The notes beneath the pieces were generated by a model. It saw only the letters and a program-made list of their open reading frames with translations. It ran no database searches and had not been told where the DNA came from. From a virus: a stretch of DNA of 64,000 bases. Each line of letters begins with the position of its first letter. The first letter of the stretch is position 1. Shown here piece after piece: positions 1 to 64,000 of the stretch. The stretch covers positions 30,164-94,163 of the IMG/VR virus record IMGVR_UViG_3300036715_002448; one strand, given 5' to 3'. Position numbers and translations under genes: made by a program.

Positions 1-100
1 GGTTAATGGCAAAAAGTGTGCCTGTTAATATAGGACTTCCGTCCTTATTACTTTTAAATTTTTTAGATCTACTACAAGGAGTTATTATATTTAAGAACAT
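1..100 (-). CDS. 5' fragment of a gene running off the left edge, possibly glycosyltransferase-like
   Basis: An ATG at 100-98 opens a frame that stays open for 33 codons to the window edge. It begins MFLNIITPCSR, a strand followed by T-P-C-S-R that resembles the start of GT-A glycosyltransferases. It overlaps the end of the glycosyltransferase at 103-747 by the usual few bases, so the two are probably co-transcribed. Only the start is visible; the functional guess rests on the first dozen residues and the neighbour. Confidence 0.5.
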   Translation of the reverse strand, partial: MFLNIITPCSRSKKFKSNKDGSPILTGTLFAIN

Positions 101-102
101 AA

Positions 103-747
103 TTAATTTATTCCTTCTTCAGGCAATCCTGGTACATGCATTACAATATATGTATAATCTTCTGAATTTGCTTTTTTTATTTTGCCTCTATAGTTAATTA
201 TTCTTTGTATAAATCGCCAATCATGTCCATAATAATAGTCATGTTTAAATCTTCTGACAAAGTCTGTTTTAACTATTATTTCTGAATGTCCTATATAGCC
301 TTCTTTTAATTCTGTATTTCTAATTACATTAGATGGATTTATTATTGTATTAAAATATACCATATCAAAATCAGTTCCTTCAATTTCACTTAAATAGTGT
401 TCAAAATGATTAAGTAAAATTATATCATCATTGCCACAAAAAATTAAATACTTTCCTTTTGCAAAATCTAATGCCTTATTAATAATATAAGCGCCATAAC
501 CACCGTGGTGCTTTTTTAAATTGTAAATATGTAATATGTTACCTGTTTCTTTTGCAATCGTTTGATATTTTTTAGCATCGCCAGAATCAATAATTTTTTG
601 AAAGTCAGAACATCCATCTCCTATTATAAAAGCTTCCCAATTATTTATTGTTTGTGCTAATATATTTTCGATAGTTCTTCTTGTTCGTAGAGGACGTCCA
701 TAACACGGAACTACAATTGTTATTCTAGGCTGACTTAATTTTTTCAT
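103..747 (-). CDS. Family 2-like glycosyltransferase
   Basis: A 214-residue protein with the GT-A opening ITIVVPCYGRPLRTRRTIENIL (residues about 9-30), an I-G-D-G-C-S-D segment near residue 44 and an F-C-G-N-D-D segment near residue 103 that fits the metal-binding DxD position. Such enzymes transfer a sugar from a nucleotide-sugar donor. Phage copies often modify DNA bases, host envelope sugars or virion proteins, and the sequence does not say which. There is no signal peptide or membrane segment. It overlaps the nuclease gene upstream by 23 nt and the partial gene downstream by a few bases, so it is part of an operon. Confidence 0.75.
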   Translation of the reverse strand: MKKLSQPRITIVVPCYGRPLRTRRTIENILAQTINNWEAFIIGDGCSDFQKIIDSGDAKKYQTIAKETGNILHIYNLKKHHGGYGAYIINKALDFAKGKYLIFCGNDDIILLNHFEHYLSEIEGTDFDMVYFNTIINPSNVIRNTELKEGYIGHSEIIVKTDFVRRFKHDYYYGHDWRFIQRIINYRGKIKKANSEDYTYIVMHVPGLPEEGIN

Positions 748-1447
748 GATAGTTTTTAACTAATTCGTAAAATTCTTCAAAATTTTCCATTATTTGTTTT
801 TTGTCCATTTCAAACATTTGAACGTCTCCAGTTTCACAACTTATCCATATTTCATTGGATTCTGGAAAACTACCAAGTCTTTCAAACATTGCAACTGAAT
901 AAGCAGCAGTTTGCATTTTGTAATTTTTAATCCATTCTTCTTTTTTAGGCCTTTTACTTGATTTAAAGTCAATTATTTTTAATTTATTAGTTTTAGACTT
1001 AACTGCCAAGTCAAGCCTTCCAGCATAACCGCCTCCTTTAAGAGACCAAACAGGAACTTCTTGACAAACAATAGATCCAATTCTATCATAAAAGTCTGAA
1101 TTACTTTTAAATTGCAAGAAAAGATTTTTCCCACATTCAATTTCTTCTTTTGTTAAATCTTTAGATAATTCTAATGCGGTTTGGAATGTTTGTTGTAGTG
1201 GATTTTCAACATGGCTTACAAAAGTATAAATAAGGTACTGTTCGTGCAATGTATGCATAAAAGTACCTCTATTTGCTGAATACTTTGATATTTGTGCAGC
1301 TTTTTCTTTACCAACATCTTGTTCCCATTTAAGTAAAGAAGTTTTGTCAGTCATTGCACCTAATACCGTGGTAACACTGGGTAACATTAACCCAGAAGAT
1401 TCATCAACCACGTAATACCTGCCATTATTTTTTGAAACAGTTCTCAA
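725..1447 (-). CDS. PD-(D/E)XK superfamily (RecB/Cas4-like) nuclease
   Basis: A 240-residue protein. The nuclease core is visible: a Gly-Arg-Leu-Asp segment at about residues 158-161, then I-I-D-F-K-S-S-K (about 173-180), the D-x-K pair of the fold, then the Q-T-A-A-Y segment (about 194-198) typical of the RecB-family motif QxxxY. The N-terminal R-G-T-x-x-H segment (about 60-65) supplies a likely metal ligand. Related phage exonucleases degrade or process DNA in recombination or host-DNA breakdown. It overlaps the glycosyltransferase gene. The family is clear; substrate and role are inferred. Confidence 0.75.
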   Translation of the reverse strand: MRTVSKNNGRYYVVDESSGLMLPSVTTVLGAMTDKTSLLKWEQDVGKEKAAQISKYSANRGTFMHTLHEQYLIYTFVSHVENPLQQTFQTALELSKDLTKEEIECGKNLFLQFKSNSDFYDRIGSIVCQEVPVWSLKGGGYAGRLDLAVKSKTNKLKIIDFKSSKRPKKEEWIKNYKMQTAAYSVAMFERLGSFPESNEIWISCETGDVQMFEMDKKQIMENFEEFYELVKNYHEKIKSA

Positions 1448-1450
1448 TTT

Positions 1451-1996
1451 TTAAAAAATAAAATCAAGGATAGATTTCCCTGAATAGTTAATAACTAACG
1501 TATTAATTGCCGTAAAAATACCTATGTACAATCCTAAATTTCCTATCCATCCAATAAATTTCCAAAATGATAAAAATTCAGTTGGTGGCGATAATAATAC
1601 CAAATAAGCAAAAGCGTCTTTGTCATTTATTCTTTCTATTTCTGGATAAACAAATTCATTTAATTGACATTGCATTAATACAATGTCTAATTCACGCAAT
1701 TGTTCTACCATCCATGCCCAAACCATTTTATGTTTATCTTCTTCATAGAATTCCTCAGGAACATTTATAACAGTATAAAGTCTTCCGATCTTATCAGTTC
1801 TTATTTCATATTTGAACTGTGCTAAAATAGCTTTTGTTGATTCTTCTTTAAGAGCTTTTCTTACTATATTCCAAGTTCTTATGTCATCTATTACTTCAGC
1901 TGGCCAAGACCAAACATTAAATAGTTTCATTTTTTTTCTTGATTTTAATGATTTTAATAATTGCGTTGTTGTTCTGGGCGACAAAATTTTCAACAT
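1451..1996 (-). CDS. Hypothetical protein with C-terminal membrane segments
   Basis: Not recognised. 181 residues, or about 159 if translation starts at the internal Met at 1930, which gives MKLFNVWSWPAEVIDD and avoids a basic, low-complexity leader. The last about 45 residues (F-L-S-F-W-K-F-I-G-W-I-G-N-L-G-L-Y-I-G-I) are hydrophobic and look like one or two membrane-spanning segments. The soluble part is rich in charged and aromatic residues. The start overlaps the end of the sigma-factor gene upstream, and only 3 nt separate it from the nuclease gene downstream. Confidence 0.55.
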   Translation of the reverse strand: MLKILSPRTTTQLLKSLKSRKKMKLFNVWSWPAEVIDDIRTWNIVRKALKEESTKAILAQFKYEIRTDKIGRLYTVINVPEEFYEEDKHKMVWAWMVEQLRELDIVLMQCQLNEFVYPEIERINDKDAFAYLVLLSPPTEFLSFWKFIGWIGNLGLYIGIFTAINTLVINYSGKSILDFIF

Positions 1997-2598
1997 ACAC
2001 TGCTTTCTAATTTTTCTTTTAATATTACTTTTGCACGAAAGATCCTATTTTTAATTGTTTGTAAAGGAAGATTATATTTTTCAGATATTTCTTCGTATTT
2101 TAGATTATTGTAATATCTATCTAATAATACTTCTTTGAATTTTTCAGGAAGTGCTTCAAGCAATTCATGCAATTTAATGATAACTTTTTCCTTTTCTTCA
2201 ACTTCTTCGCCATCTACTAAATGATCTTTAAATTCACCAAGTAAATCAAATTCTAGTTTAGATATTGAATTTTTGTTTTCATTGTCTTCTAATTCCGAAA
2301 AATGAATCATTGAGTCACGTTTTCTGTTTCTAAGTTCCATACAAGCGGAAGTGTAAGCAATTCTATAAACCCAGGTAGAAATATGCCATTCTGGGTTATA
2401 TTGATATATTTTTTCATGAACGGTTGTAAATGTATTTGCGACTATAACGTCAACATCTGAAGGGTTTTTGATTATTTTGCTTACATATTTTAGCAAACCC
2501 GGCTTTAATCTATTGTAAAGTTCTGTAAAAGATTGGTCCGAACCTGTGTTTTTAAATTCTAATCCTAATTCCTGCAAATTTTTTTGTCCTAAACTCAT
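1990..2598 (-). CDS. ECF-type RNA polymerase sigma factor
   Basis: A 202-residue protein with sigma region 2 at about residues 25-95 (F-T-E-L-Y-N-R-L, then D-V-D-V-I-V-A-N-T-F, then W-H-I-S-T-W-V-Y-R-I-A-Y) and region 4 at about residues 145-195 (L-L-E-A-L-P-E-K-F-K-E-V-L-L-D-R-Y followed by the helix-turn-helix Y-E-E-I-S-E-K-Y-N-L-P). Region 3 is missing, as in ECF factors. It would redirect host RNA polymerase to a phage promoter class. The window also holds a gp55-like late sigma at 43955-44305, so this second factor may serve early or middle promoters; that division of labour is inferred. Confidence 0.85.
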   Translation of the reverse strand: MSLGQKNLQELGLEFKNTGSDQSFTELYNRLKPGLLKYVSKIIKNPSDVDVIVANTFTTVHEKIYQYNPEWHISTWVYRIAYTSACMELRNRKRDSMIHFSELEDNENKNSISKLEFDLLGEFKDHLVDGEEVEEKEKVIIKLHELLEALPEKFKEVLLDRYYNNLKYEEISEKYNLPLQTIKNRIFRAKVILKEKLESSVC

Positions 2599-2695
2599 AA
2601 AGTTTTTATTTTAAAAGTGAATACTATTTTGTTATATTTTATACAATATAATCAAAAAACTCGATACATGAAAATAATTATCGTTTATTTAACAA

Positions 2696-5437
2696 TTAAA
2701 TTCCTTTTGCATATACAATTCTATTATCTCCAATTGCAATTTGCATACCTGATGTCCTTAAAGCTTCTATTAATGCTTTTGCAATATCTTGTGGAAGCTT
2801 GTCATTAATAGTATTGTTAACAATTGGCTCAATTTTTCCTTTTATAGGAGTTAAGGTTTTATCAGATTGTATAGTTGTATTAAGCGGCGTTATTGTTGGT
2901 TTAACTGTACTTGGTTCTGATGTATTTCCAACACTATTTCCAACATTTTTTCTTAAAACTTCCATAAGAATTCTTTGCATTTCTTCGGTCATTTTACTAA
3001 ATGCACTTTCTATAGATTCTTTGATTGCACCGGAAATTGCTTCAGGATTTTTAGAAAGAACAACAAGAGATTTCATCATAGAATCAGTTAATGTCAAGTT
3101 TTTAACGTCAATATCATTTATATTGTTTTTAATTTGTCCCATTGAATTTGCAATACGTTCAAAATTATTAGCAACGGTATTCAGTTGGTTAAACTTCTTA
3201 GTATCGTCATATTGCATCATCATATTCAATGCTCCTTGTAGTATTTGAGTATCTCTAAAGAACCAATTAGCATCTTTGAATTTTTTCAATCCAGTTGCAA
3301 ATACTACTAAAGAGTCTCCGATAGATGCTATCATAGGTGCAAATGAATCAGCTTTAACAGTTCCAACTGAGTCATTTATAGCACTTTGTACACCATTTAT
3401 CGCTCCTAATAAAGCCGCGTTATCTTTTGATCCATCCCATTTAACCGACTTAAATTTTAACAAAGCTTCGGAAAATAACCAAATAGCTGCCCCAGAAACA
3501 AATAATCCACCTGCACCTACCAGAGCTAAAATAGTTTGTAAAATTCCCATTGCTGGATTAACTTTAATATTTACAGAACCGCCTGCTAAAGTATTAGTAG
3601 TCATTGCAATAGCATTACCTAATGTGGCATTTAAAGTTGGATTCCAACCTACTGATTTAAATTTTATTAATGCTTCTGACATTAACCATATAGCAGCCGA
3701 ACCAATTATAATAGAACCAGCGCTAAATAATGATATAATAGTTCCCAACATAGATTGTCCTACAGTAGGTTGTCCGGTTATTGATGTTTTTCCACTAATA
3801 GAATCTATGACAGAAGTAATTACACCACTTAAAGTAACGGAATCTGCAGGTGTCCAATTAACTGTTTTAAACTTTTCTAAAGCAGTTGACATTAACCATA
3901 TAGCAGCCGAACCTAAAATGAGAGGTCCTATTGAAATTAATGACATTATAGCTTGCAATCCTTGTCCAACTGCTCCAGCTACATTACCCATTATTCCTTT
4001 ATTTGCACTAGTTCCACTTAATGCAAAAAGTACAGATTTTATTGTATATTGTAAATCATTTGAATTCTTTTGTGTCCAATTTAAAGATTGGAATTTCTCT
4101 AATGTATAAGACATAATTAAAATAGCTACTGCGCTAAGTCCTAAAGCTATTGCACCAGGTATAATTAATTCAGATGCTACTCCAGCAAGAGTCATAACAA
4201 GACCCACACCAGACATAAGTCCTAATACTAAAGCCGTATCTACTAAAGTTATGTCCATTTTTTTAAAAACGAACATCGCTAATGCCATTAAAATTATAGG
4301 AACACTTGATAACATCATCATAAATGCTCCTTTTTCTATTTCCGATGCAAATTTACCGGCAATTGCAAATACTAAAGCAGTTCCACCAATAACTAGCAAT
4401 GAAAATAATGCCATTCCTGGATCTACAATTGTATTAAATACCCAGAACGCACCCGCTAAAACTATTATAGAAATACCAATCCATGCTAAGTTTTTAATAC
4501 CGCTATCAACCGGCTTAGTACTTATTAATGAAAAAGCAAACGCTAATCCAACAATAATCATAACTGTTAAAAGAGCTCCAATTGTCATTTGCGGTGCTAT
4601 TAATGTTATGGCTGCTAATCCTAATCCAAATAATAAAATTCCTGCACCTATTTTAACAATAACAGAAAGACCTTTCAAACTTTTCTTATTATCTTTTGAT
4701 AAAAATACATCCAACATTTTTACAATTAGAACAAAAGCACCAGCGCCTAAAGCAGCAGGTATAGAAACTAATGCGAATCCAGCTAAAGCTAATCCGAATA
4801 AGAAAATATCCTTACCCATATCAACTAAAGTTTTTACATTTTTTAAGTTTTTACCTTTTATATTACCTAACGAATTTATTATGTAATCCACGGTTTTTAT
4901 AAAAACCTTTGTTCCTAAATTTATTAAAGGTGATAAAACCTTAAACATTACAATTGATTTTGCAAAAAGAAGTATATTTCCACCAATAGACAACAGTTCT
5001 CCTATAGCTTTTATAGATTCTGTAGATTTTTTCGCAGCATTACCACCAATATTCTTTAATCCATCACCTATAGCTTTAAATAATGCCCTAACAGTAGCGG
5101 CAATTCCTGGTTTAATACTATTTGATGCTTTAACAATCATTAAGTAAGCAGACCCAAACTGTTTAAAACTTTCACTATCACTTTTAGCCATTTTAGGTTC
5201 TGCTACAGCAGCATAATTTTTACCTTTGATAGTAATAGCTTTTTTAATTTCGGTTAAAATTTTAGTTTGGTTTTTTAATTCTATAGTAGTTTCGCTCTTA
5301 AGTATGTTTTTCATTGAACTTAAAATCGCAAAATTCGTATCGTTTGTTTCGACGATAGAATCAACCATCGCATCAATTTTTCTAAATATTGATGCGATGG
5401 CAGCTTGTGCTGAATTATCTTGTCTTGCTTGTGGCAT
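2696..5437 (-). CDS. Large hydrophobic repeat protein, candidate tail tape-measure protein
   Basis: 913 residues. After a helical N-terminal region come many hydrophobic helices between about residues 150 and 700. A module of the form A-A-I-W-L-M-S-x-A-L-x-K-F-K-S-V-x-W occurs four or five times at roughly 55-70 residue spacing (from about residue 440 to 740). The C-terminal third is polar. Its place, directly after the gp26-like baseplate gene and a small intervening gene, is where T4-like phages keep hub and tape-measure genes. Long, hydrophobic, repetitive proteins there are usually tape measures that set tail length and may insert in the host membrane. I see no enzymatic motif. A membrane-active baseplate protein is the main alternative. 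Confidence 0.5.
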   Translation of the reverse strand: MPQARQDNSAQAAIASIFRKIDAMVDSIVETNDTNFAILSSMKNILKSETTIELKNQTKILTEIKKAITIKGKNYAAVAEPKMAKSDSESFKQFGSAYLMIVKASNSIKPGIAATVRALFKAIGDGLKNIGGNAAKKSTESIKAIGELLSIGGNILLFAKSIVMFKVLSPLINLGTKVFIKTVDYIINSLGNIKGKNLKNVKTLVDMGKDIFLFGLALAGFALVSIPAALGAGAFVLIVKMLDVFLSKDNKKSLKGLSVIVKIGAGILLFGLGLAAITLIAPQMTIGALLTVMIIVGLAFAFSLISTKPVDSGIKNLAWIGISIIVLAGAFWVFNTIVDPGMALFSLLVIGGTALVFAIAGKFASEIEKGAFMMMLSSVPIILMALAMFVFKKMDITLVDTALVLGLMSGVGLVMTLAGVASELIIPGAIALGLSAVAILIMSYTLEKFQSLNWTQKNSNDLQYTIKSVLFALSGTSANKGIMGNVAGAVGQGLQAIMSLISIGPLILGSAAIWLMSTALEKFKTVNWTPADSVTLSGVITSVIDSISGKTSITGQPTVGQSMLGTIISLFSAGSIIIGSAAIWLMSEALIKFKSVGWNPTLNATLGNAIAMTTNTLAGGSVNIKVNPAMGILQTILALVGAGGLFVSGAAIWLFSEALLKFKSVKWDGSKDNAALLGAINGVQSAINDSVGTVKADSFAPMIASIGDSLVVFATGLKKFKDANWFFRDTQILQGALNMMMQYDDTKKFNQLNTVANNFERIANSMGQIKNNINDIDVKNLTLTDSMMKSLVVLSKNPEAISGAIKESIESAFSKMTEEMQRILMEVLRKNVGNSVGNTSEPSTVKPTITPLNTTIQSDKTLTPIKGKIEPIVNNTINDKLPQDIAKALIEALRTSGMQIAIGDNRIVYAKGI

Positions 5438-5448
5438 TCATAATTTAA

Positions 5449-5751
5449 TTATTTTAACTTCATTCCTGAAGGCATTGAAGGAAATTTAAAGTTATTCATT
5501 TTTGGCATATATTTTTCTACACCTTTCATCATACCATCAGGTGTCATATTGTTACTTCCACTCTTGCCATTTTCTGCATCAGCTTTTTCTTTAAGGATGT
5601 CTATTAAATCTTCAACCATGTATTCGTATTCATAATAAGGCAAACATTCTATTTCAGAAGGTTGTGTGTGAAAATGAAATTGAATATATGCCCTAGTTTT
5701 ATAGTAATTCCGAATCGATATCTGAAACAACGAAAAGAGATTTGATGCCAC
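5449..5751 (-). CDS. Small protein between gp26-like gene and tape-measure candidate
   Basis: At most 100 residues. The frame overlaps the end of the gp26-like gene by 53 nt and has no ATG before residue 45, so it needs the GTG at 5751 or a frameshift from the upstream gene. Its centre (L-P-Y-Y-E-Y-E-Y-M-V-E-D-L-I-D-I-L) is amphipathic, and the tail is Gly/Met/Lys-rich and probably disordered. The position immediately ahead of the tape measure is typical of tail-assembly chaperones, and of gp51 in T4. I infer an assembly chaperone role but cannot assign a family. Confidence 0.5.
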   Translation of the reverse strand: MASNLFSLFQISIRNYYKTRAYIQFHFHTQPSEIECLPYYEYEYMVEDLIDILKEKADAENGKSGSNNMTPDGMMKGVEKYMPKMNNFKFPSMPSGMKLK

Positions 5752-6673
5752 TGGGAAAGGAAATCGGAACGGTCACCTCCGCTTGACACTTTTCACATTC
5801 AACTGTCAGATTTTCTTTTACTCCAACTTTACACATGTCTATTAATGAATTCATTGTTTGGAATAACTTTAAATCCCATGACATGTATTCTATTTGCATG
5901 TTTGATATAATTTTTTCGTTCAATCCTCGCCAATCTTTTAACATATAAGGCAAAGTTTTCAAAAATGATTTATCAAGTTTTTTACCTTCTTGTTGTTGTT
6001 TTTGAATCCATTTAGTAACTTCCATCATAATACCGACGGATGGTGGTGCTATTACAATATTACCATTTGATTTTGTTTGAACAATAAATTTCCTAGAATC
6101 TTCATCATAGTACTTCATTATTTTATCACTTGGTTCATTAGACTCAAATGATGTACTTCTAACTTCTACTTTACCTGAAGTTCCGCATTCATTGCAAGTA
6201 TAATTTATAACCAAATCATTTTCTCCTTTAAGAAAAGTAAGCTCACGAACTGCCATTATAACGTAAATTCTATCTTCTTCTTTTAAATCTTTAAAACTAC
6301 GCATAGATGAACCTTCGCGATATGTTAAACAAGATTTAAGAACTTGGTTTAATGCTTCGTCAATTGAATAAGGATCATCTTCGCTAATTGTAGAAAATTG
6401 TTTAATTTCCGTAACAGTTGCTGCTCTAATTAAAAATCTCGCATCTTTACCATAAAAAATTCCTTTAGTCGGAAAGTTTTGTGCGTAAATTTCTATGTAA
6501 CCTGGTAAAAAACTTGGTTCATCAAGATCTTCTTCAAATCCTTTTGCTTTACCTAAAGAACTAGGTTTAGTAATAGGTTGTTCTTCTATTTGTGTACTAG
6601 AAATAGAACCATTGTTAAATTCCCTTTGGTCAAGATCATCTAAACCTGGATTTTTGTGTGTTTTGTTATTCAT
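5699..6673 (-). CDS. 26: Baseplate hub-associated protein, T4 gp26-like
   Basis: 324 residues with an acidic, disordered N-terminus (about 1-55), then a conserved domain starting Y-I-E-I-Y-A-Q-N-F-P-T-K-G-I-F-Y. A zinc-ribbon-like pair of Cys-x-x-Cys motifs is present: C-N-E-C near residue 161 and C-E-K-C near residue 298. This layout matches the T4 baseplate protein family that includes gp26, although T4 gp26 is shorter. It would act in baseplate hub assembly. A late-type promoter lies 27 nt upstream of its start. The gene overlaps the small ORF 5449-5751, which is in the +1 frame relative to it. Confidence 0.65.
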   Translation of the reverse strand: MNNKTHKNPGLDDLDQREFNNGSISSTQIEEQPITKPSSLGKAKGFEEDLDEPSFLPGYIEIYAQNFPTKGIFYGKDARFLIRAATVTEIKQFSTISEDDPYSIDEALNQVLKSCLTYREGSSMRSFKDLKEEDRIYVIMAVRELTFLKGENDLVINYTCNECGTSGKVEVRSTSFESNEPSDKIMKYYDEDSRKFIVQTKSNGNIVIAPPSVGIMMEVTKWIQKQQQEGKKLDKSFLKTLPYMLKDWRGLNEKIISNMQIEYMSWDLKLFQTMNSLIDMCKVGVKENLTVECEKCQAEVTVPISFPSGIKSLFVVSDIDSELL

Positions 6674-6700
6674 AAAAAATAAGGTATTTGTTATTTTATT

Positions 6701-6712
6701 TATTTATATATC
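6701..6712 (-). promoter_or_regulatory. T4-late-like promoter for the gp26-like gene
   Basis: The minus strand reads GATATATAAATA, containing a perfect TATAAATA. It ends 27 nt before the start codon at 6673. It follows the end of the topoisomerase C-half by only a few bases. Confidence 0.65.
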
Positions 6713-6713
6713 A

Positions 6714-7958
6714 TCATTTTGATGACTTTATCTTTTTCTTCAATTCAATCAAATCGGATTTATACATTTCGGTAGCAGTTAATTTTTGAATTTCTGCAAA
6801 TTGATTTCTATTTTCTTTTATGTTATTTAATAAATCTTCATATTTTTCTTTTGTTAAGTTGTAAATTGGTAAATTTAATAAATAGTCAAAAGAATCATTT
6901 ATTTTTTCAATTTTGGTAAGTTCTAAGTCTGTAATAATATCTATTTTAGGCCTATTATTAATCTTAAGTTTTCCGGTTATTACAAGCTTAATAAATTCAG
7001 CTTTATTAGTAAGAACCTTGTGGTCATAATCTAATTCATCTAATTTATATTGTTTTCTTTTATCATAAAAAGTTAATCTAAAATTGATAAAATAGTTTAT
7101 TAAAGCAGTAGCTGAGTCAAATTTAATTATCTTGTTGTGCTCATCTAAACAAGTAATGTTTTCTGTTTCAGTTTCCGTCATTTTCAAAAGCCAATCTAAT
7201 TGATTTTTTTTCTGACGGGTTTGCAATTCATTACGATTGAATTTAATTATATATTCAATCTTAGATTTTTTGCAGTTATTATCATAATATAAAATATGTC
7301 CTTTTTCTTCCAAGTTGTTTAAGTGAGCCTCGTATTTTTGGTATGTTAACGAAGGTGGTAATTCTGTTACTTTAACAGTTGATGTGTTAACAATTTCATA
7401 TTTTCCTTTTAGTTCAAATGTTGATGTATCATTATCTACTTTAATAATTTCACCAGTATATTCGCTCCACCAAGGTAAAGGTTCTTTGAATTTTTTACCA
7501 TCTAATGCTAACAAACAAGCATCTATAACATCATTAACATTTCTATTTAAAATATTTGTAGCAAAACCAACTGCAATACCAGAAGTACCATTTAATAAAA
7601 TAACTGGAATAATTGGCAAAAACCAATTTGGTTCTATTTCCAAGTCTTCTTCTATTTTATATTTCAAAAGATCAAAATCTTTATATAAAGTTCTAAAATT
7701 AGCATTTAATTTTACCGAAACATAACGTGCTGCACCTGGTTCGGTAGACCTTAAAGAACCAAATTGTCCAATACCATCAAATAATGGCATGGAATTTTTA
7801 AAAGTTTGCGCCATTCCAATAATAGCTCCATCCATAGAAGAATTATGCACTACTATGTTAGATTTTCCTATTACAAAATTCTCATATTTAGGGACAGTTA
7901 TATCATAAAATCGGTTTGGAGACTCTAATATATTTTTTTTAATGCTTTTTATTTTCAT
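6714..7958 (-). CDS. 52: Type II topoisomerase medium subunit (gp52-like), C-terminal half with intein C-part
   Basis: 414 residues. Residues 1-39 are an intein C-part ending I-V-V-H-N; residue 40 is Ser, the first extein residue. The extein is the breakage-reunion subunit: F-D-G-I-G-Q-F-G-S at about 60-68 and the catalytic tyrosine in G-A-A-R-Y at residue 79. Splicing to the N-half at 8998-9540 would give ...HHGS-SSMDGAII..., a continuous gp52/GyrA-type sequence. The start codon lies inside the 3' end of the endonuclease gene (20-nt overlap), so translation may be coupled to it. Confidence 0.88.
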   Translation of the reverse strand: MKIKSIKKNILESPNRFYDITVPKYENFVIGKSNIVVHNSSMDGAIIGMAQTFKNSMPLFDGIGQFGSLRSTEPGAARYVSVKLNANFRTLYKDFDLLKYKIEEDLEIEPNWFLPIIPVILLNGTSGIAVGFATNILNRNVNDVIDACLLALDGKKFKEPLPWWSEYTGEIIKVDNDTSTFELKGKYEIVNTSTVKVTELPPSLTYQKYEAHLNNLEEKGHILYYDNNCKKSKIEYIIKFNRNELQTRQKKNQLDWLLKMTETETENITCLDEHNKIIKFDSATALINYFINFRLTFYDKRKQYKLDELDYDHKVLTNKAEFIKLVITGKLKINNRPKIDIITDLELTKIEKINDSFDYLLNLPIYNLTKEKYEDLLNNIKENRNQFAEIQKLTATEMYKSDLIELKKKIKSSK

Positions 7959-8931
7959 TTTTTATTAAAGTATTTATAAATTCTTTACATTTTACTAAAT
8001 TTTCTTCAGGTGTTTCAGTGTCCCAAATAACAAGAACTCTAAAACCTCTTTCTTCTGCTAATTCTATTTTATTATTAAAGTACTCATATGTTTTAATATA
8101 ATTTTCTTTAGTAAAAGGATGCACCCAATTCAATAAGGAATTATCATTTCTATAGTCAGGATGCCAATTAATGCCATTATATTCTATTATAATTTTTTTA
8201 CTTAAAATTGTAAAATCATAAAGTCTGAACATGTCATTTTTACACAAAAAGTATTCATTTTTATTATTTACAGGACTTGCATAAAACAAATCTTCTTTTA
8301 TTAAATTTAACTCCGTTGTCAAATAATCAAATAGTTTAATAAAAATTTTTTCTGCTTCTTTAGAATATCCATTAAATACTACTCTAGGGTCGTACCCATA
8401 TTTTTCAATACAAGTTAATCTACTTTTTTGATATGCTTTTTTGTAAAATAAAGGATCCTCTTCTAATCTTTTTTTAAGTGTATTATTTCTTTTTTCTACA
8501 ACTATAGGACTTTTTATTGCTGCTGTAACTCCTAAATGTTCTACTAGTGATTTTTTTATTTTTTCTTTTACATCAGCTCTTTGAAATACGTTTGTTATAC
8601 CTTCAGTTCTTAATAAATTACGCTCCCATGCTTCTCTAGATTTTGATTTTTTAGATAAGTTATGAGCCGTTCCACAAGATAATAAATATGATTGTTTTTT
8701 TAATTCTTTTGCACATACAATAGAGCATGTTTGTTGTCCACTTTTATTTTTAAATAAAGTTCCACATATTTTACAAGGTACTATTCTCTTACAAGAAGGG
8801 CACAATGTTAGATTTCTATGTAAATCTTTTTCAAAACAAGCATTACCTACATTTTTATAAGTATACTCGGTTCCACAATTAGTACATATCCTATTAGATT
8901 TTCTTAATATATTTAGTTCTATTGCATTCAT
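7939..8931 (-). CDS. Free-standing Vsr-like homing endonuclease inserted in the topoisomerase gene
   Basis: 330 residues. The N-terminus carries several Cys-x-x-Cys zinc-binding pairs (C-T-N-C near 16, C-P-S-C near 44, C-K-I-C near 53). The C-terminal third holds the nuclease core: Y-D-F then I-I-I-E-Y-N-G-I-N-W-H-P and, near the end, V-L-V-I-W-D-T-E. This D...E-x-N-G-x-x-x-H...W-[DE] pattern is shared by the other five endonucleases here and by the Vsr-like endonucleases reported from fractured genes in metagenomes. It is expected to cut an uninterrupted allele of the target gene so that the split version is copied in. It has its own late-type promoter and is not fused to an intein. Confidence 0.85.
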   Translation of the reverse strand: MNAIELNILRKSNRICTNCGTEYTYKNVGNACFEKDLHRNLTLCPSCKRIVPCKICGTLFKNKSGQQTCSIVCAKELKKQSYLLSCGTAHNLSKKSKSREAWERNLLRTEGITNVFQRADVKEKIKKSLVEHLGVTAAIKSPIVVEKRNNTLKKRLEEDPLFYKKAYQKSRLTCIEKYGYDPRVVFNGYSKEAEKIFIKLFDYLTTELNLIKEDLFYASPVNNKNEYFLCKNDMFRLYDFTILSKKIIIEYNGINWHPDYRNDNSLLNWVHPFTKENYIKTYEYFNNKIELAEERGFRVLVIWDTETPEENLVKCKEFINTLIKNENKKH

Positions 8932-8938
8932 ATTGTTT

Positions 8939-8951
8939 TATTTTATATATC
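8939..8951 (-). promoter_or_regulatory. Late-type promoter for the endonuclease in the topoisomerase locus
   Basis: The minus strand reads GATATATAAAATA, ending 7 nt before the ATG at 8931. It lies in the 66-nt gap after the topoisomerase N-half, so the endonuclease can be transcribed separately. Confidence 0.6.
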
Positions 8952-8997
8952 TTTGCAAACTTACCAAATATACCATCACGGCAATAGATATAATAAT

Positions 8998-9540
8998 TTA
9001 TTTAATATATTTTAAAATATCATCAGATTCCAACAATTCATCTGCTCTTTTCCAAATGCCGTTAGTTAGTAAAAAAGGATGATTTGCTGTGCATTTTATT
9101 AATTCGCCGCTTTCTAATAGTATTTCATATTCTACATCTGTTATTTGTCCTAACCTAGGAAAACATCCTTCTGAAAAAACAAATTTGTTATTTTTTTCGT
9201 CAAAAGAAACAACTTTCATTTTTTTATTAGGAAATTTTTCTACCCAGTCACCTATTAGAATATAAGAACCATCTTCTAATAAAATAGGAGTATCATAAGC
9301 AAGACAGCTTCCATGATGGTACATTTGATTTGCTGCACACCTACCACTTAATTGAAATACTTTTAGTGGTTTTTCATTTAAGGTTTTCCAAACTCTAATG
9401 GATTCGTTTATAATTTTCCTTTGAGTTGGTTTAAAACCATCTACAACAGATGGAATTGCTCTATTTTCTACAGTGTATTTACCATATTCAGCATATTCAC
9501 TGTCTAAATACTCCGTAATAGTTTTTTGTTGAGTGTTCAT
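8998..9540 (-). CDS. 52: Type II topoisomerase medium subunit (gp52-like), N-terminal half with intein N-part
   Basis: 180 residues. Residues 1-78 are the start of a GyrA/gp52-type subunit (Y-G-K-Y-T-V-E-N-R-A-I-P, V-V-D-G-F-K-P-T-Q-R-K-I, ending Y-H-H-G-S). Cys79 begins an intein N-part of 102 residues: C-L-A-Y-D-T-P-I-L-L, then C-T-A-N-H-P-F, the block B T-x-x-H. The 102/39 split is the canonical split-intein position. The gene starts directly after the large-subunit gene (1 nt gap), so the topoisomerase genes form one operon. Confidence 0.88.
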   Translation of the reverse strand: MNTQQKTITEYLDSEYAEYGKYTVENRAIPSVVDGFKPTQRKIINESIRVWKTLNEKPLKVFQLSGRCAANQMYHHGSCLAYDTPILLEDGSYILIGDWVEKFPNKKMKVVSFDEKNNKFVFSEGCFPRLGQITDVEYEILLESGELIKCTANHPFLLTNGIWKRADELLESDDILKYIK

Positions 9541-9541
9541 A

Positions 9542-11404
9542 CTAAAAATTAATCAATTTGTCTTTGCGTAAATTTGAATTGTCACCAAACCAAATATCTA
9601 ATGATTCTGAAGATTGTTTGTCTGCTGTAAGTTTTAACAAAAATGGATTTTCAATTATTTCTTCGTACTCTGTATCTTCTAAAGCTGCAAGTCCTTTCTT
9701 ATATTCTATGCTCCATTTTGTAGTTTGTGTTTTACTTGCCCATTCTTCGAAATCTTGCATAGTATAAAAATTTAACGAATCTTTTTTGTTTTTTGCTACT
9801 ACAAGAGGAGTCATAACTTTATAAATCCTACCATCAGTAAACAATTCCGGCCAAAATTTGTAAAAGAAATTAGTAAGCAAAGAAGCGATAGAAGTGCCAT
9901 CTGGATCTGCATCTACGTAAAACAAAATCCTACCATATCTTAAATTTTCTGCTTTTTCACCAAATTTTAATCCTAAAGCACCCATTAAATTTTTAACTTC
10001 TTCATTTTTGATAATGTCGGTTGTTTTCATTTCATTAACATTCAAAAATTTACCACGTAATGGGAAAGCACCAAACAAATTAGGTTCCCTACATTTTCTA
10101 ACAGCCGAAAGAGCTGAATCCCCCTCAAATAAACCTAAAGAACATTGCTCCCTATGTGTTCTTGCTTTAGCATCTATAAGTTTTAGGATTTTTACATTAC
10201 TTACATCCTTGTTCAATTTTCTAATTTTTGAATTCAAGTCTGCTTCTTGTTTTCTTTGAATCCAATCTAAGATAGAAGCAACAACTTCAGATGCAAATAT
10301 ATTTTTAATAAGTTTATCAGAAACCTCATGAGAAGAACCAAAGTCTTTAGGTTCGGTAATAAGTTTTTCTTTAGTTTGCGAACTAAATGATGGGTTAATG
10401 ATTGTACAATTAACAAAAAGCATTATGTGATTTTTTATATCACCAGGTTTTATTTCAACTTTGTGTTTTTTCTTTATCAAAAATCGTAATTTTTCTACTA
10501 TTTGATTAGTTATATGTGAAACATGAGTACCTCCATCTTTAGTTTCATTAGAATTAACAAATGAAATTGTTTCGTATCCTGCTGCGGAATATCCTACTGC
10601 TACTTCCCAATTTTCAGAACGTTCTGTCCAAGTAGTAACAGTACTTCCATCCTCTGGATTATTAACATAAAGGTCGGCATATTCTTTAAAGGATTTAAAT
10701 CTAAACCTTTCATCGTTAAATGTTATTTTCAATTCAACATTACATGCAGCTATATCAAGCACTCTTTTCTTTAATAACAAATAATGGTCTTCATCTATTT
10801 TAGAAAGACCAAAGTATTTGAAGTCAGGAACATAAGATATTTCTGTAAAGTTTTTTGACGACTCTGTAATTTTAACAGCCGACCTATGAGACATGTTATC
10901 TGAAAACGTTTGTAAAAATTGTTTTTGGCCATCTGCTGTTTTAACAATGAATGTTTTAGAAAATATATTTGTTAATGTACTTCCTAATCCATTTGTTCCT
11001 GCTACAACTCTATCTTCACTATCGTCAAAATTAGAACCAGAACGAAGTTGTGAAAATATTAATTCCGGGATCCATTTTTTGTGTTGGGTATGTTGTATAA
11101 CAGGAATTCCACCATTATCCTTAACAGTAATGGTGTCATCGGTAACAGATACTACAATAGTGTTTAGATTCTTATTTCTTTTTGACTCATCTACTGCATT
11201 TGTAAGAATTTCATCAAAAATTTTAAGAAAAGCAGGATTATAAGTTACTGATTTTCTTTGAATTTTATTATTTTCATATACAAATTCATCGGATGTTTGT
11301 TGTTTTGTAGAGCCTATGTAAGTTGAAGGACGGTGTAATACGTGCTCTACGTCGGTTAAAACCTTGTATTTGCTTGATACTTCTTTTGCTACTTCTTTAG
11401 ACAT
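9542..11404 (-). CDS. 39: Type II DNA topoisomerase large (ATPase) subunit, gp39/GyrB-like
   Basis: 620 residues. The GHKL ATPase signs are D-E-I-L-T-N-A-V-D-E (about 64-73), D-N-G-G-I-P (about 96-101) and G-T-N-G-L-G-S (about 137-143). The TOPRIM domain follows with L-F-E-G-D-S-A (about 424-430) and V-D-A-D-P-D-G-T (about 503-510), the acidic metal site; the last motif has D-G-T where cellular enzymes usually have D-G-S/A-H. It pairs with the split gp52-like subunit next door to form the phage topoisomerase used in replication. It is intact and carries no intein. Confidence 0.9.
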   Translation of the reverse strand: MSKEVAKEVSSKYKVLTDVEHVLHRPSTYIGSTKQQTSDEFVYENNKIQRKSVTYNPAFLKIFDEILTNAVDESKRNKNLNTIVVSVTDDTITVKDNGGIPVIQHTQHKKWIPELIFSQLRSGSNFDDSEDRVVAGTNGLGSTLTNIFSKTFIVKTADGQKQFLQTFSDNMSHRSAVKITESSKNFTEISYVPDFKYFGLSKIDEDHYLLLKKRVLDIAACNVELKITFNDERFRFKSFKEYADLYVNNPEDGSTVTTWTERSENWEVAVGYSAAGYETISFVNSNETKDGGTHVSHITNQIVEKLRFLIKKKHKVEIKPGDIKNHIMLFVNCTIINPSFSSQTKEKLITEPKDFGSSHEVSDKLIKNIFASEVVASILDWIQRKQEADLNSKIRKLNKDVSNVKILKLIDAKARTHREQCSLGLFEGDSALSAVRKCREPNLFGAFPLRGKFLNVNEMKTTDIIKNEEVKNLMGALGLKFGEKAENLRYGRILFYVDADPDGTSIASLLTNFFYKFWPELFTDGRIYKVMTPLVVAKNKKDSLNFYTMQDFEEWASKTQTTKWSIEYKKGLAALEDTEYEEIIENPFLLKLTADKQSSESLDIWFGDNSNLRKDKLINF

Positions 11405-11535
11405 TTATGCTTTATTTTTCTTAAAGATTATATGAGTATTAATTTAAAAAGTTTTATAATTGACTTTGAACAAGTTGTATTCATTTTTTATTTTTAGTTT
11501 GAATAGTATAAATATAAACAAAAAAATTGACATAA

Positions 11536-11568
11536 AAAAATCCTGATAGTACTATTATCAGGATTTTT
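11536..11568 (-). terminator. Intrinsic terminator after the tail tube gene
   Basis: A 13-bp perfect stem (11536-11548 with 11556-11568) encloses a 7-nt loop. On the minus strand it is followed by a run of seven T, the form of a factor-independent terminator. It lies in the 295-nt gap between the tube gene and the topoisomerase gene; I see no gene in that gap. Confidence 0.8.
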
Positions 11569-11699
11569 CAATATTTAACTTATTTTATAAATTCCGTATT
11601 AAGATCAATTTAGGTATGTTTTTAAAAAAATATTTGCATTAAAAATTCCAGCAGTTTATACTAGAATCTTTGTATTACATGAAATATTAGTAGGAAATA

Positions 11700-12272
11700 T
11701 TAAACTATGTTTTCTTCCCACCAGTCAGAAGAGAATCCTACTTCAAAATCTTTTATAATTTCTCCACTTTCATAGTCTCCTTTAATTTCAGGAAGTGTTC
11801 CTAATGGTATAATAGCATGGAAAGTTCTTTGCCAGAAAATATCTCCTTTACGATTATAGTTTGTTACAATAATAGCAGCGTCGCCGCTATAATCTTTTTT
11901 CAAACCTTGTTCTCCTGTTAAAGGATTGTATGCTAATCTCCACCAGTTACGTAAAATTTTGTATACATAAAACTCATTTGCATCATTAAGATTAAGGTTA
12001 AAACCAATCTTAATTTCTTTAGTTGTTGTATCTTCAGGTCCTGATTTAAGATAAGTACGTTTAGCAAATTTATATGCTTGGGTTTCTGTTTCAAGTCCTT
12101 TGTCCATATCAAGTCCTTCTATTTTAGTAACGTGCTCTAAAATAACATCAGATCCAGCTCTAATTGCAGAAGGTAGTATAAGTTTTACTTCGAATAAGTT
12201 ACCATAAATTGGTTCTTCGTTTTTCATTGAAGCCTTACTACTTCTATAGTGAGGTAATCCTGTTTGTGCCAT
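11700..12272 (-). CDS. 19: Tail tube protein, gp19-like
   Basis: 190 residues, the usual size for T4-like tube proteins. The N-terminal region (Y-G-N-L-F-E-V-K-L-I-L-P) and the C-terminal F-E-V-G-F-S-S-D-W-W-E sequence fit the gp19 family fold. It follows the sheath gene directly, the conserved sheath-tube order. It has its own late-type promoter and a strong terminator, as expected for a highly made structural protein. It polymerises into the inner tube through which DNA passes. Confidence 0.85.
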   Translation of the reverse strand: MAQTGLPHYRSSKASMKNEEPIYGNLFEVKLILPSAIRAGSDVILEHVTKIEGLDMDKGLETETQAYKFAKRTYLKSGPEDTTTKEIKIGFNLNLNDANEFYVYKILRNWWRLAYNPLTGEQGLKKDYSGDAAIIVTNYNRKGDIFWQRTFHAIIPLGTLPEIKGDYESGEIIKDFEVGFSSDWWEENIV

Positions 12273-12289
12273 ATTTTTATCTATGTTTT

Positions 12290-12302
12290 TATTTTATATA
12301 TC
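12290..12302 (-). promoter_or_regulatory. Late-type promoter for the tube gene
   Basis: The minus strand reads GATATATAAAATA, ending 17 nt before the ATG at 12272. It lies just downstream of the sheath terminator hairpin. Confidence 0.6.
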
Positions 12303-12314
12303 AAAACTTTTTTA

Positions 12315-12346
12315 AATTAGTACCTTCATTTTAGAAGGTACCAATT
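12315..12346 (-). terminator. Hairpin terminator after the sheath gene
   Basis: A 13-bp stem with one A-C mismatch (12315-12327 with 12334-12346) and a 6-nt loop starts 5 nt after the sheath stop codon. The trailing minus-strand sequence is A+T-rich rather than a pure T run, so it could also act as an mRNA-stabilising 3' end. Confidence 0.6.
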
Positions 12347-12350
12347 TTAT

Positions 12351-15300
12351 TTAGTAAAGGCCTGTGGATATTTGACCTGTTTTAAGAATGGTTGTTCTAT
12401 GAACTAAAATTCCTAAACCTTGAACTGGTTCAATGTATGTGTCAAGTATACCATAGTGAGCTTGAATAATTTCGTTTGTATTATTTGTAGTGTCCATTAC
12501 ATTTGAATAACTATAAACTCCGCCATCAGAAAGTACTTGTGCCATGAAATTATCCGCAAGTGTTTTAATTTCTAAACGTACTTGGGCGGTATTGTATTCC
12601 CAACGATAATTTTTCAATATTCCTTCAATTTGGTCTTGTATGTAAATAAGTAATTCTCTTACATGTGCTTGAGAAAGAGCTGATTGTACATTTTGTTGAC
12701 CGGTTTGGTTAGCATTAATTACTAAACCAAATCCTTTTTTGTTAACTATTGCATTATAACCAAATGGTTCAATATAGTCAAGGTCTTGTTTGTCAAAGTT
12801 ATATTCAACACCTGCTAATCCATTACCAGAAACAACTCCTCTACGAGGACCAGCTATAATAGCATATGGATTTCCTTGATTATTTTTTTCAATAAACAAG
12901 TTAGAAACATGTGCTGCAGGTGGAATTGAAACATTTGTTCCAGCTTCTCTAATAATTAAATTAGGACCATACCAAGCCCCATAATTAGAACCTTCATCGA
13001 TTGTTGGTAAACTAAATACATTAGAAGGATTCAAATCAAGATTTCCACCTTGTGCAATATAATAAGTGTTAAACAATGAAGTAGAATTTGCTTTGAAAAG
13101 AGGATTAACACTTTCTTTAAATTGTTTTACAGATGGCATATTTAAAATTGCAAATACTGAGCCGCGATTTTTAGCAAGAGTAGTTAATCTAGATTTTGAA
13201 CTGCGTTCAATAGTACCTTCGAAACTATCTACAATATAACGGAATGATATGATTTCTCTATCAGTTAAAGCTTGTGCAATATTTGTATTGTACATTACAT
13301 CTAAAATTTCATTTTGACGGTCAAGTGTACCATTTGGTATTTGAGCATCTCTTAAAGTATAACCATTAAGATTAAAGAATGTATAATTTTGAGCAAAATC
13401 TTTAATATCTTTGTATCTTTGAATTTCCCAGTTACTATCAACATAAATAGGTTCGTTAGTTGTTACTTTAATAAATCCATAAGTTGGAGATAACGGATTA
13501 GTGTCATTAATAACAGAAGTTATTTTTGTCAATCTAGATTTTCCATTTATAGGAGAAATACTAGTTGCACCGGTTCCACCGAAATTTACTACAAGATATT
13601 GTCCTTTAACAAGACGTCCCGTAAAACCATCTTGGCCAAAAGGTCCATTAGGAGTATTATCTAACCAAACTATATTTGTTGGATTAGCTGGCGTTAAATT
13701 AGAAGATACTTTAAATTTTTCATTTATATCACCTGTTAAAGTTTTAATCAATACAACACCGCCGTTAAGATTTCCACTTAATGCATTTAAGGTTACATAA
13801 TTTATTTTTTTATTCAATTTAACATTTGTTAATCCTGAACCAATAACACCAAATAAATCATTTGTAAATGTTTTAGTAAAAGAAACAATACTTGTTGAGT
13901 CACCAGCCGCTCCTGTTACTATTTTATCACCATCTGTTATTAATCCTGATTGATAGTCAGCAAACAAGTCAGAGTCTGGACCTGCAAAAACATAATTATT
14001 TCCAGAAGCACCTATAATCCAATTCATATCTGATATAACTTTAAGGCTTCCTGTAGAACCGCTTGAAATAGCATCAATTTTATAAAAACCATCTACTAAA
14101 GAATTAACAGGACCAGCAATTCCTGAATTTGCATCAAGTGCAAGTTTAATTCCTAATAAAACAGTTTGTCCTGTCGCATCATACGTTTTAGTAACAATTT
14201 CAGAATAATTAACGGTAGAAGTAACACCTACAGCTACAGTTGGTAAATAAGTTTTACCAATTTGTAATGTATTTACCCAATTTTCAAAATCTGAAACAGT
14301 AGCAAATGCGCTTACATAACCTGCAGGTTTGTCGGCACTAGGTCCATAAACAGTCAAAGTATCATAACAACCCGGAACATATCCATTAGCACTTTGCATA
14401 GCTGCTGAAGATCTTAAAAGACCATTAGCAGCAACCCCGGAAGTACCACTAACGATAAAAGACATTGTGTTATTTGCAGCAGATGAATATTTCATATAAC
14501 TAATAGTTTCTACAATAGAACCAGAATAAGACAAGAAATTAACGGAAGTAGGTTGTTTCGAATTCATAGAATGTCCTACTAAGTCAATTAAGTCCCCGGA
14601 TAAAAATCTTTGTTTACCTGCAAAAGTTACAGGTTGTTCATCAAACACCGATTTGTTAATAGAAATAAGTAATCCGGTTTTTGGTGTTTCTAGATTGACA
14701 ATATCTTCAATAAATAAATTATTACCAACTTTATCAGAAGTTTCTGGGATTAAGCATCCTGTATAAACTCCTGCTATAGAAACTTGTGGTAAATTTAAGA
14801 AAGAAACTAATCCATCTTTTTGATTTCCATAAGCATCTATATAGATTTTTTTAAGACCATTATTATCAAAATAAGGACCAAAAATAGGGTCAATTGATAA
14901 GCTAGTGTAGTTAGAATAGTCACCGTCTAATACAATAACATCAATCATATAATCTGATATGTAGTCATTTTCATTTAAGAATACAGGAACCTTTCCATTA
15001 CCATACCATTCTTTAGCTGTAATATCAAATCCAATTGCATCAGATTTACGAATAATAACAGAAAGTTGTTTTCTACCGATATTTGCAATCGTAATTAATT
15101 TTTGGTTTGCTACACTTTGATAGTCAGAATTAGCTGCGGTGTCTTGCAAAGCTTCTGCATTTGCATACCAAAATTTATCTTTATTAAAGAATCCAGAAAC
15201 TGGTGCTAATACTGCAGGTGAATTAGCTTCTGTAGATGAACTTGAAATAGATTGGAATTGAGATTTATCAATATTGTCATCTAAGTTAAGTAAATTAAGA

Positions 15301-15569
15301 GCAATAATAGGGCCTTTTGTTAAACAAGTCAAGGCTGTTCTGTGGAAAAATGAACCTTTTCTTTCAAGAGAAGTATCACGATCTCCGTAAACAGAAGTGA
15401 AAAAATCTGTATCTGCGCAATATAATGGAGTGTTAAAAACTCCTTTTTTAGAGAACCCAATTACCAAACGAGTTGTTTGAGAAGGCACACTAATAGTTTG
15501 TGATTTGTCGAAAGTAAGACGGTACACACCGCTACTAACAAACTGTTTTAATGATGGAGATATTGCCAT
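12351..15569 (-). CDS. 18: Tail sheath protein, gp18-like, unusually long
   Basis: 1072 residues against about 660 for T4 gp18. The N-terminus (S-S-G-V-Y-R-L-T-F-D-K) and a G-F-S-K-K-G-V-F-N-T-P segment near residue 38 fit the sheath family. The C-terminal about 330 residues look like the conserved sheath core: F-R-Y-I-V-D-S-F, then R-R-G-V-V-S-G-N-G-L-A-G-V-E, with a final E-P-V-Q-G-L-G-I-L-V-H-R. The middle (about 300-700) is Ser/Gly/Thr-rich and probably forms extra surface domains. Neighbouring tube and terminase genes support the call. It is contractile in infection. Confidence 0.85.
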   Translation of the reverse strand: MAISPSLKQFVSSGVYRLTFDKSQTISVPSQTTRLVIGFSKKGVFNTPLYCADTDFFTSVYGDRDTSLERKGSFFHRTALTCLTKGPIIALNLLNLDDNIDKSQFQSISSSSTEANSPAVLAPVSGFFNKDKFWYANAEALQDTAANSDYQSVANQKLITIANIGRKQLSVIIRKSDAIGFDITAKEWYGNGKVPVFLNENDYISDYMIDVIVLDGDYSNYTSLSIDPIFGPYFDNNGLKKIYIDAYGNQKDGLVSFLNLPQVSIAGVYTGCLIPETSDKVGNNLFIEDIVNLETPKTGLLISINKSVFDEQPVTFAGKQRFLSGDLIDLVGHSMNSKQPTSVNFLSYSGSIVETISYMKYSSAANNTMSFIVSGTSGVAANGLLRSSAAMQSANGYVPGCYDTLTVYGPSADKPAGYVSAFATVSDFENWVNTLQIGKTYLPTVAVGVTSTVNYSEIVTKTYDATGQTVLLGIKLALDANSGIAGPVNSLVDGFYKIDAISSGSTGSLKVISDMNWIIGASGNNYVFAGPDSDLFADYQSGLITDGDKIVTGAAGDSTSIVSFTKTFTNDLFGVIGSGLTNVKLNKKINYVTLNALSGNLNGGVVLIKTLTGDINEKFKVSSNLTPANPTNIVWLDNTPNGPFGQDGFTGRLVKGQYLVVNFGGTGATSISPINGKSRLTKITSVINDTNPLSPTYGFIKVTTNEPIYVDSNWEIQRYKDIKDFAQNYTFFNLNGYTLRDAQIPNGTLDRQNEILDVMYNTNIAQALTDREIISFRYIVDSFEGTIERSSKSRLTTLAKNRGSVFAILNMPSVKQFKESVNPLFKANSTSLFNTYYIAQGGNLDLNPSNVFSLPTIDEGSNYGAWYGPNLIIREAGTNVSIPPAAHVSNLFIEKNNQGNPYAIIAGPRRGVVSGNGLAGVEYNFDKQDLDYIEPFGYNAIVNKKGFGLVINANQTGQQNVQSALSQAHVRELLIYIQDQIEGILKNYRWEYNTAQVRLEIKTLADNFMAQVLSDGGVYSYSNVMDTTNNTNEIIQAHYGILDTYIEPVQGLGILVHRTTILKTGQISTGLY

Positions 15570-15584
15570 ATTTTTATTTAGTTT

Positions 15585-15597
15585 TATTTTATATATC
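15585..15597 (-). promoter_or_regulatory. Late-type promoter for the sheath gene
   Basis: The minus strand reads GATATATAAAATA, ending 15 nt before the ATG at 15569, just after the terminase C-half. Confidence 0.6.
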
Positions 15598-15607
15598 TTT
15601 TTGATTT

Positions 15608-17491
15608 TTAAAAAATGTCATATATGTCTTCTACTTTTTCTCCATCTTCATAAGTTTCATAAATTTCATCTATTAATTTCTGTTTATCAGGATCTAATAA
15701 GTCAAAAAATTCTTCTACAATTTCTTCAAAGTCATTTGTTTCCAAGATTGCTGCCGCGGTTATAGAACTCATAAAAAGGTCATCATGACCTGCCTGTGCA
15801 GAATAGGTTCCATTTGGATTTCTTGAAAACATTTTAGCCTCATCTACTGTGTTCGTTTCTAATAATTGCATCCTTCCATTACCTATACATTCTCTTAAAA
15901 ATTCTGAATATAGTATTTTGTTTTCTTTTCCATAACGAATTCCTATAGATTTATGAATAGAAGTTACTCTATGTTTGAATTTAACAAAAGTTTCTTCATC
16001 AAAATCGTTTTTATGTGGATATAAAGTGATAAGATTTTTAACAAGTTCAGATCCATAAGTGTTATATTCTAACATTATTCGGATATTTTCTTGATTAAAA
16101 ATATTTACAGATAACTCATAAAGAATTTTTGCATAATCTTCACCACTAATTAAATTATTTCTAAAAACTCCAATTTGCTTTAATCCGAAAAATTTAGAAA
16201 AATTAGCCGCATTTTTGATATTCAAAATGTCACTATTTTCTAATGTAACAACTTCGAATATGTTAATAACAGAATAGTCACGTCCAACTCCTTCAGCTAA
16301 ATCAACTGAAAATACATAAAAATTAGGGGAATTGAAAAAATCATCTACATCAACATCAGGATCCCACTTTAAATTAGAATAATCTACATATATATCATCT
16401 AATGCATCAAATTCTCTAAATACAAAATCTTTTTTATTCCTATCTAAACGTAAAATTTGTTCAGCATTAAGCAATAATGAAGATGATGAAAGAAATTGGC
16501 AACCATATTGTTTGTTAAATTCTTCTTCTGACCCCAAATTGGCTATTTCACGTGCTTTCCAAGCTTCATCTCTACCTGGAACCTGCCACCAATCTACTCT
16601 TAACGGTTTATATTCGTTCATTCCGTCCAATGCATCTTGGAACAAGTCATGAAATAAATCATATCCATTAGGAGTTGATGAAATAATTACCCTTGATACT
16701 TTTGAAGAAGAAAGTGTAGGATAAATATTACCATAAAAAGGCCTTTTAATATTTTCTTGAATATGAGCAAACTCATCCAAGAATAATAAATGAATAGTAA
16801 AACTAATACCAGAAGTTTTTGTAGTGTTTTGTGTTATAATACGACATTTGTTATCAAATATCATAGTACCTACATCTTTTTTCATTATACCTGGTTTTAA
16901 GAAAAATGGAAGGCCTTCAATAATATTTCTAATTTTGTCCATAATTTCTTTTGTAGTAGCACCCTTATTCGCAATAAGTAGTGCATTTTTTTCAAATTGA
17001 AATAATGTAAACCAAATTAAAAAAATAGATGAAGTAATTGTATTATGGGAAAGTATATCATTAGTCCAATATCTGTGATCGTCTGAATTAACAGTTAAAT
17101 CAAACATTGCAACTTTTTTATTGTATTTTTCTAAAGAAGTAATAGTGGAAATTCCAGATTTTGTTATAATAGTAGACCCTATTTGAAGATCTTTAACAAA
17201 AACCTCTTTGTAATTTTTATCAAAAACTATGTGATTATCAGCACATTCTAAAAACTTACCACAGGAAGTTTTTAATTTATATATGGTGTATGGTTGTGTT
17301 TGATGTATGTTTGTAGCTGGTTGCCATCCTGAGTCAGTGTCGACAAAATAACCATCTAACTCAACAGTGTTTTGGATTTTTTTAGTTATGTCATCTTCAT
17401 CTAGTTTAGAATTTCTAAATTCATATTTTTCAATTAATTGTATAATTAATAATATAAAAAAAATTAATGGTCTTTTAAAAATTGTAAACAT
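15608..17491 (-). CDS. 17: Terminase large subunit (gp17-like), C-terminal part with long intein C-part
   Basis: 627 residues. The intein C-part runs to Asn150, ending D-D-H-R-Y-W-T-N-D-I-L-S-H-N; Thr151 is the first extein residue and completes the Walker A loop begun in the N-half (GK-T). The ATPase Walker B is L-L-F-L-D-E-F near residue 250. The nuclease domain shows acidic residues in S-V-D-L-A-E-G-V-G (near 400), M-L-E-Y-N (near 480) and H-D-D-L-F (near 575). The start overlaps the endonuclease gene by 28 nt and encodes an odd hydrophobic leader (residues about 1-20), so a different start or a sequence error is possible. It packages DNA into the head. Confidence 0.88.
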   Translation of the reverse strand: MFTIFKRPLIFFILLIIQLIEKYEFRNSKLDEDDITKKIQNTVELDGYFVDTDSGWQPATNIHQTQPYTIYKLKTSCGKFLECADNHIVFDKNYKEVFVKDLQIGSTIITKSGISTITSLEKYNKKVAMFDLTVNSDDHRYWTNDILSHNTITSSIFLIWFTLFQFEKNALLIANKGATTKEIMDKIRNIIEGLPFFLKPGIMKKDVGTMIFDNKCRIITQNTTKTSGISFTIHLLFLDEFAHIQENIKRPFYGNIYPTLSSSKVSRVIISSTPNGYDLFHDLFQDALDGMNEYKPLRVDWWQVPGRDEAWKAREIANLGSEEEFNKQYGCQFLSSSSLLLNAEQILRLDRNKKDFVFREFDALDDIYVDYSNLKWDPDVDVDDFFNSPNFYVFSVDLAEGVGRDYSVINIFEVVTLENSDILNIKNAANFSKFFGLKQIGVFRNNLISGEDYAKILYELSVNIFNQENIRIMLEYNTYGSELVKNLITLYPHKNDFDEETFVKFKHRVTSIHKSIGIRYGKENKILYSEFLRECIGNGRMQLLETNTVDEAKMFSRNPNGTYSAQAGHDDLFMSSITAAAILETNDFEEIVEEFFDLLDPDKQKLIDEIYETYEDGEKVEDIYDIF

Positions 17492-18684
17492 GTGTTTATT
17501 ACATTATTTTTGTTTTGTTTTATATCGTTTTCCCAAACTTCTAAAACTTCAAATCCTTTAGAATTTGCAAATTCTATTTTTTGTTTATCATAATTCCATT
17601 TTTCCTGAGCAGTCATTTTTAAATTTTTATTATAATAATCAGCTTTATATTTTATTGGATTGCAGTGCCAATAGTCTCCATTAATTTCTATAATTTTTTT
17701 ACCAACTTTAAAATCAAACCCTATCCATTTTCCATGTTCTTCATCAAAAATTTCAAATTCATTTTCATAGCAAATTGCATCAGGATAAATTTTCAAAAGT
17801 TCACTAATAACAGTTTTTGACATGTTTGAAATTCTTGTTGAATTAATCTTTTTAGGTTTTCTAGAAAATTCACCATTTTTGTATTTTTCTTCAATCTTAG
17901 CCGACCATTTAGAATTTCTATCATTAAATCTTTTAGTTCCTTCAATTTCTCCTAGTTTAGCAATACATTTTTCTAAAGTAAATGTTTTTTGTCTTTCTGA
18001 TATTTTTTGTTTTGCTTCATCTTCCGAAAATCCTTTATTTAACCAGTATCTTTTTTGATTAGGATTAACAATATCAAATGTTTTTAAAAAATTATCTCTA
18101 TCTGTGTCATTTTTATATTTTTTAAATTTTTTTGAAAATGGACTTATAGACTGTCTTTGTTCTAAAGTTGTTTTTGATTTATGATTGTTATTCATTTCGC
18201 CAGTTCTATTAAATGATAGTCTTTTACTTTCATTTTTAGATACTATTAAAGAATTTGGATATTTTAATTTATATTTTTCAGTTGTCCAGTTGTCATGTCT
18301 TTGTAAATGAGAAAAAATTGATTTTGTAGCAACTCCGCAAATTTCACATTTAATATAATCATCAGGATATTTAATCAAAAGTTCTTTAGACTTTTCTAAT
18401 TCTATTAATTTTTTTTTAAGTTCTTTTTCTTTAGTATCATTTTTTCTACAATTGGATGAACAATATATTGCGTAACTTTTACCAAAAAAACTAGGTTCAT
18501 TGTCGCACATTTTACATTTTACAGTAGACGTTAAATTATTTTTTACATAGAAATATCTTTTTCTAATACTTGAATTAATAGGTAAAAATGATGTTAAATA
18601 GATTAGTTCATTTAACTCATTTTTGGATATTCTTGAAAATATATTACAAGATTTAGATTTTAAAATTTTTTCTTTTATGTCCAT
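17464..18684 (-). CDS. Free-standing Vsr-like homing endonuclease inserted in the terminase gene
   Basis: 406 residues. Zinc-binding Cys pairs occur near the N-terminus (C-K-M-C, C-E-I-C). The middle has a repeat of the form Y-W-L-N-K-G-F-S-E-D-E-A-K, probably DNA-binding. The nuclease core has F-D-F, then I-I-E-I-N-G-D-Y-W-H-C-N-P, then V-L-E-V-W-E-N-D. The last 140 residues are very similar to the endonuclease at 53775-54989, so the two are recent paralogues. It separates the two terminase halves and should drive spread of the split allele. Confidence 0.85.
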   Translation of the reverse strand: MDIKEKILKSKSCNIFSRISKNELNELIYLTSFLPINSSIRKRYFYVKNNLTSTVKCKMCDNEPSFFGKSYAIYCSSNCRKNDTKEKELKKKLIELEKSKELLIKYPDDYIKCEICGVATKSIFSHLQRHDNWTTEKYKLKYPNSLIVSKNESKRLSFNRTGEMNNNHKSKTTLEQRQSISPFSKKFKKYKNDTDRDNFLKTFDIVNPNQKRYWLNKGFSEDEAKQKISERQKTFTLEKCIAKLGEIEGTKRFNDRNSKWSAKIEEKYKNGEFSRKPKKINSTRISNMSKTVISELLKIYPDAICYENEFEIFDEEHGKWIGFDFKVGKKIIEINGDYWHCNPIKYKADYYNKNLKMTAQEKWNYDKQKIEFANSKGFEVLEVWENDIKQNKNNVINTCLQFLKDH

Positions 18685-18704
18685 TTTGATATAAATTTGT
18701 ATTT

Positions 18705-18716
18705 TATTTATATATC
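18705..18716 (-). promoter_or_regulatory. Late-type promoter for the endonuclease in the terminase locus
   Basis: The minus strand reads GATATATAAATA with a perfect TATAAATA, ending 20 nt before the ATG at 18684. Confidence 0.65.
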
Positions 18717-18769
18717 TTTATGGATGCAAAGTTTTATGTTCTACAAGACAATTTAGTAAAAAAAGTGTA

Positions 18770-19315
18770 TTATTTTTCTAGAATTTCTAGAATTTTATAT
18801 AATTTAACTTTTATTTTACCTAAAATAGATGGACTAATTGCACTATAATAAAAATCACCTATTGTAGTATCTTTAATTTCTCCATTAGGATATTTTATTT
18901 TAATTTTGCTATTATAAAAGGTACACTTACCACATTGACGCGGGGCCATAAGAATATCCCATCTATTATGTTGAAATGTCCTAAGAATTTCCTCTTGGTA
19001 ATCACGGAGAGTAATTTGTTGATAACCATCATCAGTCATTACTTTACAATATGTATTTGCAAAATATACAATATCACGAGCACAATGCCTAAGTTCATCC
19101 AATTCAAATTGGCTATAATTAAATACTAATTGTCCTCGTCTAAAATTTTGGTCACCTTCATAAAAAGGATTATCTCTAGTGACATATCCTTCTTTCATCG
19201 CTAGTACAAGTTTATCAACTTTTTCAGTAGTCCATACTAGTTTATCTGCATTATCTAAGTTAATTTCTGTATCATCTTTTATTCCTGTGAATGAAGATGA
19301 TAGTGGATTTGCCAT
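18770..19315 (-). CDS. 17: Terminase large subunit (gp17-like), N-terminal part with short intein N-part
   Basis: 181 residues. Residues 1-130 are the terminase N-terminus; R-D-Y-Q-E-E-I-L and M-A-P-R-Q-C-G-K are the adenine-binding Q-motif region and the first part of the Walker A loop. Cys131 begins an intein N-part of only 51 residues (C-T-F-Y-N-S-K-I-K-I). The protein is inactive as a packaging ATPase until trans-spliced to the product of 15608-17491, which restores GK-T. The upstream neighbour is the small terminase gene, the T4 order 16-17. Confidence 0.87.
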   Translation of the reverse strand: MANPLSSSFTGIKDDTEINLDNADKLVWTTEKVDKLVLAMKEGYVTRDNPFYEGDQNFRRGQLVFNYSQFELDELRHCARDIVYFANTYCKVMTDDGYQQITLRDYQEEILRTFQHNRWDILMAPRQCGKCTFYNSKIKIKYPNGEIKDTTIGDFYYSAISPSILGKIKVKLYKILEILEK

Positions 19316-19330
19316 TTAAAGTTAATTATT

Positions 19331-19933
19331 TTATTCATCTTTTTCCTCGCCAAGCTCTTCTTGAATTTGTTGCATTAAATCACGGCTACCTCTAATAGTA
19401 ATACCATTATGGGATGAAATTTGCTTTGGACGAGATTGTCCGTTATCAGATTTATCATAGATGTCAATATCTCTTTTAAGCTTTTTCATCGATTCCTCTG
19501 TCGCAAGAATTTGAAGTGTTTGATGTTTCATAATATCAAGCATTGTACGTTGAAGCCCTGCCAAAACCTCGAACATACGAGGAGATGCATCCCCACCATC
19601 AATACTTACCATTAACAATGTAATAGCTCTATCAGCAATTTCCATTTGCTGGATTAATCCTGCCATGGTAGACGTTTCTATTTTTGCCCTAGCAGTTATA
19701 TAATCATTTTTGCTTATAAGTTCCTCGGAAAGGTAAAACTTCAACAAAGAATTCATCAAACTTTTAGCTTTATTAACTGACTTGGCTTTTATATCAACAT
19801 AATCAACTGGTTGTACAGTTTTAAATGTTGGCAATGAAGAATTCTTAGCCATTGGAAGTCCATCCGGTTCAAAATCATCTTGCAAAATAGAATCTAATGT
19901 TTCTTTTGCAATGTCTTGTTTAGTTATGTCCAT
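19331..19933 (-). CDS. 16: Terminase small subunit candidate, gp16-like
   Basis: 200 residues, mostly helical and highly charged, ending in an acidic tail (E-E-L-G-E-E-K-D-E). The central long helices (about 60-150) could form the oligomerisation coiled coil of small terminases. T4 gp16 is somewhat shorter. The identification rests mainly on size, composition and position directly before the large terminase. It would recognise DNA and stimulate the large-subunit ATPase. Confidence 0.6.
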   Translation of the reverse strand: MDITKQDIAKETLDSILQDDFEPDGLPMAKNSSLPTFKTVQPVDYVDIKAKSVNKAKSLMNSLLKFYLSEELISKNDYITARAKIETSTMAGLIQQMEIADRAITLLMVSIDGGDASPRMFEVLAGLQRTMLDIMKHQTLQILATEESMKKLKRDIDIYDKSDNGQSRPKQISSHNGITIRGSRDLMQQIQEELGEEKDE

Positions 19934-19981
19934 AATTTTTATTTAGTGTGCTAATCGTAGTATTCACGAAGTATTTATTAG

Positions 19982-21826
19982 TTATCTAACAAAAGAATGT
20001 TCTAATTTTATAGGAGGAATGGCATTGTCAATAACTAATGCTAATTCTTGTTCTTTAACTACGTATTGATTGAGTATGAGTGATTGTTGTTCTTCTTCTA
20101 TAGGTTCTGACCAAATCCTTATATTTGTTAAGTTTAATGTACCTGCTTTTAATTGATAAGGTGTTTCGGTTGGTAATATATCAACCGGCGTGTAATCCAA
20201 AGTTTTATTATATATTTGAAGAAGATTTGTTGTTCTGTTTTGTGTTGGATTTGATTCATCAAATTTAATTCCCCAAATATAAAAAGATAGTTGTTTAAAT
20301 TCTGGTTGCAAATTAAACACAATACCATACCAAATATCATTAGATAAAGTAGGCAAATTGGTAAATACATATTCGGCATTATTTATAATTACGGATATTG
20401 ATGTTGCTGCCAATCCTGTGTAATTTACTTTTATTTGTATTCCATTTGAATTAGATAAACCATCTAAAATTACATCATAAGAATTTTTGTCTAATGCTGA
20501 ATGGTTTAATTTAATCCATGCAGTAAATGCAAAATTATCTTTTTTTAATATGTTAACTAATTTTTTGTATTTTACTGCAATGTCACCAAAATTCATACCA
20601 GTTTTCAAGTCATAATAATGTTTTGAAATAATTGTATAATAATTTTGTAAAGTTTTAGCTTGTATTACTAATGAACTATTTACATGGCTTCTAACATAGT
20701 CATACCCGCCTATAGCAACTGTTGTATATTGGCTTGGTTTTGTTACTCTTAGATATTCTTTTTCTACAGCAGGTTGTAATGTAGTTTCAAAACTTTCATG
20801 CAAATCAGTAACATATTTATCAATATCTGGATTTTCACGCATAACATTAAGTTTATCGGCCCATTTATACAACATTATTTTGTAGTATGCTTCCATTCCC
20901 ATAAAGTCACGGAACATATAAGCCGAAGTCACTTCGTAAATACGATCTATTAATGGAAAATAAATATAATCCTTTTCTTCAGGTATTCCATTAACACCAA
21001 AAGCTCTTTCAAAATGTTCTCTTGTAATATGTCCTTCTATTCCTTCGGCAAACTCCATATCCATAGGAGTGTATTTGTCAGCATTATCCGGGAATGAGTT
21101 ATCTGGGATGGCCATTTTAATATCTTTTACGTCATATACTTCAAATAACGAGTATTCATGTAAAACTGGGTCACCTGAGTTTGATGTTGGCCTTGTTTTG
21201 AAATACCTAACAACATGTCCAAACATCTCATTAGTTGCGCAAGCCATTTGTTGATAAATAGCTTGAGCAGGCTTCATTATATCATAAGGCCTGAATAATG
21301 AATCTGTATTACTTACTAAAATTCCTGTTGAAAAATTACTACCTGGAGATGCTTTTGCTTTACAAGAATCTTGATTCATTGGATATGGTAAAGCCTCTGG
21401 CGATTCAGGTATTTTACCAGGTTCATAGTATATTTCTATTCTGTTAATTGAACGAGCTCCATTAGAAGTTCCTCTTCTAACAAACTTAAATTGTAAATCA
21501 AAAGAATCTGGATCTTGTCTAATTATTTTTGAATAAATATCATCAATTCCGGATACAGGTTTACCTCCATCTGTTATTTGTGTCCAAGCTGACCAAACAA
21601 TTCTAGGATTCCCTAATGATAAAGATGCTCTTGTTGCATTAATTATGTCATAACTCCATCTTATGTAAATATCATGACCTTGGTCCCAAGATTCAATAGG
21701 ATTTATGACAAATTGAATGTCTGTTATTGATTTTATGTATGTAAAAGTGCCAGTAAAGTCTACTCGTATAGTATCGCCTTCTGTATAAGTTATGTTATTA
21801 GAATCAATAAAGAATTCAAGTTTCAT
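19982..21826 (-). CDS. Neck protein candidate (gp14-like) with C-terminal LamG-like domain
   Basis: 614 residues. A central segment (G-V-N-G-I-P-E-E-K-D-Y-I-Y-F-P-L near residue 278, then Y-K-I-M-L-Y-K-W) has the spacing seen in T4 gp14 neck proteins. The C-terminal about 200 residues (F-A-F-T-A-W-I-K-L, later N-L-T-N-I-R-I-W-S-E) look like a LamG/concanavalin-type beta sandwich, a carbohydrate- or protein-binding fold. It lies just before the small terminase gene, where T4 keeps its neck genes 13-15. The added sandwich domain is the unusual part; it may decorate the neck or form collar fibres. Confidence 0.5.
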   Translation of the reverse strand: MKLEFFIDSNNITYTEGDTIRVDFTGTFTYIKSITDIQFVINPIESWDQGHDIYIRWSYDIINATRASLSLGNPRIVWSAWTQITDGGKPVSGIDDIYSKIIRQDPDSFDLQFKFVRRGTSNGARSINRIEIYYEPGKIPESPEALPYPMNQDSCKAKASPGSNFSTGILVSNTDSLFRPYDIMKPAQAIYQQMACATNEMFGHVVRYFKTRPTSNSGDPVLHEYSLFEVYDVKDIKMAIPDNSFPDNADKYTPMDMEFAEGIEGHITREHFERAFGVNGIPEEKDYIYFPLIDRIYEVTSAYMFRDFMGMEAYYKIMLYKWADKLNVMRENPDIDKYVTDLHESFETTLQPAVEKEYLRVTKPSQYTTVAIGGYDYVRSHVNSSLVIQAKTLQNYYTIISKHYYDLKTGMNFGDIAVKYKKLVNILKKDNFAFTAWIKLNHSALDKNSYDVILDGLSNSNGIQIKVNYTGLAATSISVIINNAEYVFTNLPTLSNDIWYGIVFNLQPEFKQLSFYIWGIKFDESNPTQNRTTNLLQIYNKTLDYTPVDILPTETPYQLKAGTLNLTNIRIWSEPIEEEQQSLILNQYVVKEQELALVIDNAIPPIKLEHSFVR

Positions 21827-21835
21827 TAAGTTAGT

Positions 21836-22306
21836 TTATTTTACACTACTAGCTTCAATAACATGTTGAACAACTGTTTGAACAGCCTCAGGATTGATTG
21901 ACTGTTTTGAAAGGTATTGAATAAACATTGTTATAGCTAATCCTGCGATAGATCCAAAAACAATCCATAGTGCTTTATTTATTCCACCTTGCCATTTTTC
22001 AATATTATCTATCCTATTTAGTATTTTTGGTAATAGTTTATTAATATCTTCGTCTTCTGTAATATGGTCTTCTATTAATTCTGTATTTTTGTTAACTTTT
22101 ACAACGACTCCGTTATCAGGATCTAATAGTCTTTTACTCAAATCAGAAACCTTTTCTCTAATAACTTTTTGTTCTTCCATTATTTCATTAACACTATTTT
22201 TAATTGAATTTAATTCACCATTTGGCAACCTCTTACGAATTTCTTCCAATTTTTTAAAAATGTCATCAAATAAATCTCCTTGCATAGAGTCTGTACTATT
22301 TGCCAT
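21836..22306 (-). CDS. Coiled-coil protein with one membrane segment, XhlA/holin-like layout
   Basis: 156 residues. Residues about 10-110 are charged and helical with coiled-coil character. A single membrane segment follows (A-L-W-I-V-F-G-S-I-A-G-L-A-I-T-M-F-I), then a short polar tail. This layout (soluble coiled coil, W-Q-G, one membrane helix) is that of XhlA-type hemolysin/holin accessory proteins. A lysis role is possible, but a structural membrane protein cannot be excluded. It has its own late-type promoter. Confidence 0.55.
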   Translation of the reverse strand: MANSTDSMQGDLFDDIFKKLEEIRKRLPNGELNSIKNSVNEIMEEQKVIREKVSDLSKRLLDPDNGVVVKVNKNTELIEDHITEDEDINKLLPKILNRIDNIEKWQGGINKALWIVFGSIAGLAITMFIQYLSKQSINPEAVQTVVQHVIEASSVK

Positions 22307-22324
22307 GTTATCTACATAATTTTT

Positions 22325-22336
22325 TATTTATATATC
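22325..22336 (-). promoter_or_regulatory. Late-type promoter for the XhlA-like gene
   Basis: The minus strand reads GATATATAAATA with a perfect TATAAATA, 18 nt before the ATG at 22306. Confidence 0.65.
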
Positions 22337-22374
22337 TAAGACAATTTACTTAAACTATGTAAAAGCAATAAAAT

Positions 22375-22785
22375 CTACAATTCTGTTTGTTTTTTTAGTT
22401 TGTCAAATATGAGTTTTGTCTCTGTAGGATTAAATTTAATCATCATTTTCAAATCCTGTTCTGACATCTTATGAGTAGTTAGGTATAAAGACACAAGTTC
22501 TTTAGGAGGGTACCATTCTTTTTGAGATTCTGTTTTTTTCGTTTTTGTATAAACCCAATAAGGGACCTTATTATATCTAGAAGCAACCATTTGCCAAAGG
22601 TCGACAAGTACAGCCCCATTGATCCCATTAAAATTAAGAGATTGTGCCGTTGATGGGTATTTGATGGAAAAAAATCTGTTAACAATAAAACTATGTTTGC
22701 TCTTTGCTATATTAGATATTTCTGAATACTTTTTAGAGTCTGTAAACATTATTTTTATCAAATCAAATAATTCAATATTAGCCAT
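22375..22785 (-). CDS. Possible clamp-loader small subunit (gp62-like)
   Basis: 136 residues. The segment H-S-F-I-V-N-R-F-F-S-I-K-Y-P-S-T followed by V-D-L-W-Q and Y-W-V-Y-T-K resembles the F-M-V-N-R-x-L-S...W-x-K pattern of gp62-type clamp-loader A subunits. T4 gp62 is longer (187). Its partner would be the gp44-like AAA+ subunit at 25780-26733, and RNase H lies two genes upstream. The match is by eye only; another replication accessory protein is possible. It overlaps the upstream gene by 8 nt. Confidence 0.4.
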   Translation of the reverse strand: MANIELFDLIKIMFTDSKKYSEISNIAKSKHSFIVNRFFSIKYPSTAQSLNFNGINGAVLVDLWQMVASRYNKVPYWVYTKTKKTESQKEWYPPKELVSLYLTTHKMSEQDLKMMIKFNPTETKLIFDKLKKQTEL

Positions 22786-23029
22786 TTGTTTTTGTATCTT
22801 TAGTCTCGTTAATTCTAATTTCGTTAATAAATTTTTTCTTTTCTAACAAAAATTTCTTTTCGTTAAGCGTATTAGAGTCTTGTATTGCAGTTGAAAGTTT
22901 TTCTACTGCTAATATTAATCTTTTTATATCAAAATCTTTTTCAGATGATGTAGTATTTTTATTCGTAACTCTAAGAATTGTTTTAGAAGACCTATTGTTT
23001 TCATTGCTTCCTGTGTGTTCTCCAGCCAT
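22778..23029 (-). CDS. Small hypothetical protein after RNase H
   Basis: Not recognised. 83 residues, very rich in Lys, Asn, Glu and Thr. The first 30 residues look disordered; the rest is probably one or two amphipathic helices (D-I-K-R-L-I-L-A-V-E-K-L). It sits 14 nt after the RNase H gene and overlaps the next gene by 8 nt. In T4 the genes after rnh are dsbA, 33 and 59, so a role in late transcription or helicase loading is conceivable, but no motif supports it. Confidence 0.5.
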   Translation of the reverse strand: MAGEHTGSNENNRSSKTILRVTNKNTTSSEKDFDIKRLILAVEKLSTAIQDSNTLNEKKFLLEKKKFINEIRINETKDTKTNG

Positions 23030-23043
23030 TATGTATAATTTAA

Positions 23044-24285
23044 TTATTTTAGTAATTCAGACCAATAGGAGTCATCAAATGAACCCTGTGTGTCTGTTAT
23101 GTTAACAGATGTTGTTGGTTTAATATTTTTTAATATACTTGTATCATTTGGATTTAAATCACTTTGATAAGTAGTAAGTTTTAAAATTTCTTCCTTTCTA
23201 ATCATAAGATCCAAATGTACTGCAGATATTTTTAAATTTATTTTATGTTCAATATCATCCATAATCGCATCAAAAATATCAGTTGGTAAACAATTTTTAT
23301 GCAAAAACATTAAATCACGATTCATTTTCCATTTAGCGACAAGCTCAGCATTAGTTTTGTCTTGTATGTTTAAATGAGTTTTTGTTAATTCACAAATCAA
23401 TTTAATAAATTCATCGGCGAAAAAATGATGTTGTTTGACTGAAAAATTTAATCCTTTAAACTTAGATAAAATATCTTCAGATTGTTTATCTGTTATTACA
23501 TATCTTTGTGGACCTCGTTTAGTTTCCTTAATCTTTACATACAAAGGAGAAACATTATCACCATCATCACCTTTTAGAATTTTTTTAAATAAAAAGTCAT
23601 TAGTATTAATTTCATCGATTTTTATTTTTTCCTTTTGTATTAAACTTGTTAAATCTGATTTAACAGTATCAAGTGATTGTGCACCAAGGTTAAAAATATC
23701 AGCAACATCTCCAGAATCTTCTATTTTTAACCAATTTGAAAATCCAGGAAATACATGTAAGTTTTTGTCAAACTTATTATAATACACTGTACTAGCATCT
23801 AAATTTTTGTCATAGTTAATCAATTGAAGAAGGTCATTATCACCAGATATAATAATTGCATTTTGCCCCATTTGGTTAAGATAACTTGACCAACCAAAAA
23901 TTAAGTCATCAGCTTCAGCATTTTTAACTTTAGAAGTTATAACACCCATTTTTTTGATAGCAGTAATAAATTCATCGTGAACAGCAAAAACAGCAGCCCA
24001 ATCAACATTAGTAGATTGAACTCTATTTCCTTTGTAATCTTGGTCTGTTGTCATTTGTTTACGCCAAGACGAGTAATCCATACAATAAACAATTTGGTTT
24101 GTTACATCCCTAAAACGACGTATTTCAGCTGCAAAATCAACCGATAATTTCCAAAGCAATAATTGTTTATCTGCTTCTGGGTCATCTATAAAATTCATTC
24201 CTTTTCCCATTTTCATACGTTGGCAAACATGGAATGTTTTAAGCAGCCAAAAATTTCCATCCAGAAGTAGCGTAAATTTATTCAT
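23044..24285 (-). CDS. rnh: 5'-3' exonuclease / RNase H of the FEN family, T4 Rnh-like
   Basis: 413 residues against 305 for T4 RNase H. Family signs are L-L-D-G-N near residue 8 (first metal Asp), Y-C-M-D-Y-S near 66 with R-K-Q...Y-K-G-N-R shortly after, and the acidic cluster N-A-E-A-D-D-L-I near 120, followed by I-S-G-D-N-D-L-L-Q-L. A D-D-G-D-N segment near residue 236 fits the helix-hairpin-helix metal site. It removes RNA primers and flaps from lagging-strand fragments. The extra length is mostly C-terminal. Confidence 0.85.
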   Translation of the reverse strand: MNKFTLLLDGNFWLLKTFHVCQRMKMGKGMNFIDDPEADKQLLLWKLSVDFAAEIRRFRDVTNQIVYCMDYSSWRKQMTTDQDYKGNRVQSTNVDWAAVFAVHDEFITAIKKMGVITSKVKNAEADDLIFGWSSYLNQMGQNAIIISGDNDLLQLINYDKNLDASTVYYNKFDKNLHVFPGFSNWLKIEDSGDVADIFNLGAQSLDTVKSDLTSLIQKEKIKIDEINTNDFLFKKILKGDDGDNVSPLYVKIKETKRGPQRYVITDKQSEDILSKFKGLNFSVKQHHFFADEFIKLICELTKTHLNIQDKTNAELVAKWKMNRDLMFLHKNCLPTDIFDAIMDDIEHKINLKISAVHLDLMIRKEEILKLTTYQSDLNPNDTSILKNIKPTTSVNITDTQGSFDDSYWSELLK

Positions 24286-24378
24286 AATTTAATAATTTTT
24301 ATATTTTTTGTGGCATTTTTTTTATTTTATTCTCTTTTAAAATTTAAGATAAGTTAAATTAAAAATATATCAAAAAGA

Positions 24379-25161
24379 CTAAATAGTTTTTAAAAATTCA
24401 TGCAATTGTTTATTCCACTTAGCATCTTCAAGTGCATTGTGTTCATTAGTTTGAACAGGATATCCAGGTAGTTCACTAATATCTAAATTGACACCTTTTG
24501 ATTTTATGCTACGTTCTATTAGTTTTTCATCCAATATTTGTTTCAAATCATTACAGTACATTGGGAACCCTTTAGGCAAATCTGTCATAAGTCCAAACAA
24601 CCAACAGAATACAACCCAGTCATAATCTGAATAATATCCATAAAATGTTGGAAATAAACTAGGACTTACAGGTTCATATTTTTGAGCTTCCTGTAAAGGG
24701 GTTAAACCAAACTGGTTATCCGATTTTCCATAAACAAATTCTATTACTTCATTTGCTATTTGAATATTAGATTTTCCATATTTTTTTACAAGCATTTTTA
24801 ACCTATTTAACGTGAAAGCTTTAACAGGTGTTTTTGTTTCTTCGGTTCCTTTTTTAACTATAATATATGAATAACCATATTCTTTTATACAAAGTTCTTC
24901 AAAAATAGGTTTAAGAACATTGTCCCTAATCCAATATATCTTTTTTCCTGAAAATCCATTGTATTTTTCAAAAGAAGTTAATTCGGCAACATAATATCTA
25001 TTCCAAGCTTCTTTTATATTAAATTCATTTGAAATAGAATAGTATTGTTTATCATCTTCCGAAACAATTCCAATAGAAATTAAATCTATAGTAGGTTTTG
25101 ACTTTCCTATAATGCTCTTTTGCGGCCCTTCTATGAACTCGGTATCTAAGTAGTATTTCAT
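24379..25161 (-). CDS. DEDD-family 3'-5' exoribonuclease-like protein
   Basis: 260 residues. Exonuclease motif I is Y-Y-L-D-T-E-F (residues 3-9). The Asp of motif II is probably in Y-Y-S-D-Y-D-W near residue 178, and motif III is E-H-N-A-L-E-D-A near residue 243. The order and the D-T-E-F start resemble the Rv2179c-like 3'-5' exoribonucleases found in many phages. It may trim RNA or DNA ends. It is followed after 1 nt by... the HAD gene upstream of it (25163), so these two genes are co-transcribed. Confidence 0.72.
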   Translation of the reverse strand: MKYYLDTEFIEGPQKSIIGKSKPTIDLISIGIVSEDDKQYYSISNEFNIKEAWNRYYVAELTSFEKYNGFSGKKIYWIRDNVLKPIFEELCIKEYGYSYIIVKKGTEETKTPVKAFTLNRLKMLVKKYGKSNIQIANEVIEFVYGKSDNQFGLTPLQEAQKYEPVSPSLFPTFYGYYSDYDWVVFCWLFGLMTDLPKGFPMYCNDLKQILDEKLIERSIKSKGVNLDISELPGYPVQTNEHNALEDAKWNKQLHEFLKTI

Positions 25162-25162
25162 A

Positions 25163-25585
25163 TTAAATTATTTTATTTAATTTTAAAAGTTCTTCGACTT
25201 TAACCCAATCAACAAAAGGTTTATTAGAAAGTTCTAAGTTAAAATTCAAAGGACATCCCAAAGACGCATCATCAATATACATTTGGGCAAATGCCTTTGG
25301 ACTAGATGTCCATGATTTTTGAGTAGGATTTGTATTTATTCCAAACAGAGGAATTTCATTTTCTTTAAACCATTCTACTGCTTCTGTTAAGTACTGTCCG
25401 GGAATTCCAAAAATACTTGCATCAGGAGCTGCTACTACTTTATCATCACTTCTCATCGTAAATAAAATTAATTTATGCCCAGCTTCTATTAATTTTTTTA
25501 AAACAGGAACAGCTCCAATATCTTTACCTATTCTTGGAAACTCGTGCGTTACGCAAGTTCCATCAAAGTCAATACATACCACCAT
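25163..25585 (-). CDS. HAD-superfamily hydrolase
   Basis: 140 residues. Motif I is I-D-F-D-G-T-C at residues 5-11, with the nucleophilic and acid/base Asp pair. Motif II is probably L-F-T-M-R-S near residue 41, and the C-terminal acidic motif is Y-I-D-D-A near residue 104. The size suits small HAD phosphatases that act on nucleotides or sugar phosphates. The 194 nt upstream hold no gene with an ATG start, only a short open frame without a start (see findings). Substrate unknown. Confidence 0.75.
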   Translation of the reverse strand: MVVCIDFDGTCVTHEFPRIGKDIGAVPVLKKLIEAGHKLILFTMRSDDKVVAAPDASIFGIPGQYLTEAVEWFKENEIPLFGINTNPTQKSWTSSPKAFAQMYIDDASLGCPLNFNLELSNKPFVDWVKVEELLKLNKII

Positions 25586-25779
25586 ATTTTTTCCATTTAA
25601 AATTTTTATGTGTCATTCTTTTTCCATTCACACAATAAGCAATACAAAATGCTATAAAACTACCTTTTTCGTCTGATTCATTTGTGCTATTCCATATTTT
25701 AATTATATTTTTATTGACAAGTCATATTATATTAATAGAATAGAAAGTGCTTTACTTAATTTTTCTTTTTGATTATTTA

Positions 25780-26733
25780 TCACGCATTAAGAATAGCTTT
25801 TAATTTAAACACTAAAGAAACCATACAAACAACAGGGTCAATAACAAATTTTAATTCAAATGAATGTTTATTAACTTCATAAGCAACTTCACCAATTTTT
25901 CTAATGTAATTTGGTTGTTCTAATTGAATATAATCAATAAAGTCTGTTCCTAATGACTTAATAATATCATCTACCTTTGTTGAGTAGTTTGATACAAGGA
26001 ATTGGTAAGATTTTACTTCATCATAAGATTTATCAAATAACATTTCGTAAACATCTTTAAAAACTCCATGGAATTTTTTAATATCAACCAATGTTATTTT
26101 CATTTTTCCTTCTGTATAAAATCCTTGTAAAATGTTAATAATAGAACGCATATCAGGAAATTTACGTTTTGTCAATTCAATTAATGCATCCTTTTCAATT
26201 GACATTCCTTCAATTTTAAGAATTTCAAATATTCTTACATAATATTTCTTTTCGATTTCTGCTTCTTCTTCAGCCGTAAAATCAAAATTTATACAATCAA
26301 AACGAGACTGAATATTATCAGGAATTTTGTTGAAATAATTACAAGTTGCTATGAATCTAGCGGTTGACTCAAATTGTTCAATTGTACCACGAAGAGCTTT
26401 CATGTATGCATCAGATACACCATCAAACTCATCAAGAATAACATATTTCAATTGGCGGTTACCATCCAAAACAGATAAAGAAGAACAAAATTCGGTTATT
26501 TTTGTTCTAACATTTTCAACAGAAGTATCAAGTGAACAGTTAACAAAAAGAGTTGCATTATGTTTGCATAGTACTTTAGCTGTTGTCGATTTTCCGGTTC
26601 CAGGGCTAGAATATAAAAGTAAATTATTTTGCACTCCTTTGGAGAGTTTGTTCATAACCCTAGATGGTAAAATAATTTCAGATAATTCGGTCGGACGATA
26701 CCTTTCAGTCCATAATAATTTTTTTGGATTCAT
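25780..26733 (-). CDS. 44: Clamp loader large subunit, gp44-like AAA+ ATPase
   Basis: 317 residues, the size of T4 gp44. It begins L-W-T-E-R-Y-R-P-T, typical of clamp loaders. Walker A is S-P-G-T-G-K-S-T near residues 43-50; Walker B is V-I-L-D-E-F-D near 100-106; the S-R-F-D arginine-finger/SRC motif is near 147-150. It opens and loads the sliding clamp (62028-62774). Its P-loop is intact, in contrast to four other P-loop genes in this window that are broken at this same motif. Confidence 0.92.
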   Translation of the reverse strand: MNPKKLLWTERYRPTELSEIILPSRVMNKLSKGVQNNLLLYSSPGTGKSTTAKVLCKHNATLFVNCSLDTSVENVRTKITEFCSSLSVLDGNRQLKYVILDEFDGVSDAYMKALRGTIEQFESTARFIATCNYFNKIPDNIQSRFDCINFDFTAEEEAEIEKKYYVRIFEILKIEGMSIEKDALIELTKRKFPDMRSIINILQGFYTEGKMKITLVDIKKFHGVFKDVYEMLFDKSYDEVKSYQFLVSNYSTKVDDIIKSLGTDFIDYIQLEQPNYIRKIGEVAYEVNKHSFELKFVIDPVVCMVSLVFKLKAILNA

Positions 26734-26769
26734 TTACTTTAAATTTTTCTATTTTTTAAATTATATGTC

Positions 26770-26799
26770 AAAAGGACGGATTTGTTTATCCGTCCTTTT
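26770..26799. terminator. Perfect hairpin, probable bidirectional terminator
   Basis: A 12-bp perfect stem (26770-26781 with 26788-26799) with a 6-nt loop and four-base A/T flanks on each side. It lies between the clamp-loader start and the small membrane-protein gene, so on the minus strand it would end transcripts of the small-gene cluster at 27-29 kb. The T run is short. Confidence 0.6.
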
Positions 26800-26988
26800 A
26801 AGTATTTAGAAATATAAAATAAGAATGAGTATTGTCTTTCGTATTGAACTGTGTCCGCCTAATTCAAATAAATGGCCCATTAAGACTTTTAAAGTAAATC
26901 ACTGATAAGAATGCTAATCACTTAATTTGATTTTTTCAATGGTATTATCAATAGTGTTGCTCATTGCTAGTAATTTAGAATGTTCAAT

Positions 26989-27162
26989 TTATTTTGGCTG
27001 GCATACAGTTAATAATACTAAAAATGCAATCAAAGAAACTACAAAAAACCAACTTAGTAAAGTTATATGTTTTTCACGTGCTTCTTGTTTTAGCCTAATA
27101 GCTTTTAGTCGTTCAATGTCATTTCTTTGCCATTCACGAAAAGCTTCGAGTGTATTTTTCAT
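26989..27162 (-). CDS. Small single-pass membrane protein (57 residues)
   Basis: An ATG at 27162 opens a 57-residue frame beginning MKNTLEAFREWQRNDIERLK. Residues 1-31 are a charged amphipathic helix. Residues about 33-53 (T-L-L-S-W-F-F-V-V-S-L-I-A-F-L-V-L-L-T-V) form one membrane-spanning helix. This layout is typical of small phage membrane proteins that affect host processes; function unknown. The 188 bases between it and the hairpin at 26770 hold only frames shorter than 25 codons. Confidence 0.6.
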   Translation of the reverse strand: MKNTLEAFREWQRNDIERLKAIRLKQEAREKHITLLSWFFVVSLIAFLVLLTVCQPK

Positions 27163-27219
27163 ATTTACATTAATTTATATTTGAATTTTTATATGACATA
27201 AAATACTTCCACTTAATTT

Positions 27220-27468
27220 TTATAATTTGTTTAATGGAACTTCATCAATCTTTTTAAAAATTATTCGCTTTTTATCAACTCTTTCCGAAGGCAAACATTT
27301 AGGACAATTTTGAGTAAACAATGACCTAAAAATACAACCAGCACATCCATAATATGCTTCTGTTATTTGTACTTTGGCGAGATGGTCAACATATTTAACA
27401 TAAGCCAAGCTTCCTAAAGACCAATCTGTCCCAGCATACTGTGTTAATTCTTTGTTTATTACTGACAT
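27220..27468 (-). CDS. Small Cys-rich, probably zinc-binding protein
   Basis: 82 residues. Two Cys pairs, C-A-G-C near residue 42 and C-P-K-C near residue 55, can bind one zinc ion. The C-terminus is basic (K-K-R-I-I-F-K-K). Not assigned to a family. It lies in a cluster of short host-takeover-type genes between 27 and 29.4 kb. Confidence 0.55.
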   Translation of the reverse strand: MSVINKELTQYAGTDWSLGSLAYVKYVDHLAKVQITEAYYGCAGCIFRSLFTQNCPKCLPSERVDKKRIIFKKIDEVPLNKL

Positions 27469-27527
27469 ATTTAAAATATATTACAAAACAATTTTTCTGA
27501 AAAACTTTTGATGTTCATGTTTTTAAA

Positions 27528-27959
27528 TTAATGATTAGCACAGATTGGACCAAGACCTCTTTCAATACTTTTAGCATCAGTTAATTTCTTTCCACAACAA
27601 AGACATTTGCCAGTATGCATGAGTTCAATGTTATTGTCCAGGTAATCGAATTCTTTACGTTCTACTTTATCTAATACGAATGCTATTGCAATTGCTGAAG
27701 GAGTGTTAACGATTGATTTTTTGTTAAAAATCTTGCCATTAAAATAAGTTCCAACTCGTTTGAATTTTGAGTACTCAGTTTCAACTTTAACGTGAGTGTA
27801 CCAATTACCATTGAATTCAGAACGAGAAATTCGGTAAGTGTAATCTTTGCCGGTTCTCTTTGACTTAATAGTGAATTCGGCACCATTGTTATTTTTTTCT
27901 GAAGAAAGTGTTGCACCTAATGCATAAGAAGAAATGAGATGAGAATTAGCCGAGTTCAT
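27528..27959 (-). CDS. Protein with C-terminal DUF6011-like zinc motif
   Basis: 143 residues. The C-terminal 26 residues carry C-L-C-C-G-K-K-L-T-D, then S-I-E-R-G-L-G-P-I-C, the pattern of the DUF6011 zinc-binding module found in many phage and bacterial proteins. The N-terminal part is a probable beta domain (residues about 25-95) with no recognised motif. A 20-bp element shared with the gene at 28311-28871 lies upstream and probably serves as its promoter. Confidence 0.65.
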   Translation of the reverse strand: MNSANSHLISSYALGATLSSEKNNNGAEFTIKSKRTGKDYTYRISRSEFNGNWYTHVKVETEYSKFKRVGTYFNGKIFNKKSIVNTPSAIAIAFVLDKVERKEFDYLDNNIELMHTGKCLCCGKKLTDAKSIERGLGPICANH

Positions 27960-27985
27960 AATGAAGTATTATTATGTATGATTAA

Positions 27986-28005
27986 TTTGATGTATAAAAA
28001 TAATA
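27986..28005 (-). promoter_or_regulatory. Shared 20-bp upstream element, candidate non-late promoter (copy 1)
   Basis: The 20 bases TATTATTTTTATACATCAAA (minus strand) recur exactly upstream of 28311-28871. They sit 26 nt before the ATG at 27959. The element differs from the late-type promoter and may mark early or middle genes. Confidence 0.4.
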
Positions 28006-28064
28006 TTTTTTCACAAAATAATACTTCAAATATAGTTAAACTTTGTTAAAAGTAAAGTTAAAAT

Positions 28065-28145
28065 TTATTTCTTTGTTTCAGCATAAATAATGTAGTATGC
28101 ACTAACTACATTTATAACAAAGAAAAAACCAAATAAAAAAGTACT
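28065..28145 (-). other. Open frame without a start codon encoding a second small membrane segment
   Basis: Directly after the stop of the small gene at 28146-28304 and in the same frame, 26 more codons are open (S-T-F-L-F-G-F-F-F-V-I-N-V-V-S-A-Y-Y-I-I) before a second stop. The segment resembles the membrane helix of the upstream gene. There is no ATG. It may be a decayed duplicate, a stop-codon read-through extension, or use an unusual start. Confidence 0.3.
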
Positions 28146-28304
28146 TTAATTAAAAATAGGATTTAACAATGGAATTCCAGCAAAACCATTAATTTCCATT
28201 TTAGAATAATGAAAAAATAATTCTACTGCCCAAACTATGGCACTTAGTACATTAAATGCCATAAAGAAAATAACTAATAAACCGTGAAAAATTTCACTCT
28301 TCAT
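28146..28304 (-). CDS. Small membrane protein (52 residues)
   Basis: An ATG at 28304 opens a 52-residue frame starting M-K-S-E-I-F-H-G-L-L-V-I-F-F-M-A-F-N-V-L. Residues about 8-31 form one hydrophobic membrane helix, and the rest is a short loop. It starts 6 nt after the stop of the upstream gene (28311), as expected for co-translation. Function unknown. Confidence 0.55.
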   Translation of the reverse strand: MKSEIFHGLLVIFFMAFNVLSAIVWAVELFFHYSKMEINGFAGIPLLNPIFN

Positions 28305-28310
28305 TTTGTT

Positions 28311-28871
28311 TTATTTAATGATAAAATTCTTGACAATTAAATTTTGTACTAAATGATTACCTTTTTTGTTAAAGTATGGTGTTCTTGCTTCTACTTCTAA
28401 AACTACGTAGTGTCCTTTTATACGTTTTCCAACATTTCCTATCATAGGTAGTACATATTCATAACCTCCATATTCAGCTTTTTTATAAGTTCCTTTGGCA
28501 AAAATAACATTATAAATCAAACCAGAAGGTTCATATTGTTTATAGTATGCGAATTTTTCTACTCGATAATCATCATAAAAAACAGTTAGGTTTTTAACAA
28601 AAAGAATTTCAACTTTATGAATTTCATTAGGAGTTAACGAAGGAATTGAAATAAGCTTATTGTTTTTGTCTGTTGTATATTTTTCAATTTCATCATAATA
28701 TACAACAGACATATCTTGGGCAATACTTTTTAGTTTGTCAATGGTACAAGTGTCTTTTAACCAAAGAAAATAATCAATGTCTATGTCGTAAATCTCTTTT
28801 AGTGTTTTACCTTGATATTTACCATAAGGATAAATAGTATCTTCGCCTTTAAAATCTATTCTTGTTGCCAT
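28311..28871 (-). CDS. Protein with ExoX-type C-terminal-like module
   Basis: 186 residues. The N-terminal segment I-Y-P-Y-G-K-Y-Q-G-K-T-L-K-E-I-Y-D...Y-F-L-W-L (about 12-38) is the small module often attached to exodeoxyribonuclease X-like proteins (F-G-K-Y-K-G-x-x...Y-L-x-W). The catalytic exonuclease domain is absent. The remaining about 130 residues are probably a beta-rich domain of unknown role. A shared 20-bp element upstream suggests co-regulation with 27528-27959. Confidence 0.55.
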   Translation of the reverse strand: MATRIDFKGEDTIYPYGKYQGKTLKEIYDIDIDYFLWLKDTCTIDKLKSIAQDMSVVYYDEIEKYTTDKNNKLISIPSLTPNEIHKVEILFVKNLTVFYDDYRVEKFAYYKQYEPSGLIYNVIFAKGTYKKAEYGGYEYVLPMIGNVGKRIKGHYVVLEVEARTPYFNKKGNHLVQNLIVKNFIIK

Positions 28872-28884
28872 AACTTTAATTAAT

Positions 28885-28904
28885 TTTGATGTATAAAAAT
28901 AATA
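28885..28904 (-). promoter_or_regulatory. Shared 20-bp upstream element, candidate non-late promoter (copy 2)
   Basis: Exact copy of the 20 bases at 27986-28005, here 13 nt before the ATG at 28871. T-T-A-T-T-T-T-T-A-T-A-C-A-T forms the core. Confidence 0.4.
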
Positions 28905-28945
28905 AAATTATCCTATATATAAAAATACTGCACAAAAAGTTTTGC

Positions 28946-29356
28946 TTATTTAACCTTATTTAACCATTCATTTATTATTTTAAGGTCATTAATATGTTTT
29001 TCTTTAGATGGTGAATTATTATAAATGTATTTATTTTTTGCATTTATCAAATTATAAATATCGCCACATTTAATAAGTCCTATCATTTGTCTGTTTTCTA
29101 ATGAATACAAAATGTCTAAGTTAATATTTAATAGTGGATTCTTATAAGCAACGGAATTGATCGTTTTTCCTTGTGTTTGAATCCAACCTTCGGGAATTTT
29201 CAAATCTAATTCAATTATAGGTTTGTCAACTATAATGTCTATGTCCGCGTTTTTCCTGCCTAGGTCAATACCAAGCAATTGTAAAAAAAGAGAGCCACTA
29301 AGCGCTGCATCGTGACTCTCGTTTAATTTAATTATTTCTTTTGCAATATTTAGCAA
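28946..29356 (-). CDS. Nucleotidyltransferase-fold protein
   Basis: 136 residues. L-S-G-S-L-F-L-Q-L-L-G near residue 19 and N-A-D-I-D-I-I-V near residue 36 form the G-S...D-x-D signature of the polymerase-beta-like nucleotidyltransferase fold. A third acidic residue may be in N-L-D-I-L near residue 81. Stand-alone domains like this occur as antitoxin/AMP-transferase components and in phages. No toxin partner is visible beside it. The target is unknown. Confidence 0.6.
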   Translation of the reverse strand: MLNIAKEIIKLNESHDAALSGSLFLQLLGIDLGRKNADIDIIVDKPIIELDLKIPEGWIQTQGKTINSVAYKNPLLNINLDILYSLENRQMIGLIKCGDIYNLINAKNKYIYNNSPSKEKHINDLKIINEWLNKVK

Positions 29357-29363
29357 GTTCGTA

Positions 29364-29810
29364 TTATCTTATTTTTTTTTCAATATCCCATTGTATTCTT
29401 TCTAATGGTTTTTCATCACCACCGTTTTTGTAAATTTGTTTCCTTACATAGTCAATAAGTCCTGGTTCATATCTGGCATTTTGGGCCATTTCAAAAGACT
29501 CTCCATAGCTATTATCTGCCATAGATTTAATCCATTTGTTGTAACTTGTTTGATTCCATGAAGAACTACCACCTCCTCTAATTTTCTTAAATTTTTCTAT
29601 TGCATTTTTATCTGGTGGCGTAGCCTTTACTTTAGTTGACATAAATTTTTTATCACCAGAAATATAAACATCAAATCCATGATGAGGTTCTACTTCTTCT
29701 ATATAATAATCTTTACCTTCTGTGTGCACTGTACCTCCTAACATCGGGTGGTTTTTTTCATTTATTTCTGACTCATTAACAAAATCAGAAAATCTTAAAA
29801 AATTTTCCAT
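29364..29810 (-). CDS. Head-internal protein candidate with capsid-targeting-like N-terminus
   Basis: 148 residues starting M-E-N-F-L-R-F-S-D-F-V-N-E-S, the shared leader described in the findings. The following domain contains W-N-Q-T-S-Y-N-K-W near residue 91, also seen in the protein at 36515-37486. No family recognised. I infer that it is packaged inside the capsid and its leader removed by the phage protease. Confidence 0.55.
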   Translation of the reverse strand: MENFLRFSDFVNESEINEKNHPMLGGTVHTEGKDYYIEEVEPHHGFDVYISGDKKFMSTKVKATPPDKNAIEKFKKIRGGGSSSWNQTSYNKWIKSMADNSYGESFEMAQNARYEPGLIDYVRKQIYKNGGDEKPLERIQWDIEKKIR

Positions 29811-29819
29811 TGTATATTT

Positions 29820-31310
29820 TTATTTTTCGAATTTTATTCCCATGTGATTATTACCTTTAGCTTCTCTTGGGTTATATTCACCGTCAAAACTAGAACAAGT
29901 AAAAGTTTTGTAAGGATTTATACTTACACCAAGAATTTCCATAAATTTACGATTTACTAAAAATTTAGTACTTTTATCAGTTCTATCAACTAATGATACT
30001 AATACATTTTTATACCTTTTACCTAAAAATACAACATCCATTTCAATTATTGGCCTTTCGTGTACATTAGGTCCTACTTCAGCATTAGAAATTCCTACTA
30101 CTTTACTTGTAAAATGTTTTCCATTAATAGACCATTCAACAGTTTTCTTATTATCTGAAACTTCCATTTTATCATAAGTCATTGAACAAGAAATAGCACC
30201 ATTACCTGTATCAAATTTGGCTACAAATTCACCAATTCCTGGAACTTGAACAACTTCACGGAATCCAATAACTTTTCTTGAACGAATCCAGTTAGACTTA
30301 TCGGTAAAATAGTCAATTATATTTTTAACCACATCTATTCCTGTAGCATCTTTAAGTCCTTGTGTACCTGGTGAAGAATTAACTTCTAACACGTAATTTT
30401 GTTTTGATTTTTTATCAACAATAATATCTACACCAGCCCAATTACATCCAACTGCCCTCGCTGCATCAATTGCCATTTGTGATTGCTCTGGTGTTATTTT
30501 AACCTTTTCTGCTTTTCCACCTAAAGAAACATTTGTACGAAAATCTTTATCAATTTTATTTCTACGCATAAAACCTAAAACAACAGAGTCATCTTCAGAA
30601 GGTTTTGGTGAATTAAATTTACGAGTAAGAACATGTATTCTTAAATCATAGTCGGAGTCAATTTTTTCTTGAATAAGAGTTTCGATATCTGCGTCAACTT
30701 TCCAAAGTGTTTGAAGAACTGATTTAAGAGAAGCTTCCGATTCAATAACAGAAACACCAATACCATGTGAACCAGATAACATTTTAAGAATAACTGGAAA
30801 TTTTCCACCTATTTTTTTAACAGCTCCATCGATAGAGTCCTCCCCGTTGATTAGCGCTGTTCTTGGTGTTTGAATTCCGGAATTTTCTAGGATTTTTGCA
30901 GTAACCCATTTATTTTCACAATTTAAAGTAGATTGTAAAGTATTAACTACAAAGAAATTTAAGTCTTCTAATCTTTCTACTAAGTCACGTGTACGAGTAT
31001 TTCTTACAATACCGCGGCGTGTTAAAATTGCTGTATAATCTGAATCAATTTTTACAGAATTTTCTTTATCTGCTAAAAGTAATCCACCATTTTTTAAAAT
31101 TGTTAAAGTTGCTGTATTAATATCAATTACATAAAAAGGAATTCCTCTAGAATCACATTCCTTTTTAACAGCAGGAACAGTATAAGATTCTTCGCTAACA
31201 TTTGATAAAAGAACAATTTCTGCTTTTTGTTTTTTAGAAGCATTTGTTTTTTTTACAGTATTTATTGCTTCATTTACAAACTCGTCATAATAGTTAAATT
31301 TATTTTTCAT
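29820..31310 (-). CDS. RimK-type ATP-grasp ligase fused to retropepsin-like protease, with capsid-targeting-like leader
   Basis: 496 residues in three parts. Residues 1-15 are M-K-N-K-F-N-Y-Y-D-E-F-V-N-E-A, the shared leader. Residues about 30-340 are a RimK-like amino-acid ligase: P-V-I-L-K-M-L-S-G-S-H-G-I-G-V near 172-186 binds ATP, and V-L-E-V-N-S-S-P-G near 308-315 is the metal site. Residues about 345-480 match the 'ATP-dependent zinc protease'/RimB-like domain, with F-D-T-G-N at 366-370 and E-R-P-I-I later. RimK adds glutamates to ribosomal protein S6 in bacteria, and the protease partner cuts such tails. Phage fusions of the two are known; the packaging leader is the unusual part. Confidence 0.8.
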   Translation of the reverse strand: MKNKFNYYDEFVNEAINTVKKTNASKKQKAEIVLLSNVSEESYTVPAVKKECDSRGIPFYVIDINTATLTILKNGGLLLADKENSVKIDSDYTAILTRRGIVRNTRTRDLVERLEDLNFFVVNTLQSTLNCENKWVTAKILENSGIQTPRTALINGEDSIDGAVKKIGGKFPVILKMLSGSHGIGVSVIESEASLKSVLQTLWKVDADIETLIQEKIDSDYDLRIHVLTRKFNSPKPSEDDSVVLGFMRRNKIDKDFRTNVSLGGKAEKVKITPEQSQMAIDAARAVGCNWAGVDIIVDKKSKQNYVLEVNSSPGTQGLKDATGIDVVKNIIDYFTDKSNWIRSRKVIGFREVVQVPGIGEFVAKFDTGNGAISCSMTYDKMEVSDNKKTVEWSINGKHFTSKVVGISNAEVGPNVHERPIIEMDVVFLGKRYKNVLVSLVDRTDKSTKFLVNRKFMEILGVSINPYKTFTCSSFDGEYNPREAKGNNHMGIKFEK

Positions 31311-31857
31311 TATTTCGTTTAATATATTTTATAATTTTTTTATTTTGTCTTAAAATTTTTTCTTTTATTTCCGCAGTAAATCTATAAGATGAATCAACAA
31401 TTTTACTATTAATTTCTTTACTATCTTTTATATAAGTTTCAAAACACTTGTCACAAGTAAAATTCCTTGCCGTAATTTGATTTATTTTTGAAATTATTGG
31501 TTTGTTACAATACGCACAATGCCATGGATATTCTTTATATGTTCTTTTTATATATTCTTTAGATGATACTTCTTTTGTTTCAGGATTGAAATAAATTCTA
31601 TTAATTTTTTGGTATTTTAAATTTTCTCTTTCTATCTTAAAAATACATTTAAGAAACAAATCATCCTCTAAATACTTAGCTATTACTTTGTTATAATCAA
31701 GTATCATTTTATAAGAAGTAGGAATACCAACTAATGATATTCCATGTTTTGATTTGCTTCCTTTTATTTTCTTTTTAACTATAGTAACATTACCAATACG
31801 AATAGAACCAGTACCAAATTGGTTGCCATATTTAATCCAACTATTATTGTTAGCCAT
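31300..31857 (-). CDS. Basic zinc-binding hypothetical protein
   Basis: 185 residues, strongly basic (many Lys and Ile). A zinc-ribbon-like motif, C-A-Y-C near residue 114 and C-D-K-C near residue 134, lies in the C-terminal half. The Lys-rich C-terminus could bind nucleic acid. It overlaps the genes on both sides (11 nt and 8 nt), so it is translated in a head-gene operon. Function unknown. Confidence 0.55.
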   Translation of the reverse strand: MANNNSWIKYGNQFGTGSIRIGNVTIVKKKIKGSKSKHGISLVGIPTSYKMILDYNKVIAKYLEDDLFLKCIFKIERENLKYQKINRIYFNPETKEVSSKEYIKRTYKEYPWHCAYCNKPIISKINQITARNFTCDKCFETYIKDSKEINSKIVDSSYRFTAEIKEKILRQNKKIIKYIKRNNEK

Positions 31858-33232
31858 AAATCATTAAATCATCAAGTTGTTTTCCTATATCATTTATTAT
31901 AAAATCAGTGGTTAACGTTTCCATTTCTAATTCTAGTAAAAGTGTGTGAATTTCATCCATTGTTACACCTTCATTTTTTGCCGACTCTATTTTATTTCGT
32001 AATGCGGCCATTTTGCTAGCTAATTCATTTCTTCCAGCTTGTACAGTTTTAAAAGTATCATGTAATTGGGCTATTTCCTTTTCGCTTAATTTGCCCATTG
32101 CTTTAGAATCACTCATCGTATTAGTTAATTCTTTAAGTTTTTTAGCAAGATTATCCTTTTTAACTCTTAAAACAGCATGTTCGTTTCTTAATGATTTAAT
32201 TTCATCCGTATCTTTATCATCTTCTTTTTCTGCATAAATATCTCTTTGGTCAGTTGGTTTTATTTTTTTAGCGGCTTCTATTTCATCAGCTTTATCTTTA
32301 GCTTCTTTATCTAATTTTTCTGCCTCTTCTCTTTTAGATTTATCTCCAGGAGATTCTTCTAATTTGTTTTCTTGTTTTCCGGTTTCTTCAGGTTTTTTAA
32401 TAGAGCTACCATTGCTGGCATTACCAGCTTCATTATTTATAACTGATATATCATTTGAATTAGTTTCTGTTTTACCTCTTTTATCTACTTCAGCCTCATT
32501 TTTTTCAGATTCACCAAGTTTTTTTTTCGCTTCCTCTAATCGAGATGTTATTTCCCTTAGTGATTCATTACTTATATGAGCCTTCGACAATTCTTGTAAA
32601 AATTTTACTTTGTATTTAAGTTTTTTAGATGTTATATATGCTTTTAAATATGGATTTTCATCCTCTGTCATAGCATTTAAAAAATCTATTTGAGCTTTAA
32701 TAGAATAAGAATTTGATTTTTGCAATTTCTTGTATTTGTCCTCCAAAGTTTTAACAACTTCCTTTAACGATTCTATTTTTTTAGTTTCACGGTCAGACGG
32801 TTCTTCATCTTTATTAGGACCAGTAGTTCCTTTAGGTTCTTCATCTTTATTAGGACCAGTAGTTCCTTTAGGTTCTTCATCTTTATTAGGACCAGTAGTT
32901 CCTTTAGGTTCTTCATCTTTATTAGGACCAGTAGTTCCTTTAGGTTCTTCATCTTTATGTGATAATGCTTTTTTCTTTTTTCTTAATACATATAATGCAT
33001 TATCTATTGATTTATTCTTTTTTGCAATAGCAGGATTTCTTCCAGGATTTTTTTGTTTTTTAGATATTAAACTAGCTATTTTATCATCTAAGCTATCTTC
33101 CGATTCAAAAAGTACTCCTTCACATAATAATTCTTGGATTATTTCTAATTCTTTTTGTTCAGAAAGTTCATAAGACTCAAATAAAATTCGGTCATATTCT
33201 TTTATTAAAAAATTACTTAATTGTTCTTTCAT
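31850..33232 (-). CDS. Large charged coiled-coil protein with 12-residue repeats, likely head-internal or scaffold-type
   Basis: 460 residues, nearly all charged or helical. Residues about 93-145 hold four perfect copies and one partial copy of a 12-residue repeat (K-D-E-E-P-K-G-T-T-G-P-N). Long coiled-coil segments follow (about 150-440). The leader (M-K-E-Q-L-S-N-F-L-I-K-E) resembles but does not match the shared capsid-targeting segment. It sits among head genes. I infer an internal or scaffold-associated protein; no family is recognised. Confidence 0.55.
   Translation of the reverse strand: MKEQLSNFLIKEYDRILFESYELSEQKELEIIQELLCEGVLFESEDSLDDKIASLISKKQKNPGRNPAIAKKNKSIDNALYVLRKKKKALSHKDEEPKGTTGPNKDEEPKGTTGPNKDEEPKGTTGPNKDEEPKGTTGPNKDEEPSDRETKKIESLKEVVKTLEDKYKKLQKSNSYSIKAQIDFLNAMTEDENPYLKAYITSKKLKYKVKFLQELSKAHISNESLREITSRLEEAKKKLGESEKNEAEVDKRGKTETNSNDISVINNEAGNASNGSSIKKPEETGKQENKLEESPGDKSKREEAEKLDKEAKDKADEIEAAKKIKPTDQRDIYAEKEDDKDTDEIKSLRNEHAVLRVKKDNLAKKLKELTNTMSDSKAMGKLSEKEIAQLHDTFKTVQAGRNELASKMAALRNKIESAKNEGVTMDEIHTLLLELEMETLTTDFIINDIGKQLDDLMIYG
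32799..32958. repeat. Tandem 36-bp repeat inside a coding region
   Basis: Four head-to-tail 36-bp units start at 32799, 32835, 32871 and 32907, with a partial fifth unit from 32943. The copies are identical at the DNA level, so the array is young or kept uniform. It encodes the 12-residue repeat of 31850-33232. Confidence 0.95.
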
Positions 33233-33248
33233 ATTTTTATTTGATTTT

Positions 33249-33767
33249 TTATCTCCAAGTTGGTATTAAATTTGACAATCCAGGTAATTCAGTTCCTTCT
33301 AATTTAGCAATTTGTGCTTTTTTATCTGCTATATCTAAAAACATTTCTAATTCTTTTTTATGCATATCGTAAATATGTTGTAATGCAGCTTTTGCTTTTC
33401 CTCTAGTAAAAAGATACATTAAATATTTAAAAGCACCACCTGTAGCTTTGGTTGTTTTTTTAATAACAGAAGCTCCGGCATTAAATACAGATGATGCATC
33501 CAAGTCTCCAATTGGAACTGATCCACTACTTCCTCGTTCATTTAATGCTTCATAATTTTCTTCAAAACTTTCTAACAAATAATTCATAGTAGAGTTACTT
33601 ATAGATTCAGTCATAATACCTGACGCCGAATACTGTGTAAGCATCAAATAATTAATAAGTTCTTTCATTTCATCTGTCGTAGGTTTGTATTGATATTGAC
33701 TACAAAGTTTAGAAAATTGGCTTATATCCATTTGTAGGCCAATTATAAGTGAGGGTTTTGCAAACAT
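33249..33767 (-). CDS. Hypothetical virion-region protein
   Basis: 172 residues, or 160 if it starts at the internal Met of M-D-I-S-Q-F-S-K-L (33731). Mostly helical; a Gly/Ser linker (G-S-S-G-S-V near residue 79) separates two helical halves, and K-A-T-G-G-A-F-K-Y-L-M-Y-L-F is weakly hydrophobic. A late-type promoter lies 20 nt upstream, supporting late expression of this gene and the head genes downstream of it. Confidence 0.5.
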   Translation of the reverse strand: MFAKPSLIIGLQMDISQFSKLCSQYQYKPTTDEMKELINYLMLTQYSASGIMTESISNSTMNYLLESFEENYEALNERGSSGSVPIGDLDASSVFNAGASVIKKTTKATGGAFKYLMYLFTRGKAKAALQHIYDMHKKELEMFLDIADKKAQIAKLEGTELPGLSNLIPTWR

Positions 33768-33787
33768 AACTTAACTAATTTATTGTT

Positions 33788-33799
33788 TATTTATATATC
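33788..33799 (-). promoter_or_regulatory. Late-type promoter ahead of 33249-33767
   Basis: The minus strand reads GATATATAAATA with a perfect TATAAATA, 20 nt before the ATG at 33767. Confidence 0.65.
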
Positions 33800-33815
33800 A
33801 TAGAATTTTTTGACA

Positions 33816-34413
33816 CTATTTATAGTACTTAATAAAAACATCTGATCCTGCATCATATATTCTTCTATAACCATTTAATTGAATACAAATAACTTGAAGT
33901 ACCATTGTTTTTTAAAAATGTTTTAGCTCTTTTATCTTGTATTAATTTAGATTGTAGTGGACTTTCTACCCCATATTTATTTAACATGGTTTTTTTATTT
34001 TCATTTGTACTTCTTTGTTTTGTAAAGAACAAGTACTCCCGTATTTTAATAGATTAGTTTTTTGTATTTTATCTTTAGTTGATTGTAGTACACTTGTATT
34101 TTTTATACCATATCGTTCCATGTTAGATTTAACATATGATTCAGTTCTATTTCTATCTACACAAATTTTAGAATTACATGTTTTCAAATAACCTTTTGAA
34201 AAACTATTGAATTTTTTAGGTTTGCCACAACTACATAAAGGTATTTGATCTAATTTTTCTTTTATTAACCACAATTTTTTCACTATAACAAGACGCTCCT
34301 ACAAACATATTATCAATATATTCTTTGTTGTGTTTATATATTGATAAAGTAGATTTTGGAGAGGCTATTAGTCTATTAATAATATCATTCAATTTGAAAG
34401 TATCTTGGCTCAT
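33816..34413 (-). pseudogene. Decayed free-standing homing-endonuclease gene beside the capsid gene
   Basis: From the ATG at 34413 the frame reads M-S-Q-D-T-F-K-L-N-D-I, then shifts at the A run in G-A-A-A-A-A-A near 34284 into L-C-S-C-G-K-P-K-K-F and the repeat-like N-L-L-K-Y-G-S-T-C-S-L-Q. A second shift near 33993 continues M-L-N-K-Y-G-V-E-S-P-L-Q-S-K, and a third near 33890 reads N-G-Y-R-R-I-Y-D-A-G-S-D-V. These are segments typical of phage homing endonucleases. No intact nuclease core remains. The promoter upstream is intact. Confidence 0.7.
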
Positions 34414-34433
34414 AAAGTTTAATATATTGTTTT

Positions 34434-34443
34434 TATTTATATC
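34434..34443 (-). promoter_or_regulatory. Late-type promoter of the decayed endonuclease gene
   Basis: The minus strand reads GATATAAATA, 20 nt before the ATG at 34413. It is kept although the gene is broken. Confidence 0.55.
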
Positions 34444-34476
34444 AAAATTTAATAAAAGTTTTAGATTTTTAAACAA

Positions 34477-34512
34477 AAAAATAGCTACTTAAATAAATAA
34501 GTAGCTATTTTT
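34477..34512 (-). terminator. Strong intrinsic terminator after the major capsid gene
   Basis: A 14-bp perfect stem (34477-34490 with 34499-34512) encloses an 8-nt loop; on the minus strand a run of seven T follows. It lies 20 nt after the capsid stop codon, as expected for a very highly expressed gene. Confidence 0.85.
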
Positions 34513-34532
34513 AATAAAGTTTATCTAAATGG

Positions 34533-36158
34533 TTACACTAAACCATTGAAAGCGGCATTCATGAATACACCTGATGTAAGATACATAGTTTCTGGGTGGA
34601 AACCTGCTTCAACCAACGCATAGCGAGATTTTACAGCTACTTTAGGTGCCATAGTACCTTCAGCGATAGTTTGAACTGATTCAGCCATTAAGTAAGGCAT
34701 AAATACCAAACCTGGAGAATTTCCATCACCTTTACGTCCAACTAAGAAACGAGTATCATTCCAAGCCATGTTAGGGTCATTATAGATCGCAAGACCTGCA
34801 AGAGTACCAACTGGATAAAGTGATCCACTCATTTGATTAATTGTGTTTGCCATAGGAGCAGCGATGAAACCTGCAACATCTTGCAATGCTGAACAAACTT
34901 GTCCGTTAGTTACTACGAAAGTAGCTGGACCTCTACGGCCACGGATAGCGATTAAGTTAGCAATAGCTAAGATTTTAGACAAGATTTTACGTTGACGACT
35001 ATGAAGATTTTCAGATGCTGAGTTAACAACTTCAGTTGGATTCATCCAAGCAGCTTTCAATAATGCTGAGTTTATATAAGCTCCAAATGCAGTAGTAGAA
35101 TTAGCAGTAGCAGAAGCTGATACTGTAGCACCAGTAGCACCGATATTTACGAAGAAGTTAGTACCTTGAGTACGCATTATTGCTTCGTGATTAGTTTCAC
35201 CAAGACGGAACAAATATCCAAGGATATTTTTGTTCAATGATTGAGTTACTTCATTAATAAGAACAGATTCTACTTGAGAAACTGCATCAATACCAAATTG
35301 TTTCAAATCTTGAACTTGTTCACGAGTAACGGCAGCTGCAACTTGGAAAGTTTTAGCTTCAACTGACTTGTTGAATAAAGTCAAGTTCATTACATTATCT
35401 TGAGTAGATTCACCTTGAGCACGGCTATAAGGATCATTAACAGCATTGGTATAATCTTGGTTAGCAAGAGAAGAACCAGAGAAACCTGTAATGTGATCTT
35501 CAAGAGCTTTTACTAATTCAATAGTTAAACCAGATGTTGGACCAGTTACACCACCAATACCAGTAGTTCCGATTGCACTTGTAACAACTGCAAGAAGAGT
35601 ACCTGCTGTAAGAGTTCCTTGTACGTGGAAGATAGGATAACCATCAAGACGAGAAGCTCCAACATAAGCAAGAGTTACGCCATTGATAGGTGTAGAAGTT
35701 GCACCGGCTACGAAAGCAGGAATCGCAGTTGAACCATAGTTAACTTTGATTAACAATGGAAGATTTGCACCTGTTCCATTAGTTTGTCCACCAGCGTATA
35801 CGAAATCTAAATAAGTTAATACACCCATTGGACCGGGCATTGGAACAACAGGAAGCAAGTCAAGACCTACAGTTTGAGCAGCAACTTGCATTGCCAAAGG
35901 AAGCAAAGTATGAGCTTTGTCACCTGAACCTTTATCTGCACCAGCGAATTGGTTTTGAAGACCTGGGTCTCCTGGGAAACGAGTTGCTCCCATACCGTTA
36001 ACCGAACCTAACTGAGCATAAGCGTTGTTTTCGTAAAGTTCGTGGTAGTGGCAATATTTTGACATCCAATTTACTTTTTCTCTTTCAGAGATTCCAGTGT
36101 TAGATTCAATAATAGGTGCCCATTTTCCAACGACTTCAGATTCGTTAATTAAATACAT
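34533..36158 (-). CDS. 23: Major capsid protein, gp23-like
   Basis: 541 residues (T4 gp23: 521). The N-terminal region (about 1-55, ending H-E-L-Y-E-N-N-A-Y-A) corresponds to the part of gp23 removed by the head protease. Typical segments follow: L-P-L-A-M-Q-V-A-A-Q-T-V-G-L-D-L-L-P near 88, K-S-R-Y-A-L-V-E-A-G-F near 508 and H-P-E-T-M-Y-L near 520, with R-E-Q-V-Q-D-L near 276. Base composition is less A+T-rich than its neighbours, in keeping with high expression. A terminator follows directly. Confidence 0.93.
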   Translation of the reverse strand: MYLINESEVVGKWAPIIESNTGISEREKVNWMSKYCHYHELYENNAYAQLGSVNGMGATRFPGDPGLQNQFAGADKGSGDKAHTLLPLAMQVAAQTVGLDLLPVVPMPGPMGVLTYLDFVYAGGQTNGTGANLPLLIKVNYGSTAIPAFVAGATSTPINGVTLAYVGASRLDGYPIFHVQGTLTAGTLLAVVTSAIGTTGIGGVTGPTSGLTIELVKALEDHITGFSGSSLANQDYTNAVNDPYSRAQGESTQDNVMNLTLFNKSVEAKTFQVAAAVTREQVQDLKQFGIDAVSQVESVLINEVTQSLNKNILGYLFRLGETNHEAIMRTQGTNFFVNIGATGATVSASATANSTTAFGAYINSALLKAAWMNPTEVVNSASENLHSRQRKILSKILAIANLIAIRGRRGPATFVVTNGQVCSALQDVAGFIAAPMANTINQMSGSLYPVGTLAGLAIYNDPNMAWNDTRFLVGRKGDGNSPGLVFMPYLMAESVQTIAEGTMAPKVAVKSRYALVEAGFHPETMYLTSGVFMNAAFNGLV

Positions 36159-36288
36159 ATTATTTTTTTATTTTTTTTTGTTTATTTTAAACTTTTTTGC
36201 TTTTGTTCTGTTAGCAAATTATTATTAGTTAAAGTATATATCACTTTGTTTTTTAGAAAAGTTCACTTTTTTGTAATTTTTTGATATT

Positions 36289-36510
36289 TTATCTATTTTT
36301 ATTTGGAATTTTATACATATCCTCTAAAATATCAAACAAAAGCATTGCTGCATCTTTTTCATTCTTAACATAACCTTTAGATTTTGCTATAACAATATCA
36401 TTAAGGAATGTTTTTATATTATCTTGGATTGCTATTTTAACATCAACAAATCCTTCATTTAATGGTATTTGTTCTTTAATGAACTCATTAAATTTTTGTA
36501 GGTTTTTCAT
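36289..36510 (-). CDS. Small head-internal protein candidate with capsid-targeting-like leader
   Basis: 73 residues from the Met at 36510, chosen because M-K-N-L-Q-K-F-N-E-F-I-K-E matches the shared leader; a start at 36522 would add four residues and overlap the upstream gene. The rest is a short helical domain (I-A-I-Q-D-N-I-K-T-F-L-N-D-I). It lies between the capsid gene and another leader-bearing gene. Function unknown. Confidence 0.5.
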   Translation of the reverse strand: MKNLQKFNEFIKEQIPLNEGFVDVKIAIQDNIKTFLNDIVIAKSKGYVKNEKDAAMLLFDILEDMYKIPNKNR

Positions 36511-36514
36511 AGTA

Positions 36515-37486
36515 TTAAGCATTTGCTAATAAAGCATTTAACCTTTCTTCGGCTGTATCAGCCCATGTTTTATAAGAATCAGAATTATTTCGTATGTATG
36601 ATTTGTATTCATTATACCAATAGTTAAATGCACTTACAATATCATTATATTTTCTTGTTAAAGCTTCAAGTTTACTATAATCAATTTTGTTTAAATAAGC
36701 CGATTCCATTTCACCTTCTTTACCAAATTTTCCTGTAGAAAATGTTACTAAGTCATTAAATGGTATTTTAGACGCTTCTTCAATTTCTTTTCGTATTTTA
36801 GAGATAACTGACTCAACTTTTTCTGCAATTGGTTTAGAACCTTTATTTAGTTTGCTTGCTTTAATTGCATCATCATATCTACGTTGATTTGCATAAAGAA
36901 TATCTGTTTCTTTCATAAGAGCTATAGCACCTTTTTGAGCTATTGCTCTATCTGTTCTTAAACTAGAAGAAGAATACTGTTCCAAAGTCGACCATTTAAT
37001 AGCAAATGCAGCACATTCAATATCATCAAATAGTCTAGAAACTGCTAGTGCTCCTTCTAATGGTTTTTCATACTTATTAGTAGCAACACGAGAGTCAAGA
37101 ATATCATAATAACCTCCATAAAGAAAATTCATACCTTTTGTAATTAACAAACTATTTGCTCTTAAATAAATATTATTATCTCGTTTTACTCCCCATTTTG
37201 TATAAGTGGTTTGATTCCATTTAACAGTTTGTTGTTTTGAATTATACCAAAAAATAACATAATCGGTGTCTTTGGCTAATTTTTTATTAAAACGTTCGTC
37301 TTCTTTTGGTATAATCTCGGAATCAGGTATTTGGTCCCAAAGAATTCCTTTAGGTAATTTAGTTGCAAAATTTCCTTTGCTACCCCCTATAAAATTAGAT
37401 TTAAAATCTGCAAGTATTTGACTTTTAAAAGACTCTAAAAGAAGGCTTTCATTAACAAATTCATCAAATGTTATAATATTTTTCAT
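36515..37486 (-). CDS. Head-internal protein candidate with capsid-targeting-like leader
   Basis: 323 residues. The leader is M-K-N-I-I-T-F-D-E-F-V-N-E-S. The middle region has Y-V-I-F-W-Y-N near residue 72, W-N-Q-T-T-Y-T-K-W near 85, and I-Y-L-R-A-N-S-L-L near 101; the first two also occur in spirit in 29364-29810. The C-terminal 120 residues are helical. By analogy with T4 internal proteins it may be injected with the DNA. No enzymatic motif is certain. Confidence 0.55.
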   Translation of the reverse strand: MKNIITFDEFVNESLLLESFKSQILADFKSNFIGGSKGNFATKLPKGILWDQIPDSEIIPKEDERFNKKLAKDTDYVIFWYNSKQQTVKWNQTTYTKWGVKRDNNIYLRANSLLITKGMNFLYGGYYDILDSRVATNKYEKPLEGALAVSRLFDDIECAAFAIKWSTLEQYSSSSLRTDRAIAQKGAIALMKETDILYANQRRYDDAIKASKLNKGSKPIAEKVESVISKIRKEIEEASKIPFNDLVTFSTGKFGKEGEMESAYLNKIDYSKLEALTRKYNDIVSAFNYWYNEYKSYIRNNSDSYKTWADTAEERLNALLANA

Positions 37487-37506
37487 GTTTAAATCTTTTA
37501 TTTAGT

Positions 37507-37542
37507 AAATAAAGTCAGACTTATTAAGGCCTAACTTTATTT
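37507..37542 (-). terminator. Imperfect hairpin after the protease-scaffold gene
   Basis: A 12-bp stem with one mismatch (37507-37518 with 37531-37542) lies 18 nt after the stop of the protease-scaffold gene and just before the next start. No long T run, so it may slow or attenuate rather than stop transcription. Confidence 0.45.
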
Positions 37543-37559
37543 AAGTTTTTATTATTTTA

Positions 37560-39392
37560 TTAACGATTAAATCTGCGTTTCAAACCTTCTTGAACAGCTT
37601 CCATATATGCATTTGGAGTTTCATATGAGTGAGTTTCGTTTAAATTCAAACCAGCTCTCAATTCAGACTCATTAACAACTTCTACTTTAGAAGGACGTAA
37701 GTCACGTGTCGACCAGAAGTTTTCAATTTTATAAGCAGTATCTAATGATCTAATAGATGCTTGTAAAATAATTTGATTTTTTTGCGATTCATTTAAGTTT
37801 GACCAACTTTCAAGATACTGAGCTGGCATATCAGTTAACCAATTCAATGCAACAGGTGCTTTACGTGTAGCATTTTCATAAATAGCTTCAACATCAGCGG
37901 TTCCATAGAATTTACTGTTTTCAAAAATTGTTATAATTCTTTTTTGTTCTTTTTCATCTAAAGCAGCAAATTCTGCTTTTTTACTTGCTGACATAAAATT
38001 CATGAAAGGTAATTTAACAGGACTTGGTTCTGTTTTTGCTTTTTCAAGAATAAGATCAAGTTTAGAAGTAATACTAGCTTTGTAGTCATCTACACTTTCT
38101 ACTATAGGAACAACTTTTTCATTAACAGTTTTAGTAGAAGGTATATGTGATTCTAAACCTTCATTCATTTCATTAATAACGTGGTCTACATAATTAATCA
38201 AGTTTTGAGTGTTTTCTTTCATATATTCCGTATAAGATACAGCCGAAGAAAGTCCTTCAATTATATAGTCATTATGAGAAATAATATTATCAACGTTTTC
38301 ATTGATATAGGTTTGATAAGCCCAACGGTTGTTTGATTCATTAGCAACATATTTACTAAATTCAATAACTTGATCAGTTTTTTCTGCAATAATCTTGCTA
38401 TATTCAATTCCTTTATCCGCTGATTCTGCTACCAATTTCACATACTCAATAAGTTTATCTGTCGACTCAGCAATTTTTTCGGTATAGTTAATACCATTTT
38501 CTACATTTTCTACAGCATAAGTTGCATAGTTTTTTACATTTTCAAGACCTTCGATTATATAATCATTATGTGAAATAAGATTATCAACAGTTTCAGCTAA
38601 ATGTTTAACATATCCTGTTAAAGCATTTACACGATCTGCTGTTGCTTCGGAATATCTTATAATACCTTCATTTAACTGAGTTCCTTTGTTTTCATTCAAT
38701 GAAGATAACATTTCGTTCAACTTAGCAATTTCATTTTTAGTATATTTGGTATACTCGTTGAAATCTTCTAAGGTGATAAATTTAACGTCATCCATATTAG
38801 TTCCTTTGTTTATTTTATTTTCGTTTTGTTGATTTTCTTCTAAATAAGGTAATTCATAAATTTGTATCAAATCATCATTTGATAAACCAAAGTTTTCATT
38901 AACTCTATTTAATTCAGCATTTGCAAAACCTGGGTCCGCAACCAAATCATAAGTAAAAACTTTCTTGATTTGTACATGATTATCTGAACTTACAACACCA
39001 GCAGCACGACTTGAAATATGCAAAGGTACACCAGCATCCACTAATGCCATTGCTTGTTTACCTGCATCGGTGTTTAATAATCTAATTTTTCCGTAAACTT
39101 TATTAGTAGCTTCATCATATCTTAATTCTTCGATAATATGTGAAGCATTTTTAAGAGAAATATCAAAAGACTTTGGATGGTCAAGCTCTCCTAAAAGTTT
39201 GTTACCTTTTATTTTTTCTTGGAGTTCTTTTATATGAGGCATCATTTCTGATTTGTCATAAATCCTGTTGTTTTTATTTTTTACTCCAAATTCAGTAAAT
39301 ACTCCTTCCAAGCAATACTTACCAGAATTACTTGTGTTAGCAACTAAATTACCTTCAGAACGTTCAAGAACTAATAAATAGTTATTATTCAT
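37560..39392 (-). CDS. 21: Prohead protease fused to scaffold (gp21-gp22-like fusion)
   Basis: 610 residues. The N-terminal about 170 residues are the head maturation protease: G-E-L-D-H-P with the catalytic His at residue 72, and H-I-S-S-R-A-A-G with the catalytic Ser at 127-128. Residues about 200-610 are a long acidic, helical region with repeats (I-S-H-N-D-Y-I-I-E-G-L twice; Y-T/S-E/K-I-I/V-A-E-S/K in a series near 300-345), the character of a scaffold protein such as gp22. T4 keeps these as separate genes. The protease should cut the capsid and leader-bearing proteins. It lies between portal and capsid, as in T4. Confidence 0.82.
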   Translation of the reverse strand: MNNNYLLVLERSEGNLVANTSNSGKYCLEGVFTEFGVKNKNNRIYDKSEMMPHIKELQEKIKGNKLLGELDHPKSFDISLKNASHIIEELRYDEATNKVYGKIRLLNTDAGKQAMALVDAGVPLHISSRAAGVVSSDNHVQIKKVFTYDLVADPGFANAELNRVNENFGLSNDDLIQIYELPYLEENQQNENKINKGTNMDDVKFITLEDFNEYTKYTKNEIAKLNEMLSSLNENKGTQLNEGIIRYSEATADRVNALTGYVKHLAETVDNLISHNDYIIEGLENVKNYATYAVENVENGINYTEKIAESTDKLIEYVKLVAESADKGIEYSKIIAEKTDQVIEFSKYVANESNNRWAYQTYINENVDNIISHNDYIIEGLSSAVSYTEYMKENTQNLINYVDHVINEMNEGLESHIPSTKTVNEKVVPIVESVDDYKASITSKLDLILEKAKTEPSPVKLPFMNFMSASKKAEFAALDEKEQKRIITIFENSKFYGTADVEAIYENATRKAPVALNWLTDMPAQYLESWSNLNESQKNQIILQASIRSLDTAYKIENFWSTRDLRPSKVEVVNESELRAGLNLNETHSYETPNAYMEAVQEGLKRRFNR

Positions 39393-39403
39393 TATTTATA
39401 TTT

Positions 39404-39416
39404 TATTTTATATATC
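39404..39416 (-). promoter_or_regulatory. Late-type promoter for the protease-scaffold gene
   Basis: The minus strand reads GATATATAAAATA, 11 nt before the ATG at 39392. Confidence 0.6.
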
Positions 39417-39460
39417 TTTTTGCTTTTTGAAATTTTTAATCATTTTTGTGATAAATTTTC

Positions 39461-41110
39461 TTAAAATCCATCATCACCACTAGCTTGGCTATTGTCAACT
39501 TGACCGATTGCTATAGAGTCTTCTTTAGCCTTTTTAAGTTTAGCTTCATCTTCAAGTTTCTTATAATGTGCATTAGCACGTAAATCTTCTTCGGACATAC
39601 CGAGATAACGTTTAACAAGCCATTCAGAAGACCAGAATTTTACTTCATTCATATTAGCATCTTGTTCAACTAAAGAGTCTTTCATAGCAGTAATAAATTC
39701 AATTTTCTTTTGAAGAATTTCAATTTCTTTCATTTCTTCAAAAATGTTCATTTTATTAAATCTAATACCAATTTGATTTTTAAATGCATCATCTTCTCTT
39801 AATTCAGGATAGTCTAAACACATTTGCAACCATATAGGTTTAACAAGCATTTCTTGAAATACTGAACGAAGTCTTGTAATAAATCTTGAGAATTTTATTT
39901 CATCACGAGTAGTACCTTCTGCATTTAGTTCCCACGACGGAGGAGACTCTTGGTCAAAACGTGACATTGGAATTTTAGAAACTTTGATAAGTTTTTCACG
40001 GAAGTATTTAAGAGCATCAGTGTCAGATAAATCTGGTCCATCATTACCAATAGTTTCTATTTGTGGCTCACCTGAGTCACTTGAAGGCAGCCAGTATTCT
40101 TTGTTGAATGGCATCATTGATTTACCATTAACTTTTAATTCACCAGATTCTGTATCAAAGTCTATTTGTTCTCGATAGTTTTGCATCAAAACACCAAGGG
40201 ATTGTTTTGCTCTTGTTTTTGATTTACCACCTACCGGAATAACAAATTTAGTTTTAAATGAAGAGTTTACAGTAGCCCAAATAACACGAGAATGTTCCAT
40301 AATCCTTAAAAGATTAAAAGAACGAATAAGACGTTCTACATAAGAAACTCTTGAGCTTGTATTTGATTGAGAATATGAAATATAAAGGATTTGCGAATCA
40401 TAAAGCTTACGTTCTTTCCCGGGTTGATCTTTGTATTGTTTCCAGATTTTTTTACCTTCGTTATCAAGTCCTGGTTCCAAAGAAATTGGATCAAGTTCTT
40501 TAAAGCCAATAATTTTTGTTTGTTTTGTATTATAAATAATTTCAAATGCTAAAAAACCATCAATTAACCATTTTCTAAAAAATGACCATGCCGAAATATC
40601 ATTGTTAAAACCGAAGTATTGATAAATCTTTTTGAAATTATCATCTAGTGACATTTTTATATTAGCAAGAGTTTCGGGTTGAAGAGTTTCATCATCAACA
40701 GTTATAGGGTAACAAAAATAATTTTTATCATCATATACAATTGCTTCATCGCAAAGCGTATCTAAAATTTCTTCAATTTCATCTTGTACTGCAAATTTTC
40801 TTAAGTCTTCTCGTTTTTTAGGATATGATTTATCAAAAATAGAAATTGCTTTTCTTAAATTTATATCAGTCATTGATAAATTTGCAAATAATGCATAATC
40901 ATCATAGTCGCCGCCCATAATTCCAGTTGGATCCATTTTCCAACCGAAATTGTTTTCATTTGAACCAATAGCCTTTGAATTCCTCAACACCATATCATCA
41001 TATTTCATCCCGAAAGATGATAATGATTTAAGTAAGCTTGATACATTATTTTTAGATGCAGATGAAGTTTTTTCATTGAATAATGCATCTCTGTTTATAA
41101 AACCAGCCAT
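39461..41110 (-). CDS. 20: Portal protein, gp20-like
   Basis: 549 residues (T4 gp20: 524). Recognisable segments are Y-P-K-K-R-E-D-L near 95, I-E-E-I-L-D-T-L-C-D-E-A near 110 and M-P-F-N-K-E-Y-W-L-P near 333, followed by M-S-R-F-D-Q-E-S near 381 and T-R-D-E-I-K-F-S-R-F near 402. It forms the dodecameric ring through which DNA enters and the tail attaches. The C-terminus is acidic and disordered. A late-type promoter precedes it. Confidence 0.92.
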   Translation of the reverse strand: MAGFINRDALFNEKTSSASKNNVSSLLKSLSSFGMKYDDMVLRNSKAIGSNENNFGWKMDPTGIMGGDYDDYALFANLSMTDINLRKAISIFDKSYPKKREDLRKFAVQDEIEEILDTLCDEAIVYDDKNYFCYPITVDDETLQPETLANIKMSLDDNFKKIYQYFGFNNDISAWSFFRKWLIDGFLAFEIIYNTKQTKIIGFKELDPISLEPGLDNEGKKIWKQYKDQPGKERKLYDSQILYISYSQSNTSSRVSYVERLIRSFNLLRIMEHSRVIWATVNSSFKTKFVIPVGGKSKTRAKQSLGVLMQNYREQIDFDTESGELKVNGKSMMPFNKEYWLPSSDSGEPQIETIGNDGPDLSDTDALKYFREKLIKVSKIPMSRFDQESPPSWELNAEGTTRDEIKFSRFITRLRSVFQEMLVKPIWLQMCLDYPELREDDAFKNQIGIRFNKMNIFEEMKEIEILQKKIEFITAMKDSLVEQDANMNEVKFWSSEWLVKRYLGMSEEDLRANAHYKKLEDEAKLKKAKEDSIAIGQVDNSQASGDDGF

Positions 41111-41136
41111 ATTTATGTTATTTTAAGGTTGTCATT

Positions 41137-41148
41137 TATTTATATATC
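41137..41148 (-). promoter_or_regulatory. Late-type promoter for the portal gene
   Basis: The minus strand reads GATATATAAATA with a perfect TATAAATA, 26 nt before the ATG at 41110. Confidence 0.65.
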
Positions 41149-41153
41149 ACTCT

Positions 41154-41915
41154 TTATTTTCTTAACTTGAACAATCCTTTTCTGTGGTTTTCCTCGAGTT
41201 TATCCCTCATCGAACCTATATTTTTATTATAGTATGATATGTATCTAATAAAATTCAAGTAAATTCTTCTTAAAGAATAACCTTCTGTTACAAGTTGTGG
41301 ATATTTAGGTGGAGTATTCATTCTTGCAACAGTTTTCCATTCCTCGTAAGCTATACAAGTTAAAGTTGGTTGTATATTTTCCATTTTGTATATTCGCATA
41401 CCAAATGAAAATCCTACTTTATCCATTAATTTTTTAATTTTATACAAGTTTAACAACACATAACCTTGATTTTTGGCATCATTAGGTGCTTTTTTAATTT
41501 CTGCATCATATTTAGATTTATATAGAGTCCTTATTGTTTTAAGGAAAAACAATCTTGCTCTTAAAGGGTACCAACTAAGATTAATTCCTAACAAAACTGG
41601 TCCATTTGTTGTATCTTTTAATCCAAAAATAAGAGCTATGGGATGCCTATCCCAGTACGATAAGTTTTCACCAGTTTCTGCATTGTATTTAAAAATGTAA
41701 ATTTTTCCTGGTAATAATCTACGGTTTGTTACAACTTGAACTTTTGTGGATTTGTTTTTAAGTTCATTTTCATACCAAGCAATGGCTTCGGAAGAAGTCA
41801 TTTTATTTTTAGTTGAAAATTCATCTTCAATACTAGCTTCTCTTGGTTTAACAATATCATTTGTAGCATTATCTACTGCATTAAAAATAATATTTAATTC
41901 ATCTTCAATATGCAT
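41154..41915 (-). CDS. Conserved T4-type phage protein of unknown function
   Basis: 253 residues. L-P-G-K-I-Y-I-F-K-Y near 68, Y-W-D-R-H-P-I-A near 86 and L-L-G-I-N-L-S-W-Y-P near 107 form a pattern (P-G-K-x-Y-x-F-x-Y ... D-R-x-P ... G-L-N-x-x-Y-L-P) that I recall from T4-like marine phages, where it has no firm function. It lies between the portal and the head-completion nuclease genes, so a head or head-tail joining role is likely. Confidence 0.6.
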   Translation of the reverse strand: MHIEDELNIIFNAVDNATNDIVKPREASIEDEFSTKNKMTSSEAIAWYENELKNKSTKVQVVTNRRLLPGKIYIFKYNAETGENLSYWDRHPIALIFGLKDTTNGPVLLGINLSWYPLRARLFFLKTIRTLYKSKYDAEIKKAPNDAKNQGYVLLNLYKIKKLMDKVGFSFGMRIYKMENIQPTLTCIAYEEWKTVARMNTPPKYPQLVTEGYSLRRIYLNFIRYISYYNKNIGSMRDKLEENHRKGLFKLRK

Positions 41916-41927
41916 GATTATTAAATT

Positions 41928-42401
41928 TTATTTTGCCGTAGAGAAAAACTCCTCAGTAACAAAAGTAAATTCCCAACCTCTAGATTCTGCAAATTTAACT
42001 GCTGCTTGATGTTTACTCATGTTCATTAACCAAGTGTTATATGCCCACTTATAAGCTGCTACTGTTTTAGGTGTTTTTCTCTTAGGTTCTGTAGGTTTTT
42101 TTAATTGTGCCTTTGGTTTAATTTCAACTAAAAGAACCTTCCCGGTATCTAATTTAACTAAATAGTCCGGATAGTATGTGTGGTATTTATTGTCTACTAA
42201 ATTAAAATACTTAATTGCTACTGACTCTGACGTCCATCCTATAATTTGAGGATTCCTTTCACAATATAAACAAAATTTTCTTTCCCAAGATGATCTAAAA
42301 ATAACAGGTCCCGTACCTAGATATTTTTTGCACTCATTTAAGGCAAAATACCCCTGCACGAAACCTGATTTTTTTGATGGCTTAAGTTGTTTAATGTCCA
42401 T
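41928..42401 (-). CDS. 4: Head completion nuclease, gp4-like
   Basis: 157 residues (T4 gp4: 150). F-R-S-S-W-E-R-K-F near 35 supplies a catalytic Glu; Y-Y-P-D-Y-L-V near 76 and V-E-I-K-P-K near 92 supply the P-D...E-x-K core of a TnsA-like endonuclease. T4 gp4 finishes DNA-filled heads so that tails can join. The family match is good by motif and size, and head-gene neighbours support it. Confidence 0.78.
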   Translation of the reverse strand: MDIKQLKPSKKSGFVQGYFALNECKKYLGTGPVIFRSSWERKFCLYCERNPQIIGWTSESVAIKYFNLVDNKYHTYYPDYLVKLDTGKVLLVEIKPKAQLKKPTEPKRKTPKTVAAYKWAYNTWLMNMSKHQAAVKFAESRGWEFTFVTEEFFSTAK

Positions 42402-42418
42402 CTAAAATGTTAATAATT

Positions 42419-42718
42419 TTATTCTGCTACTTCTACAACACCATTAGCAGCAATAACTGCTTGCATTTCTTCATCATTTAAAGAAATATCATGAGCTTCA
42501 TCTTCTCCATTAAAAATGTAAGAACCATCAGTTACACCTTGGTATAACATGTCAGTGTTTTTAACACCATCAATAGTCAAAACATACTCTTTACCAGGTA
42601 CTAATTCATCTATAGAAGACAATACTTTAGCAATTGGATCTTCATCAATTGTTTTAGATGGATCAAAAACGTCGTATTGTTCGTTTACAAATTCGTCAAA
42701 TGATAATAATTTTTTCAT
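42419..42718 (-). CDS. Small acidic head-internal protein candidate with capsid-targeting-like leader
   Basis: 99 residues. The leader is M-K-K-L-L-S-F-D-E-F-V-N-E-Q. The rest is strongly acidic (many Asp and Glu) with a probable small beta domain (G-K-E-Y-V-L-T-I-D-G-V near 43). It has its own late-type promoter. It could be a packaged internal protein or a small scaffold component. Confidence 0.55.
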   Translation of the reverse strand: MKKLLSFDEFVNEQYDVFDPSKTIDEDPIAKVLSSIDELVPGKEYVLTIDGVKNTDMLYQGVTDGSYIFNGEDEAHDISLNDEEMQAVIAANGVVEVAE

Positions 42719-42742
42719 ATTGTTTATTTTTTTTAGTTATTT

Positions 42743-42755
42743 TAATTTATATATC
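42743..42755 (-). promoter_or_regulatory. Late-type promoter variant for 42419-42718
   Basis: The minus strand reads GATATATAAATTA, 24 nt before the ATG at 42718; the last positions depart from the perfect TATAAATA. Confidence 0.5.
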
Positions 42756-42834
42756 TCTGTTATTTTTTGTGTATTATAAATTCATATTGTCATTACATTA
42801 TATCAGAAGTATATGCGTAAGTTCCTGTTCCTAC

Positions 42835-43557
42835 CTACCCCATTTCTGATATTCTAGAATTTACTTTATCTACAATTGAAATTAAAATGTTATATTCAAT
42901 TTCATCTAATGATTTTTCAACATGTACTGCAATTTGTCTAATTAGGCTTTTGCGATTGTTATTAATTTGTGCTATTTTATTAAACTCCCTTTTATTTATG
43001 TAGTATTTTTTAATACTTAAATCTGTGTAAGGGTTTTTAGCAAGTTCCGAAAACAAATTTGATAATTTATCATCATGAATAAACTTATCCGTTATTTTAT
43101 CACAAGTTGCCTTGATTTGAATATATTGAGGATCTTTTGCAATGTCCTTTAATTTACCTTCAACTTTAGCTCTCCATGCCGGAAAAAGTTTTTCACTATT
43201 TACAATACCACCACTAGAATAATTTTTTGATTTAATTATATCAATTGCTATAATTCCTTTAATGATATTATACCAATGCATTTTTTTAGGCATTTCCGTA
43301 ACAGTTCCATCGACAAACTCAGAAACTTCTTTGTTGTTTTGTGTAATCATTAATTCTTCTGGATTTGCTACCCAAGTATCACCATTTTGGTCTTTATAAG
43401 TAACAATCCCTTCATTAGAAGTTTTAGAAATAATTATACCAGAAGTTCCATCAACAGAAAGAACCCTTTTTCCTATTCCTAAGAGGTCTCCATCTATAGA
43501 GTACATTTTAGTCGACTCATTAGTAAATTCTTCGTAACAAATTATTTTTTTCATCAT
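42835..43557 (-). CDS. Head-internal protein candidate with capsid-targeting-like leader
   Basis: 240 residues. From Met2 the leader is M-K-K-I-I-C-Y-E-E-F-T-N-E-S. Residues about 25-90 are a beta-rich domain (G-I-I-I-S-K-T-S-N-E-G-I-V-T-Y-K-D), possibly SH3-like, and the C-terminal half is helical. It overlaps the next upstream gene by 4 nt. No family recognised. Confidence 0.52.
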   Translation of the reverse strand: MMKKIICYEEFTNESTKMYSIDGDLLGIGKRVLSVDGTSGIIISKTSNEGIVTYKDQNGDTWVANPEELMITQNNKEVSEFVDGTVTEMPKKMHWYNIIKGIIAIDIIKSKNYSSGGIVNSEKLFPAWRAKVEGKLKDIAKDPQYIQIKATCDKITDKFIHDDKLSNLFSELAKNPYTDLSIKKYYINKREFNKIAQINNNRKSLIRQIAVHVEKSLDEIEYNILISIVDKVNSRISEMG

Positions 43558-43937
43558 TCTTCTTCAGGTACGTTGGACGCTTCTCCTTCTTTTTTTTCGT
43601 TTGGTTTTTCTTTTTCTTTTGGTTTTTTTGGAACTAAATCCTTAGAAACATCTTTTTTATCTTTTTGTAATTCAGTTGGAGAAATATTAGTATCTTTTAT
43701 GTCAAAAAAACTAGATTTTTCATTTGAAAAAACTTTTTTTCTACCATAATCAAATACAAATAAATCCTTACCATCTTTATCTTTAACTTCATAAGTTTTT
43801 TCTACTGCATTTTGTTTAATTATTACTTTGCTGGCATTTTGTTTTTTCCAAATTGCCCACCAAGAAAGTTCAACATCAATTACATTTTTAAAATTAGTTG
43901 ATTCAAGTAATAAAAATTCTTTGTATTTTAAAAACAT
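43554..43937 (-). CDS. Hypothetical protein with leader-like start and charged tail
   Basis: 127 residues beginning M-F-L-K-Y-K-E-F-L-L-L-E-S, a weaker form of the shared leader. A small beta-type domain (about 15-70) precedes a tail made almost only of Lys, Glu and Pro (about 90-127). Likely head-internal by context. Not recognised. Confidence 0.48.
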   Translation of the reverse strand: MFLKYKEFLLLESTNFKNVIDVELSWWAIWKKQNASKVIIKQNAVEKTYEVKDKDGKDLFVFDYGRKKVFSNEKSSFFDIKDTNISPTELQKDKKDVSKDLVPKKPKEKEKPNEKKEGEASNVPEEE

Positions 43938-43954
43938 TCCTTTTTTTAATATTT

Positions 43955-44305
43955 TTATATTGTATAAATCCCATTTCCGCTTTTAGAATTTGACATAGAA
44001 ACAGTACCTTTATATTTAGGTGGATGTAATTTTCCCCATCCTTTAGCATAACCATGTTTTGCTATTTGTGTATAATATGCAAATGCATTAGTATATTTAG
44101 CAGGGTCAAATTTTTTCCAGTACTTTAACAAATCGAAAATTGCAAATGAAATGCAGTCTTCTTTATCTACTGGATTTTTAAAAACTAATTTATTACTAGC
44201 TTCTTGTGCAATTAATATGAGCATGTTTATTGCTTTTGGCGTTAGCTCATCCTTTTCCAACGAAATACAAATTTCATCGTATAATTCTTTAGGATCTACG
44301 TACAT
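43955..44305 (-). CDS. 55: Late sigma factor, gp55-like
   Basis: 116 residues, shorter than T4 gp55 (185). The region K-E-D-C-I-S-F-A-I-F-D-L-L-K-Y-W-K-K-F-D near 48-67 followed by N-A-F-A-Y-Y-T-Q-I-A-K-H-G-Y near 73-86 is the sigma region 2 core of gp55 (compare its D-N-F-D-P...N-P-F-A-Y-F-T-Q-I). Region 4 is absent, as in gp55, which contacts the sliding clamp through other parts. The matching late promoters are abundant in this window. Other gp55-like proteins depend on a coactivator (gp33) and the clamp. Confidence 0.7.
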   Translation of the reverse strand: MYVDPKELYDEICISLEKDELTPKAINMLILIAQEASNKLVFKNPVDKEDCISFAIFDLLKYWKKFDPAKYTNAFAYYTQIAKHGYAKGWGKLHPPKYKGTVSMSNSKSGNGIYTI

Positions 44306-44316
44306 TTATTTAAAAT

Positions 44317-45828
44317 TTAAAGTTTAACACTAATTAATGATTTTTCTATTTGAAACTTTTTACCAGTAGATGTTATTATATCAATTTTATCAAGATTACC
44401 TGCTTTAGCATACTGTAATGCATGTACTTTTACAACATTAGTACCACCTAAACCAGCTAATTTAACTCCCTTATTTAATTCGCCATTGACGTAATCTTCG
44501 TCATTAATTTTTTCAATTAAAGTGTTTTTTTTAAGTTCTTCTTGAACTGCTAATTCATCAACTAAAATTTGACGTGCTTCTTTGATGCTTTCTGTTAAAC
44601 CATTAGTTTTTTCAAATTCATCAATTTTAGTCAAATTTTCTCGTAAAAAGTCAATTTTTTCTTGAATTGCACTAATTGCTTTTTCTTTTTCAACTTCGAT
44701 TTTGTGTTCTTCATCAATTAAGTATTTAACAGATTCTGAAATATCAAAGTTCATGAATTCTTTAACAGTTGCTATTGCATCATTAGCTGATTCACATTCA
44801 ACAATCCTGTTTTCTTTCATTCCATGATTAGTCAATTGCAAGAACAATTTATCTTCTACATTGAATACGGTAGCAGAAACTCCTTCATAAATTTTACTTT
44901 TAACATTGTAGGCAAAATCAATTTCTTTGATTTTATTACCTTCATTAATAGCACGTTGAAGAGAACCAAGTTTAGCAGATTCATTGAAAGATACAATACC
45001 TTTAGTAACAAGATAAGTATCAAGGTCTTTTGCAGCAATTTCTTTATTATCTAACATAACTTTAGCACCTTCCGCAAGGAATTCAATATCTAAAACATGT
45101 TGATTGTTAGGATAAACTCTCATAACATCTTTATCAAATTTTGCATTTTCAGCTATTTGACAAAGAGATGCAAATGAATTAGAAGCAGCTTCTTTATAAA
45201 CTTCAATTTTACCTTCTGTTAAAGTAAGATTCAAACCATTAGAGTGGAATAAATAAGAAGATTCGTTAACTATTTCTACTGGTGAATAAACTTTTGAAAC
45301 TTCAAAATTAGGATTTTTACCATTGTAAGAACCTTTTAAAGTTTCGGCATATTCATATAATCTTTTAACAAGTGGAATCCATTTTTCAGTTTTCAAAGTT
45401 TCTAAAATCATTTCAACAGGTTTTTCAGCTTCAGAGCATTCTTGAATCTTTTTAATTGTTCCTGTGTAATAATTAGAATTTTTATCATTCTTCAAATCAA
45501 AGACCATACTTTCAAGAATAATAAGCATAGAATTGTCTGCCAAAAATTTTGTAGCTTCATTTATAAAAGCTAAAATATCTTTATGCCAATCATAAATTTT
45601 AAGTTCTTTTGTCAAACTTTCAAGAACTTGAAGACGATTAACAAGAATGTCATTTTCTTGTGTCTCGGAAATAACTTTCATATTTTCTATAATCATATCT
45701 TCTTGATTAAGATTTTTGTATGCTCTTTCTAAAATAATTTTAGAAGAATTATTTTCTACTTGACCAAGTAAAGATGCCAACTTTGATTTAAGATCGAAAT
45801 CGTTAAATTTGTTTTTTAATTGTTGCAT
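44317..45828 (-). CDS. Large helical virion-region protein
   Basis: 503 residues, mostly helical and charged, with repeated Leu-Glu/Lys-rich segments and several N-E-S or E-S-like tripeptides (I-V-N-E-S near 189, F-N-E-S near 281) that could be protease sites of the gp21 type. No catalytic motif. Located next to the late sigma and another internal-protein gene, so a head-internal or scaffold role is inferred. Confidence 0.5.
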   Translation of the reverse strand: MQQLKNKFNDFDLKSKLASLLGQVENNSSKIILERAYKNLNQEDMIIENMKVISETQENDILVNRLQVLESLTKELKIYDWHKDILAFINEATKFLADNSMLIILESMVFDLKNDKNSNYYTGTIKKIQECSEAEKPVEMILETLKTEKWIPLVKRLYEYAETLKGSYNGKNPNFEVSKVYSPVEIVNESSYLFHSNGLNLTLTEGKIEVYKEAASNSFASLCQIAENAKFDKDVMRVYPNNQHVLDIEFLAEGAKVMLDNKEIAAKDLDTYLVTKGIVSFNESAKLGSLQRAINEGNKIKEIDFAYNVKSKIYEGVSATVFNVEDKLFLQLTNHGMKENRIVECESANDAIATVKEFMNFDISESVKYLIDEEHKIEVEKEKAISAIQEKIDFLRENLTKIDEFEKTNGLTESIKEARQILVDELAVQEELKKNTLIEKINDEDYVNGELNKGVKLAGLGGTNVVKVHALQYAKAGNLDKIDIITSTGKKFQIEKSLISVKL

Positions 45829-45843
45829 TGTATTTATATTTTT

Positions 45844-46806
45844 TTATTTTTTGATGTTTTTTTCCCAATAAGCTTTAAGTCTTTCAAATTCTGCTTTGCC
45901 CATATTTGACTTCATATAATCTACTATGTCATTGTCATAATCTTCCTTTTCCTCAGAATACATTCCAGGAGTATCAATATAATCAGAACCCATTATCTTT
46001 TTAATAGCAGATTCAGGCATACCGTCGATTTCTTCTAAAAATTTATTAAAATCTTTGGTATTTTTAAAAGAAACTCCTTCATAAAGACTTGACTCAGCTA
46101 AAATTTCTTTAATTTTTTGAAGTTTTTCAGCATCTTTTAACACAGCTTGCAATGCATCTAAATTGGCTTTTGCTGTATTATTTTCTTTTTTATCAGTATC
46201 TTCTTTTTTATCCGTATCTTCTTTTTTATCTACATCTTCTGGTTTTTCTTTTAACTTATCTAGTGATTTTGATAAATCTGTATCTGGTTTAGCTTTTTTA
46301 GGATCAATTCCTTTAGTTAAATCTTGCGATGATGCATTTAACACATCATCGATATCTGACTGTGAAACTTTTTTATCTTCTTCAAATAAACTAGATTCAT
46401 TTAATTCATCTGCTTTAGTATTAGCTTCAACAAGAGTATCAAATCTGTATATACCAGTTTTAAACGTAGGTAAATTTTTAGAACCTGATTTAACTTCATA
46501 TTTATTAATAGAAGTATTTTTTACAAGATAGAAAACTTTGTCATCTTCATTCAAAAGATCTTCATCAAGAATATCATTTTGCATAGTTTCATAGTCAATA
46601 GATTCACCTAAGAATACTTGACTAATAACTTTTCGTTTTCTTTCTTCATCAATTCCTAAAGTTGTCAAATACACATAAACTACTTTAGCATTTTTTCCTT
46701 CTGCTTGTAGTTTTTTAACAATAGGATATAAAGATCCAGCACCATAGTAATTATACTGTCCTGCTAAGTCTTCATTCAAATATTGATTATATGATTTTAA
46801 ATTCAT
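45844..46806 (-). CDS. Acidic repeat-containing head-internal protein candidate
   Basis: 320 residues. The start M-N-L-K-S-Y-N-Q-Y-L-N-E-D is a leader variant. Residues about 195-215 contain three K-K-E-D/N-T/N repeats in a Lys/Asp/Glu-rich disordered linker. Several L-N-E-S and L-x-E sites fit gp21-type processing. It has its own late-type promoter. Not recognised otherwise. Confidence 0.52.
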   Translation of the reverse strand: MNLKSYNQYLNEDLAGQYNYYGAGSLYPIVKKLQAEGKNAKVVYVYLTTLGIDEERKRKVISQVFLGESIDYETMQNDILDEDLLNEDDKVFYLVKNTSINKYEVKSGSKNLPTFKTGIYRFDTLVEANTKADELNESSLFEEDKKVSQSDIDDVLNASSQDLTKGIDPKKAKPDTDLSKSLDKLKEKPEDVDKKEDTDKKEDTDKKENNTAKANLDALQAVLKDAEKLQKIKEILAESSLYEGVSFKNTKDFNKFLEEIDGMPESAIKKIMGSDYIDTPGMYSEEKEDYDNDIVDYMKSNMGKAEFERLKAYWEKNIKK

Positions 46807-46822
46807 AGTTGAACTTTATTTT

Positions 46823-46834
46823 TATTTATATATC
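46823..46834 (-). promoter_or_regulatory. Late-type promoter for 45844-46806
   Basis: The minus strand reads GATATATAAATA with a perfect TATAAATA, 16 nt before the ATG at 46806. Confidence 0.65.
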
Positions 46835-46847
46835 ATTCTAATTTTTT

Positions 46848-47684
46848 TTAATTTTTTACCTCATTTATAAACCCAAGTTGTCCACTTGCACCTGGAATTC
46901 CAGTGTTTGTTACTAAAGGAGTAGGACCTGATACATCCGATGATGCTACATATCCAGTACTAATAATTTTATCCATTTTATCACCAACGAAAAATCTACC
47001 ACAATCACCGGTTTGTCCCATAATTGATATATGTTCTTCTTTGTAAACTGGCATACTGCATTTTATTTCTATAGCAAAAGACAATTTAAATTCCTTTTTG
47101 TCTTCGAATGAATACTCTAAAGTTTGTTCTCTTGTCACATCTTCAGGAAATATAGCATAACAAGGAATCATGTTGTTTTGATATTCTATGTTAAAAGGAA
47201 GTGATTTATAAAATCCTTTAAAAATAACTTCCGATGCTTTTAATTGATCTAAAATAGTATCAACTAATATAGAAACATTTAAGTTAATAAGTAATGGAAT
47301 AAAAAATGTTTCCGAGTTATAAGTGTTTAATGTACCATCATCTTCTTGTACAATATGGTCAGTTCTAACATACTTATTTACAACTGACTGAGAGTCTATA
47401 GAAATTCCTTCTAATTCAACAATTCCTCTAGGTATTTGATTATAAACTGTTTCAGAATATTGATTCGCTGGATCATAATCAAAAGTATTTAAAAACGCGT
47501 CATTTAAATAACGTTCTGATCCAGTAGTAGACATATAAAAAGGTATGTCAATATACTTCTTATCTTCAATATTTGGTCCGACTTGATTAATCCAAGACAT
47601 ACCATTTATCTTAGCAAGAAAGCCTACTATAACACTTCTTAAAAATGAAAGGTCTTTATTAGAATGAACATCATAAACCGCCAT
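46848..47684 (-). CDS. Tail-completion / sheath-terminator candidate, gp15-like
   Basis: 278 residues (T4 gp15: 272). I-D-I-P-F-Y near 46 and R-G-I-V-E-L-E-G-I near 86 recall the gp15 pattern of P-x-x-Y and L-P-R-x-x-x-E. I-P-L-L-I-N-L-N-V-S-I-L-V-D near 128 and F-A-I-E-I-K-C-S-M-P near 204 mark paired beta segments. The match is by pattern and length only; another tail or baseplate protein is possible. A late-type promoter precedes it, so it is a virion gene. Confidence 0.45.
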   Translation of the reverse strand: MAVYDVHSNKDLSFLRSVIVGFLAKINGMSWINQVGPNIEDKKYIDIPFYMSTTGSERYLNDAFLNTFDYDPANQYSETVYNQIPRGIVELEGISIDSQSVVNKYVRTDHIVQEDDGTLNTYNSETFFIPLLINLNVSILVDTILDQLKASEVIFKGFYKSLPFNIEYQNNMIPCYAIFPEDVTREQTLEYSFEDKKEFKLSFAIEIKCSMPVYKEEHISIMGQTGDCGRFFVGDKMDKIISTGYVASSDVSGPTPLVTNTGIPGASGQLGFINEVKN

Positions 47685-47698
47685 TTAAAATTTACTTT

Positions 47699-47710
47699 TA
47701 TTTATATATC
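47699..47710 (-). promoter_or_regulatory. Late-type promoter for 46848-47684
   Basis: The minus strand reads GATATATAAATA with a perfect TATAAATA, 14 nt before the ATG at 47684, overlapping the gap after the gp46 C-half. Confidence 0.65.
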
Positions 47711-47712
47711 TA

Positions 47713-49629
47713 TTATTGAATAGCTTCTTTTTGCAATTGGCTAAAACCACCAACTTTAATAATTTCAACTCTTTTATCAAAAAGTTCCATAGGCAATTCG
47801 CTATGATTTATTACCCAAGTATTCAATTCATATTCTTTAGTAATTTCTTGAAGAATTTTTATTATTTCATATACACCTGCTGCATCAACAGAAGAGAAAA
47901 TCTCATCAAGGAAAAGTAAATTAAGTGTAGGATATTGAATTTTTAAAATTTTAAGTAATGCAATAATAATAATAAAGTCGGCACGTTTCCTTTCGCCAGT
48001 TGACATGCTTAATGGATTTATTTGTTCACCGATTGAAGTAATTACACAGTCAAACTTATCATCAAATTTAATAACATAAGGTAAGTGAACTTGATTAATC
48101 ATCATATTAATATTTTGATTAAGAGTAGGTAGTATAGTTTTCATTGCTAAATTCTTAACACCATCATCGCCTAAAATGTATTCAAGAATTTCCAAGAAAG
48201 AATCTTCCGTTAAATACTCTGTTTGTTTAACTTTCCTGTCGCTTATTTTAACTGTATTTTCGTCTAATAATTCATTAAGACTGTTTTTATCAGTTTCTTT
48301 ATCTTCATTAACTATTTTTTCCGCTTCTTCTCTGTATTGAGTTATTAAAATAGATGATTTTGTAGAAATACCATATTGTTCTTTTACTTTTATTGCTATA
48401 GCTTTTATTTTTTTATCTAATTCTAATAGCTCATTTTTTACTTCATTTACAATAAATTCCTTTTCTCCTAATTGTTGTTCTAATGTTTGTTTATTATGAA
48501 CATGTGAATCTGTTGTTAAAGGTGCTCCACATGTAGGACAAGTGTCATTTTGATATAATCTAATTTTTTCTTTAATTGTTTTTAGTTCATGGTGTAAATT
48601 ACCTAATGATTGTTTTTTGTTTTCCAATAATTCTGTTACCTTAGTCTCTAATTGAGTCAATTTAGCATAGTCTTCATCTACTAATTTTTTAGAGTTTAAC
48701 AATTCTTGAATTTTGGTTTTGTAATCAGCAATTAGCTTATTTTTATCATTTTTTTTAAAATTTTCTAATTTTTTAATTCGATCTGTTATAGAAATTATCG
48801 TCGAATCAATGATATTTAACTCGTCATAAATTGTTTTAAGTTTTTCTTTTATTTCTTTTCTTTCATTTTTTATTTGGTCCTTCATTTCATTAATTACAGA
48901 AAATCCAAACAACCTATCAATAATATTTCTTTTATCAAGAGGCGTCATTGTTAAAAATGAACGAAAGTCATTTATAGAAAGAACAACTATATTCTTGAAA
49001 ACGTGATAAGGAATGTCGAAAATTTCATTGTCAAGATAATCTTGCACGTTATTGTTACCTGCCGTATCATACTCAATTCCATCAATTTCTACTTTTAGAA
49101 ATGTGGGAGCAATACCTCTTGTAATTTCTACACTTTTATTTTTAGATAAAAGATGTATTTTGCATTGAAGATTTTTGTTAATTCTATTAGGTAAGTCAGT
49201 TTTCTTTTTCTTTTCAATACGACCATACATAGCATATATAATAGCTTCCGCAATGGTTGAATTGTGGGATACAAATCCATTAGCATAAAATTCTTTTACA
49301 TCTGAAACTTGTATATCTAATAAATCTTTAGTTTCATTTAATAATTCAATACTTGTTATTATTTCTATGCCATCTATAGTTTCAATACTATCACCTACTT
49401 TAAAATCTTTTATTTTTTTCCAATTTTTATAAAATAATAAATGATCCGGCGAACCTATTATTGATTTATTTTTTGTTGATATTTTTATACATTTGCTATT
49501 TTTTGCAGTTATTGCAATAGCTTCAACATGTTTTAATCCAATTCTTGTATTAACCTCTATTTTATTATTAGATATTGCATTTGTCAATTTTTCAAATTCC
49601 AACAAATCTCCTAATGTACAATTTATCAT
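47713..49629 (-). CDS. 46: Recombination nuclease ATPase subunit (gp46/SbcC-like), C-terminal part with intein C-part
   Basis: 638 residues. The intein C-part runs to Asn123 (ending F-Y-A-N-G-F-V-S-H-N); Ser124 is the first extein residue and completes the Walker A loop as GK-S with S-T-I-A-E-A-I. The extein has the SMC-like layout: ATPase lobe, coiled coil with the zinc hook C-P-T-C near residue 367, a second coiled coil, then the signature M-S-T-G-E-R-K-R near 546 and Walker B L-L-F-L-D-E-I near 575. The start lies 7 nt after the endonuclease stop. Partner is gp47 at 51084-52169. Confidence 0.88.
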   Translation of the reverse strand: MINCTLGDLLEFEKLTNAISNNKIEVNTRIGLKHVEAIAITAKNSKCIKISTKNKSIIGSPDHLLFYKNWKKIKDFKVGDSIETIDGIEIITSIELLNETKDLLDIQVSDVKEFYANGFVSHNSTIAEAIIYAMYGRIEKKKKTDLPNRINKNLQCKIHLLSKNKSVEITRGIAPTFLKVEIDGIEYDTAGNNNVQDYLDNEIFDIPYHVFKNIVVLSINDFRSFLTMTPLDKRNIIDRLFGFSVINEMKDQIKNERKEIKEKLKTIYDELNIIDSTIISITDRIKKLENFKKNDKNKLIADYKTKIQELLNSKKLVDEDYAKLTQLETKVTELLENKKQSLGNLHHELKTIKEKIRLYQNDTCPTCGAPLTTDSHVHNKQTLEQQLGEKEFIVNEVKNELLELDKKIKAIAIKVKEQYGISTKSSILITQYREEAEKIVNEDKETDKNSLNELLDENTVKISDRKVKQTEYLTEDSFLEILEYILGDDGVKNLAMKTILPTLNQNINMMINQVHLPYVIKFDDKFDCVITSIGEQINPLSMSTGERKRADFIIIIALLKILKIQYPTLNLLFLDEIFSSVDAAGVYEIIKILQEITKEYELNTWVINHSELPMELFDKRVEIIKVGGFSQLQKEAIQ

Positions 49630-49636
49630 TTTAATT

Positions 49637-50761
49637 TTAATTTTTTAAGTAATTTAAGCATTTTTGTAAAGTATTTTCTTTGTTTTCATTATAATCGATT
49701 TCCCAAATAGTAAGAACATCATATCCATTTATTTTAGCTAATTCTATTTTTAAATTATCCATGTCCCATTTTTCTTTGGCTGTTATTTTCAAACCTCTTA
49801 TAACATCAGTTGATTTATGCATTAATGGATTAGCATGCCAATAGTCACCATTAAATTCTATTATCTTATTATTATATGTAAAATCATAGGAACATTTTAG
49901 CTTACCATCCTTAGAACTAATCCACTTTTCTTTTTTAGGAATTTCTATGTTTAATTCTTTACAAATTAATGCAATTATTTCATTAGCAAATTTAGAAGAA
50001 GGAGACCTACTGTCACCTTGTTCATTAAAATTTTTATGTAATGATTTAATCCATTTTTCCTGCCTATTATTATATTTTTTTGTTCCTTCAATAATTCCTA
50101 GTTTTTCAATACATTTTTCAAGAGTAAATGTTGATTGACGTTCTTTTAATTTTTGTTTAGCTTCTTCTATTGAAAACCCTTTTTTAATCCAGTAATTTAG
50201 TTGAGTTGGCAACGTGGCAATATATTTTTCTGGATTTTCCTTTCTTTTCTTAGAAAATTTTAAAGCTTGTTTTCGTTGAAATTCAGAAACCTTTAAAATA
50301 GATTCTTCCTTAGAAAATCCTTTTTTGATATAATAGTAAATACTATTTGGTGAATTTTCTAATTGCTTTATAGCAGAATCTTCTGTAGAAAATCCTTTCG
50401 CTTTCCAGTATTTTAAACAAATCGGACCTCCATTAGACTTGTACCTTTCTGGATTAATTAAACGTTTTTTTATCAGTTTATCAGAATTATTTTTTTGCAA
50501 GTCACTTATTACCTTTTTTGCATATTCAATAGAATGTCCTCGTAATGTATAGTATTCAGTATTTAGTGACGAAGGTTGTTTTCCATTATTTTCAGATTTA
50601 ATATAATTACTTAATGTTTTTATTAAAATATAAGTAGGAATTTCATCTACTGATAATCCTAATTTTTCTATAGTATCAAATAATTTTACAGAATTCCATT
50701 TTTTAAAAAAATCAATTTCTAATAAATTCCTATTTTTTAACTTTGCTAAGTCAGTTTTCAT
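49637..50761 (-). CDS. Free-standing Vsr-like homing endonuclease inserted in gp46 gene
   Basis: 374 residues. The middle has several short repeats (Y-Y-I-K-K-G-F-S-K-E-E-S; Y-W-I-K-K-G-F-S-I-E-E-A; A-K-G-F-S-T-E-D), probably DNA-reading modules. The nuclease core is Y-D-F, then I-I-E-F-N-G-D-Y-W-H-A-N-P, then V-L-T-I-W-E-I-D. The segment R-Q-S-T-F-T-L-E-K-C-I-E-K-L-G is shared with the endonucleases in the terminase and helicase loci. Zinc-type Cys pairs are absent from this one. Confidence 0.85.
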   Translation of the reverse strand: MKTDLAKLKNRNLLEIDFFKKWNSVKLFDTIEKLGLSVDEIPTYILIKTLSNYIKSENNGKQPSSLNTEYYTLRGHSIEYAKKVISDLQKNNSDKLIKKRLINPERYKSNGGPICLKYWKAKGFSTEDSAIKQLENSPNSIYYYIKKGFSKEESILKVSEFQRKQALKFSKKRKENPEKYIATLPTQLNYWIKKGFSIEEAKQKLKERQSTFTLEKCIEKLGIIEGTKKYNNRQEKWIKSLHKNFNEQGDSRSPSSKFANEIIALICKELNIEIPKKEKWISSKDGKLKCSYDFTYNNKIIEFNGDYWHANPLMHKSTDVIRGLKITAKEKWDMDNLKIELAKINGYDVLTIWEIDYNENKENTLQKCLNYLKN

Positions 50762-50771
50762 TATGCTTTTT

Positions 50772-50783
50772 TATTTATATATC
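50772..50783 (-). promoter_or_regulatory. Late-type promoter for the endonuclease in the gp46 locus
   Basis: The minus strand reads GATATATAAATA with a perfect TATAAATA, 10 nt before the ATG at 50761. Confidence 0.65.
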
Positions 50784-50823
50784 TTTTAAAGCATGGATAT
50801 TCTGGTATAGGCAAACAAAATAA

Positions 50824-51033
50824 TTATTTATTTTTTAGAAATTCTAAAAATTGGTTTCTTACTATATCATCTTTTATATTAATTTCTAATTTTGTACTAG
50901 GGTCTAGACATTTACCAATACCTGATTGTCCGTGTAATAAATATAACATACCTTCTTTTGTGTCGAAGTTAAGTTCTTGTTCTACATTGCCATAGCTATT
51001 AAAATTTTTGAAACGTAAGTTCAAAATTCTCAT
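50824..51033 (-). CDS. 46: Recombination nuclease ATPase subunit (gp46-like), N-terminal part with short intein N-part
   Basis: 69 residues. Residues 1-41 are the start of an SbcC/Rad50-type ATPase (I-L-N-L-R-F-K-N-F-N-S-Y-G) ending in the first part of Walker A, H-G-Q-S-G-I-G-K. Cys42 begins an intein N-part of only 28 residues (C-L-D-P-S-T-K-L-E-I-N-I). Without trans-splicing to 47713-49629 this product has no function of its own. It follows the gp47 gene, the T4 gene order. Confidence 0.85.
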   Translation of the reverse strand: MRILNLRFKNFNSYGNVEQELNFDTKEGMLYLLHGQSGIGKCLDPSTKLEINIKDDIVRNQFLEFLKNK

Positions 51034-51083
51034 TGTTTTAATTTTTAGTTTTTAATCTTCTATTCAAGTTTAATATACACATG

Positions 51084-52169
51084 TCATCTCATTTCTTTTA
51101 AAATAGAATTGTACATAGATTCAATTCTATCAATTAATTTAGTTTTAACATCATCTGTATATGTTAACGATTTAACATAACGTTCACATAATCCTAAAAT
51201 ATTAAAATTTTGTTCAAGTTTTTCATCATCTAATCCAACTTCACCATTTGACTCGAATGGAATAATTTCTAGTTTAATAGCAACTTTACTTAAAATGTCA
51301 ATTATTTGCGCTATTTGAATTTGATATTTCAACAAAACAGAATCAATGTACAAATCTACTTTGTTATTTTTACAAACAGCCATTAATTCTTCTATTGTAT
51401 TATCTAAATACTTATGCAAATAAACTCTTATAAATTTAGGTGATCTTTTATTTTCAAAAAATTTTTCTTTATCTGTTTGAAAATCAATTAAATAAAATCC
51501 TTTTTTATTATTTGCATCAGACCTAGTCATTTGGTATGAATTGCCTAAAACGACTACATTTTTATGCTTTTGCGCAGTGTGTATATGACCCGTATAAACT
51601 TTTTTGAATTTGACTAAATGTTTAAGCTCCAATCCTTCTTCTATTTTTCTGGATTTATCAAAATCAAATGTTTTAATATCTGTATGACAAAACAAGTATT
51701 CAGGTTTAAAAGAATCAAATTTTTGTATTTCTGCTATTTCATCAGCAGCAGAAGTTTGCCAAGGCATAAGCATCAAATTCTTGTTCTCTAATTCAAGTAT
51801 AAGAGTTTCTTTAACAATAGTAACTCTTGGTATATATTTAAAAGAATCTAACGAAGTTATTTCGTTAGAAGTCTTTCGAAAAATGTCATGATTACCTGCT
51901 AGTACGTAAACTCCATCCTTAAAAATAGATGAAAAAATTTCCATTAATTTTATGGATTCGTGCAATACTGACAAATTAATCGATTGTCTATTGTCAAAAA
52001 AGTCCCCACAATGAATAAGTATGTCTCCTTCTCGATATTCTGCTTTAACCCTTGGTATAAAATCATTGTAAAAGTAATCTAAAATCAATTCCAGCCATTC
52101 ATTTGAGTTTGATCGAGCACCAAAATGTGAATCAGTAACTAAGAATGCTCTTTTTGCATTTATCTTCAT
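51084..52169 (-). CDS. 47: Recombination nuclease subunit gp47 / SbcD-like phosphoesterase
   Basis: 361 residues (T4 gp47: 339). Calcineurin-type metallophosphoesterase motifs: V-T-D-S-H-F-G near 12, H-C-G-D-F-F-D near 53, L-A-G-N-H-D near 91, L-F-C-H-T-D near 157 and G-H-I-H-T near 187. With gp46 it forms the end-processing nuclease used in recombination-dependent replication. Uninterrupted. Confidence 0.92.
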   Translation of the reverse strand: MKINAKRAFLVTDSHFGARSNSNEWLELILDYFYNDFIPRVKAEYREGDILIHCGDFFDNRQSINLSVLHESIKLMEIFSSIFKDGVYVLAGNHDIFRKTSNEITSLDSFKYIPRVTIVKETLILELENKNLMLMPWQTSAADEIAEIQKFDSFKPEYLFCHTDIKTFDFDKSRKIEEGLELKHLVKFKKVYTGHIHTAQKHKNVVVLGNSYQMTRSDANNKKGFYLIDFQTDKEKFFENKRSPKFIRVYLHKYLDNTIEELMAVCKNNKVDLYIDSVLLKYQIQIAQIIDILSKVAIKLEIIPFESNGEVGLDDEKLEQNFNILGLCERYVKSLTYTDDVKTKLIDRIESMYNSILKEMR

Positions 52170-52170
52170 C

Positions 52171-52599
52171 TTAAAATAATCTGTAATTTTTTTGTAGAAA
52201 GCCTCTAGTTCTTAATTCCTTAATAAGCTCATCTTTAAATGTATTAGAAAGAGACTCATAAAATTTAGATTGATTTAAATCTAAAATCTCTACCAATACT
52301 GAAAAAATTTCAATTAAATATTCTTGGTTAAATTTGTTTTTGCAAAAGCTGTAAATTTCATTTAATTCTAATTTAGAAATTTTTGAAAATTTACGTTCTT
52401 TGTTTGGCGTTATGTATTTTTTTAATTTTTCATCTGCTTCAAAATATTCCATAATTTTTTCATAGACCTTTTCTTCATCCATTTTTGTATCATAGGAATC
52501 TACTTTAGCAAAATCATCTACATCAAATGAAATTGGAGATCCATCTCCATACGATTCATAAAATGAGTTAAAAAATATTTTATCGTTATCTTGAACCAT
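52171..52599 (-). CDS. Acidic helical hypothetical protein
   Basis: Not recognised. 142 residues; the N-terminal 40 are acidic (F-D-V-D-D-F-A-K-V-D), the rest is helical with alternating Lys/Glu/Leu. It sits tightly between the helicase C-half (14 nt) and the gp47 gene (1 nt), so it is co-transcribed with recombination and replication genes and may be an accessory factor. Confidence 0.5.
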   Translation of the reverse strand: MVQDNDKIFFNSFYESYGDGSPISFDVDDFAKVDSYDTKMDEEKVYEKIMEYFEADEKLKKYITPNKERKFSKISKLELNEIYSFCKNKFNQEYLIEIFSVLVEILDLNQSKFYESLSNTFKDELIKELRTRGFLQKNYRLF

Positions 52600-52613
52600 T
52601 ATTTTATTTTATT

Positions 52614-53768
52614 TTATACAATATTGTCAGCCATTATTACTTCATCAGTTTCTATCAGTCTCATATAGCTGTATTGAACATTATATTTACACTTCATATT
52701 CTTCCCTGCACCATTCCTTACTTTAAGAAGCTTAAGCCAATACTCGTTTCTAATTTGCATTTCTGGTATTTGGATAATTCCTAACAATACATCCACAGTG
52801 TGAGCTAGTGCTGCAGATTCAGAAATATCCGACATATTAACATTAGCAGAGTCCCATCCTTGTTTTCCAAATTGTGTTGCAGTTATAACTAACCAATTAT
52901 TTCTAATTGCCATAGCTCTTAAATCTTCGGCAATTTGTTTAATTTTCATATAAGTATTTTCTGAATTAGGATTACGATAATTCATCAAAATATTTATATA
53001 ATCGATTATTATAACTTGAAATTTTATTCCTTTAGCTACTTCTAATTCTCTTAAATATAATTCAACATCCGGGACTGATGCAGCTGATGTTGCAAATTCT
53101 TTAACATGAAGTTGACCTGGTGGAATAATTCCATTTGATATATTCAAAAGCTTATTTTTTATATAATCTTGCTTTTTAGACATTTTTTCATAATCTTCTA
53201 TTTTAATATCTAATAAATTAGCACCCATACGTTGATTATAATTAACTTCCGACATTTCAGCAGTTATAACAGCAACATTATTCCCAGCTCTTGAGTGATT
53301 TACTGCTTCGTTTGCCAAGAAAATAGAATTGTGTGAAAGTATATCATTTGTCCAATATCTATGATTTTCATCATCAACTTGAATGTCATACATATTTTCA
53401 AAATATCCTAAATTAGAGACTTTTTCTACCGTATCTAATCCTGTTTTTGTAACAATTTTATCATATCTTGGATCTTTACTAAAATTATTTAAATCTTTTA
53501 CAAAAGTTTCCCTCCACAATTCATTAAAAACAATATGAGTATCGGCACACTTTAATTTTTTACCTTGATTAGTTTCCAATTCCCAAACTTCATAAGGAAC
53601 AGTTTTTCCAATTCCTTTAATCGAAGACCATCCTTTATCGGTTTCTATTTCCCAATCATAAATTTCAAAATAGTCTTCGTATTTATGTTCTACTAAGTCA
53701 GAAGGTTTTATTTCTAAATTAGGTTTTGTAAAAAGTTCTAACAACTCATTAAATTGATTATCGGTCAT
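52614..53768 (-). CDS. 41: Replicative DnaB-type helicase (gp41-like), C-terminal part with long intein C-part
   Basis: 384 residues. The intein C-part ends at Asn147 (D-E-N-H-R-Y-W-T-N-D-I-L-S-H-N); Ser148 completes Walker A as GK-S with S-I-F-L-A-N-E-A-V. The helicase core continues with V-I-T-A-E-M-S-E near 168, Walker B V-I-I-I-D-Y-I-N near 252, and T-A-T-Q-F near 295. It unwinds DNA ahead of the replication fork. The last 12 intein residues are the same as in the terminase intein C-part, showing common origin. The start lies 6 nt after the endonuclease stop. Confidence 0.88.
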   Translation of the reverse strand: MTDNQFNELLELFTKPNLEIKPSDLVEHKYEDYFEIYDWEIETDKGWSSIKGIGKTVPYEVWELETNQGKKLKCADTHIVFNELWRETFVKDLNNFSKDPRYDKIVTKTGLDTVEKVSNLGYFENMYDIQVDDENHRYWTNDILSHNSIFLANEAVNHSRAGNNVAVITAEMSEVNYNQRMGANLLDIKIEDYEKMSKKQDYIKNKLLNISNGIIPPGQLHVKEFATSAASVPDVELYLRELEVAKGIKFQVIIIDYINILMNYRNPNSENTYMKIKQIAEDLRAMAIRNNWLVITATQFGKQGWDSANVNMSDISESAALAHTVDVLLGIIQIPEMQIRNEYWLKLLKVRNGAGKNMKCKYNVQYSYMRLIETDEVIMADNIV

Positions 53769-53774
53769 TTATAT

Positions 53775-54989
53775 TTAATTTAAAAATTCTATGCATTTTT
53801 CTATAACTTGTTTTTTATCTTGTTTAAAATCTGATTCCCAAATAGTCAAAACTGTATAATTATAAGAATTAGCTAATTCAACTTTTTGCTTATCTATCTC
53901 CCATTTTTCATAAGCAAATTTTTTAGTTCGTTTATTAAAATAGTCTTTGTCGTATATACTGGGATTCATGTGCCAAAAGTCGCCATTAATTTCTATAATT
54001 TTTTTGCCAACTTTAAAATCAAAACCCATCCGTTTTCCACGTTCTTCATCGAAAATTTCAAATTCATTTTTATAACACATTGCATCTGGATAAAATTTTA
54101 ATAATTCATCAATAACAGTTTTTGAAATGTTTGAAATTCTAGTAGAATTAATCGATTTTGGTTTTTTTGAAAACTCTCCATTTTTATACTTAGATTCAAT
54201 TTTAGCAGACCATTTAGAATTTCTATCATTATATTTTTTTATTCCTAATTCTTCTCCATATTTAGCAATACATTTTTCTAAAGTGAAAGTTTTTTGACGT
54301 TCTTTAACAAATTGTTTAGATTCTTCCTCGGAAAATCCTTTATTTAACCAATACTGTATTTGATTTGGTCTTTTAGCATTTTTAAAATAATTTGGGTTTC
54401 GTTTGTTCCATTTTATTATTCCAGCACTTCGTTTTTTGCCAATTTCTAACATTTTTTGTTTAGCTTCATTTTCAGTTAAACCCATTTTAATATAAGTTTC
54501 AACCGTTTGTCGGCCAAAATTACCAGTTTCTTTTTTTGTTTTTAAAGATTTTTCTTGAATTTTATTAGTTGTAATCTTTAATTTATTTTTTGCATCTTCT
54601 AGTGAAAACCCTTTATTAAGTAAAAAATCTATTGAACAAGTTCCAAACTTTTTAGAACGAATATCTTTAATTTGCTCGATATTCCAACCTCTATCCAACC
54701 AATATGCTTCATTTTGTGCATGTGTCGAATAAATTCCTAAACAATTAAATGCACTAAAACGAGTGTTGTATGTTTTAAAGTCTTGTTTTGTTATAAGTTC
54801 AAAATACTTAGTTGAATATGACTCGTATAAATTTTCAAAATATGTATGATTTTCTAAATTTAAGTTTAAAATACAAGATTGTACTATAGTAACAAATTCA
54901 GTAAAACAAACAGGAATAGTTTTCCAATTAGTATATTTTTTTCGTAATTTGTTTAATTTAAAATCACAGTATAAATCTTGAAGTACCAT
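53775..54989 (-). CDS. Free-standing Vsr-like homing endonuclease inserted in the helicase gene
   Basis: 404 residues from the Met at 54989 (M-V-L-Q-D-L-Y-C-D-F), chosen because a late-type promoter sits just upstream; an in-frame ATG at 55040 would place the promoter inside the coding region and overlap the helicase N-half stop. Several repeats (L-D-R-G-W-N-I-E-Q; L-N-K-G-F-S-L-E-D-A; Y-W-L-N-K-G-F-S-E-E-E-S) precede the core F-D-F, then I-I-E-I-N-G-D-F-W-H-M-N-P, then V-L-T-I-W-E-S-D. Closest relative in the window is the terminase-locus endonuclease. Confidence 0.85.
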   Translation of the reverse strand: MVLQDLYCDFKLNKLRKKYTNWKTIPVCFTEFVTIVQSCILNLNLENHTYFENLYESYSTKYFELITKQDFKTYNTRFSAFNCLGIYSTHAQNEAYWLDRGWNIEQIKDIRSKKFGTCSIDFLLNKGFSLEDAKNKLKITTNKIQEKSLKTKKETGNFGRQTVETYIKMGLTENEAKQKMLEIGKKRSAGIIKWNKRNPNYFKNAKRPNQIQYWLNKGFSEEESKQFVKERQKTFTLEKCIAKYGEELGIKKYNDRNSKWSAKIESKYKNGEFSKKPKSINSTRISNISKTVIDELLKFYPDAMCYKNEFEIFDEERGKRMGFDFKVGKKIIEINGDFWHMNPSIYDKDYFNKRTKKFAYEKWEIDKQKVELANSYNYTVLTIWESDFKQDKKQVIEKCIEFLN

Positions 54990-54995
54990 AAGTTT

Positions 54996-55006
54996 TATTT
55001 TATATC
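54996..55006 (-). promoter_or_regulatory. Late-type promoter variant for the endonuclease in the helicase locus
   Basis: The minus strand reads GATATAAAATA, 6 nt before the chosen ATG at 54989. Confidence 0.5.
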
Positions 55007-55040
55007 TAAGCAAGTGAACGAAATATAGGGAAAAAGCCAA

Positions 55041-55730
55041 TTATTTCTTAACTAAGTTGTAAAATTTTTCTATAGATATATTTAAAATTTCTAGTGTTTT
55101 TGTATTACGGATTTTAATAATAGTATCTTTATGGGCACACTTACCTATATTGGGTTCACCAGCGTAAGCAACTAAAGTTCCTAATGAATATCCGCCTAAT
55201 AAAGAATCTATCCAATTGTGATTAGAAGAAAATTTAGTACCAGCAGGAGTTATATGTGACTCAGGATTAAAAAAGTCACTACCTAAATTTGTATTAAAAG
55301 ATATCGAATTTCTTTCATTAATAAGTGTTTTTACTTTGTTAATAACATCCTTTACATTATTTGGGTCTACTTTAACAGTCTTTACATATTCAATTGTATC
55401 TACCAATGATTTATCTAATGACTTCCATAGTACCCAAGCTTGACAAGTTTCAGTCAACCAATCTGGATCATAGTCACTTAACTTTTCATCAAAAACAACA
55501 TTTATAATACTTTCTGATATTTGGGTTTTAAATTGTGCTTGATTAGCTAATGTTTTTAATTGAGCTACCGAAGGAACCTGGTTAAACCTTTCATAAAATT
55601 GTTTTGTAATATTATGAAGGACTGAAAGCTGTTTATTTTCATAAAAAGACTCAACTACGTTTTTTAAGTATTTTGGATTTTCTCTTGTATAAAGATAAAA
55701 AATTTTTTCAAAAGCATCAGAACCAACCAT
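55041..55730 (-). CDS. 41: Replicative DnaB-type helicase (gp41-like), N-terminal part with short intein N-part
   Basis: 229 residues. Residues 1-197 are the helicase N-terminal domain and linker, ending in the first part of Walker A, A-G-E-P-N-I-G-K. Cys198 begins an intein N-part of 32 residues (C-A-H-K-D-T-I-I-K-I). It must join with 52614-53768 to make an active motor. The linker region (F-S-S-N-H-N-W-I-D-S-L-L-G-G-Y) matches the DnaB-family core start. Confidence 0.86.
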   Translation of the reverse strand: MVGSDAFEKIFYLYTRENPKYLKNVVESFYENKQLSVLHNITKQFYERFNQVPSVAQLKTLANQAQFKTQISESIINVVFDEKLSDYDPDWLTETCQAWVLWKSLDKSLVDTIEYVKTVKVDPNNVKDVINKVKTLINERNSISFNTNLGSDFFNPESHITPAGTKFSSNHNWIDSLLGGYSLGTLVAYAGEPNIGKCAHKDTIIKIRNTKTLEILNISIEKFYNLVKK

Positions 55731-55798
55731 ATAAGATATTTATTAAGTTATTTAGAAATTATATGCACCAGAATGACTAAAGTTTACAAAAATAACAA

Positions 55799-55820
55799 AA
55801 GGTACTCTTTCGAGTACCTT
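55799..55820 (-). terminator. Hairpin terminator after the gene downstream of UvsX
   Basis: A 9-bp perfect stem (55799-55807 with 55812-55820) with a TTTC/GAAA tetraloop starts at the stop codon of 55819-56130; four T follow on the minus strand. A stable tetraloop makes it likely real. Confidence 0.65.
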
Positions 55821-56130
55821 AATAATCAAATTTTAAAATTTTATAAACCTTTTTCCTTGGTGGGGCTACATTACCGGACTCTATGAGAGTGTTAAGAAGT
55901 TTATCGGTTTTTTCTTTGTCATTATCCAGATATTGCAATAAAAAATTGTATACAAAAAAATGACCCGTTGGATCATTTTCACTAATCCTTCGTTGTTCTA
56001 ACGCCGCCATTTGTGTTGAACTACTTATCCAATCTAAATAAAAGTATTCAAAATCTTCTATTGTTGGAAAATTAGGGTCACTTTTATATGACCCTAATAT
56101 GTACTTTAATTTTAAGTTTTTCAAATCCAT
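55819..56130 (-). CDS. Small hypothetical protein downstream of UvsX
   Basis: Not recognised. 103 residues, aromatic-rich (I-E-D-F-E-Y-F-Y-L-D-W near 24) and helical, with a basic C-terminus (P-P-R-K-K-V-Y-K-I-L-K). Its start overlaps the last base of the UvsX C-half stop, a sign of coupled translation, and a hairpin terminator ends the unit. It may be a replication or recombination accessory protein. Confidence 0.5.
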   Translation of the reverse strand: MDLKNLKLKYILGSYKSDPNFPTIEDFEYFYLDWISSSTQMAALEQRRISENDPTGHFFVYNFLLQYLDNDKEKTDKLLNTLIESGNVAPPRKKVYKILKFDY

Positions 56131-57611
56131 TAGTCAACATTTAGTTCTCCTGAGTCATCAATTAAGTCATCTAGATATTCATCTGTAATTTCATCATCTA
56201 ATCCATAAGTAAACCTTGGTTTGATGCATTTTTCATTAATGGCTTCTAATACTTCTTGGTTAAAAACTTCCGCGGTAAACAATTTACTTGGAGGAATTCC
56301 TTCTCCTAAATGTTTAACAATAAAATTACGAGCAGTTTCTTTAGGTGTAAAATACACTAATTCCCCTGTTTTAGCATTAAAAGGTTGTGCTAAAGTTTTG
56401 TCTTTATCATTTAGCTTTTCATATTCTTTTGCTGTTAGTATGTTTCCTTTTTGAATTCCACAAACATTCCAAGAAATATATTCTTCCATTCCAATATAAG
56501 GATTCATACCCATATCCCATCTAATATGTAGTTTAATAGATTGAGGTTTAACATAACGATTTTTTAACGCAGTTGCAGTAACAATAATGCCTGTTTGAAC
56601 AGCCCCATCTTTTAATTTTGCTTTTGATAAATTAACAATAATAGAAGGTGCGTAAATAATACCTCCACCACCTGAAATATTAACAGAAGGAAAAATTCCA
56701 ACTGACGCGTATGTATGGTTCGACATAATCATGGGAATACCTAAACAAGATAAGTCAGAAGTAATAATACGAAACAATGATCTAATTATCTTAGCACGTG
56801 TCATATCTGCAGCAGTATTACCACCTAATGCATCATCAATTTCTTTAGTAGTCGCTAACATACCTAAAGAGTCTAAGAAAATTGCAATCTTTGGAATTTG
56901 AAAACCTTTTTCTTTAGCTTCCATTAATTTTTTAACTAAAGTAGTAATAGAAGTTCTAAACTTAGCTAAATCTGACATTGGTTGATGATCAAATTTTGTA
57001 CCATCAATATCAAATCCTTTAATAGAGTCAACATCAATAGCACCTTCAGTATCATAATAAACTACATAATAACCAAGTTCTTGTGCATTTCTTGCTATAT
57101 TTAACATTGCAAAAGTTTTTGCTGTGTTATGTGAAGATATTCCATCACACCAATATCTATGATTTTCATGTAAAACTTCCCAATCATACACTTCTTCTTC
57201 CCCAATTTCAACATTGCTAATTACCTTTTGATAGCCTGTATTAGTTAAAATTAAGTCACCAACTTTTAAATTTTTAGTAAATTCAAAATCGAGATTAAAT
57301 CTACTTTCTATTAAATGATCTTCCGAAACTTTGATTTTTTTATCAATTGTTTCTAATTGAAAAATCTTCCTTGGTTTTTTAATAAAAAAGTCACCTAACA
57401 ATTGATAACCATCTGGTGTATCTATTAAAAAATTAGAATTTGTATAATTTAAAACTAAATCGCCTGCTTCAACAAATTCGCTGTATTTTTCACAATGCAA
57501 ATCAAAAATACGGTCAAAGTCTTCACTTGCAATAGCTTGAATTTTTTCAATATCCCATTCAGGATACATTAGCAATTCTTTTATTTTTTCTTTTTTTGTC
57601 ATTTTATACAA
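56130..57611 (-). CDS. uvsX: Recombinase UvsX/RecA-like, C-terminal part with long intein C-part
   Basis: 493 residues. The intein C-part ends at Asn162 (E-N-H-R-Y-W-C-D-G-I-S-S-H-N); Thr163 starts the extein T-A-K-T, which completes the Walker A loop. The recombinase core follows: V-V-Y-Y-D-T-E-G-A-I-D near 186, Walker B I-A-I-F-L-D-S-L-G near 240, and I-I-M-S-N-H near 291, with the acidic C-terminus usual for UvsX. It promotes strand exchange in recombination-dependent replication. The start overlaps the endonuclease stop by 8 nt; M-T-K-K-E-K three codons in is an equally good start. Confidence 0.88.
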   Translation of the reverse strand: MYKMTKKEKIKELLMYPEWDIEKIQAIASEDFDRIFDLHCEKYSEFVEAGDLVLNYTNSNFLIDTPDGYQLLGDFFIKKPRKIFQLETIDKKIKVSEDHLIESRFNLDFEFTKNLKVGDLILTNTGYQKVISNVEIGEEEVYDWEVLHENHRYWCDGISSHNTAKTFAMLNIARNAQELGYYVVYYDTEGAIDVDSIKGFDIDGTKFDHQPMSDLAKFRTSITTLVKKLMEAKEKGFQIPKIAIFLDSLGMLATTKEIDDALGGNTAADMTRAKIIRSLFRIITSDLSCLGIPMIMSNHTYASVGIFPSVNISGGGGIIYAPSIIVNLSKAKLKDGAVQTGIIVTATALKNRYVKPQSIKLHIRWDMGMNPYIGMEEYISWNVCGIQKGNILTAKEYEKLNDKDKTLAQPFNAKTGELVYFTPKETARNFIVKHLGEGIPPSKLFTAEVFNQEVLEAINEKCIKPRFTYGLDDEITDEYLDDLIDDSGELNVD

Positions 57612-58809
57612 TTTTATTTTTTATAAATTCTATGCATTTTTCTAATTTAAAAGGATCATCATCCCATACAACAAGCAAATCGTATCCTTTTTGAATTATT
57701 AAATTATTTTTATAATTATCGAAAATTAAATTATCAAAATAATTCATTTTTTTTAATGGGTTAAACCAAGTTAATTTTTCTTCTTCGGTTGCATCTGGTT
57801 TAGGATGAAATGTTGTTCCATTGTATTCTATTGCTATTTTTTTAGAAGGTATAACAAAATCATAAAAATATAATCGTTTTGTTAAATCATCATAAATAAA
57901 ATATTCAGGGTTATTAAAATATACATCATCAATACATAAATTTAAAGAAGAAATAATAGACTCAAATAATTTAATTGAAACACTTGATACTCTAGGTAAT
58001 CTTAGCCTTTGTTTTATTTTAATTTGGTTTTTATCTTCATCGGATTTGGAATTCATTGTAGATCTCCATTTAATCTGCCTTTCTATAAATTTATTAGTTC
58101 CTATTTCCTTTCCATATTTTAATATACAATTTTCTAATGTAAAAGCACCTTGTAACTTTCTTTCTACTAATGCATTTTTAGCATCTTGTAAGTCCAGTCC
58201 TTTGTTTAAATAATACTTTAATTGCATGTTTGTTAACATTTCTTTGGTACCATTTTTATGATTTTTCCAAAGATTAACAAATCCAGTTCTTTGTTTATTA
58301 TAAATTTTTTCTCTTGCTTCTATTTCGGTAAATAACAAATTAGTATTAGGATTAATTTTGTCTAAATAAAATTCCCATCTATTGCTATTACCCTTAGACT
58401 TATTTATTTTATCTAAATTTGGATTATTTTTTAATGTTGATTGTATTTTTTTTGCTATTTCTATATTACAAGTTGCCTGCAATTTTTTTATTTTTGATAA
58501 TCCAAATTCTTCGCTATATCCTCTATCTAAATAGTACTTTAAATTTCTACAATTAGGATGTAATTTTAAAAGTTTATAAGGATTACCAAAATTACGTTTT
58601 TTATAATTATCATACAAATGGAAATTTTCACAATAAAACTTATATAAATTTTTTAAAACAGTTAAATTAGGATTATCTGAAAAATTACAACTTATTTGTA
58701 TATTTTTATGAAATTCTAAAATATCTACAGGATTTTTTTTATGTATTGTTTTATTTTTAACAGAGTTTTCAAAATATAAATCACATATTGATAATTTTGT
58801 GTTTTGCAT
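57604..58809 (-). CDS. Free-standing Vsr-like homing endonuclease inserted in uvsX
   Basis: 401 residues. Repeats of the form Y-Y-L-D-R-G-Y-S-E-E-F-G and Y-Y-L-N-K-G-L-D-L-Q-D-A occur in the first half; A-F-T-L-E-N-C-I-L-K-Y-G-K parallels the other endonucleases. The nuclease core is Y-D-F, then I-A-I-E-Y-N-G-T-T-F-H-P-K-P, then L-L-V-V-W-D-D-D. This core is closer to the topoisomerase-locus enzyme than to the other four. Its ATG lies inside the end of the uvsX N-half. Confidence 0.85.
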   Translation of the reverse strand: MQNTKLSICDLYFENSVKNKTIHKKNPVDILEFHKNIQISCNFSDNPNLTVLKNLYKFYCENFHLYDNYKKRNFGNPYKLLKLHPNCRNLKYYLDRGYSEEFGLSKIKKLQATCNIEIAKKIQSTLKNNPNLDKINKSKGNSNRWEFYLDKINPNTNLLFTEIEAREKIYNKQRTGFVNLWKNHKNGTKEMLTNMQLKYYLNKGLDLQDAKNALVERKLQGAFTLENCILKYGKEIGTNKFIERQIKWRSTMNSKSDEDKNQIKIKQRLRLPRVSSVSIKLFESIISSLNLCIDDVYFNNPEYFIYDDLTKRLYFYDFVIPSKKIAIEYNGTTFHPKPDATEEEKLTWFNPLKKMNYFDNLIFDNYKNNLIIQKGYDLLVVWDDDPFKLEKCIEFIKNKIV

Positions 58810-59074
58810 TAGGATTAGATTTTATTTTATATATCTTTATCCTTTGATTTTTTTGTACACAGCCTGATTCACCAACAATAGCAACCCCTTTATTACAAGG
58901 AATTCCTTTAAATAAGTCTCCTGAAAATAACGCATTTAAATGATAATTTCCAGTACCAATATATTCTAACGTTTTCGTAAAATCAGTACTAGAAATTACA
59001 CCACCAAATTGATTAATCGTTTTTAATTCTTTTCTTACTTCATCAAGAGAAAAAGTTTTTAATTCCTTTGCCAT
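58781..59074 (-). CDS. uvsX: Recombinase UvsX/RecA-like, N-terminal part with very short intein N-part
   Basis: 97 residues. Residues 1-71 are the UvsX N-terminus (F-S-G-D-L-F-K-G-I-P near 50, A-I-V-G-E-S-G near 65-71), stopping inside Walker A. Cys72 begins an intein N-part of only 26 residues (C-V-Q-K-N-Q-R-I-K-I), the shortest in the window. It overlaps the endonuclease start by 29 nt, and the endonuclease promoter lies inside its intein coding region. Confidence 0.85.
   Translation of the reverse strand: MAKELKTFSLDEVRKELKTINQFGGVISSTDFTKTLEYIGTGNYHLNALFSGDLFKGIPCNKGVAIVGESGCVQKNQRIKIYKIKSNPNAKHKIINM
58823..58835 (-). promoter_or_regulatory. Late-type promoter for the endonuclease in uvsX, inside coding sequence
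   Basis: The minus strand reads GATATATAAAATA, 13 nt before the ATG at 58809. It is embedded in the intein N-part reading frame, where the codons spell an I-K-I/N-type segment. Confidence 0.55.
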
Positions 59075-59090
59075 ATTTAATTTTTATTTT

Positions 59091-60047
59091 TTAAAAAAGA
59101 GTATTTTTGTAATATGAAAGTACTGGATTTAGCGGAGGTAATCCTGCAGCAACAATAACTCTATTAAGAGGATTGATTATAACATTTTCAAATTGTTTAT
59201 CAATATCCATTTTTGGAGCTATTTCAGATGGGAAAATACCTGGTTTAAATGCAAATACATCACAAGCATTTTCATTTGTGTAATAAAATTTAATTTTATC
59301 ACCTGTATGTATTAATTCATATTTTGTTTTTAAGTTTGCTTTATTTACAAGATAATTGAAATTTCCTGCTGCCCTAACATGAACTGGACATTTTGAAGCA
59401 ATTTCTAATTTATCAACATCATTTAAAATGTATTTATTATAATCAGAAATTGAAAAAGAAACAGATAATTTTTCCAGATTTGTTAATTTGAATTCTTCTT
59501 TAATTGATTTAAGAAGTTTTACTAAATCTGCATTGTCTTCATATTTAAGCGTTTTCTTTTTGAATATTACTTTAATAACTTCAATCAACTTTTGTCTTGC
59601 AAATGGAGGTGATGATGATTGAACAATTTCAAGTCCTGTTGTTTTAATATAAGTTAATGGATCAAAGTTTTTGCCATCTTTCCAAACTATGTTTTGTACA
59701 TATTTTTTCTTTGCAACAAAAATTGCTGATTCAGCAATAGTTTCAAGTTCAAAATCCAAAAAGTTATTTGTATTTCTAACAGTAGCAAAATCATTTAATA
59801 CATTTTTAATGAACTTAGCAAGTCTAAAATCATTAAGAGCCATAACAAAGTCTTTTTCAGTTCCTTGCCATTTAACAGCTTCCATAACTTCACCAAAAGA
59901 AAGATAACCAGAATTGTGAACTAATAAATTATTTGCGATAAATGTATGCGTATCATCGTGCATTTCTATATCATAAACATATTCATCTTCAAAATCTCCT
60001 AAACATTCAACTGATTCTATTTCCTCAAATTCATAGTCAAATTCCAT
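59091..60047 (-). CDS. 43: Family B DNA polymerase (gp43-like), C-terminal part with intein C-part
   Basis: 318 residues. The intein C-part ends at Asn45 (T-F-I-A-N-N-L-L-V-H-N); Ser46 is the first extein residue and continues the catalytic motif as YGDTD-SGYLSF. The rest is the polymerase palm end and thumb: F-E-L-E-T-I-A-E-S-A-I-F-V-A-K-K-K-Y near 105, with K-T-T-G-L-E-I-V-Q-S-S near 139, a family B KKxY/KxxG-type pair. The C-terminus (P-P-L-N-P-V...) probably carries the clamp-binding tail. The start overlaps the endonuclease by 31 nt. Confidence 0.88.
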   Translation of the reverse strand: MEFDYEFEEIESVECLGDFEDEYVYDIEMHDDTHTFIANNLLVHNSGYLSFGEVMEAVKWQGTEKDFVMALNDFRLAKFIKNVLNDFATVRNTNNFLDFELETIAESAIFVAKKKYVQNIVWKDGKNFDPLTYIKTTGLEIVQSSSPPFARQKLIEVIKVIFKKKTLKYEDNADLVKLLKSIKEEFKLTNLEKLSVSFSISDYNKYILNDVDKLEIASKCPVHVRAAGNFNYLVNKANLKTKYELIHTGDKIKFYYTNENACDVFAFKPGIFPSEIAPKMDIDKQFENVIINPLNRVIVAAGLPPLNPVLSYYKNTLF

Positions 60048-61237
60048 ATTTTTTCTTTAAGATTATTAATAATTTGTGTTTTGTTTAAATTGTAATCTGA
60101 TTCCCAAATTACTATAGTTGTTATATTATGTTCTTCGTTTAAAGTTTTATACCTTTCTAAATCATTTTTCCAAATATCAATAGCTTTTAATTTCTTATTA
60201 AAGAAAAATGCTTTATCGTTAGCTGAATAAATTTCTGGATTAGCGTGATATAAGTCTCCATTGAATTCAATACATAAATTTAATTCATTTATAAAATAGT
60301 CAAGTTTAACATATTTTCCTAATGATTTTAAATATTTACCAAATTCCATATTTTTAGTTGCATAATATGTAGTTAAATTTAATTCTTCTATTGATTTATC
60401 TAAAGTAGAAAAAAGCTCTTGAGACACATTAGAATATAAATGACTAGTAGTTTTTTCTATAAATTCTTTGTATTTTTTTAAACCAATTTCATTACCATAT
60501 AATCTAATAAGATTGCTAGATGTAATACCTTTTTGTTTACAAACATTTGCATATTTCTTTAATCCTTCAACATAACCATATTTTTCAATAAAATAATCTT
60601 TTGAATTTCCGACATAGGCTTGCTTAGCTTTGTAATTTTCAAACCTTATTTTACCTTCAGTATCACCATATTTACTTATTAAATTTTTTTCTGTTATAGC
60701 TCTTGATTTATTAAATTCATCAAATTCTGATTTTGTCCAACCGTACTTTAATTTTTTATATTCAAATTTATTTTTTTCTGCTTGTAATTTACAATAATTT
60801 TCATATATTTCTCTACCTTTAATATCACCATGTCTATTTATAGAATTTTCTAACGTTATACCTAATTTTTTCCTTTGTATTTGCTTATCAGATTCATTTA
60901 TATTAAAAGCAAAACAAGTTATATCATTTAGTGTATTAAATACTCTATTTTTTGTTTTTAATTTATATGAAGGAAATTTATCTATTAAACAACTTTCACA
61001 AACACATAAATTATAAGTAGTTTCATTTACTTTTTTAGTTAGTTCATCTGATTTACCTATTTTTTTAATAGTAGAATTGCTTATTTTATATGAACTACCA
61101 TCATAAAATATACTATTATTACAAATAATACACTTAGCAGAATTAGGAAAAAATTTTAAGTCAATATAAGCATAAATATTTTTATCATTAGTTGATTTTT
61201 GTTTTTTAATTAATTTCTTTAAATCGAGTATCTCCAT
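60017..61237 (-). CDS. Free-standing Vsr-like homing endonuclease inserted in the polymerase gene
   Basis: 406 residues. N-terminal Cys pairs (C-I-I-C near 38; C-V-C-E-S-C near 98-103) can bind zinc. The middle is a series of about 25-residue repeats, each with a K-Y/R-Y-G-x-x-E/D-G/I segment (K-Y-G-D-T-E-G-K-I-R-F; K-Y-G-Y-V-E-G-L-K-K-Y; L-Y-G-N-E-I-G-L-K-K-Y). The core is L-D-Y-F, then L-C-I-E-F-N-G-D-L-Y-H-A-N-P, then T-I-V-I-W-E-S-D. The different repeat type suggests a different target-reading arm. Confidence 0.85.
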   Translation of the reverse strand: MEILDLKKLIKKQKSTNDKNIYAYIDLKFFPNSAKCIICNNSIFYDGSSYKISNSTIKKIGKSDELTKKVNETTYNLCVCESCLIDKFPSYKLKTKNRVFNTLNDITCFAFNINESDKQIQRKKLGITLENSINRHGDIKGREIYENYCKLQAEKNKFEYKKLKYGWTKSEFDEFNKSRAITEKNLISKYGDTEGKIRFENYKAKQAYVGNSKDYFIEKYGYVEGLKKYANVCKQKGITSSNLIRLYGNEIGLKKYKEFIEKTTSHLYSNVSQELFSTLDKSIEELNLTTYYATKNMEFGKYLKSLGKYVKLDYFINELNLCIEFNGDLYHANPEIYSANDKAFFFNKKLKAIDIWKNDLERYKTLNEEHNITTIVIWESDYNLNKTQIINNLKEKIWNLTMNLRK

Positions 61238-61248
61238 ATTATATGTTT

Positions 61249-61260
61249 TATTTATATATC
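61249..61260 (-). promoter_or_regulatory. Late-type promoter for the endonuclease in the polymerase locus
   Basis: The minus strand reads GATATATAAATA with a perfect TATAAATA, 11 nt before the ATG at 61237. Confidence 0.65.
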
Positions 61261-61288
61261 ACAAAGATACTTAATAAAGTGATTAAAT

Positions 61289-62026
61289 TTACAACTTTTT
61301 TACACCAATAAGTAAATCATTTTTAACATCTATTTCAGATGCTTTTATTTTTATTTTTGCACCATTTCGCAAAACCATTATACTATGGTCATCTGTTATT
61401 TCAATAAATTTACCACTTTTTGATATAACTTTCCATTTTTGTTTTTTGACTTTGTGTCTAATGATATGTTTTACTGACGACCATTTTAATTTATCATCCC
61501 AATTTAGTATTTTTACAAAACCTTCATTTAATGTTACAACTTCATTTTGATTCAAATCTATTGTGTAGCCATTTTTTGAATAAAATTTAAAAAACTCTTC
61601 TATTGACAATTCTCCTAAAATATTATCAATTACAGTAGATGATTTTTCAACACTATCCGTGTCACCATATTTGTAAATAGTTCCTTTTATTTTTGGCACT
61701 TTAAATCCTTCTGGTACTCCTAATTTTCTATGAAGTTCAACATCTTTATGAAAAATTTCATGAAAATACATTTCAATCATTTTTTCTGTATGTCTAATTG
61801 CTTCTTGTCCTTGAAGTGTAATAGTTTCAGCAATATCTGAATTGTAAAAATGAAAAAATTCATTTCCGAACGCTCCGTAAATAGAATTAATAGTTAATTT
61901 AATGGATTGTTCTTGTGATGCGCAATTTTTTGCAAAAGTCTTGAAGGCTTCAAGTTCTTCATTACTAAGCGTAGAATAGTCAAGGTCTTCAAGTTCTTGT
62001 TGTGTTAACGATTGAGGGTTTATCAT
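61289..62026 (-). CDS. 43: Family B DNA polymerase (gp43-like), middle part with intein N-part
   Basis: 245 residues. It begins abruptly before motif B: K-L-T-I-N-S-I-Y-G-A near 43-52, then T-I-T-L-Q-G-Q near 69. Motif C is reached at K-Y-G-D-T-D (119-124), and Ser125 begins an intein N-part of 121 residues (block B I-T-D-D-H near 213). The exonuclease domain and motif A (D-x-x-S-L-Y-P) are absent, and the region upstream is the clamp gene, so they must be encoded elsewhere. It starts 1 nt after the clamp stop. No intein-like residue precedes its Met, so this first break is not an intein break. Confidence 0.85.
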   Translation of the reverse strand: MINPQSLTQQELEDLDYSTLSNEELEAFKTFAKNCASQEQSIKLTINSIYGAFGNEFFHFYNSDIAETITLQGQEAIRHTEKMIEMYFHEIFHKDVELHRKLGVPEGFKVPKIKGTIYKYGDTDSVEKSSTVIDNILGELSIEEFFKFYSKNGYTIDLNQNEVVTLNEGFVKILNWDDKLKWSSVKHIIRHKVKKQKWKVISKSGKFIEITDDHSIMVLRNGAKIKIKASEIDVKNDLLIGVKKL

Positions 62027-62027
62027 T

Positions 62028-62774
62028 TTAATCTATAACTACTAAATTTGTTGCTAATTTTGTATTAGATTCAGTTGAATAGTAAAGAATTTTTTGGTCA
62101 CATACAATAACATCGTATGTTTCTTTATCCATTTTTTGAAGATGTGTTTTGAAAAATACAGAGTCTTTACTTGTTTTTGGTTGTGTATATTTATCATCTA
62201 AAATAATATCAAATGAATCACATTTGGCATGTACTCCTTCGGAATCTGCATATATTGTTAAATATTCATTTTTATCAAGTGATTGAAGTGATGCAATTTT
62301 TCCAAGATTTTCTAATGATAATTTAAAATCATACATTTTAGTACTTTCGTCAAATACTTTTTTAATTTGATCTGGTGTCATTGAAGTAAATCCCATTGAA
62401 ATATCTTGGCAAAAGATTGTAATTTTCAAAGTATTATCTTTCAATATAATTTTTTCTGCATAAACAACATTTTCTTCTTCGAAAGTTTCAATTTCGGCCG
62501 AAATTTGGTTTTTATCAAAAAAACCTAAACTTTGTAAAAGTTTTTGTCCTGAATAAAAAGACAATTTAATTGTTTCCGTTAATGGTTTTTCAAATTCCAT
62601 AACAGTTGATAATTTCATCGCAACAGATTTAACAACATCTCTAGTTGGTGTATAAACAGAAGACCATATTTGATCTTTGTCAATGTTTAAATACACAGCC
62701 GTGTCCATTGTACTAACACGTTTAATAAGTGACACTAAATTAGTTAAATCAATTTTTTTAATTTGATGTTTCAT
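62028..62774 (-). CDS. 45: Sliding clamp, gp45-like
   Basis: 248 residues (T4 gp45: 228). The layout is a two-domain repeat of clamp folds: F-Y-S-G-Q-K-L-L-Q-S-L-G near 73, and L-S-L-E-N-L-G-K-I-A-S-L near 150, each starting a helix-beta unit. The sequence is divergent, so the call rests on pattern, size and the place directly before the polymerase gene, as in T4. It would hold the polymerase on DNA and, by the T4 model, activate late promoters. Confidence 0.75.
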   Translation of the reverse strand: MKHQIKKIDLTNLVSLIKRVSTMDTAVYLNIDKDQIWSSVYTPTRDVVKSVAMKLSTVMEFEKPLTETIKLSFYSGQKLLQSLGFFDKNQISAEIETFEEENVVYAEKIILKDNTLKITIFCQDISMGFTSMTPDQIKKVFDESTKMYDFKLSLENLGKIASLQSLDKNEYLTIYADSEGVHAKCDSFDIILDDKYTQPKTSKDSVFFKTHLQKMDKETYDVIVCDQKILYYSTESNTKLATNLVVID

Positions 62775-62884
62775 AAGGTTTAAAATAAATTTTTATTGTT
62801 ATATGTTGATTTTTGAATAAAGTTTTGCTTATTTTTATGTTCATGTATTCTGTTAATAGAAATATCATAAAGTACAAAAACTAT

Positions 62885-64000
62885 TTAATTGAATGAACAA
62901 TTATGATAAAAAGTCAAACTTTTTACACAGTTTAGGCTAAAAACTCGTCCTAATTGTTCATTAGGTAAAGAAACTCTATACTTCATTTTAGAGTTTTTTA
63001 GATTAAGAAATATTTCTTTCCAGTCTTTACACTCACTAAATTGTTCCTTCCATTGGTGCTTTAATGAGCTTATTTTAAATTCCGGATAGAATTTTCTTTT
63101 ATTTTTTTCTTTTTCAAATATGACTTGTGCGCCACGTCTAGCAATTTCTATAGAAGCATTTATTGGGTCAGTGTAATCATACATTAAATTACCTATAATT
63201 GATGAATACATTGGACTGACTTCATAAAAAGTTAAGCCACTTAAATGAGCACGTTTCTTTAAATTTTGACTAAACATTTCACGTTTCCATAAATTCTTTG
63301 TTAATCTATTGAAAGAATGGGATTTATAATCACTAGTTTCACCAGTTTTGTCTTTGAATTTTAAGTCCTCGATGAATATTCCTTTACAATGGTACTCTTT
63401 AGCAAGTTCATTTATGGACTTTGCTATTTGAATGGATTCAAAGTTCAATTTATTGTTTAAATGTTTAAACTTTGGATCAGAAGAAGCAACATTTAAGTTC
63501 TTTATCTTGTCTATTAATACTTTAACAGAATATTCTCTAACAGCAATGACTTTAACCGAACCATCTTTTGTATTTTCAATGATTGAACATCCAATATTTG
63601 ATGGGTTCATGTCAATGCCTAAATAACGATTTTCAATGACTTTTGGTTTAGGTTCTTTAACCTCATCAAAAGAAATGTAAATAAAATTCTCATTTAGCTC
63701 TACTTGAAAAGGTTGTTCTTTTAAGGAAGTCCTAAGTTGAAGAATTTCAAGCTTTTTCCTGTAATTGGACTTTAAGTTTGGTAAATGCAAAGTAAATTTA
63801 ACTTTATTGCCTGGTTTAAAAATCAATTGGTTATCCTCGATTTTAAGTTCAAAGTGTCTGTTTCCTTTTTGAAGAGCTTCGCCTTGAACTTTTAAGTTAG
63901 AAAGTCTTTTTGCTTTCCATTGATCGTTAGTTATTTCATTTTTAAGTCGTTTAAGTAAATTATGTTTGCCTCCAAAAATGAACTTTTTACCTTTTGACTT
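62885..64000 (-). CDS. TnpB-like RuvC nuclease family protein, 5' end beyond the window
   Basis: The frame stays open past the internal Met at 63826 to the right edge, adding 58 codons (K-F-I-F-G-G-K-H-N-L-L-K-R-L-K-N), so the protein has over 370 residues. RuvC-like motifs: L-G-I-D-M-N (first Asp), I-F-I-E-D-L-K-F (Glu), and Y-T-D-P-I-N-A-S-I-E-I-A-R-R-G (last Asp). The Cys4 zinc ribbon expected before the last motif in IS605 TnpB is missing; P-M-Y-S-S-I-I-G-N-L replaces it. No TnpA gene or hairpin ends are seen. It may be a domesticated nuclease or the RNA-guided type. Confidence 0.72.
   Translation of the reverse strand, partial: KSKGKKFIFGGKHNLLKRLKNEITNDQWKAKRLSNLKVQGEALQKGNRHFELKIEDNQLIFKPGNKVKFTLHLPNLKSNYRKKLEILQLRTSLKEQPFQVELNENFIYISFDEVKEPKPKVIENRYLGIDMNPSNIGCSIIENTKDGSVKVIAVREYSVKVLIDKIKNLNVASSDPKFKHLNNKLNFESIQIAKSINELAKEYHCKGIFIEDLKFKDKTGETSDYKSHSFNRLTKNLWKREMFSQNLKKRAHLSGLTFYEVSPMYSSIIGNLMYDYTDPINASIEIARRGAQVIFEKEKNKRKFYPEFKISSLKHQWKEQFSECKDWKEIFLNLKNSKMKYRVSLPNEQLGRVFSLNCVKSLTFYHNCSFN

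What the first reader, a model, noticed from the sequence alone, without database searches (positions are those of the whole stretch)
61289..62026. DNA polymerase divided into at least three polypeptides
The segment with motif B and half of motif C starts immediately after the clamp stop, without exonuclease domain or motif A. The first break is not an intein break, the second (inside YGDTD-S) is. An upstream gp43A-like piece must lie outside the window, as in some Aeromonas T4-like phages with split gene 43. The mixed use of non-covalent assembly and trans-splicing in one enzyme is unusual.
Basis: partly seen in the sequence, partly recalled or inferred. Interest (0 to 1): 0.75.

Follow-up and report, generated by a model that had tools for sequence, protein, structure and literature searches.

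The report
Phage DNA polymerase in three pieces
This large phage encodes its DNA polymerase in separate genes, two of which carry the halves of a self-splicing protein (split intein) that should join their products, while a third piece (outside the sequenced fragment) must pair with them without being joined; the same layout is already recorded in a few other phages, so this is a new example of a known arrangement.

Summary
61289-62026(-) is gp43B1: the fingers P-helix, motif B and YGDTD of a T4-type family-B polymerase, followed by a 121-aa N-intein. A VSR-like endonuclease gene (60017-61237) and gp43B2 (59091-60047, 45-aa C-intein plus the rest of palm and thumb) follow. Exonuclease and motif A (gp43A) are absent from the 94-kb contig, but the contig ends 2 kb upstream, inside a TnpB gene.

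The same gp43A / gp43B1 / VSR / gp43B2 layout is annotated in Aeromonas phages Aes123/Aes509 and occurs in PTm1/PTm5; LR756500 and Lak-B5 have the same three pieces. The Aes123 PolB1 split intein has been shown to splice, and gp43A/gp43B of Aeromonas phage 25 co-purify as an active polymerase.

Survey result: the first break, at the fingers tip (T4 ~505-525), marks all 33 members of the window's polymerase clade (support 100/99) and occurs separately elsewhere. The intein is an independent, patchy addition. In relatives 43A lies 1-10 kb upstream, downstream, or 222 kb away on the other strand, so cis-splicing cannot close that break. None of 16 relatives' records holds an uninterrupted polymerase, so remnants are unlikely. 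The window phage's own gp43A was not found.

The parts
61655..62026 (-). gp43B1 extein (124 aa): P-helix side of the fingers, motif B, palm up to YGDTD
   Evidence: Maps to T4 gp43 ~514-620; PF00136 8e-13; RB69 gp43 match from RB69 ~543
61862..61900 (-). motif B (KLTINSIYGAFGN)
   Evidence: Invariant K43, N47, S48, Y50, G51 in alignment A1
61655..61669 (-). motif C YGDTD with both catalytic Asp; intein inserted directly after it (T4 D620/S621)
   Evidence: Invariant D122, T123, D124, S125; junction mapping
61292..61654 (-). N-terminal half of a split intein (121 aa, Ser1, no Cys; R-H motif NX, TxxH block B)
   Evidence: PF14890 8.5e-7; aligned with the Aes509, PTm1, LR756500 and Lak inteins; R190-H191 corresponds to the NX motif of PMC10189870
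60017..61237 (-). VSR-like homing endonuclease gene between the intein halves (406 aa); overlaps the start of gp43B2 by 31 nt
   Evidence: phrog_22677 at 4.6e-61, the family that holds the Aes509 VSR endonuclease
59913..60047 (-). C-terminal half of the split intein (45 aa, ends LLVHN, +1 Ser)
   Evidence: Matches the solved PolB16 intein 8cpn/8cpo at 9e-6; PF14890
59094..59912 (-). gp43B2 extein (273 aa): rest of palm and thumb
   Evidence: phrog_262 at 6.9e-40 and phrog_1918 at 9.5e-38; spliced B1+B2 = 397 aa against 395 aa for the uninterrupted gp43B of the nearest relative L124
62028..62774 (-). sliding clamp (gp45-type); the clamp-43B adjacency is conserved in the clade
   Evidence: Foldseek hits to PCNA, E ~1e-10; same gene upstream of 43B in about 20 related loci
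62885..64000 (-). TnpB-like transposase gene cut by the contig end; gp43A is expected beyond it
   Evidence: phrog_506 transposase 1.7e-5; the sister contig L002 also ends inside it

Best explanation
The replicative T4-type family-B DNA polymerase of this large phage is made as at least three polypeptides. gp43A (exonuclease, motif A, N-helix of the fingers; its gene lies off this contig) ends at the tip of the fingers. gp43B1 and gp43B2 (in the window) each carry half of a Ser1/Ser+1 split intein inserted after YGDTD; the halves associate and trans-splice, giving a ~397-aa gp43B. gp43B then assembles non-covalently with gp43A, so that the motif A aspartate (gp43A) and the motif C aspartates (gp43B) meet in one active site. 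The VSR-like gene between the intein halves is a homing endonuclease that spreads the intein; it is not part of the polymerase. Shown here: the anatomy, intein residues, map positions, the absence of an uninterrupted polymerase in relatives, and conserved gene order. Inferred: splicing, assembly and homing (from characterised homologues) and the existence of gp43A in this particular phage.
For: Both breaks map to the same T4 positions in Aes509, PTm1, LR756500, Lak-B5 and the window. Full set of intein residues: Ser1, R-H motif NX, TxxH, HN/S; the same border rule applied to Aes509 gives halves of 120 and 39 aa, as published. The three-piece layout is annotated in Aes509 and present in PTm1, LR756500, Lak-B5 with TAG=Q and L041. 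A stand-alone exonuclease/motif A ORF and a separate gp43B in 16/16 records searched whole. 85 gp43A ORFs end at T4 489-507 and 49 gp43B ORFs start at median T4 525. The window sits in a 33-member clade, all split, support 100/99. gp43B exteins against nearest kin L124: dN 0.34, dS 2.2 (near saturation), pointing to purifying selection. Biochemistry from papers: phage 25 43A/43B co-purify with polymerase activity (PMC2988022); the Aes123 PolB1 intein splices in trans (PMC11923092).
Against: gp43A of this phage has not been seen; the contig ends first. No experiment exists on this sequence. gp43B1 is only ~31-48% identical to its intein-bearing relatives and the C-intein holds one Cys, so splicing efficiency is unknown. 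All three of its closest relatives on the tree (L124, L121, L126) lack the intein.
Confidence: 0.9

Rival explanations
1. The pieces are remnants of a decayed polymerase, and a complete polymerase elsewhere in the genome does the work.
For: Only 94 kb of a genome that in relatives reaches 220-550 kb is in hand.
Against: No second polymerase on the contig. 16 relatives' records, four of them phage records searched end to end, hold 43A and 43B in separate ORFs and no uninterrupted copy. ORFs are open, catalytic residues invariant, selection purifying, and the spliced length matches the uninterrupted gp43B of the nearest relative.
Confidence: 0.04
2. Break 1 is closed covalently by another route (second intein, trans-splicing intron, frameshift), so the mature enzyme is one chain.
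For: Introns and several inteins per gene occur in related large phages (PMC12363816; L098).
Against: No gp43A was found to end in intein sequence. gp43B1 begins with its own ATG after an in-frame stop and right behind the clamp gene. In Lak-B5 gp43A is downstream, and in Lak-A2 it is 222 kb away on the opposite strand, so neither cis-splicing nor frameshifting is possible there. Only an undetected trans-acting system would remain.
Confidence: 0.04
3. The missing N-terminal part is an artefact of a misassembled or truncated contig, with an intact fused gene in the real phage.
For: The contig end lies close by, inside a TnpB gene, a typical assembly break.
Against: gp43B1 has its own start behind a complete clamp gene, an adjacency conserved in about 20 other loci. 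A near-identical contig (L002, 99.97% over 10.7 kb) shows the same junction. All 33 clade members start gp43B at about the same place.
Confidence: 0.02

Closest known systems
Aeromonas phages Aes123/Aes509 gp43A + gp43B1 + VSR endonuclease + gp43B2
   Same: Same two break points on T4 gp43 (fingers tip, D620/S621), same intein type (Ser1/Ser+1), same endonuclease family between the intein halves.
   Different: In Aes509 43A and 43B1 are adjacent; here the clamp and a TnpB gene lie upstream of 43B1 and 43A is off the contig. The fingers-tip break has a separate origin on the tree. The window C-intein has one Cys, the Aes509 one none.
Tenacibaculum phages PTm1/PTm5 split polymerase
   Same: 43A, intein-bearing 43B1, VSR endonuclease, 43B2; one record feature is named 'intein-containing split DNA polymerase precursor'. 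Same fingers-tip-split clade.
   Different: 43A is 2 kb upstream; gp43B halves only ~35% identical.
Uncultured 462-kb phage LR756500
   Same: 46% (B1) and 52% (B2) identity; clamp-43B1-HEG-43B2 order; gp43A found.
   Different: 43A lies ~10 kb upstream with a fractured ribonucleotide reductase between; one extra ORF between clamp and 43B1; the endonuclease between the intein halves is of another family (phrog_3339).
Two-piece gp43A + gp43B: L124/L121/L126 (IMG/VR) and Aeromonas phages 25/44RR
   Same: Polymerase in gp43A and gp43B; the first three are the window's nearest kin (61-65% for L124).
   Different: No intein in L124/L121/L126: gp43B is one uninterrupted ORF. Phages 25/44RR are known here only through a review (PMC2988022).
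Pseudomonas phage MIJ3 split polymerase with intein
   Same: Split intein at the same T4 position, with an endonuclease gene between the halves.
   Different: No fingers-tip break: exonuclease to motif C is one 803-aa ORF; HNH rather than VSR-like endonuclease.

Membership tests
Split T4-type gene 43 (gp43A/gp43B) | gp43B starts between the fingers helices, before motif B, without exonuclease or motif A | tested here: met
   gp43B1 begins at T4 ~514 with an in-frame stop upstream
Split T4-type gene 43 (gp43A/gp43B) | a separate gp43A gene with exonuclease motifs and motif A in the same genome | tested here: inconclusive
   Not on the 94-kb contig; present in all 16 relatives searched whole
Split T4-type gene 43 (gp43A/gp43B) | the two subunits assemble into an active polymerase | not testable with these tools
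   Shown for phage 25 according to PMC2988022
Fractured gene (split intein with free-standing endonuclease between the halves) | N-extein + N-intein in one ORF, C-intein + C-extein in another | tested here: met
   61289-62026 and 59091-60047
Fractured gene (split intein with free-standing endonuclease between the halves) | VSR-like endonuclease gene between the halves | tested here: met
   60017-61237, phrog_22677 4.6e-61, the family of the Aes509 VSR endonuclease
Cysteine-independent Ser1 PolB inteins (Aes123 PolB1 / PolB16 group) | Ser1, Ser+1, motif NX His preceded by Arg/Lys, block B TxxH, C-terminal HN | tested here: met
   and alignment A1; motif definition from PMC10189870
Cysteine-independent Ser1 PolB inteins (Aes123 PolB1 / PolB16 group) | no cysteine in the intein | tested here: not met
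   N-half 0 Cys, C-half 1 Cys; wild-type PolB16 also has non-catalytic Cys, so it belongs to the Ser1 mechanistic group but is not strictly cysteine-less
Cysteine-independent Ser1 PolB inteins (Aes123 PolB1 / PolB16 group) | trans-splicing activity | not testable with these tools
   Shown for the Aes123 homologue (PMC11923092)

The most novel reading that the evidence does not exclude
A whole lineage of large phages, including the window's, replicates with an obligate two-subunit family-B polymerase cut at the fingers tip. The cut is ancestral to the lineage: the clamp gene sits directly upstream of gp43B in most members, and gp43A moves freely (up to 222 kb away, opposite strand). Ser1 inteins were gained or lost on top of this, so members such as the window's phage need both trans-splicing and non-covalent assembly to build one active site.
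Probability: 0.6. Interest if true: 0.5.

Novelty: new member of a known kind. Interest (0 to 1): 0.35.

Why it matters
By itself it adds one more three-piece gp43 to a known kind. The comparative result is of more use. The fingers-tip break is fixed in the sampled members of one polymerase clade, occurs separately several times elsewhere at about the same place (T4 ~505-525), and its halves are unlinked in some genomes. That marks a permissive break point in family-B polymerases, gives natural two-subunit enzymes for biochemistry, and warns that annotation pipelines may call such phages polymerase-less or fragmented. The intein halves are further candidates for cysteine-poor protein-ligation tools.

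Tried and rejected
A search for continuation of the contig end in viral contigs found nothing. Close relatives of gp43B1 by single sequence gave only the near-identical L002, whose contig also stops inside TnpB, so it could not supply gp43A. No fetched contig carrying gp43A shares DNA with the window's contig end beyond ordinary homology, so none could be assigned to this phage. Sequence profiles did not recognise the clamp; a fold prediction did. The fold of gp43B alone was only moderate (pLDDT 73.7, pTM 0.47); its best matches are RB69/T4 gp43, but the low overall TM says nothing about assembly. The paper on fractured genes (Dassa 2009) is not held, and the papers on gp43 diversification in T4-related phages were not found; what is said of them rests on record annotations, reviews and my own knowledge. 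Considered and rejected: remnants, frameshift or intron closure of break 1, assembly artefact.

Full report
What is there. The window is the last 64 kb of a 94,163-bp linear virus record. On the minus strand, reading 5' to 3', it holds a TnpB gene cut by the contig end (64000-62885), a sliding clamp (62774-62028), gp43B1 (62026-61289), a VSR-like endonuclease (61237-60017), gp43B2 (60047-59091), and then uvsX and gp41 in pieces. The clamp is invisible to sequence profiles but folds as PCNA. gp43B1 starts one base after the clamp stop, with an in-frame stop three codons upstream of its ATG.

Mapping. Aligned with T4 gp43 and relatives, gp43B1 covers T4 ~514-620 (P-helix of the fingers, motif B, palm to YGDTD) and then becomes a 121-aa intein half. 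gp43B2 begins with a 45-aa intein half and resumes at the Ser after YGDTD (T4 S621). The helix names come from my own knowledge of the RB69 structure. The predicted splice product is 397 aa; the nearest relative, L124, has an uninterrupted gp43B of 395 aa. The intein has Ser1, the R-H of motif NX, TDDH, and HN/S. The same border rule gives 120 and 39 aa for the Aes509 halves, as published for the Aes intein.

The missing piece. PF03104 finds no exonuclease on the contig, and gp43A of four phages finds nothing better than E 0.15. This absence says little, because the contig ends 2 kb upstream. In relatives gp43A is present: LR756500 ~10 kb upstream; L124, L121 and L041 1-4 kb upstream, with order 43A - (ribonucleotide reductase, not in L041) - clamp - 43B - uvsX; Lak-B5 11.5 kb downstream, counted from the start of 43B1; Lak-A2 222 kb away on the opposite strand. 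All 16 records searched whole have the exonuclease and the 43B part in separate ORFs and no uninterrupted polymerase (in one, L053, 43A itself seems broken once more).

Two independent breaks. Among loci fetched by similarity, all combinations occur: unsplit without intein (T4), unsplit with cis intein (Campylobacter CC_R7), unsplit with trans intein (MIJ3, L046, L069-L071), split without intein (S-CREM2, L121, L124 and many more), split with cis intein (L074, L098), and split with trans intein (Aes509, PTm1, LR756500, Lak-B5, L041, window). 85 gp43A ORFs end at T4 489-507, a median of 2 aa after the last aligned residue, and 49 gp43B ORFs start at median T4 525; near-identical contigs are counted separately there. 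On a tree of the gp43B region (77 rows, break columns left out) the fingers-tip break needs six changes against 26 in shuffles. 33 rows including the window's form one fully split group (100/99), and the others (Aes509, S-CREM2, L197, L189, L081/L193) lie among unsplit kin. Intein presence needs nine changes. The fetched set was chosen by sequence similarity, not by architecture, but it is a sample, and the queries were themselves split polymerases. For some rows the split state is read from the start of the 43B ORF alone. The tree is unrooted, so gain and loss are not told apart.

How it works. Trans-splicing of gp43B1 and gp43B2 is expected from the intact splicing residues and from the tested Aes123 homologue (PMC11923092). 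Assembly of gp43A with gp43B is expected because phage 25 43A/43B co-purify with activity (PMC2988022). In the window's phage both steps are inferred. The VSR-like gene is best read as the homing partner of the intein, as in the Aes phages; homing was not tested.

Novelty. The layout is on record for Aes509/Aes123 and PTm1/PTm5, so the finding is a new member of a known kind. I did not find a paper describing the clade-wide fingers-tip break, the clamp-43B linkage or the unlinking of 43A in large phages, but the library lacks most subscription papers, so no claim of priority is made.

Noticed in passing
58781-59074, 57604-58809, 56130-57611 (-): uvsX is also fractured: a short N-piece ends in the Walker A (GESG | C...) with only ~26 aa of N-intein, then a VSR-like endonuclease, then a long C-intein half before TAKTF: an atypically split intein. 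L041:5487-5795 and 6195-7679 carry the same split without an endonuclease ORF of that length between.
   Followed up: partly
55041-55730, 53775-55040, 52614-53768 (-): gp41 helicase is split in the same manner, with a VSR-like endonuclease gene between the halves.
   Followed up: partly
47713-49629 and 49637-50761 (-): A gp46-like (SbcC/Rad50 type) gene starts with a C-intein half and follows another apparent VSR-like endonuclease gene, so at least four replication/recombination genes in this stretch look fractured.
   Followed up: no
whole contig G000: Ten weak Intein_splicing matches in 94 kb, including two apparent cis arrangements (G000:79424-79783, 83491-83874).
   Followed up: no
62868-62893 and G000:3185-3210: A 26-bp identical element at the end of the TnpB gene recurs near the other end of the contig, perhaps a transposon end.
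   Followed up: partly
L098 (IMGVR_UViG_3300003873_000422) 6316-11240: A polymerase in at least four ORFs (602, 62, 678, 235 aa): fingers-tip break, a further break at T4 ~563, a cis intein at T4 ~620 and a second, split intein near T4 ~690.
   Followed up: no
MK250019.1 (Lak-A2) 122986-124140 (-) and 345571-347206 (+): gp43A and gp43B lie 222 kb apart on opposite strands of one phage genome.
   Followed up: partly
L053 3967-5398: gp43A itself appears broken into two overlapping ORFs (131 and 367 aa), a possible extra piece or sequencing error.
   Followed up: no
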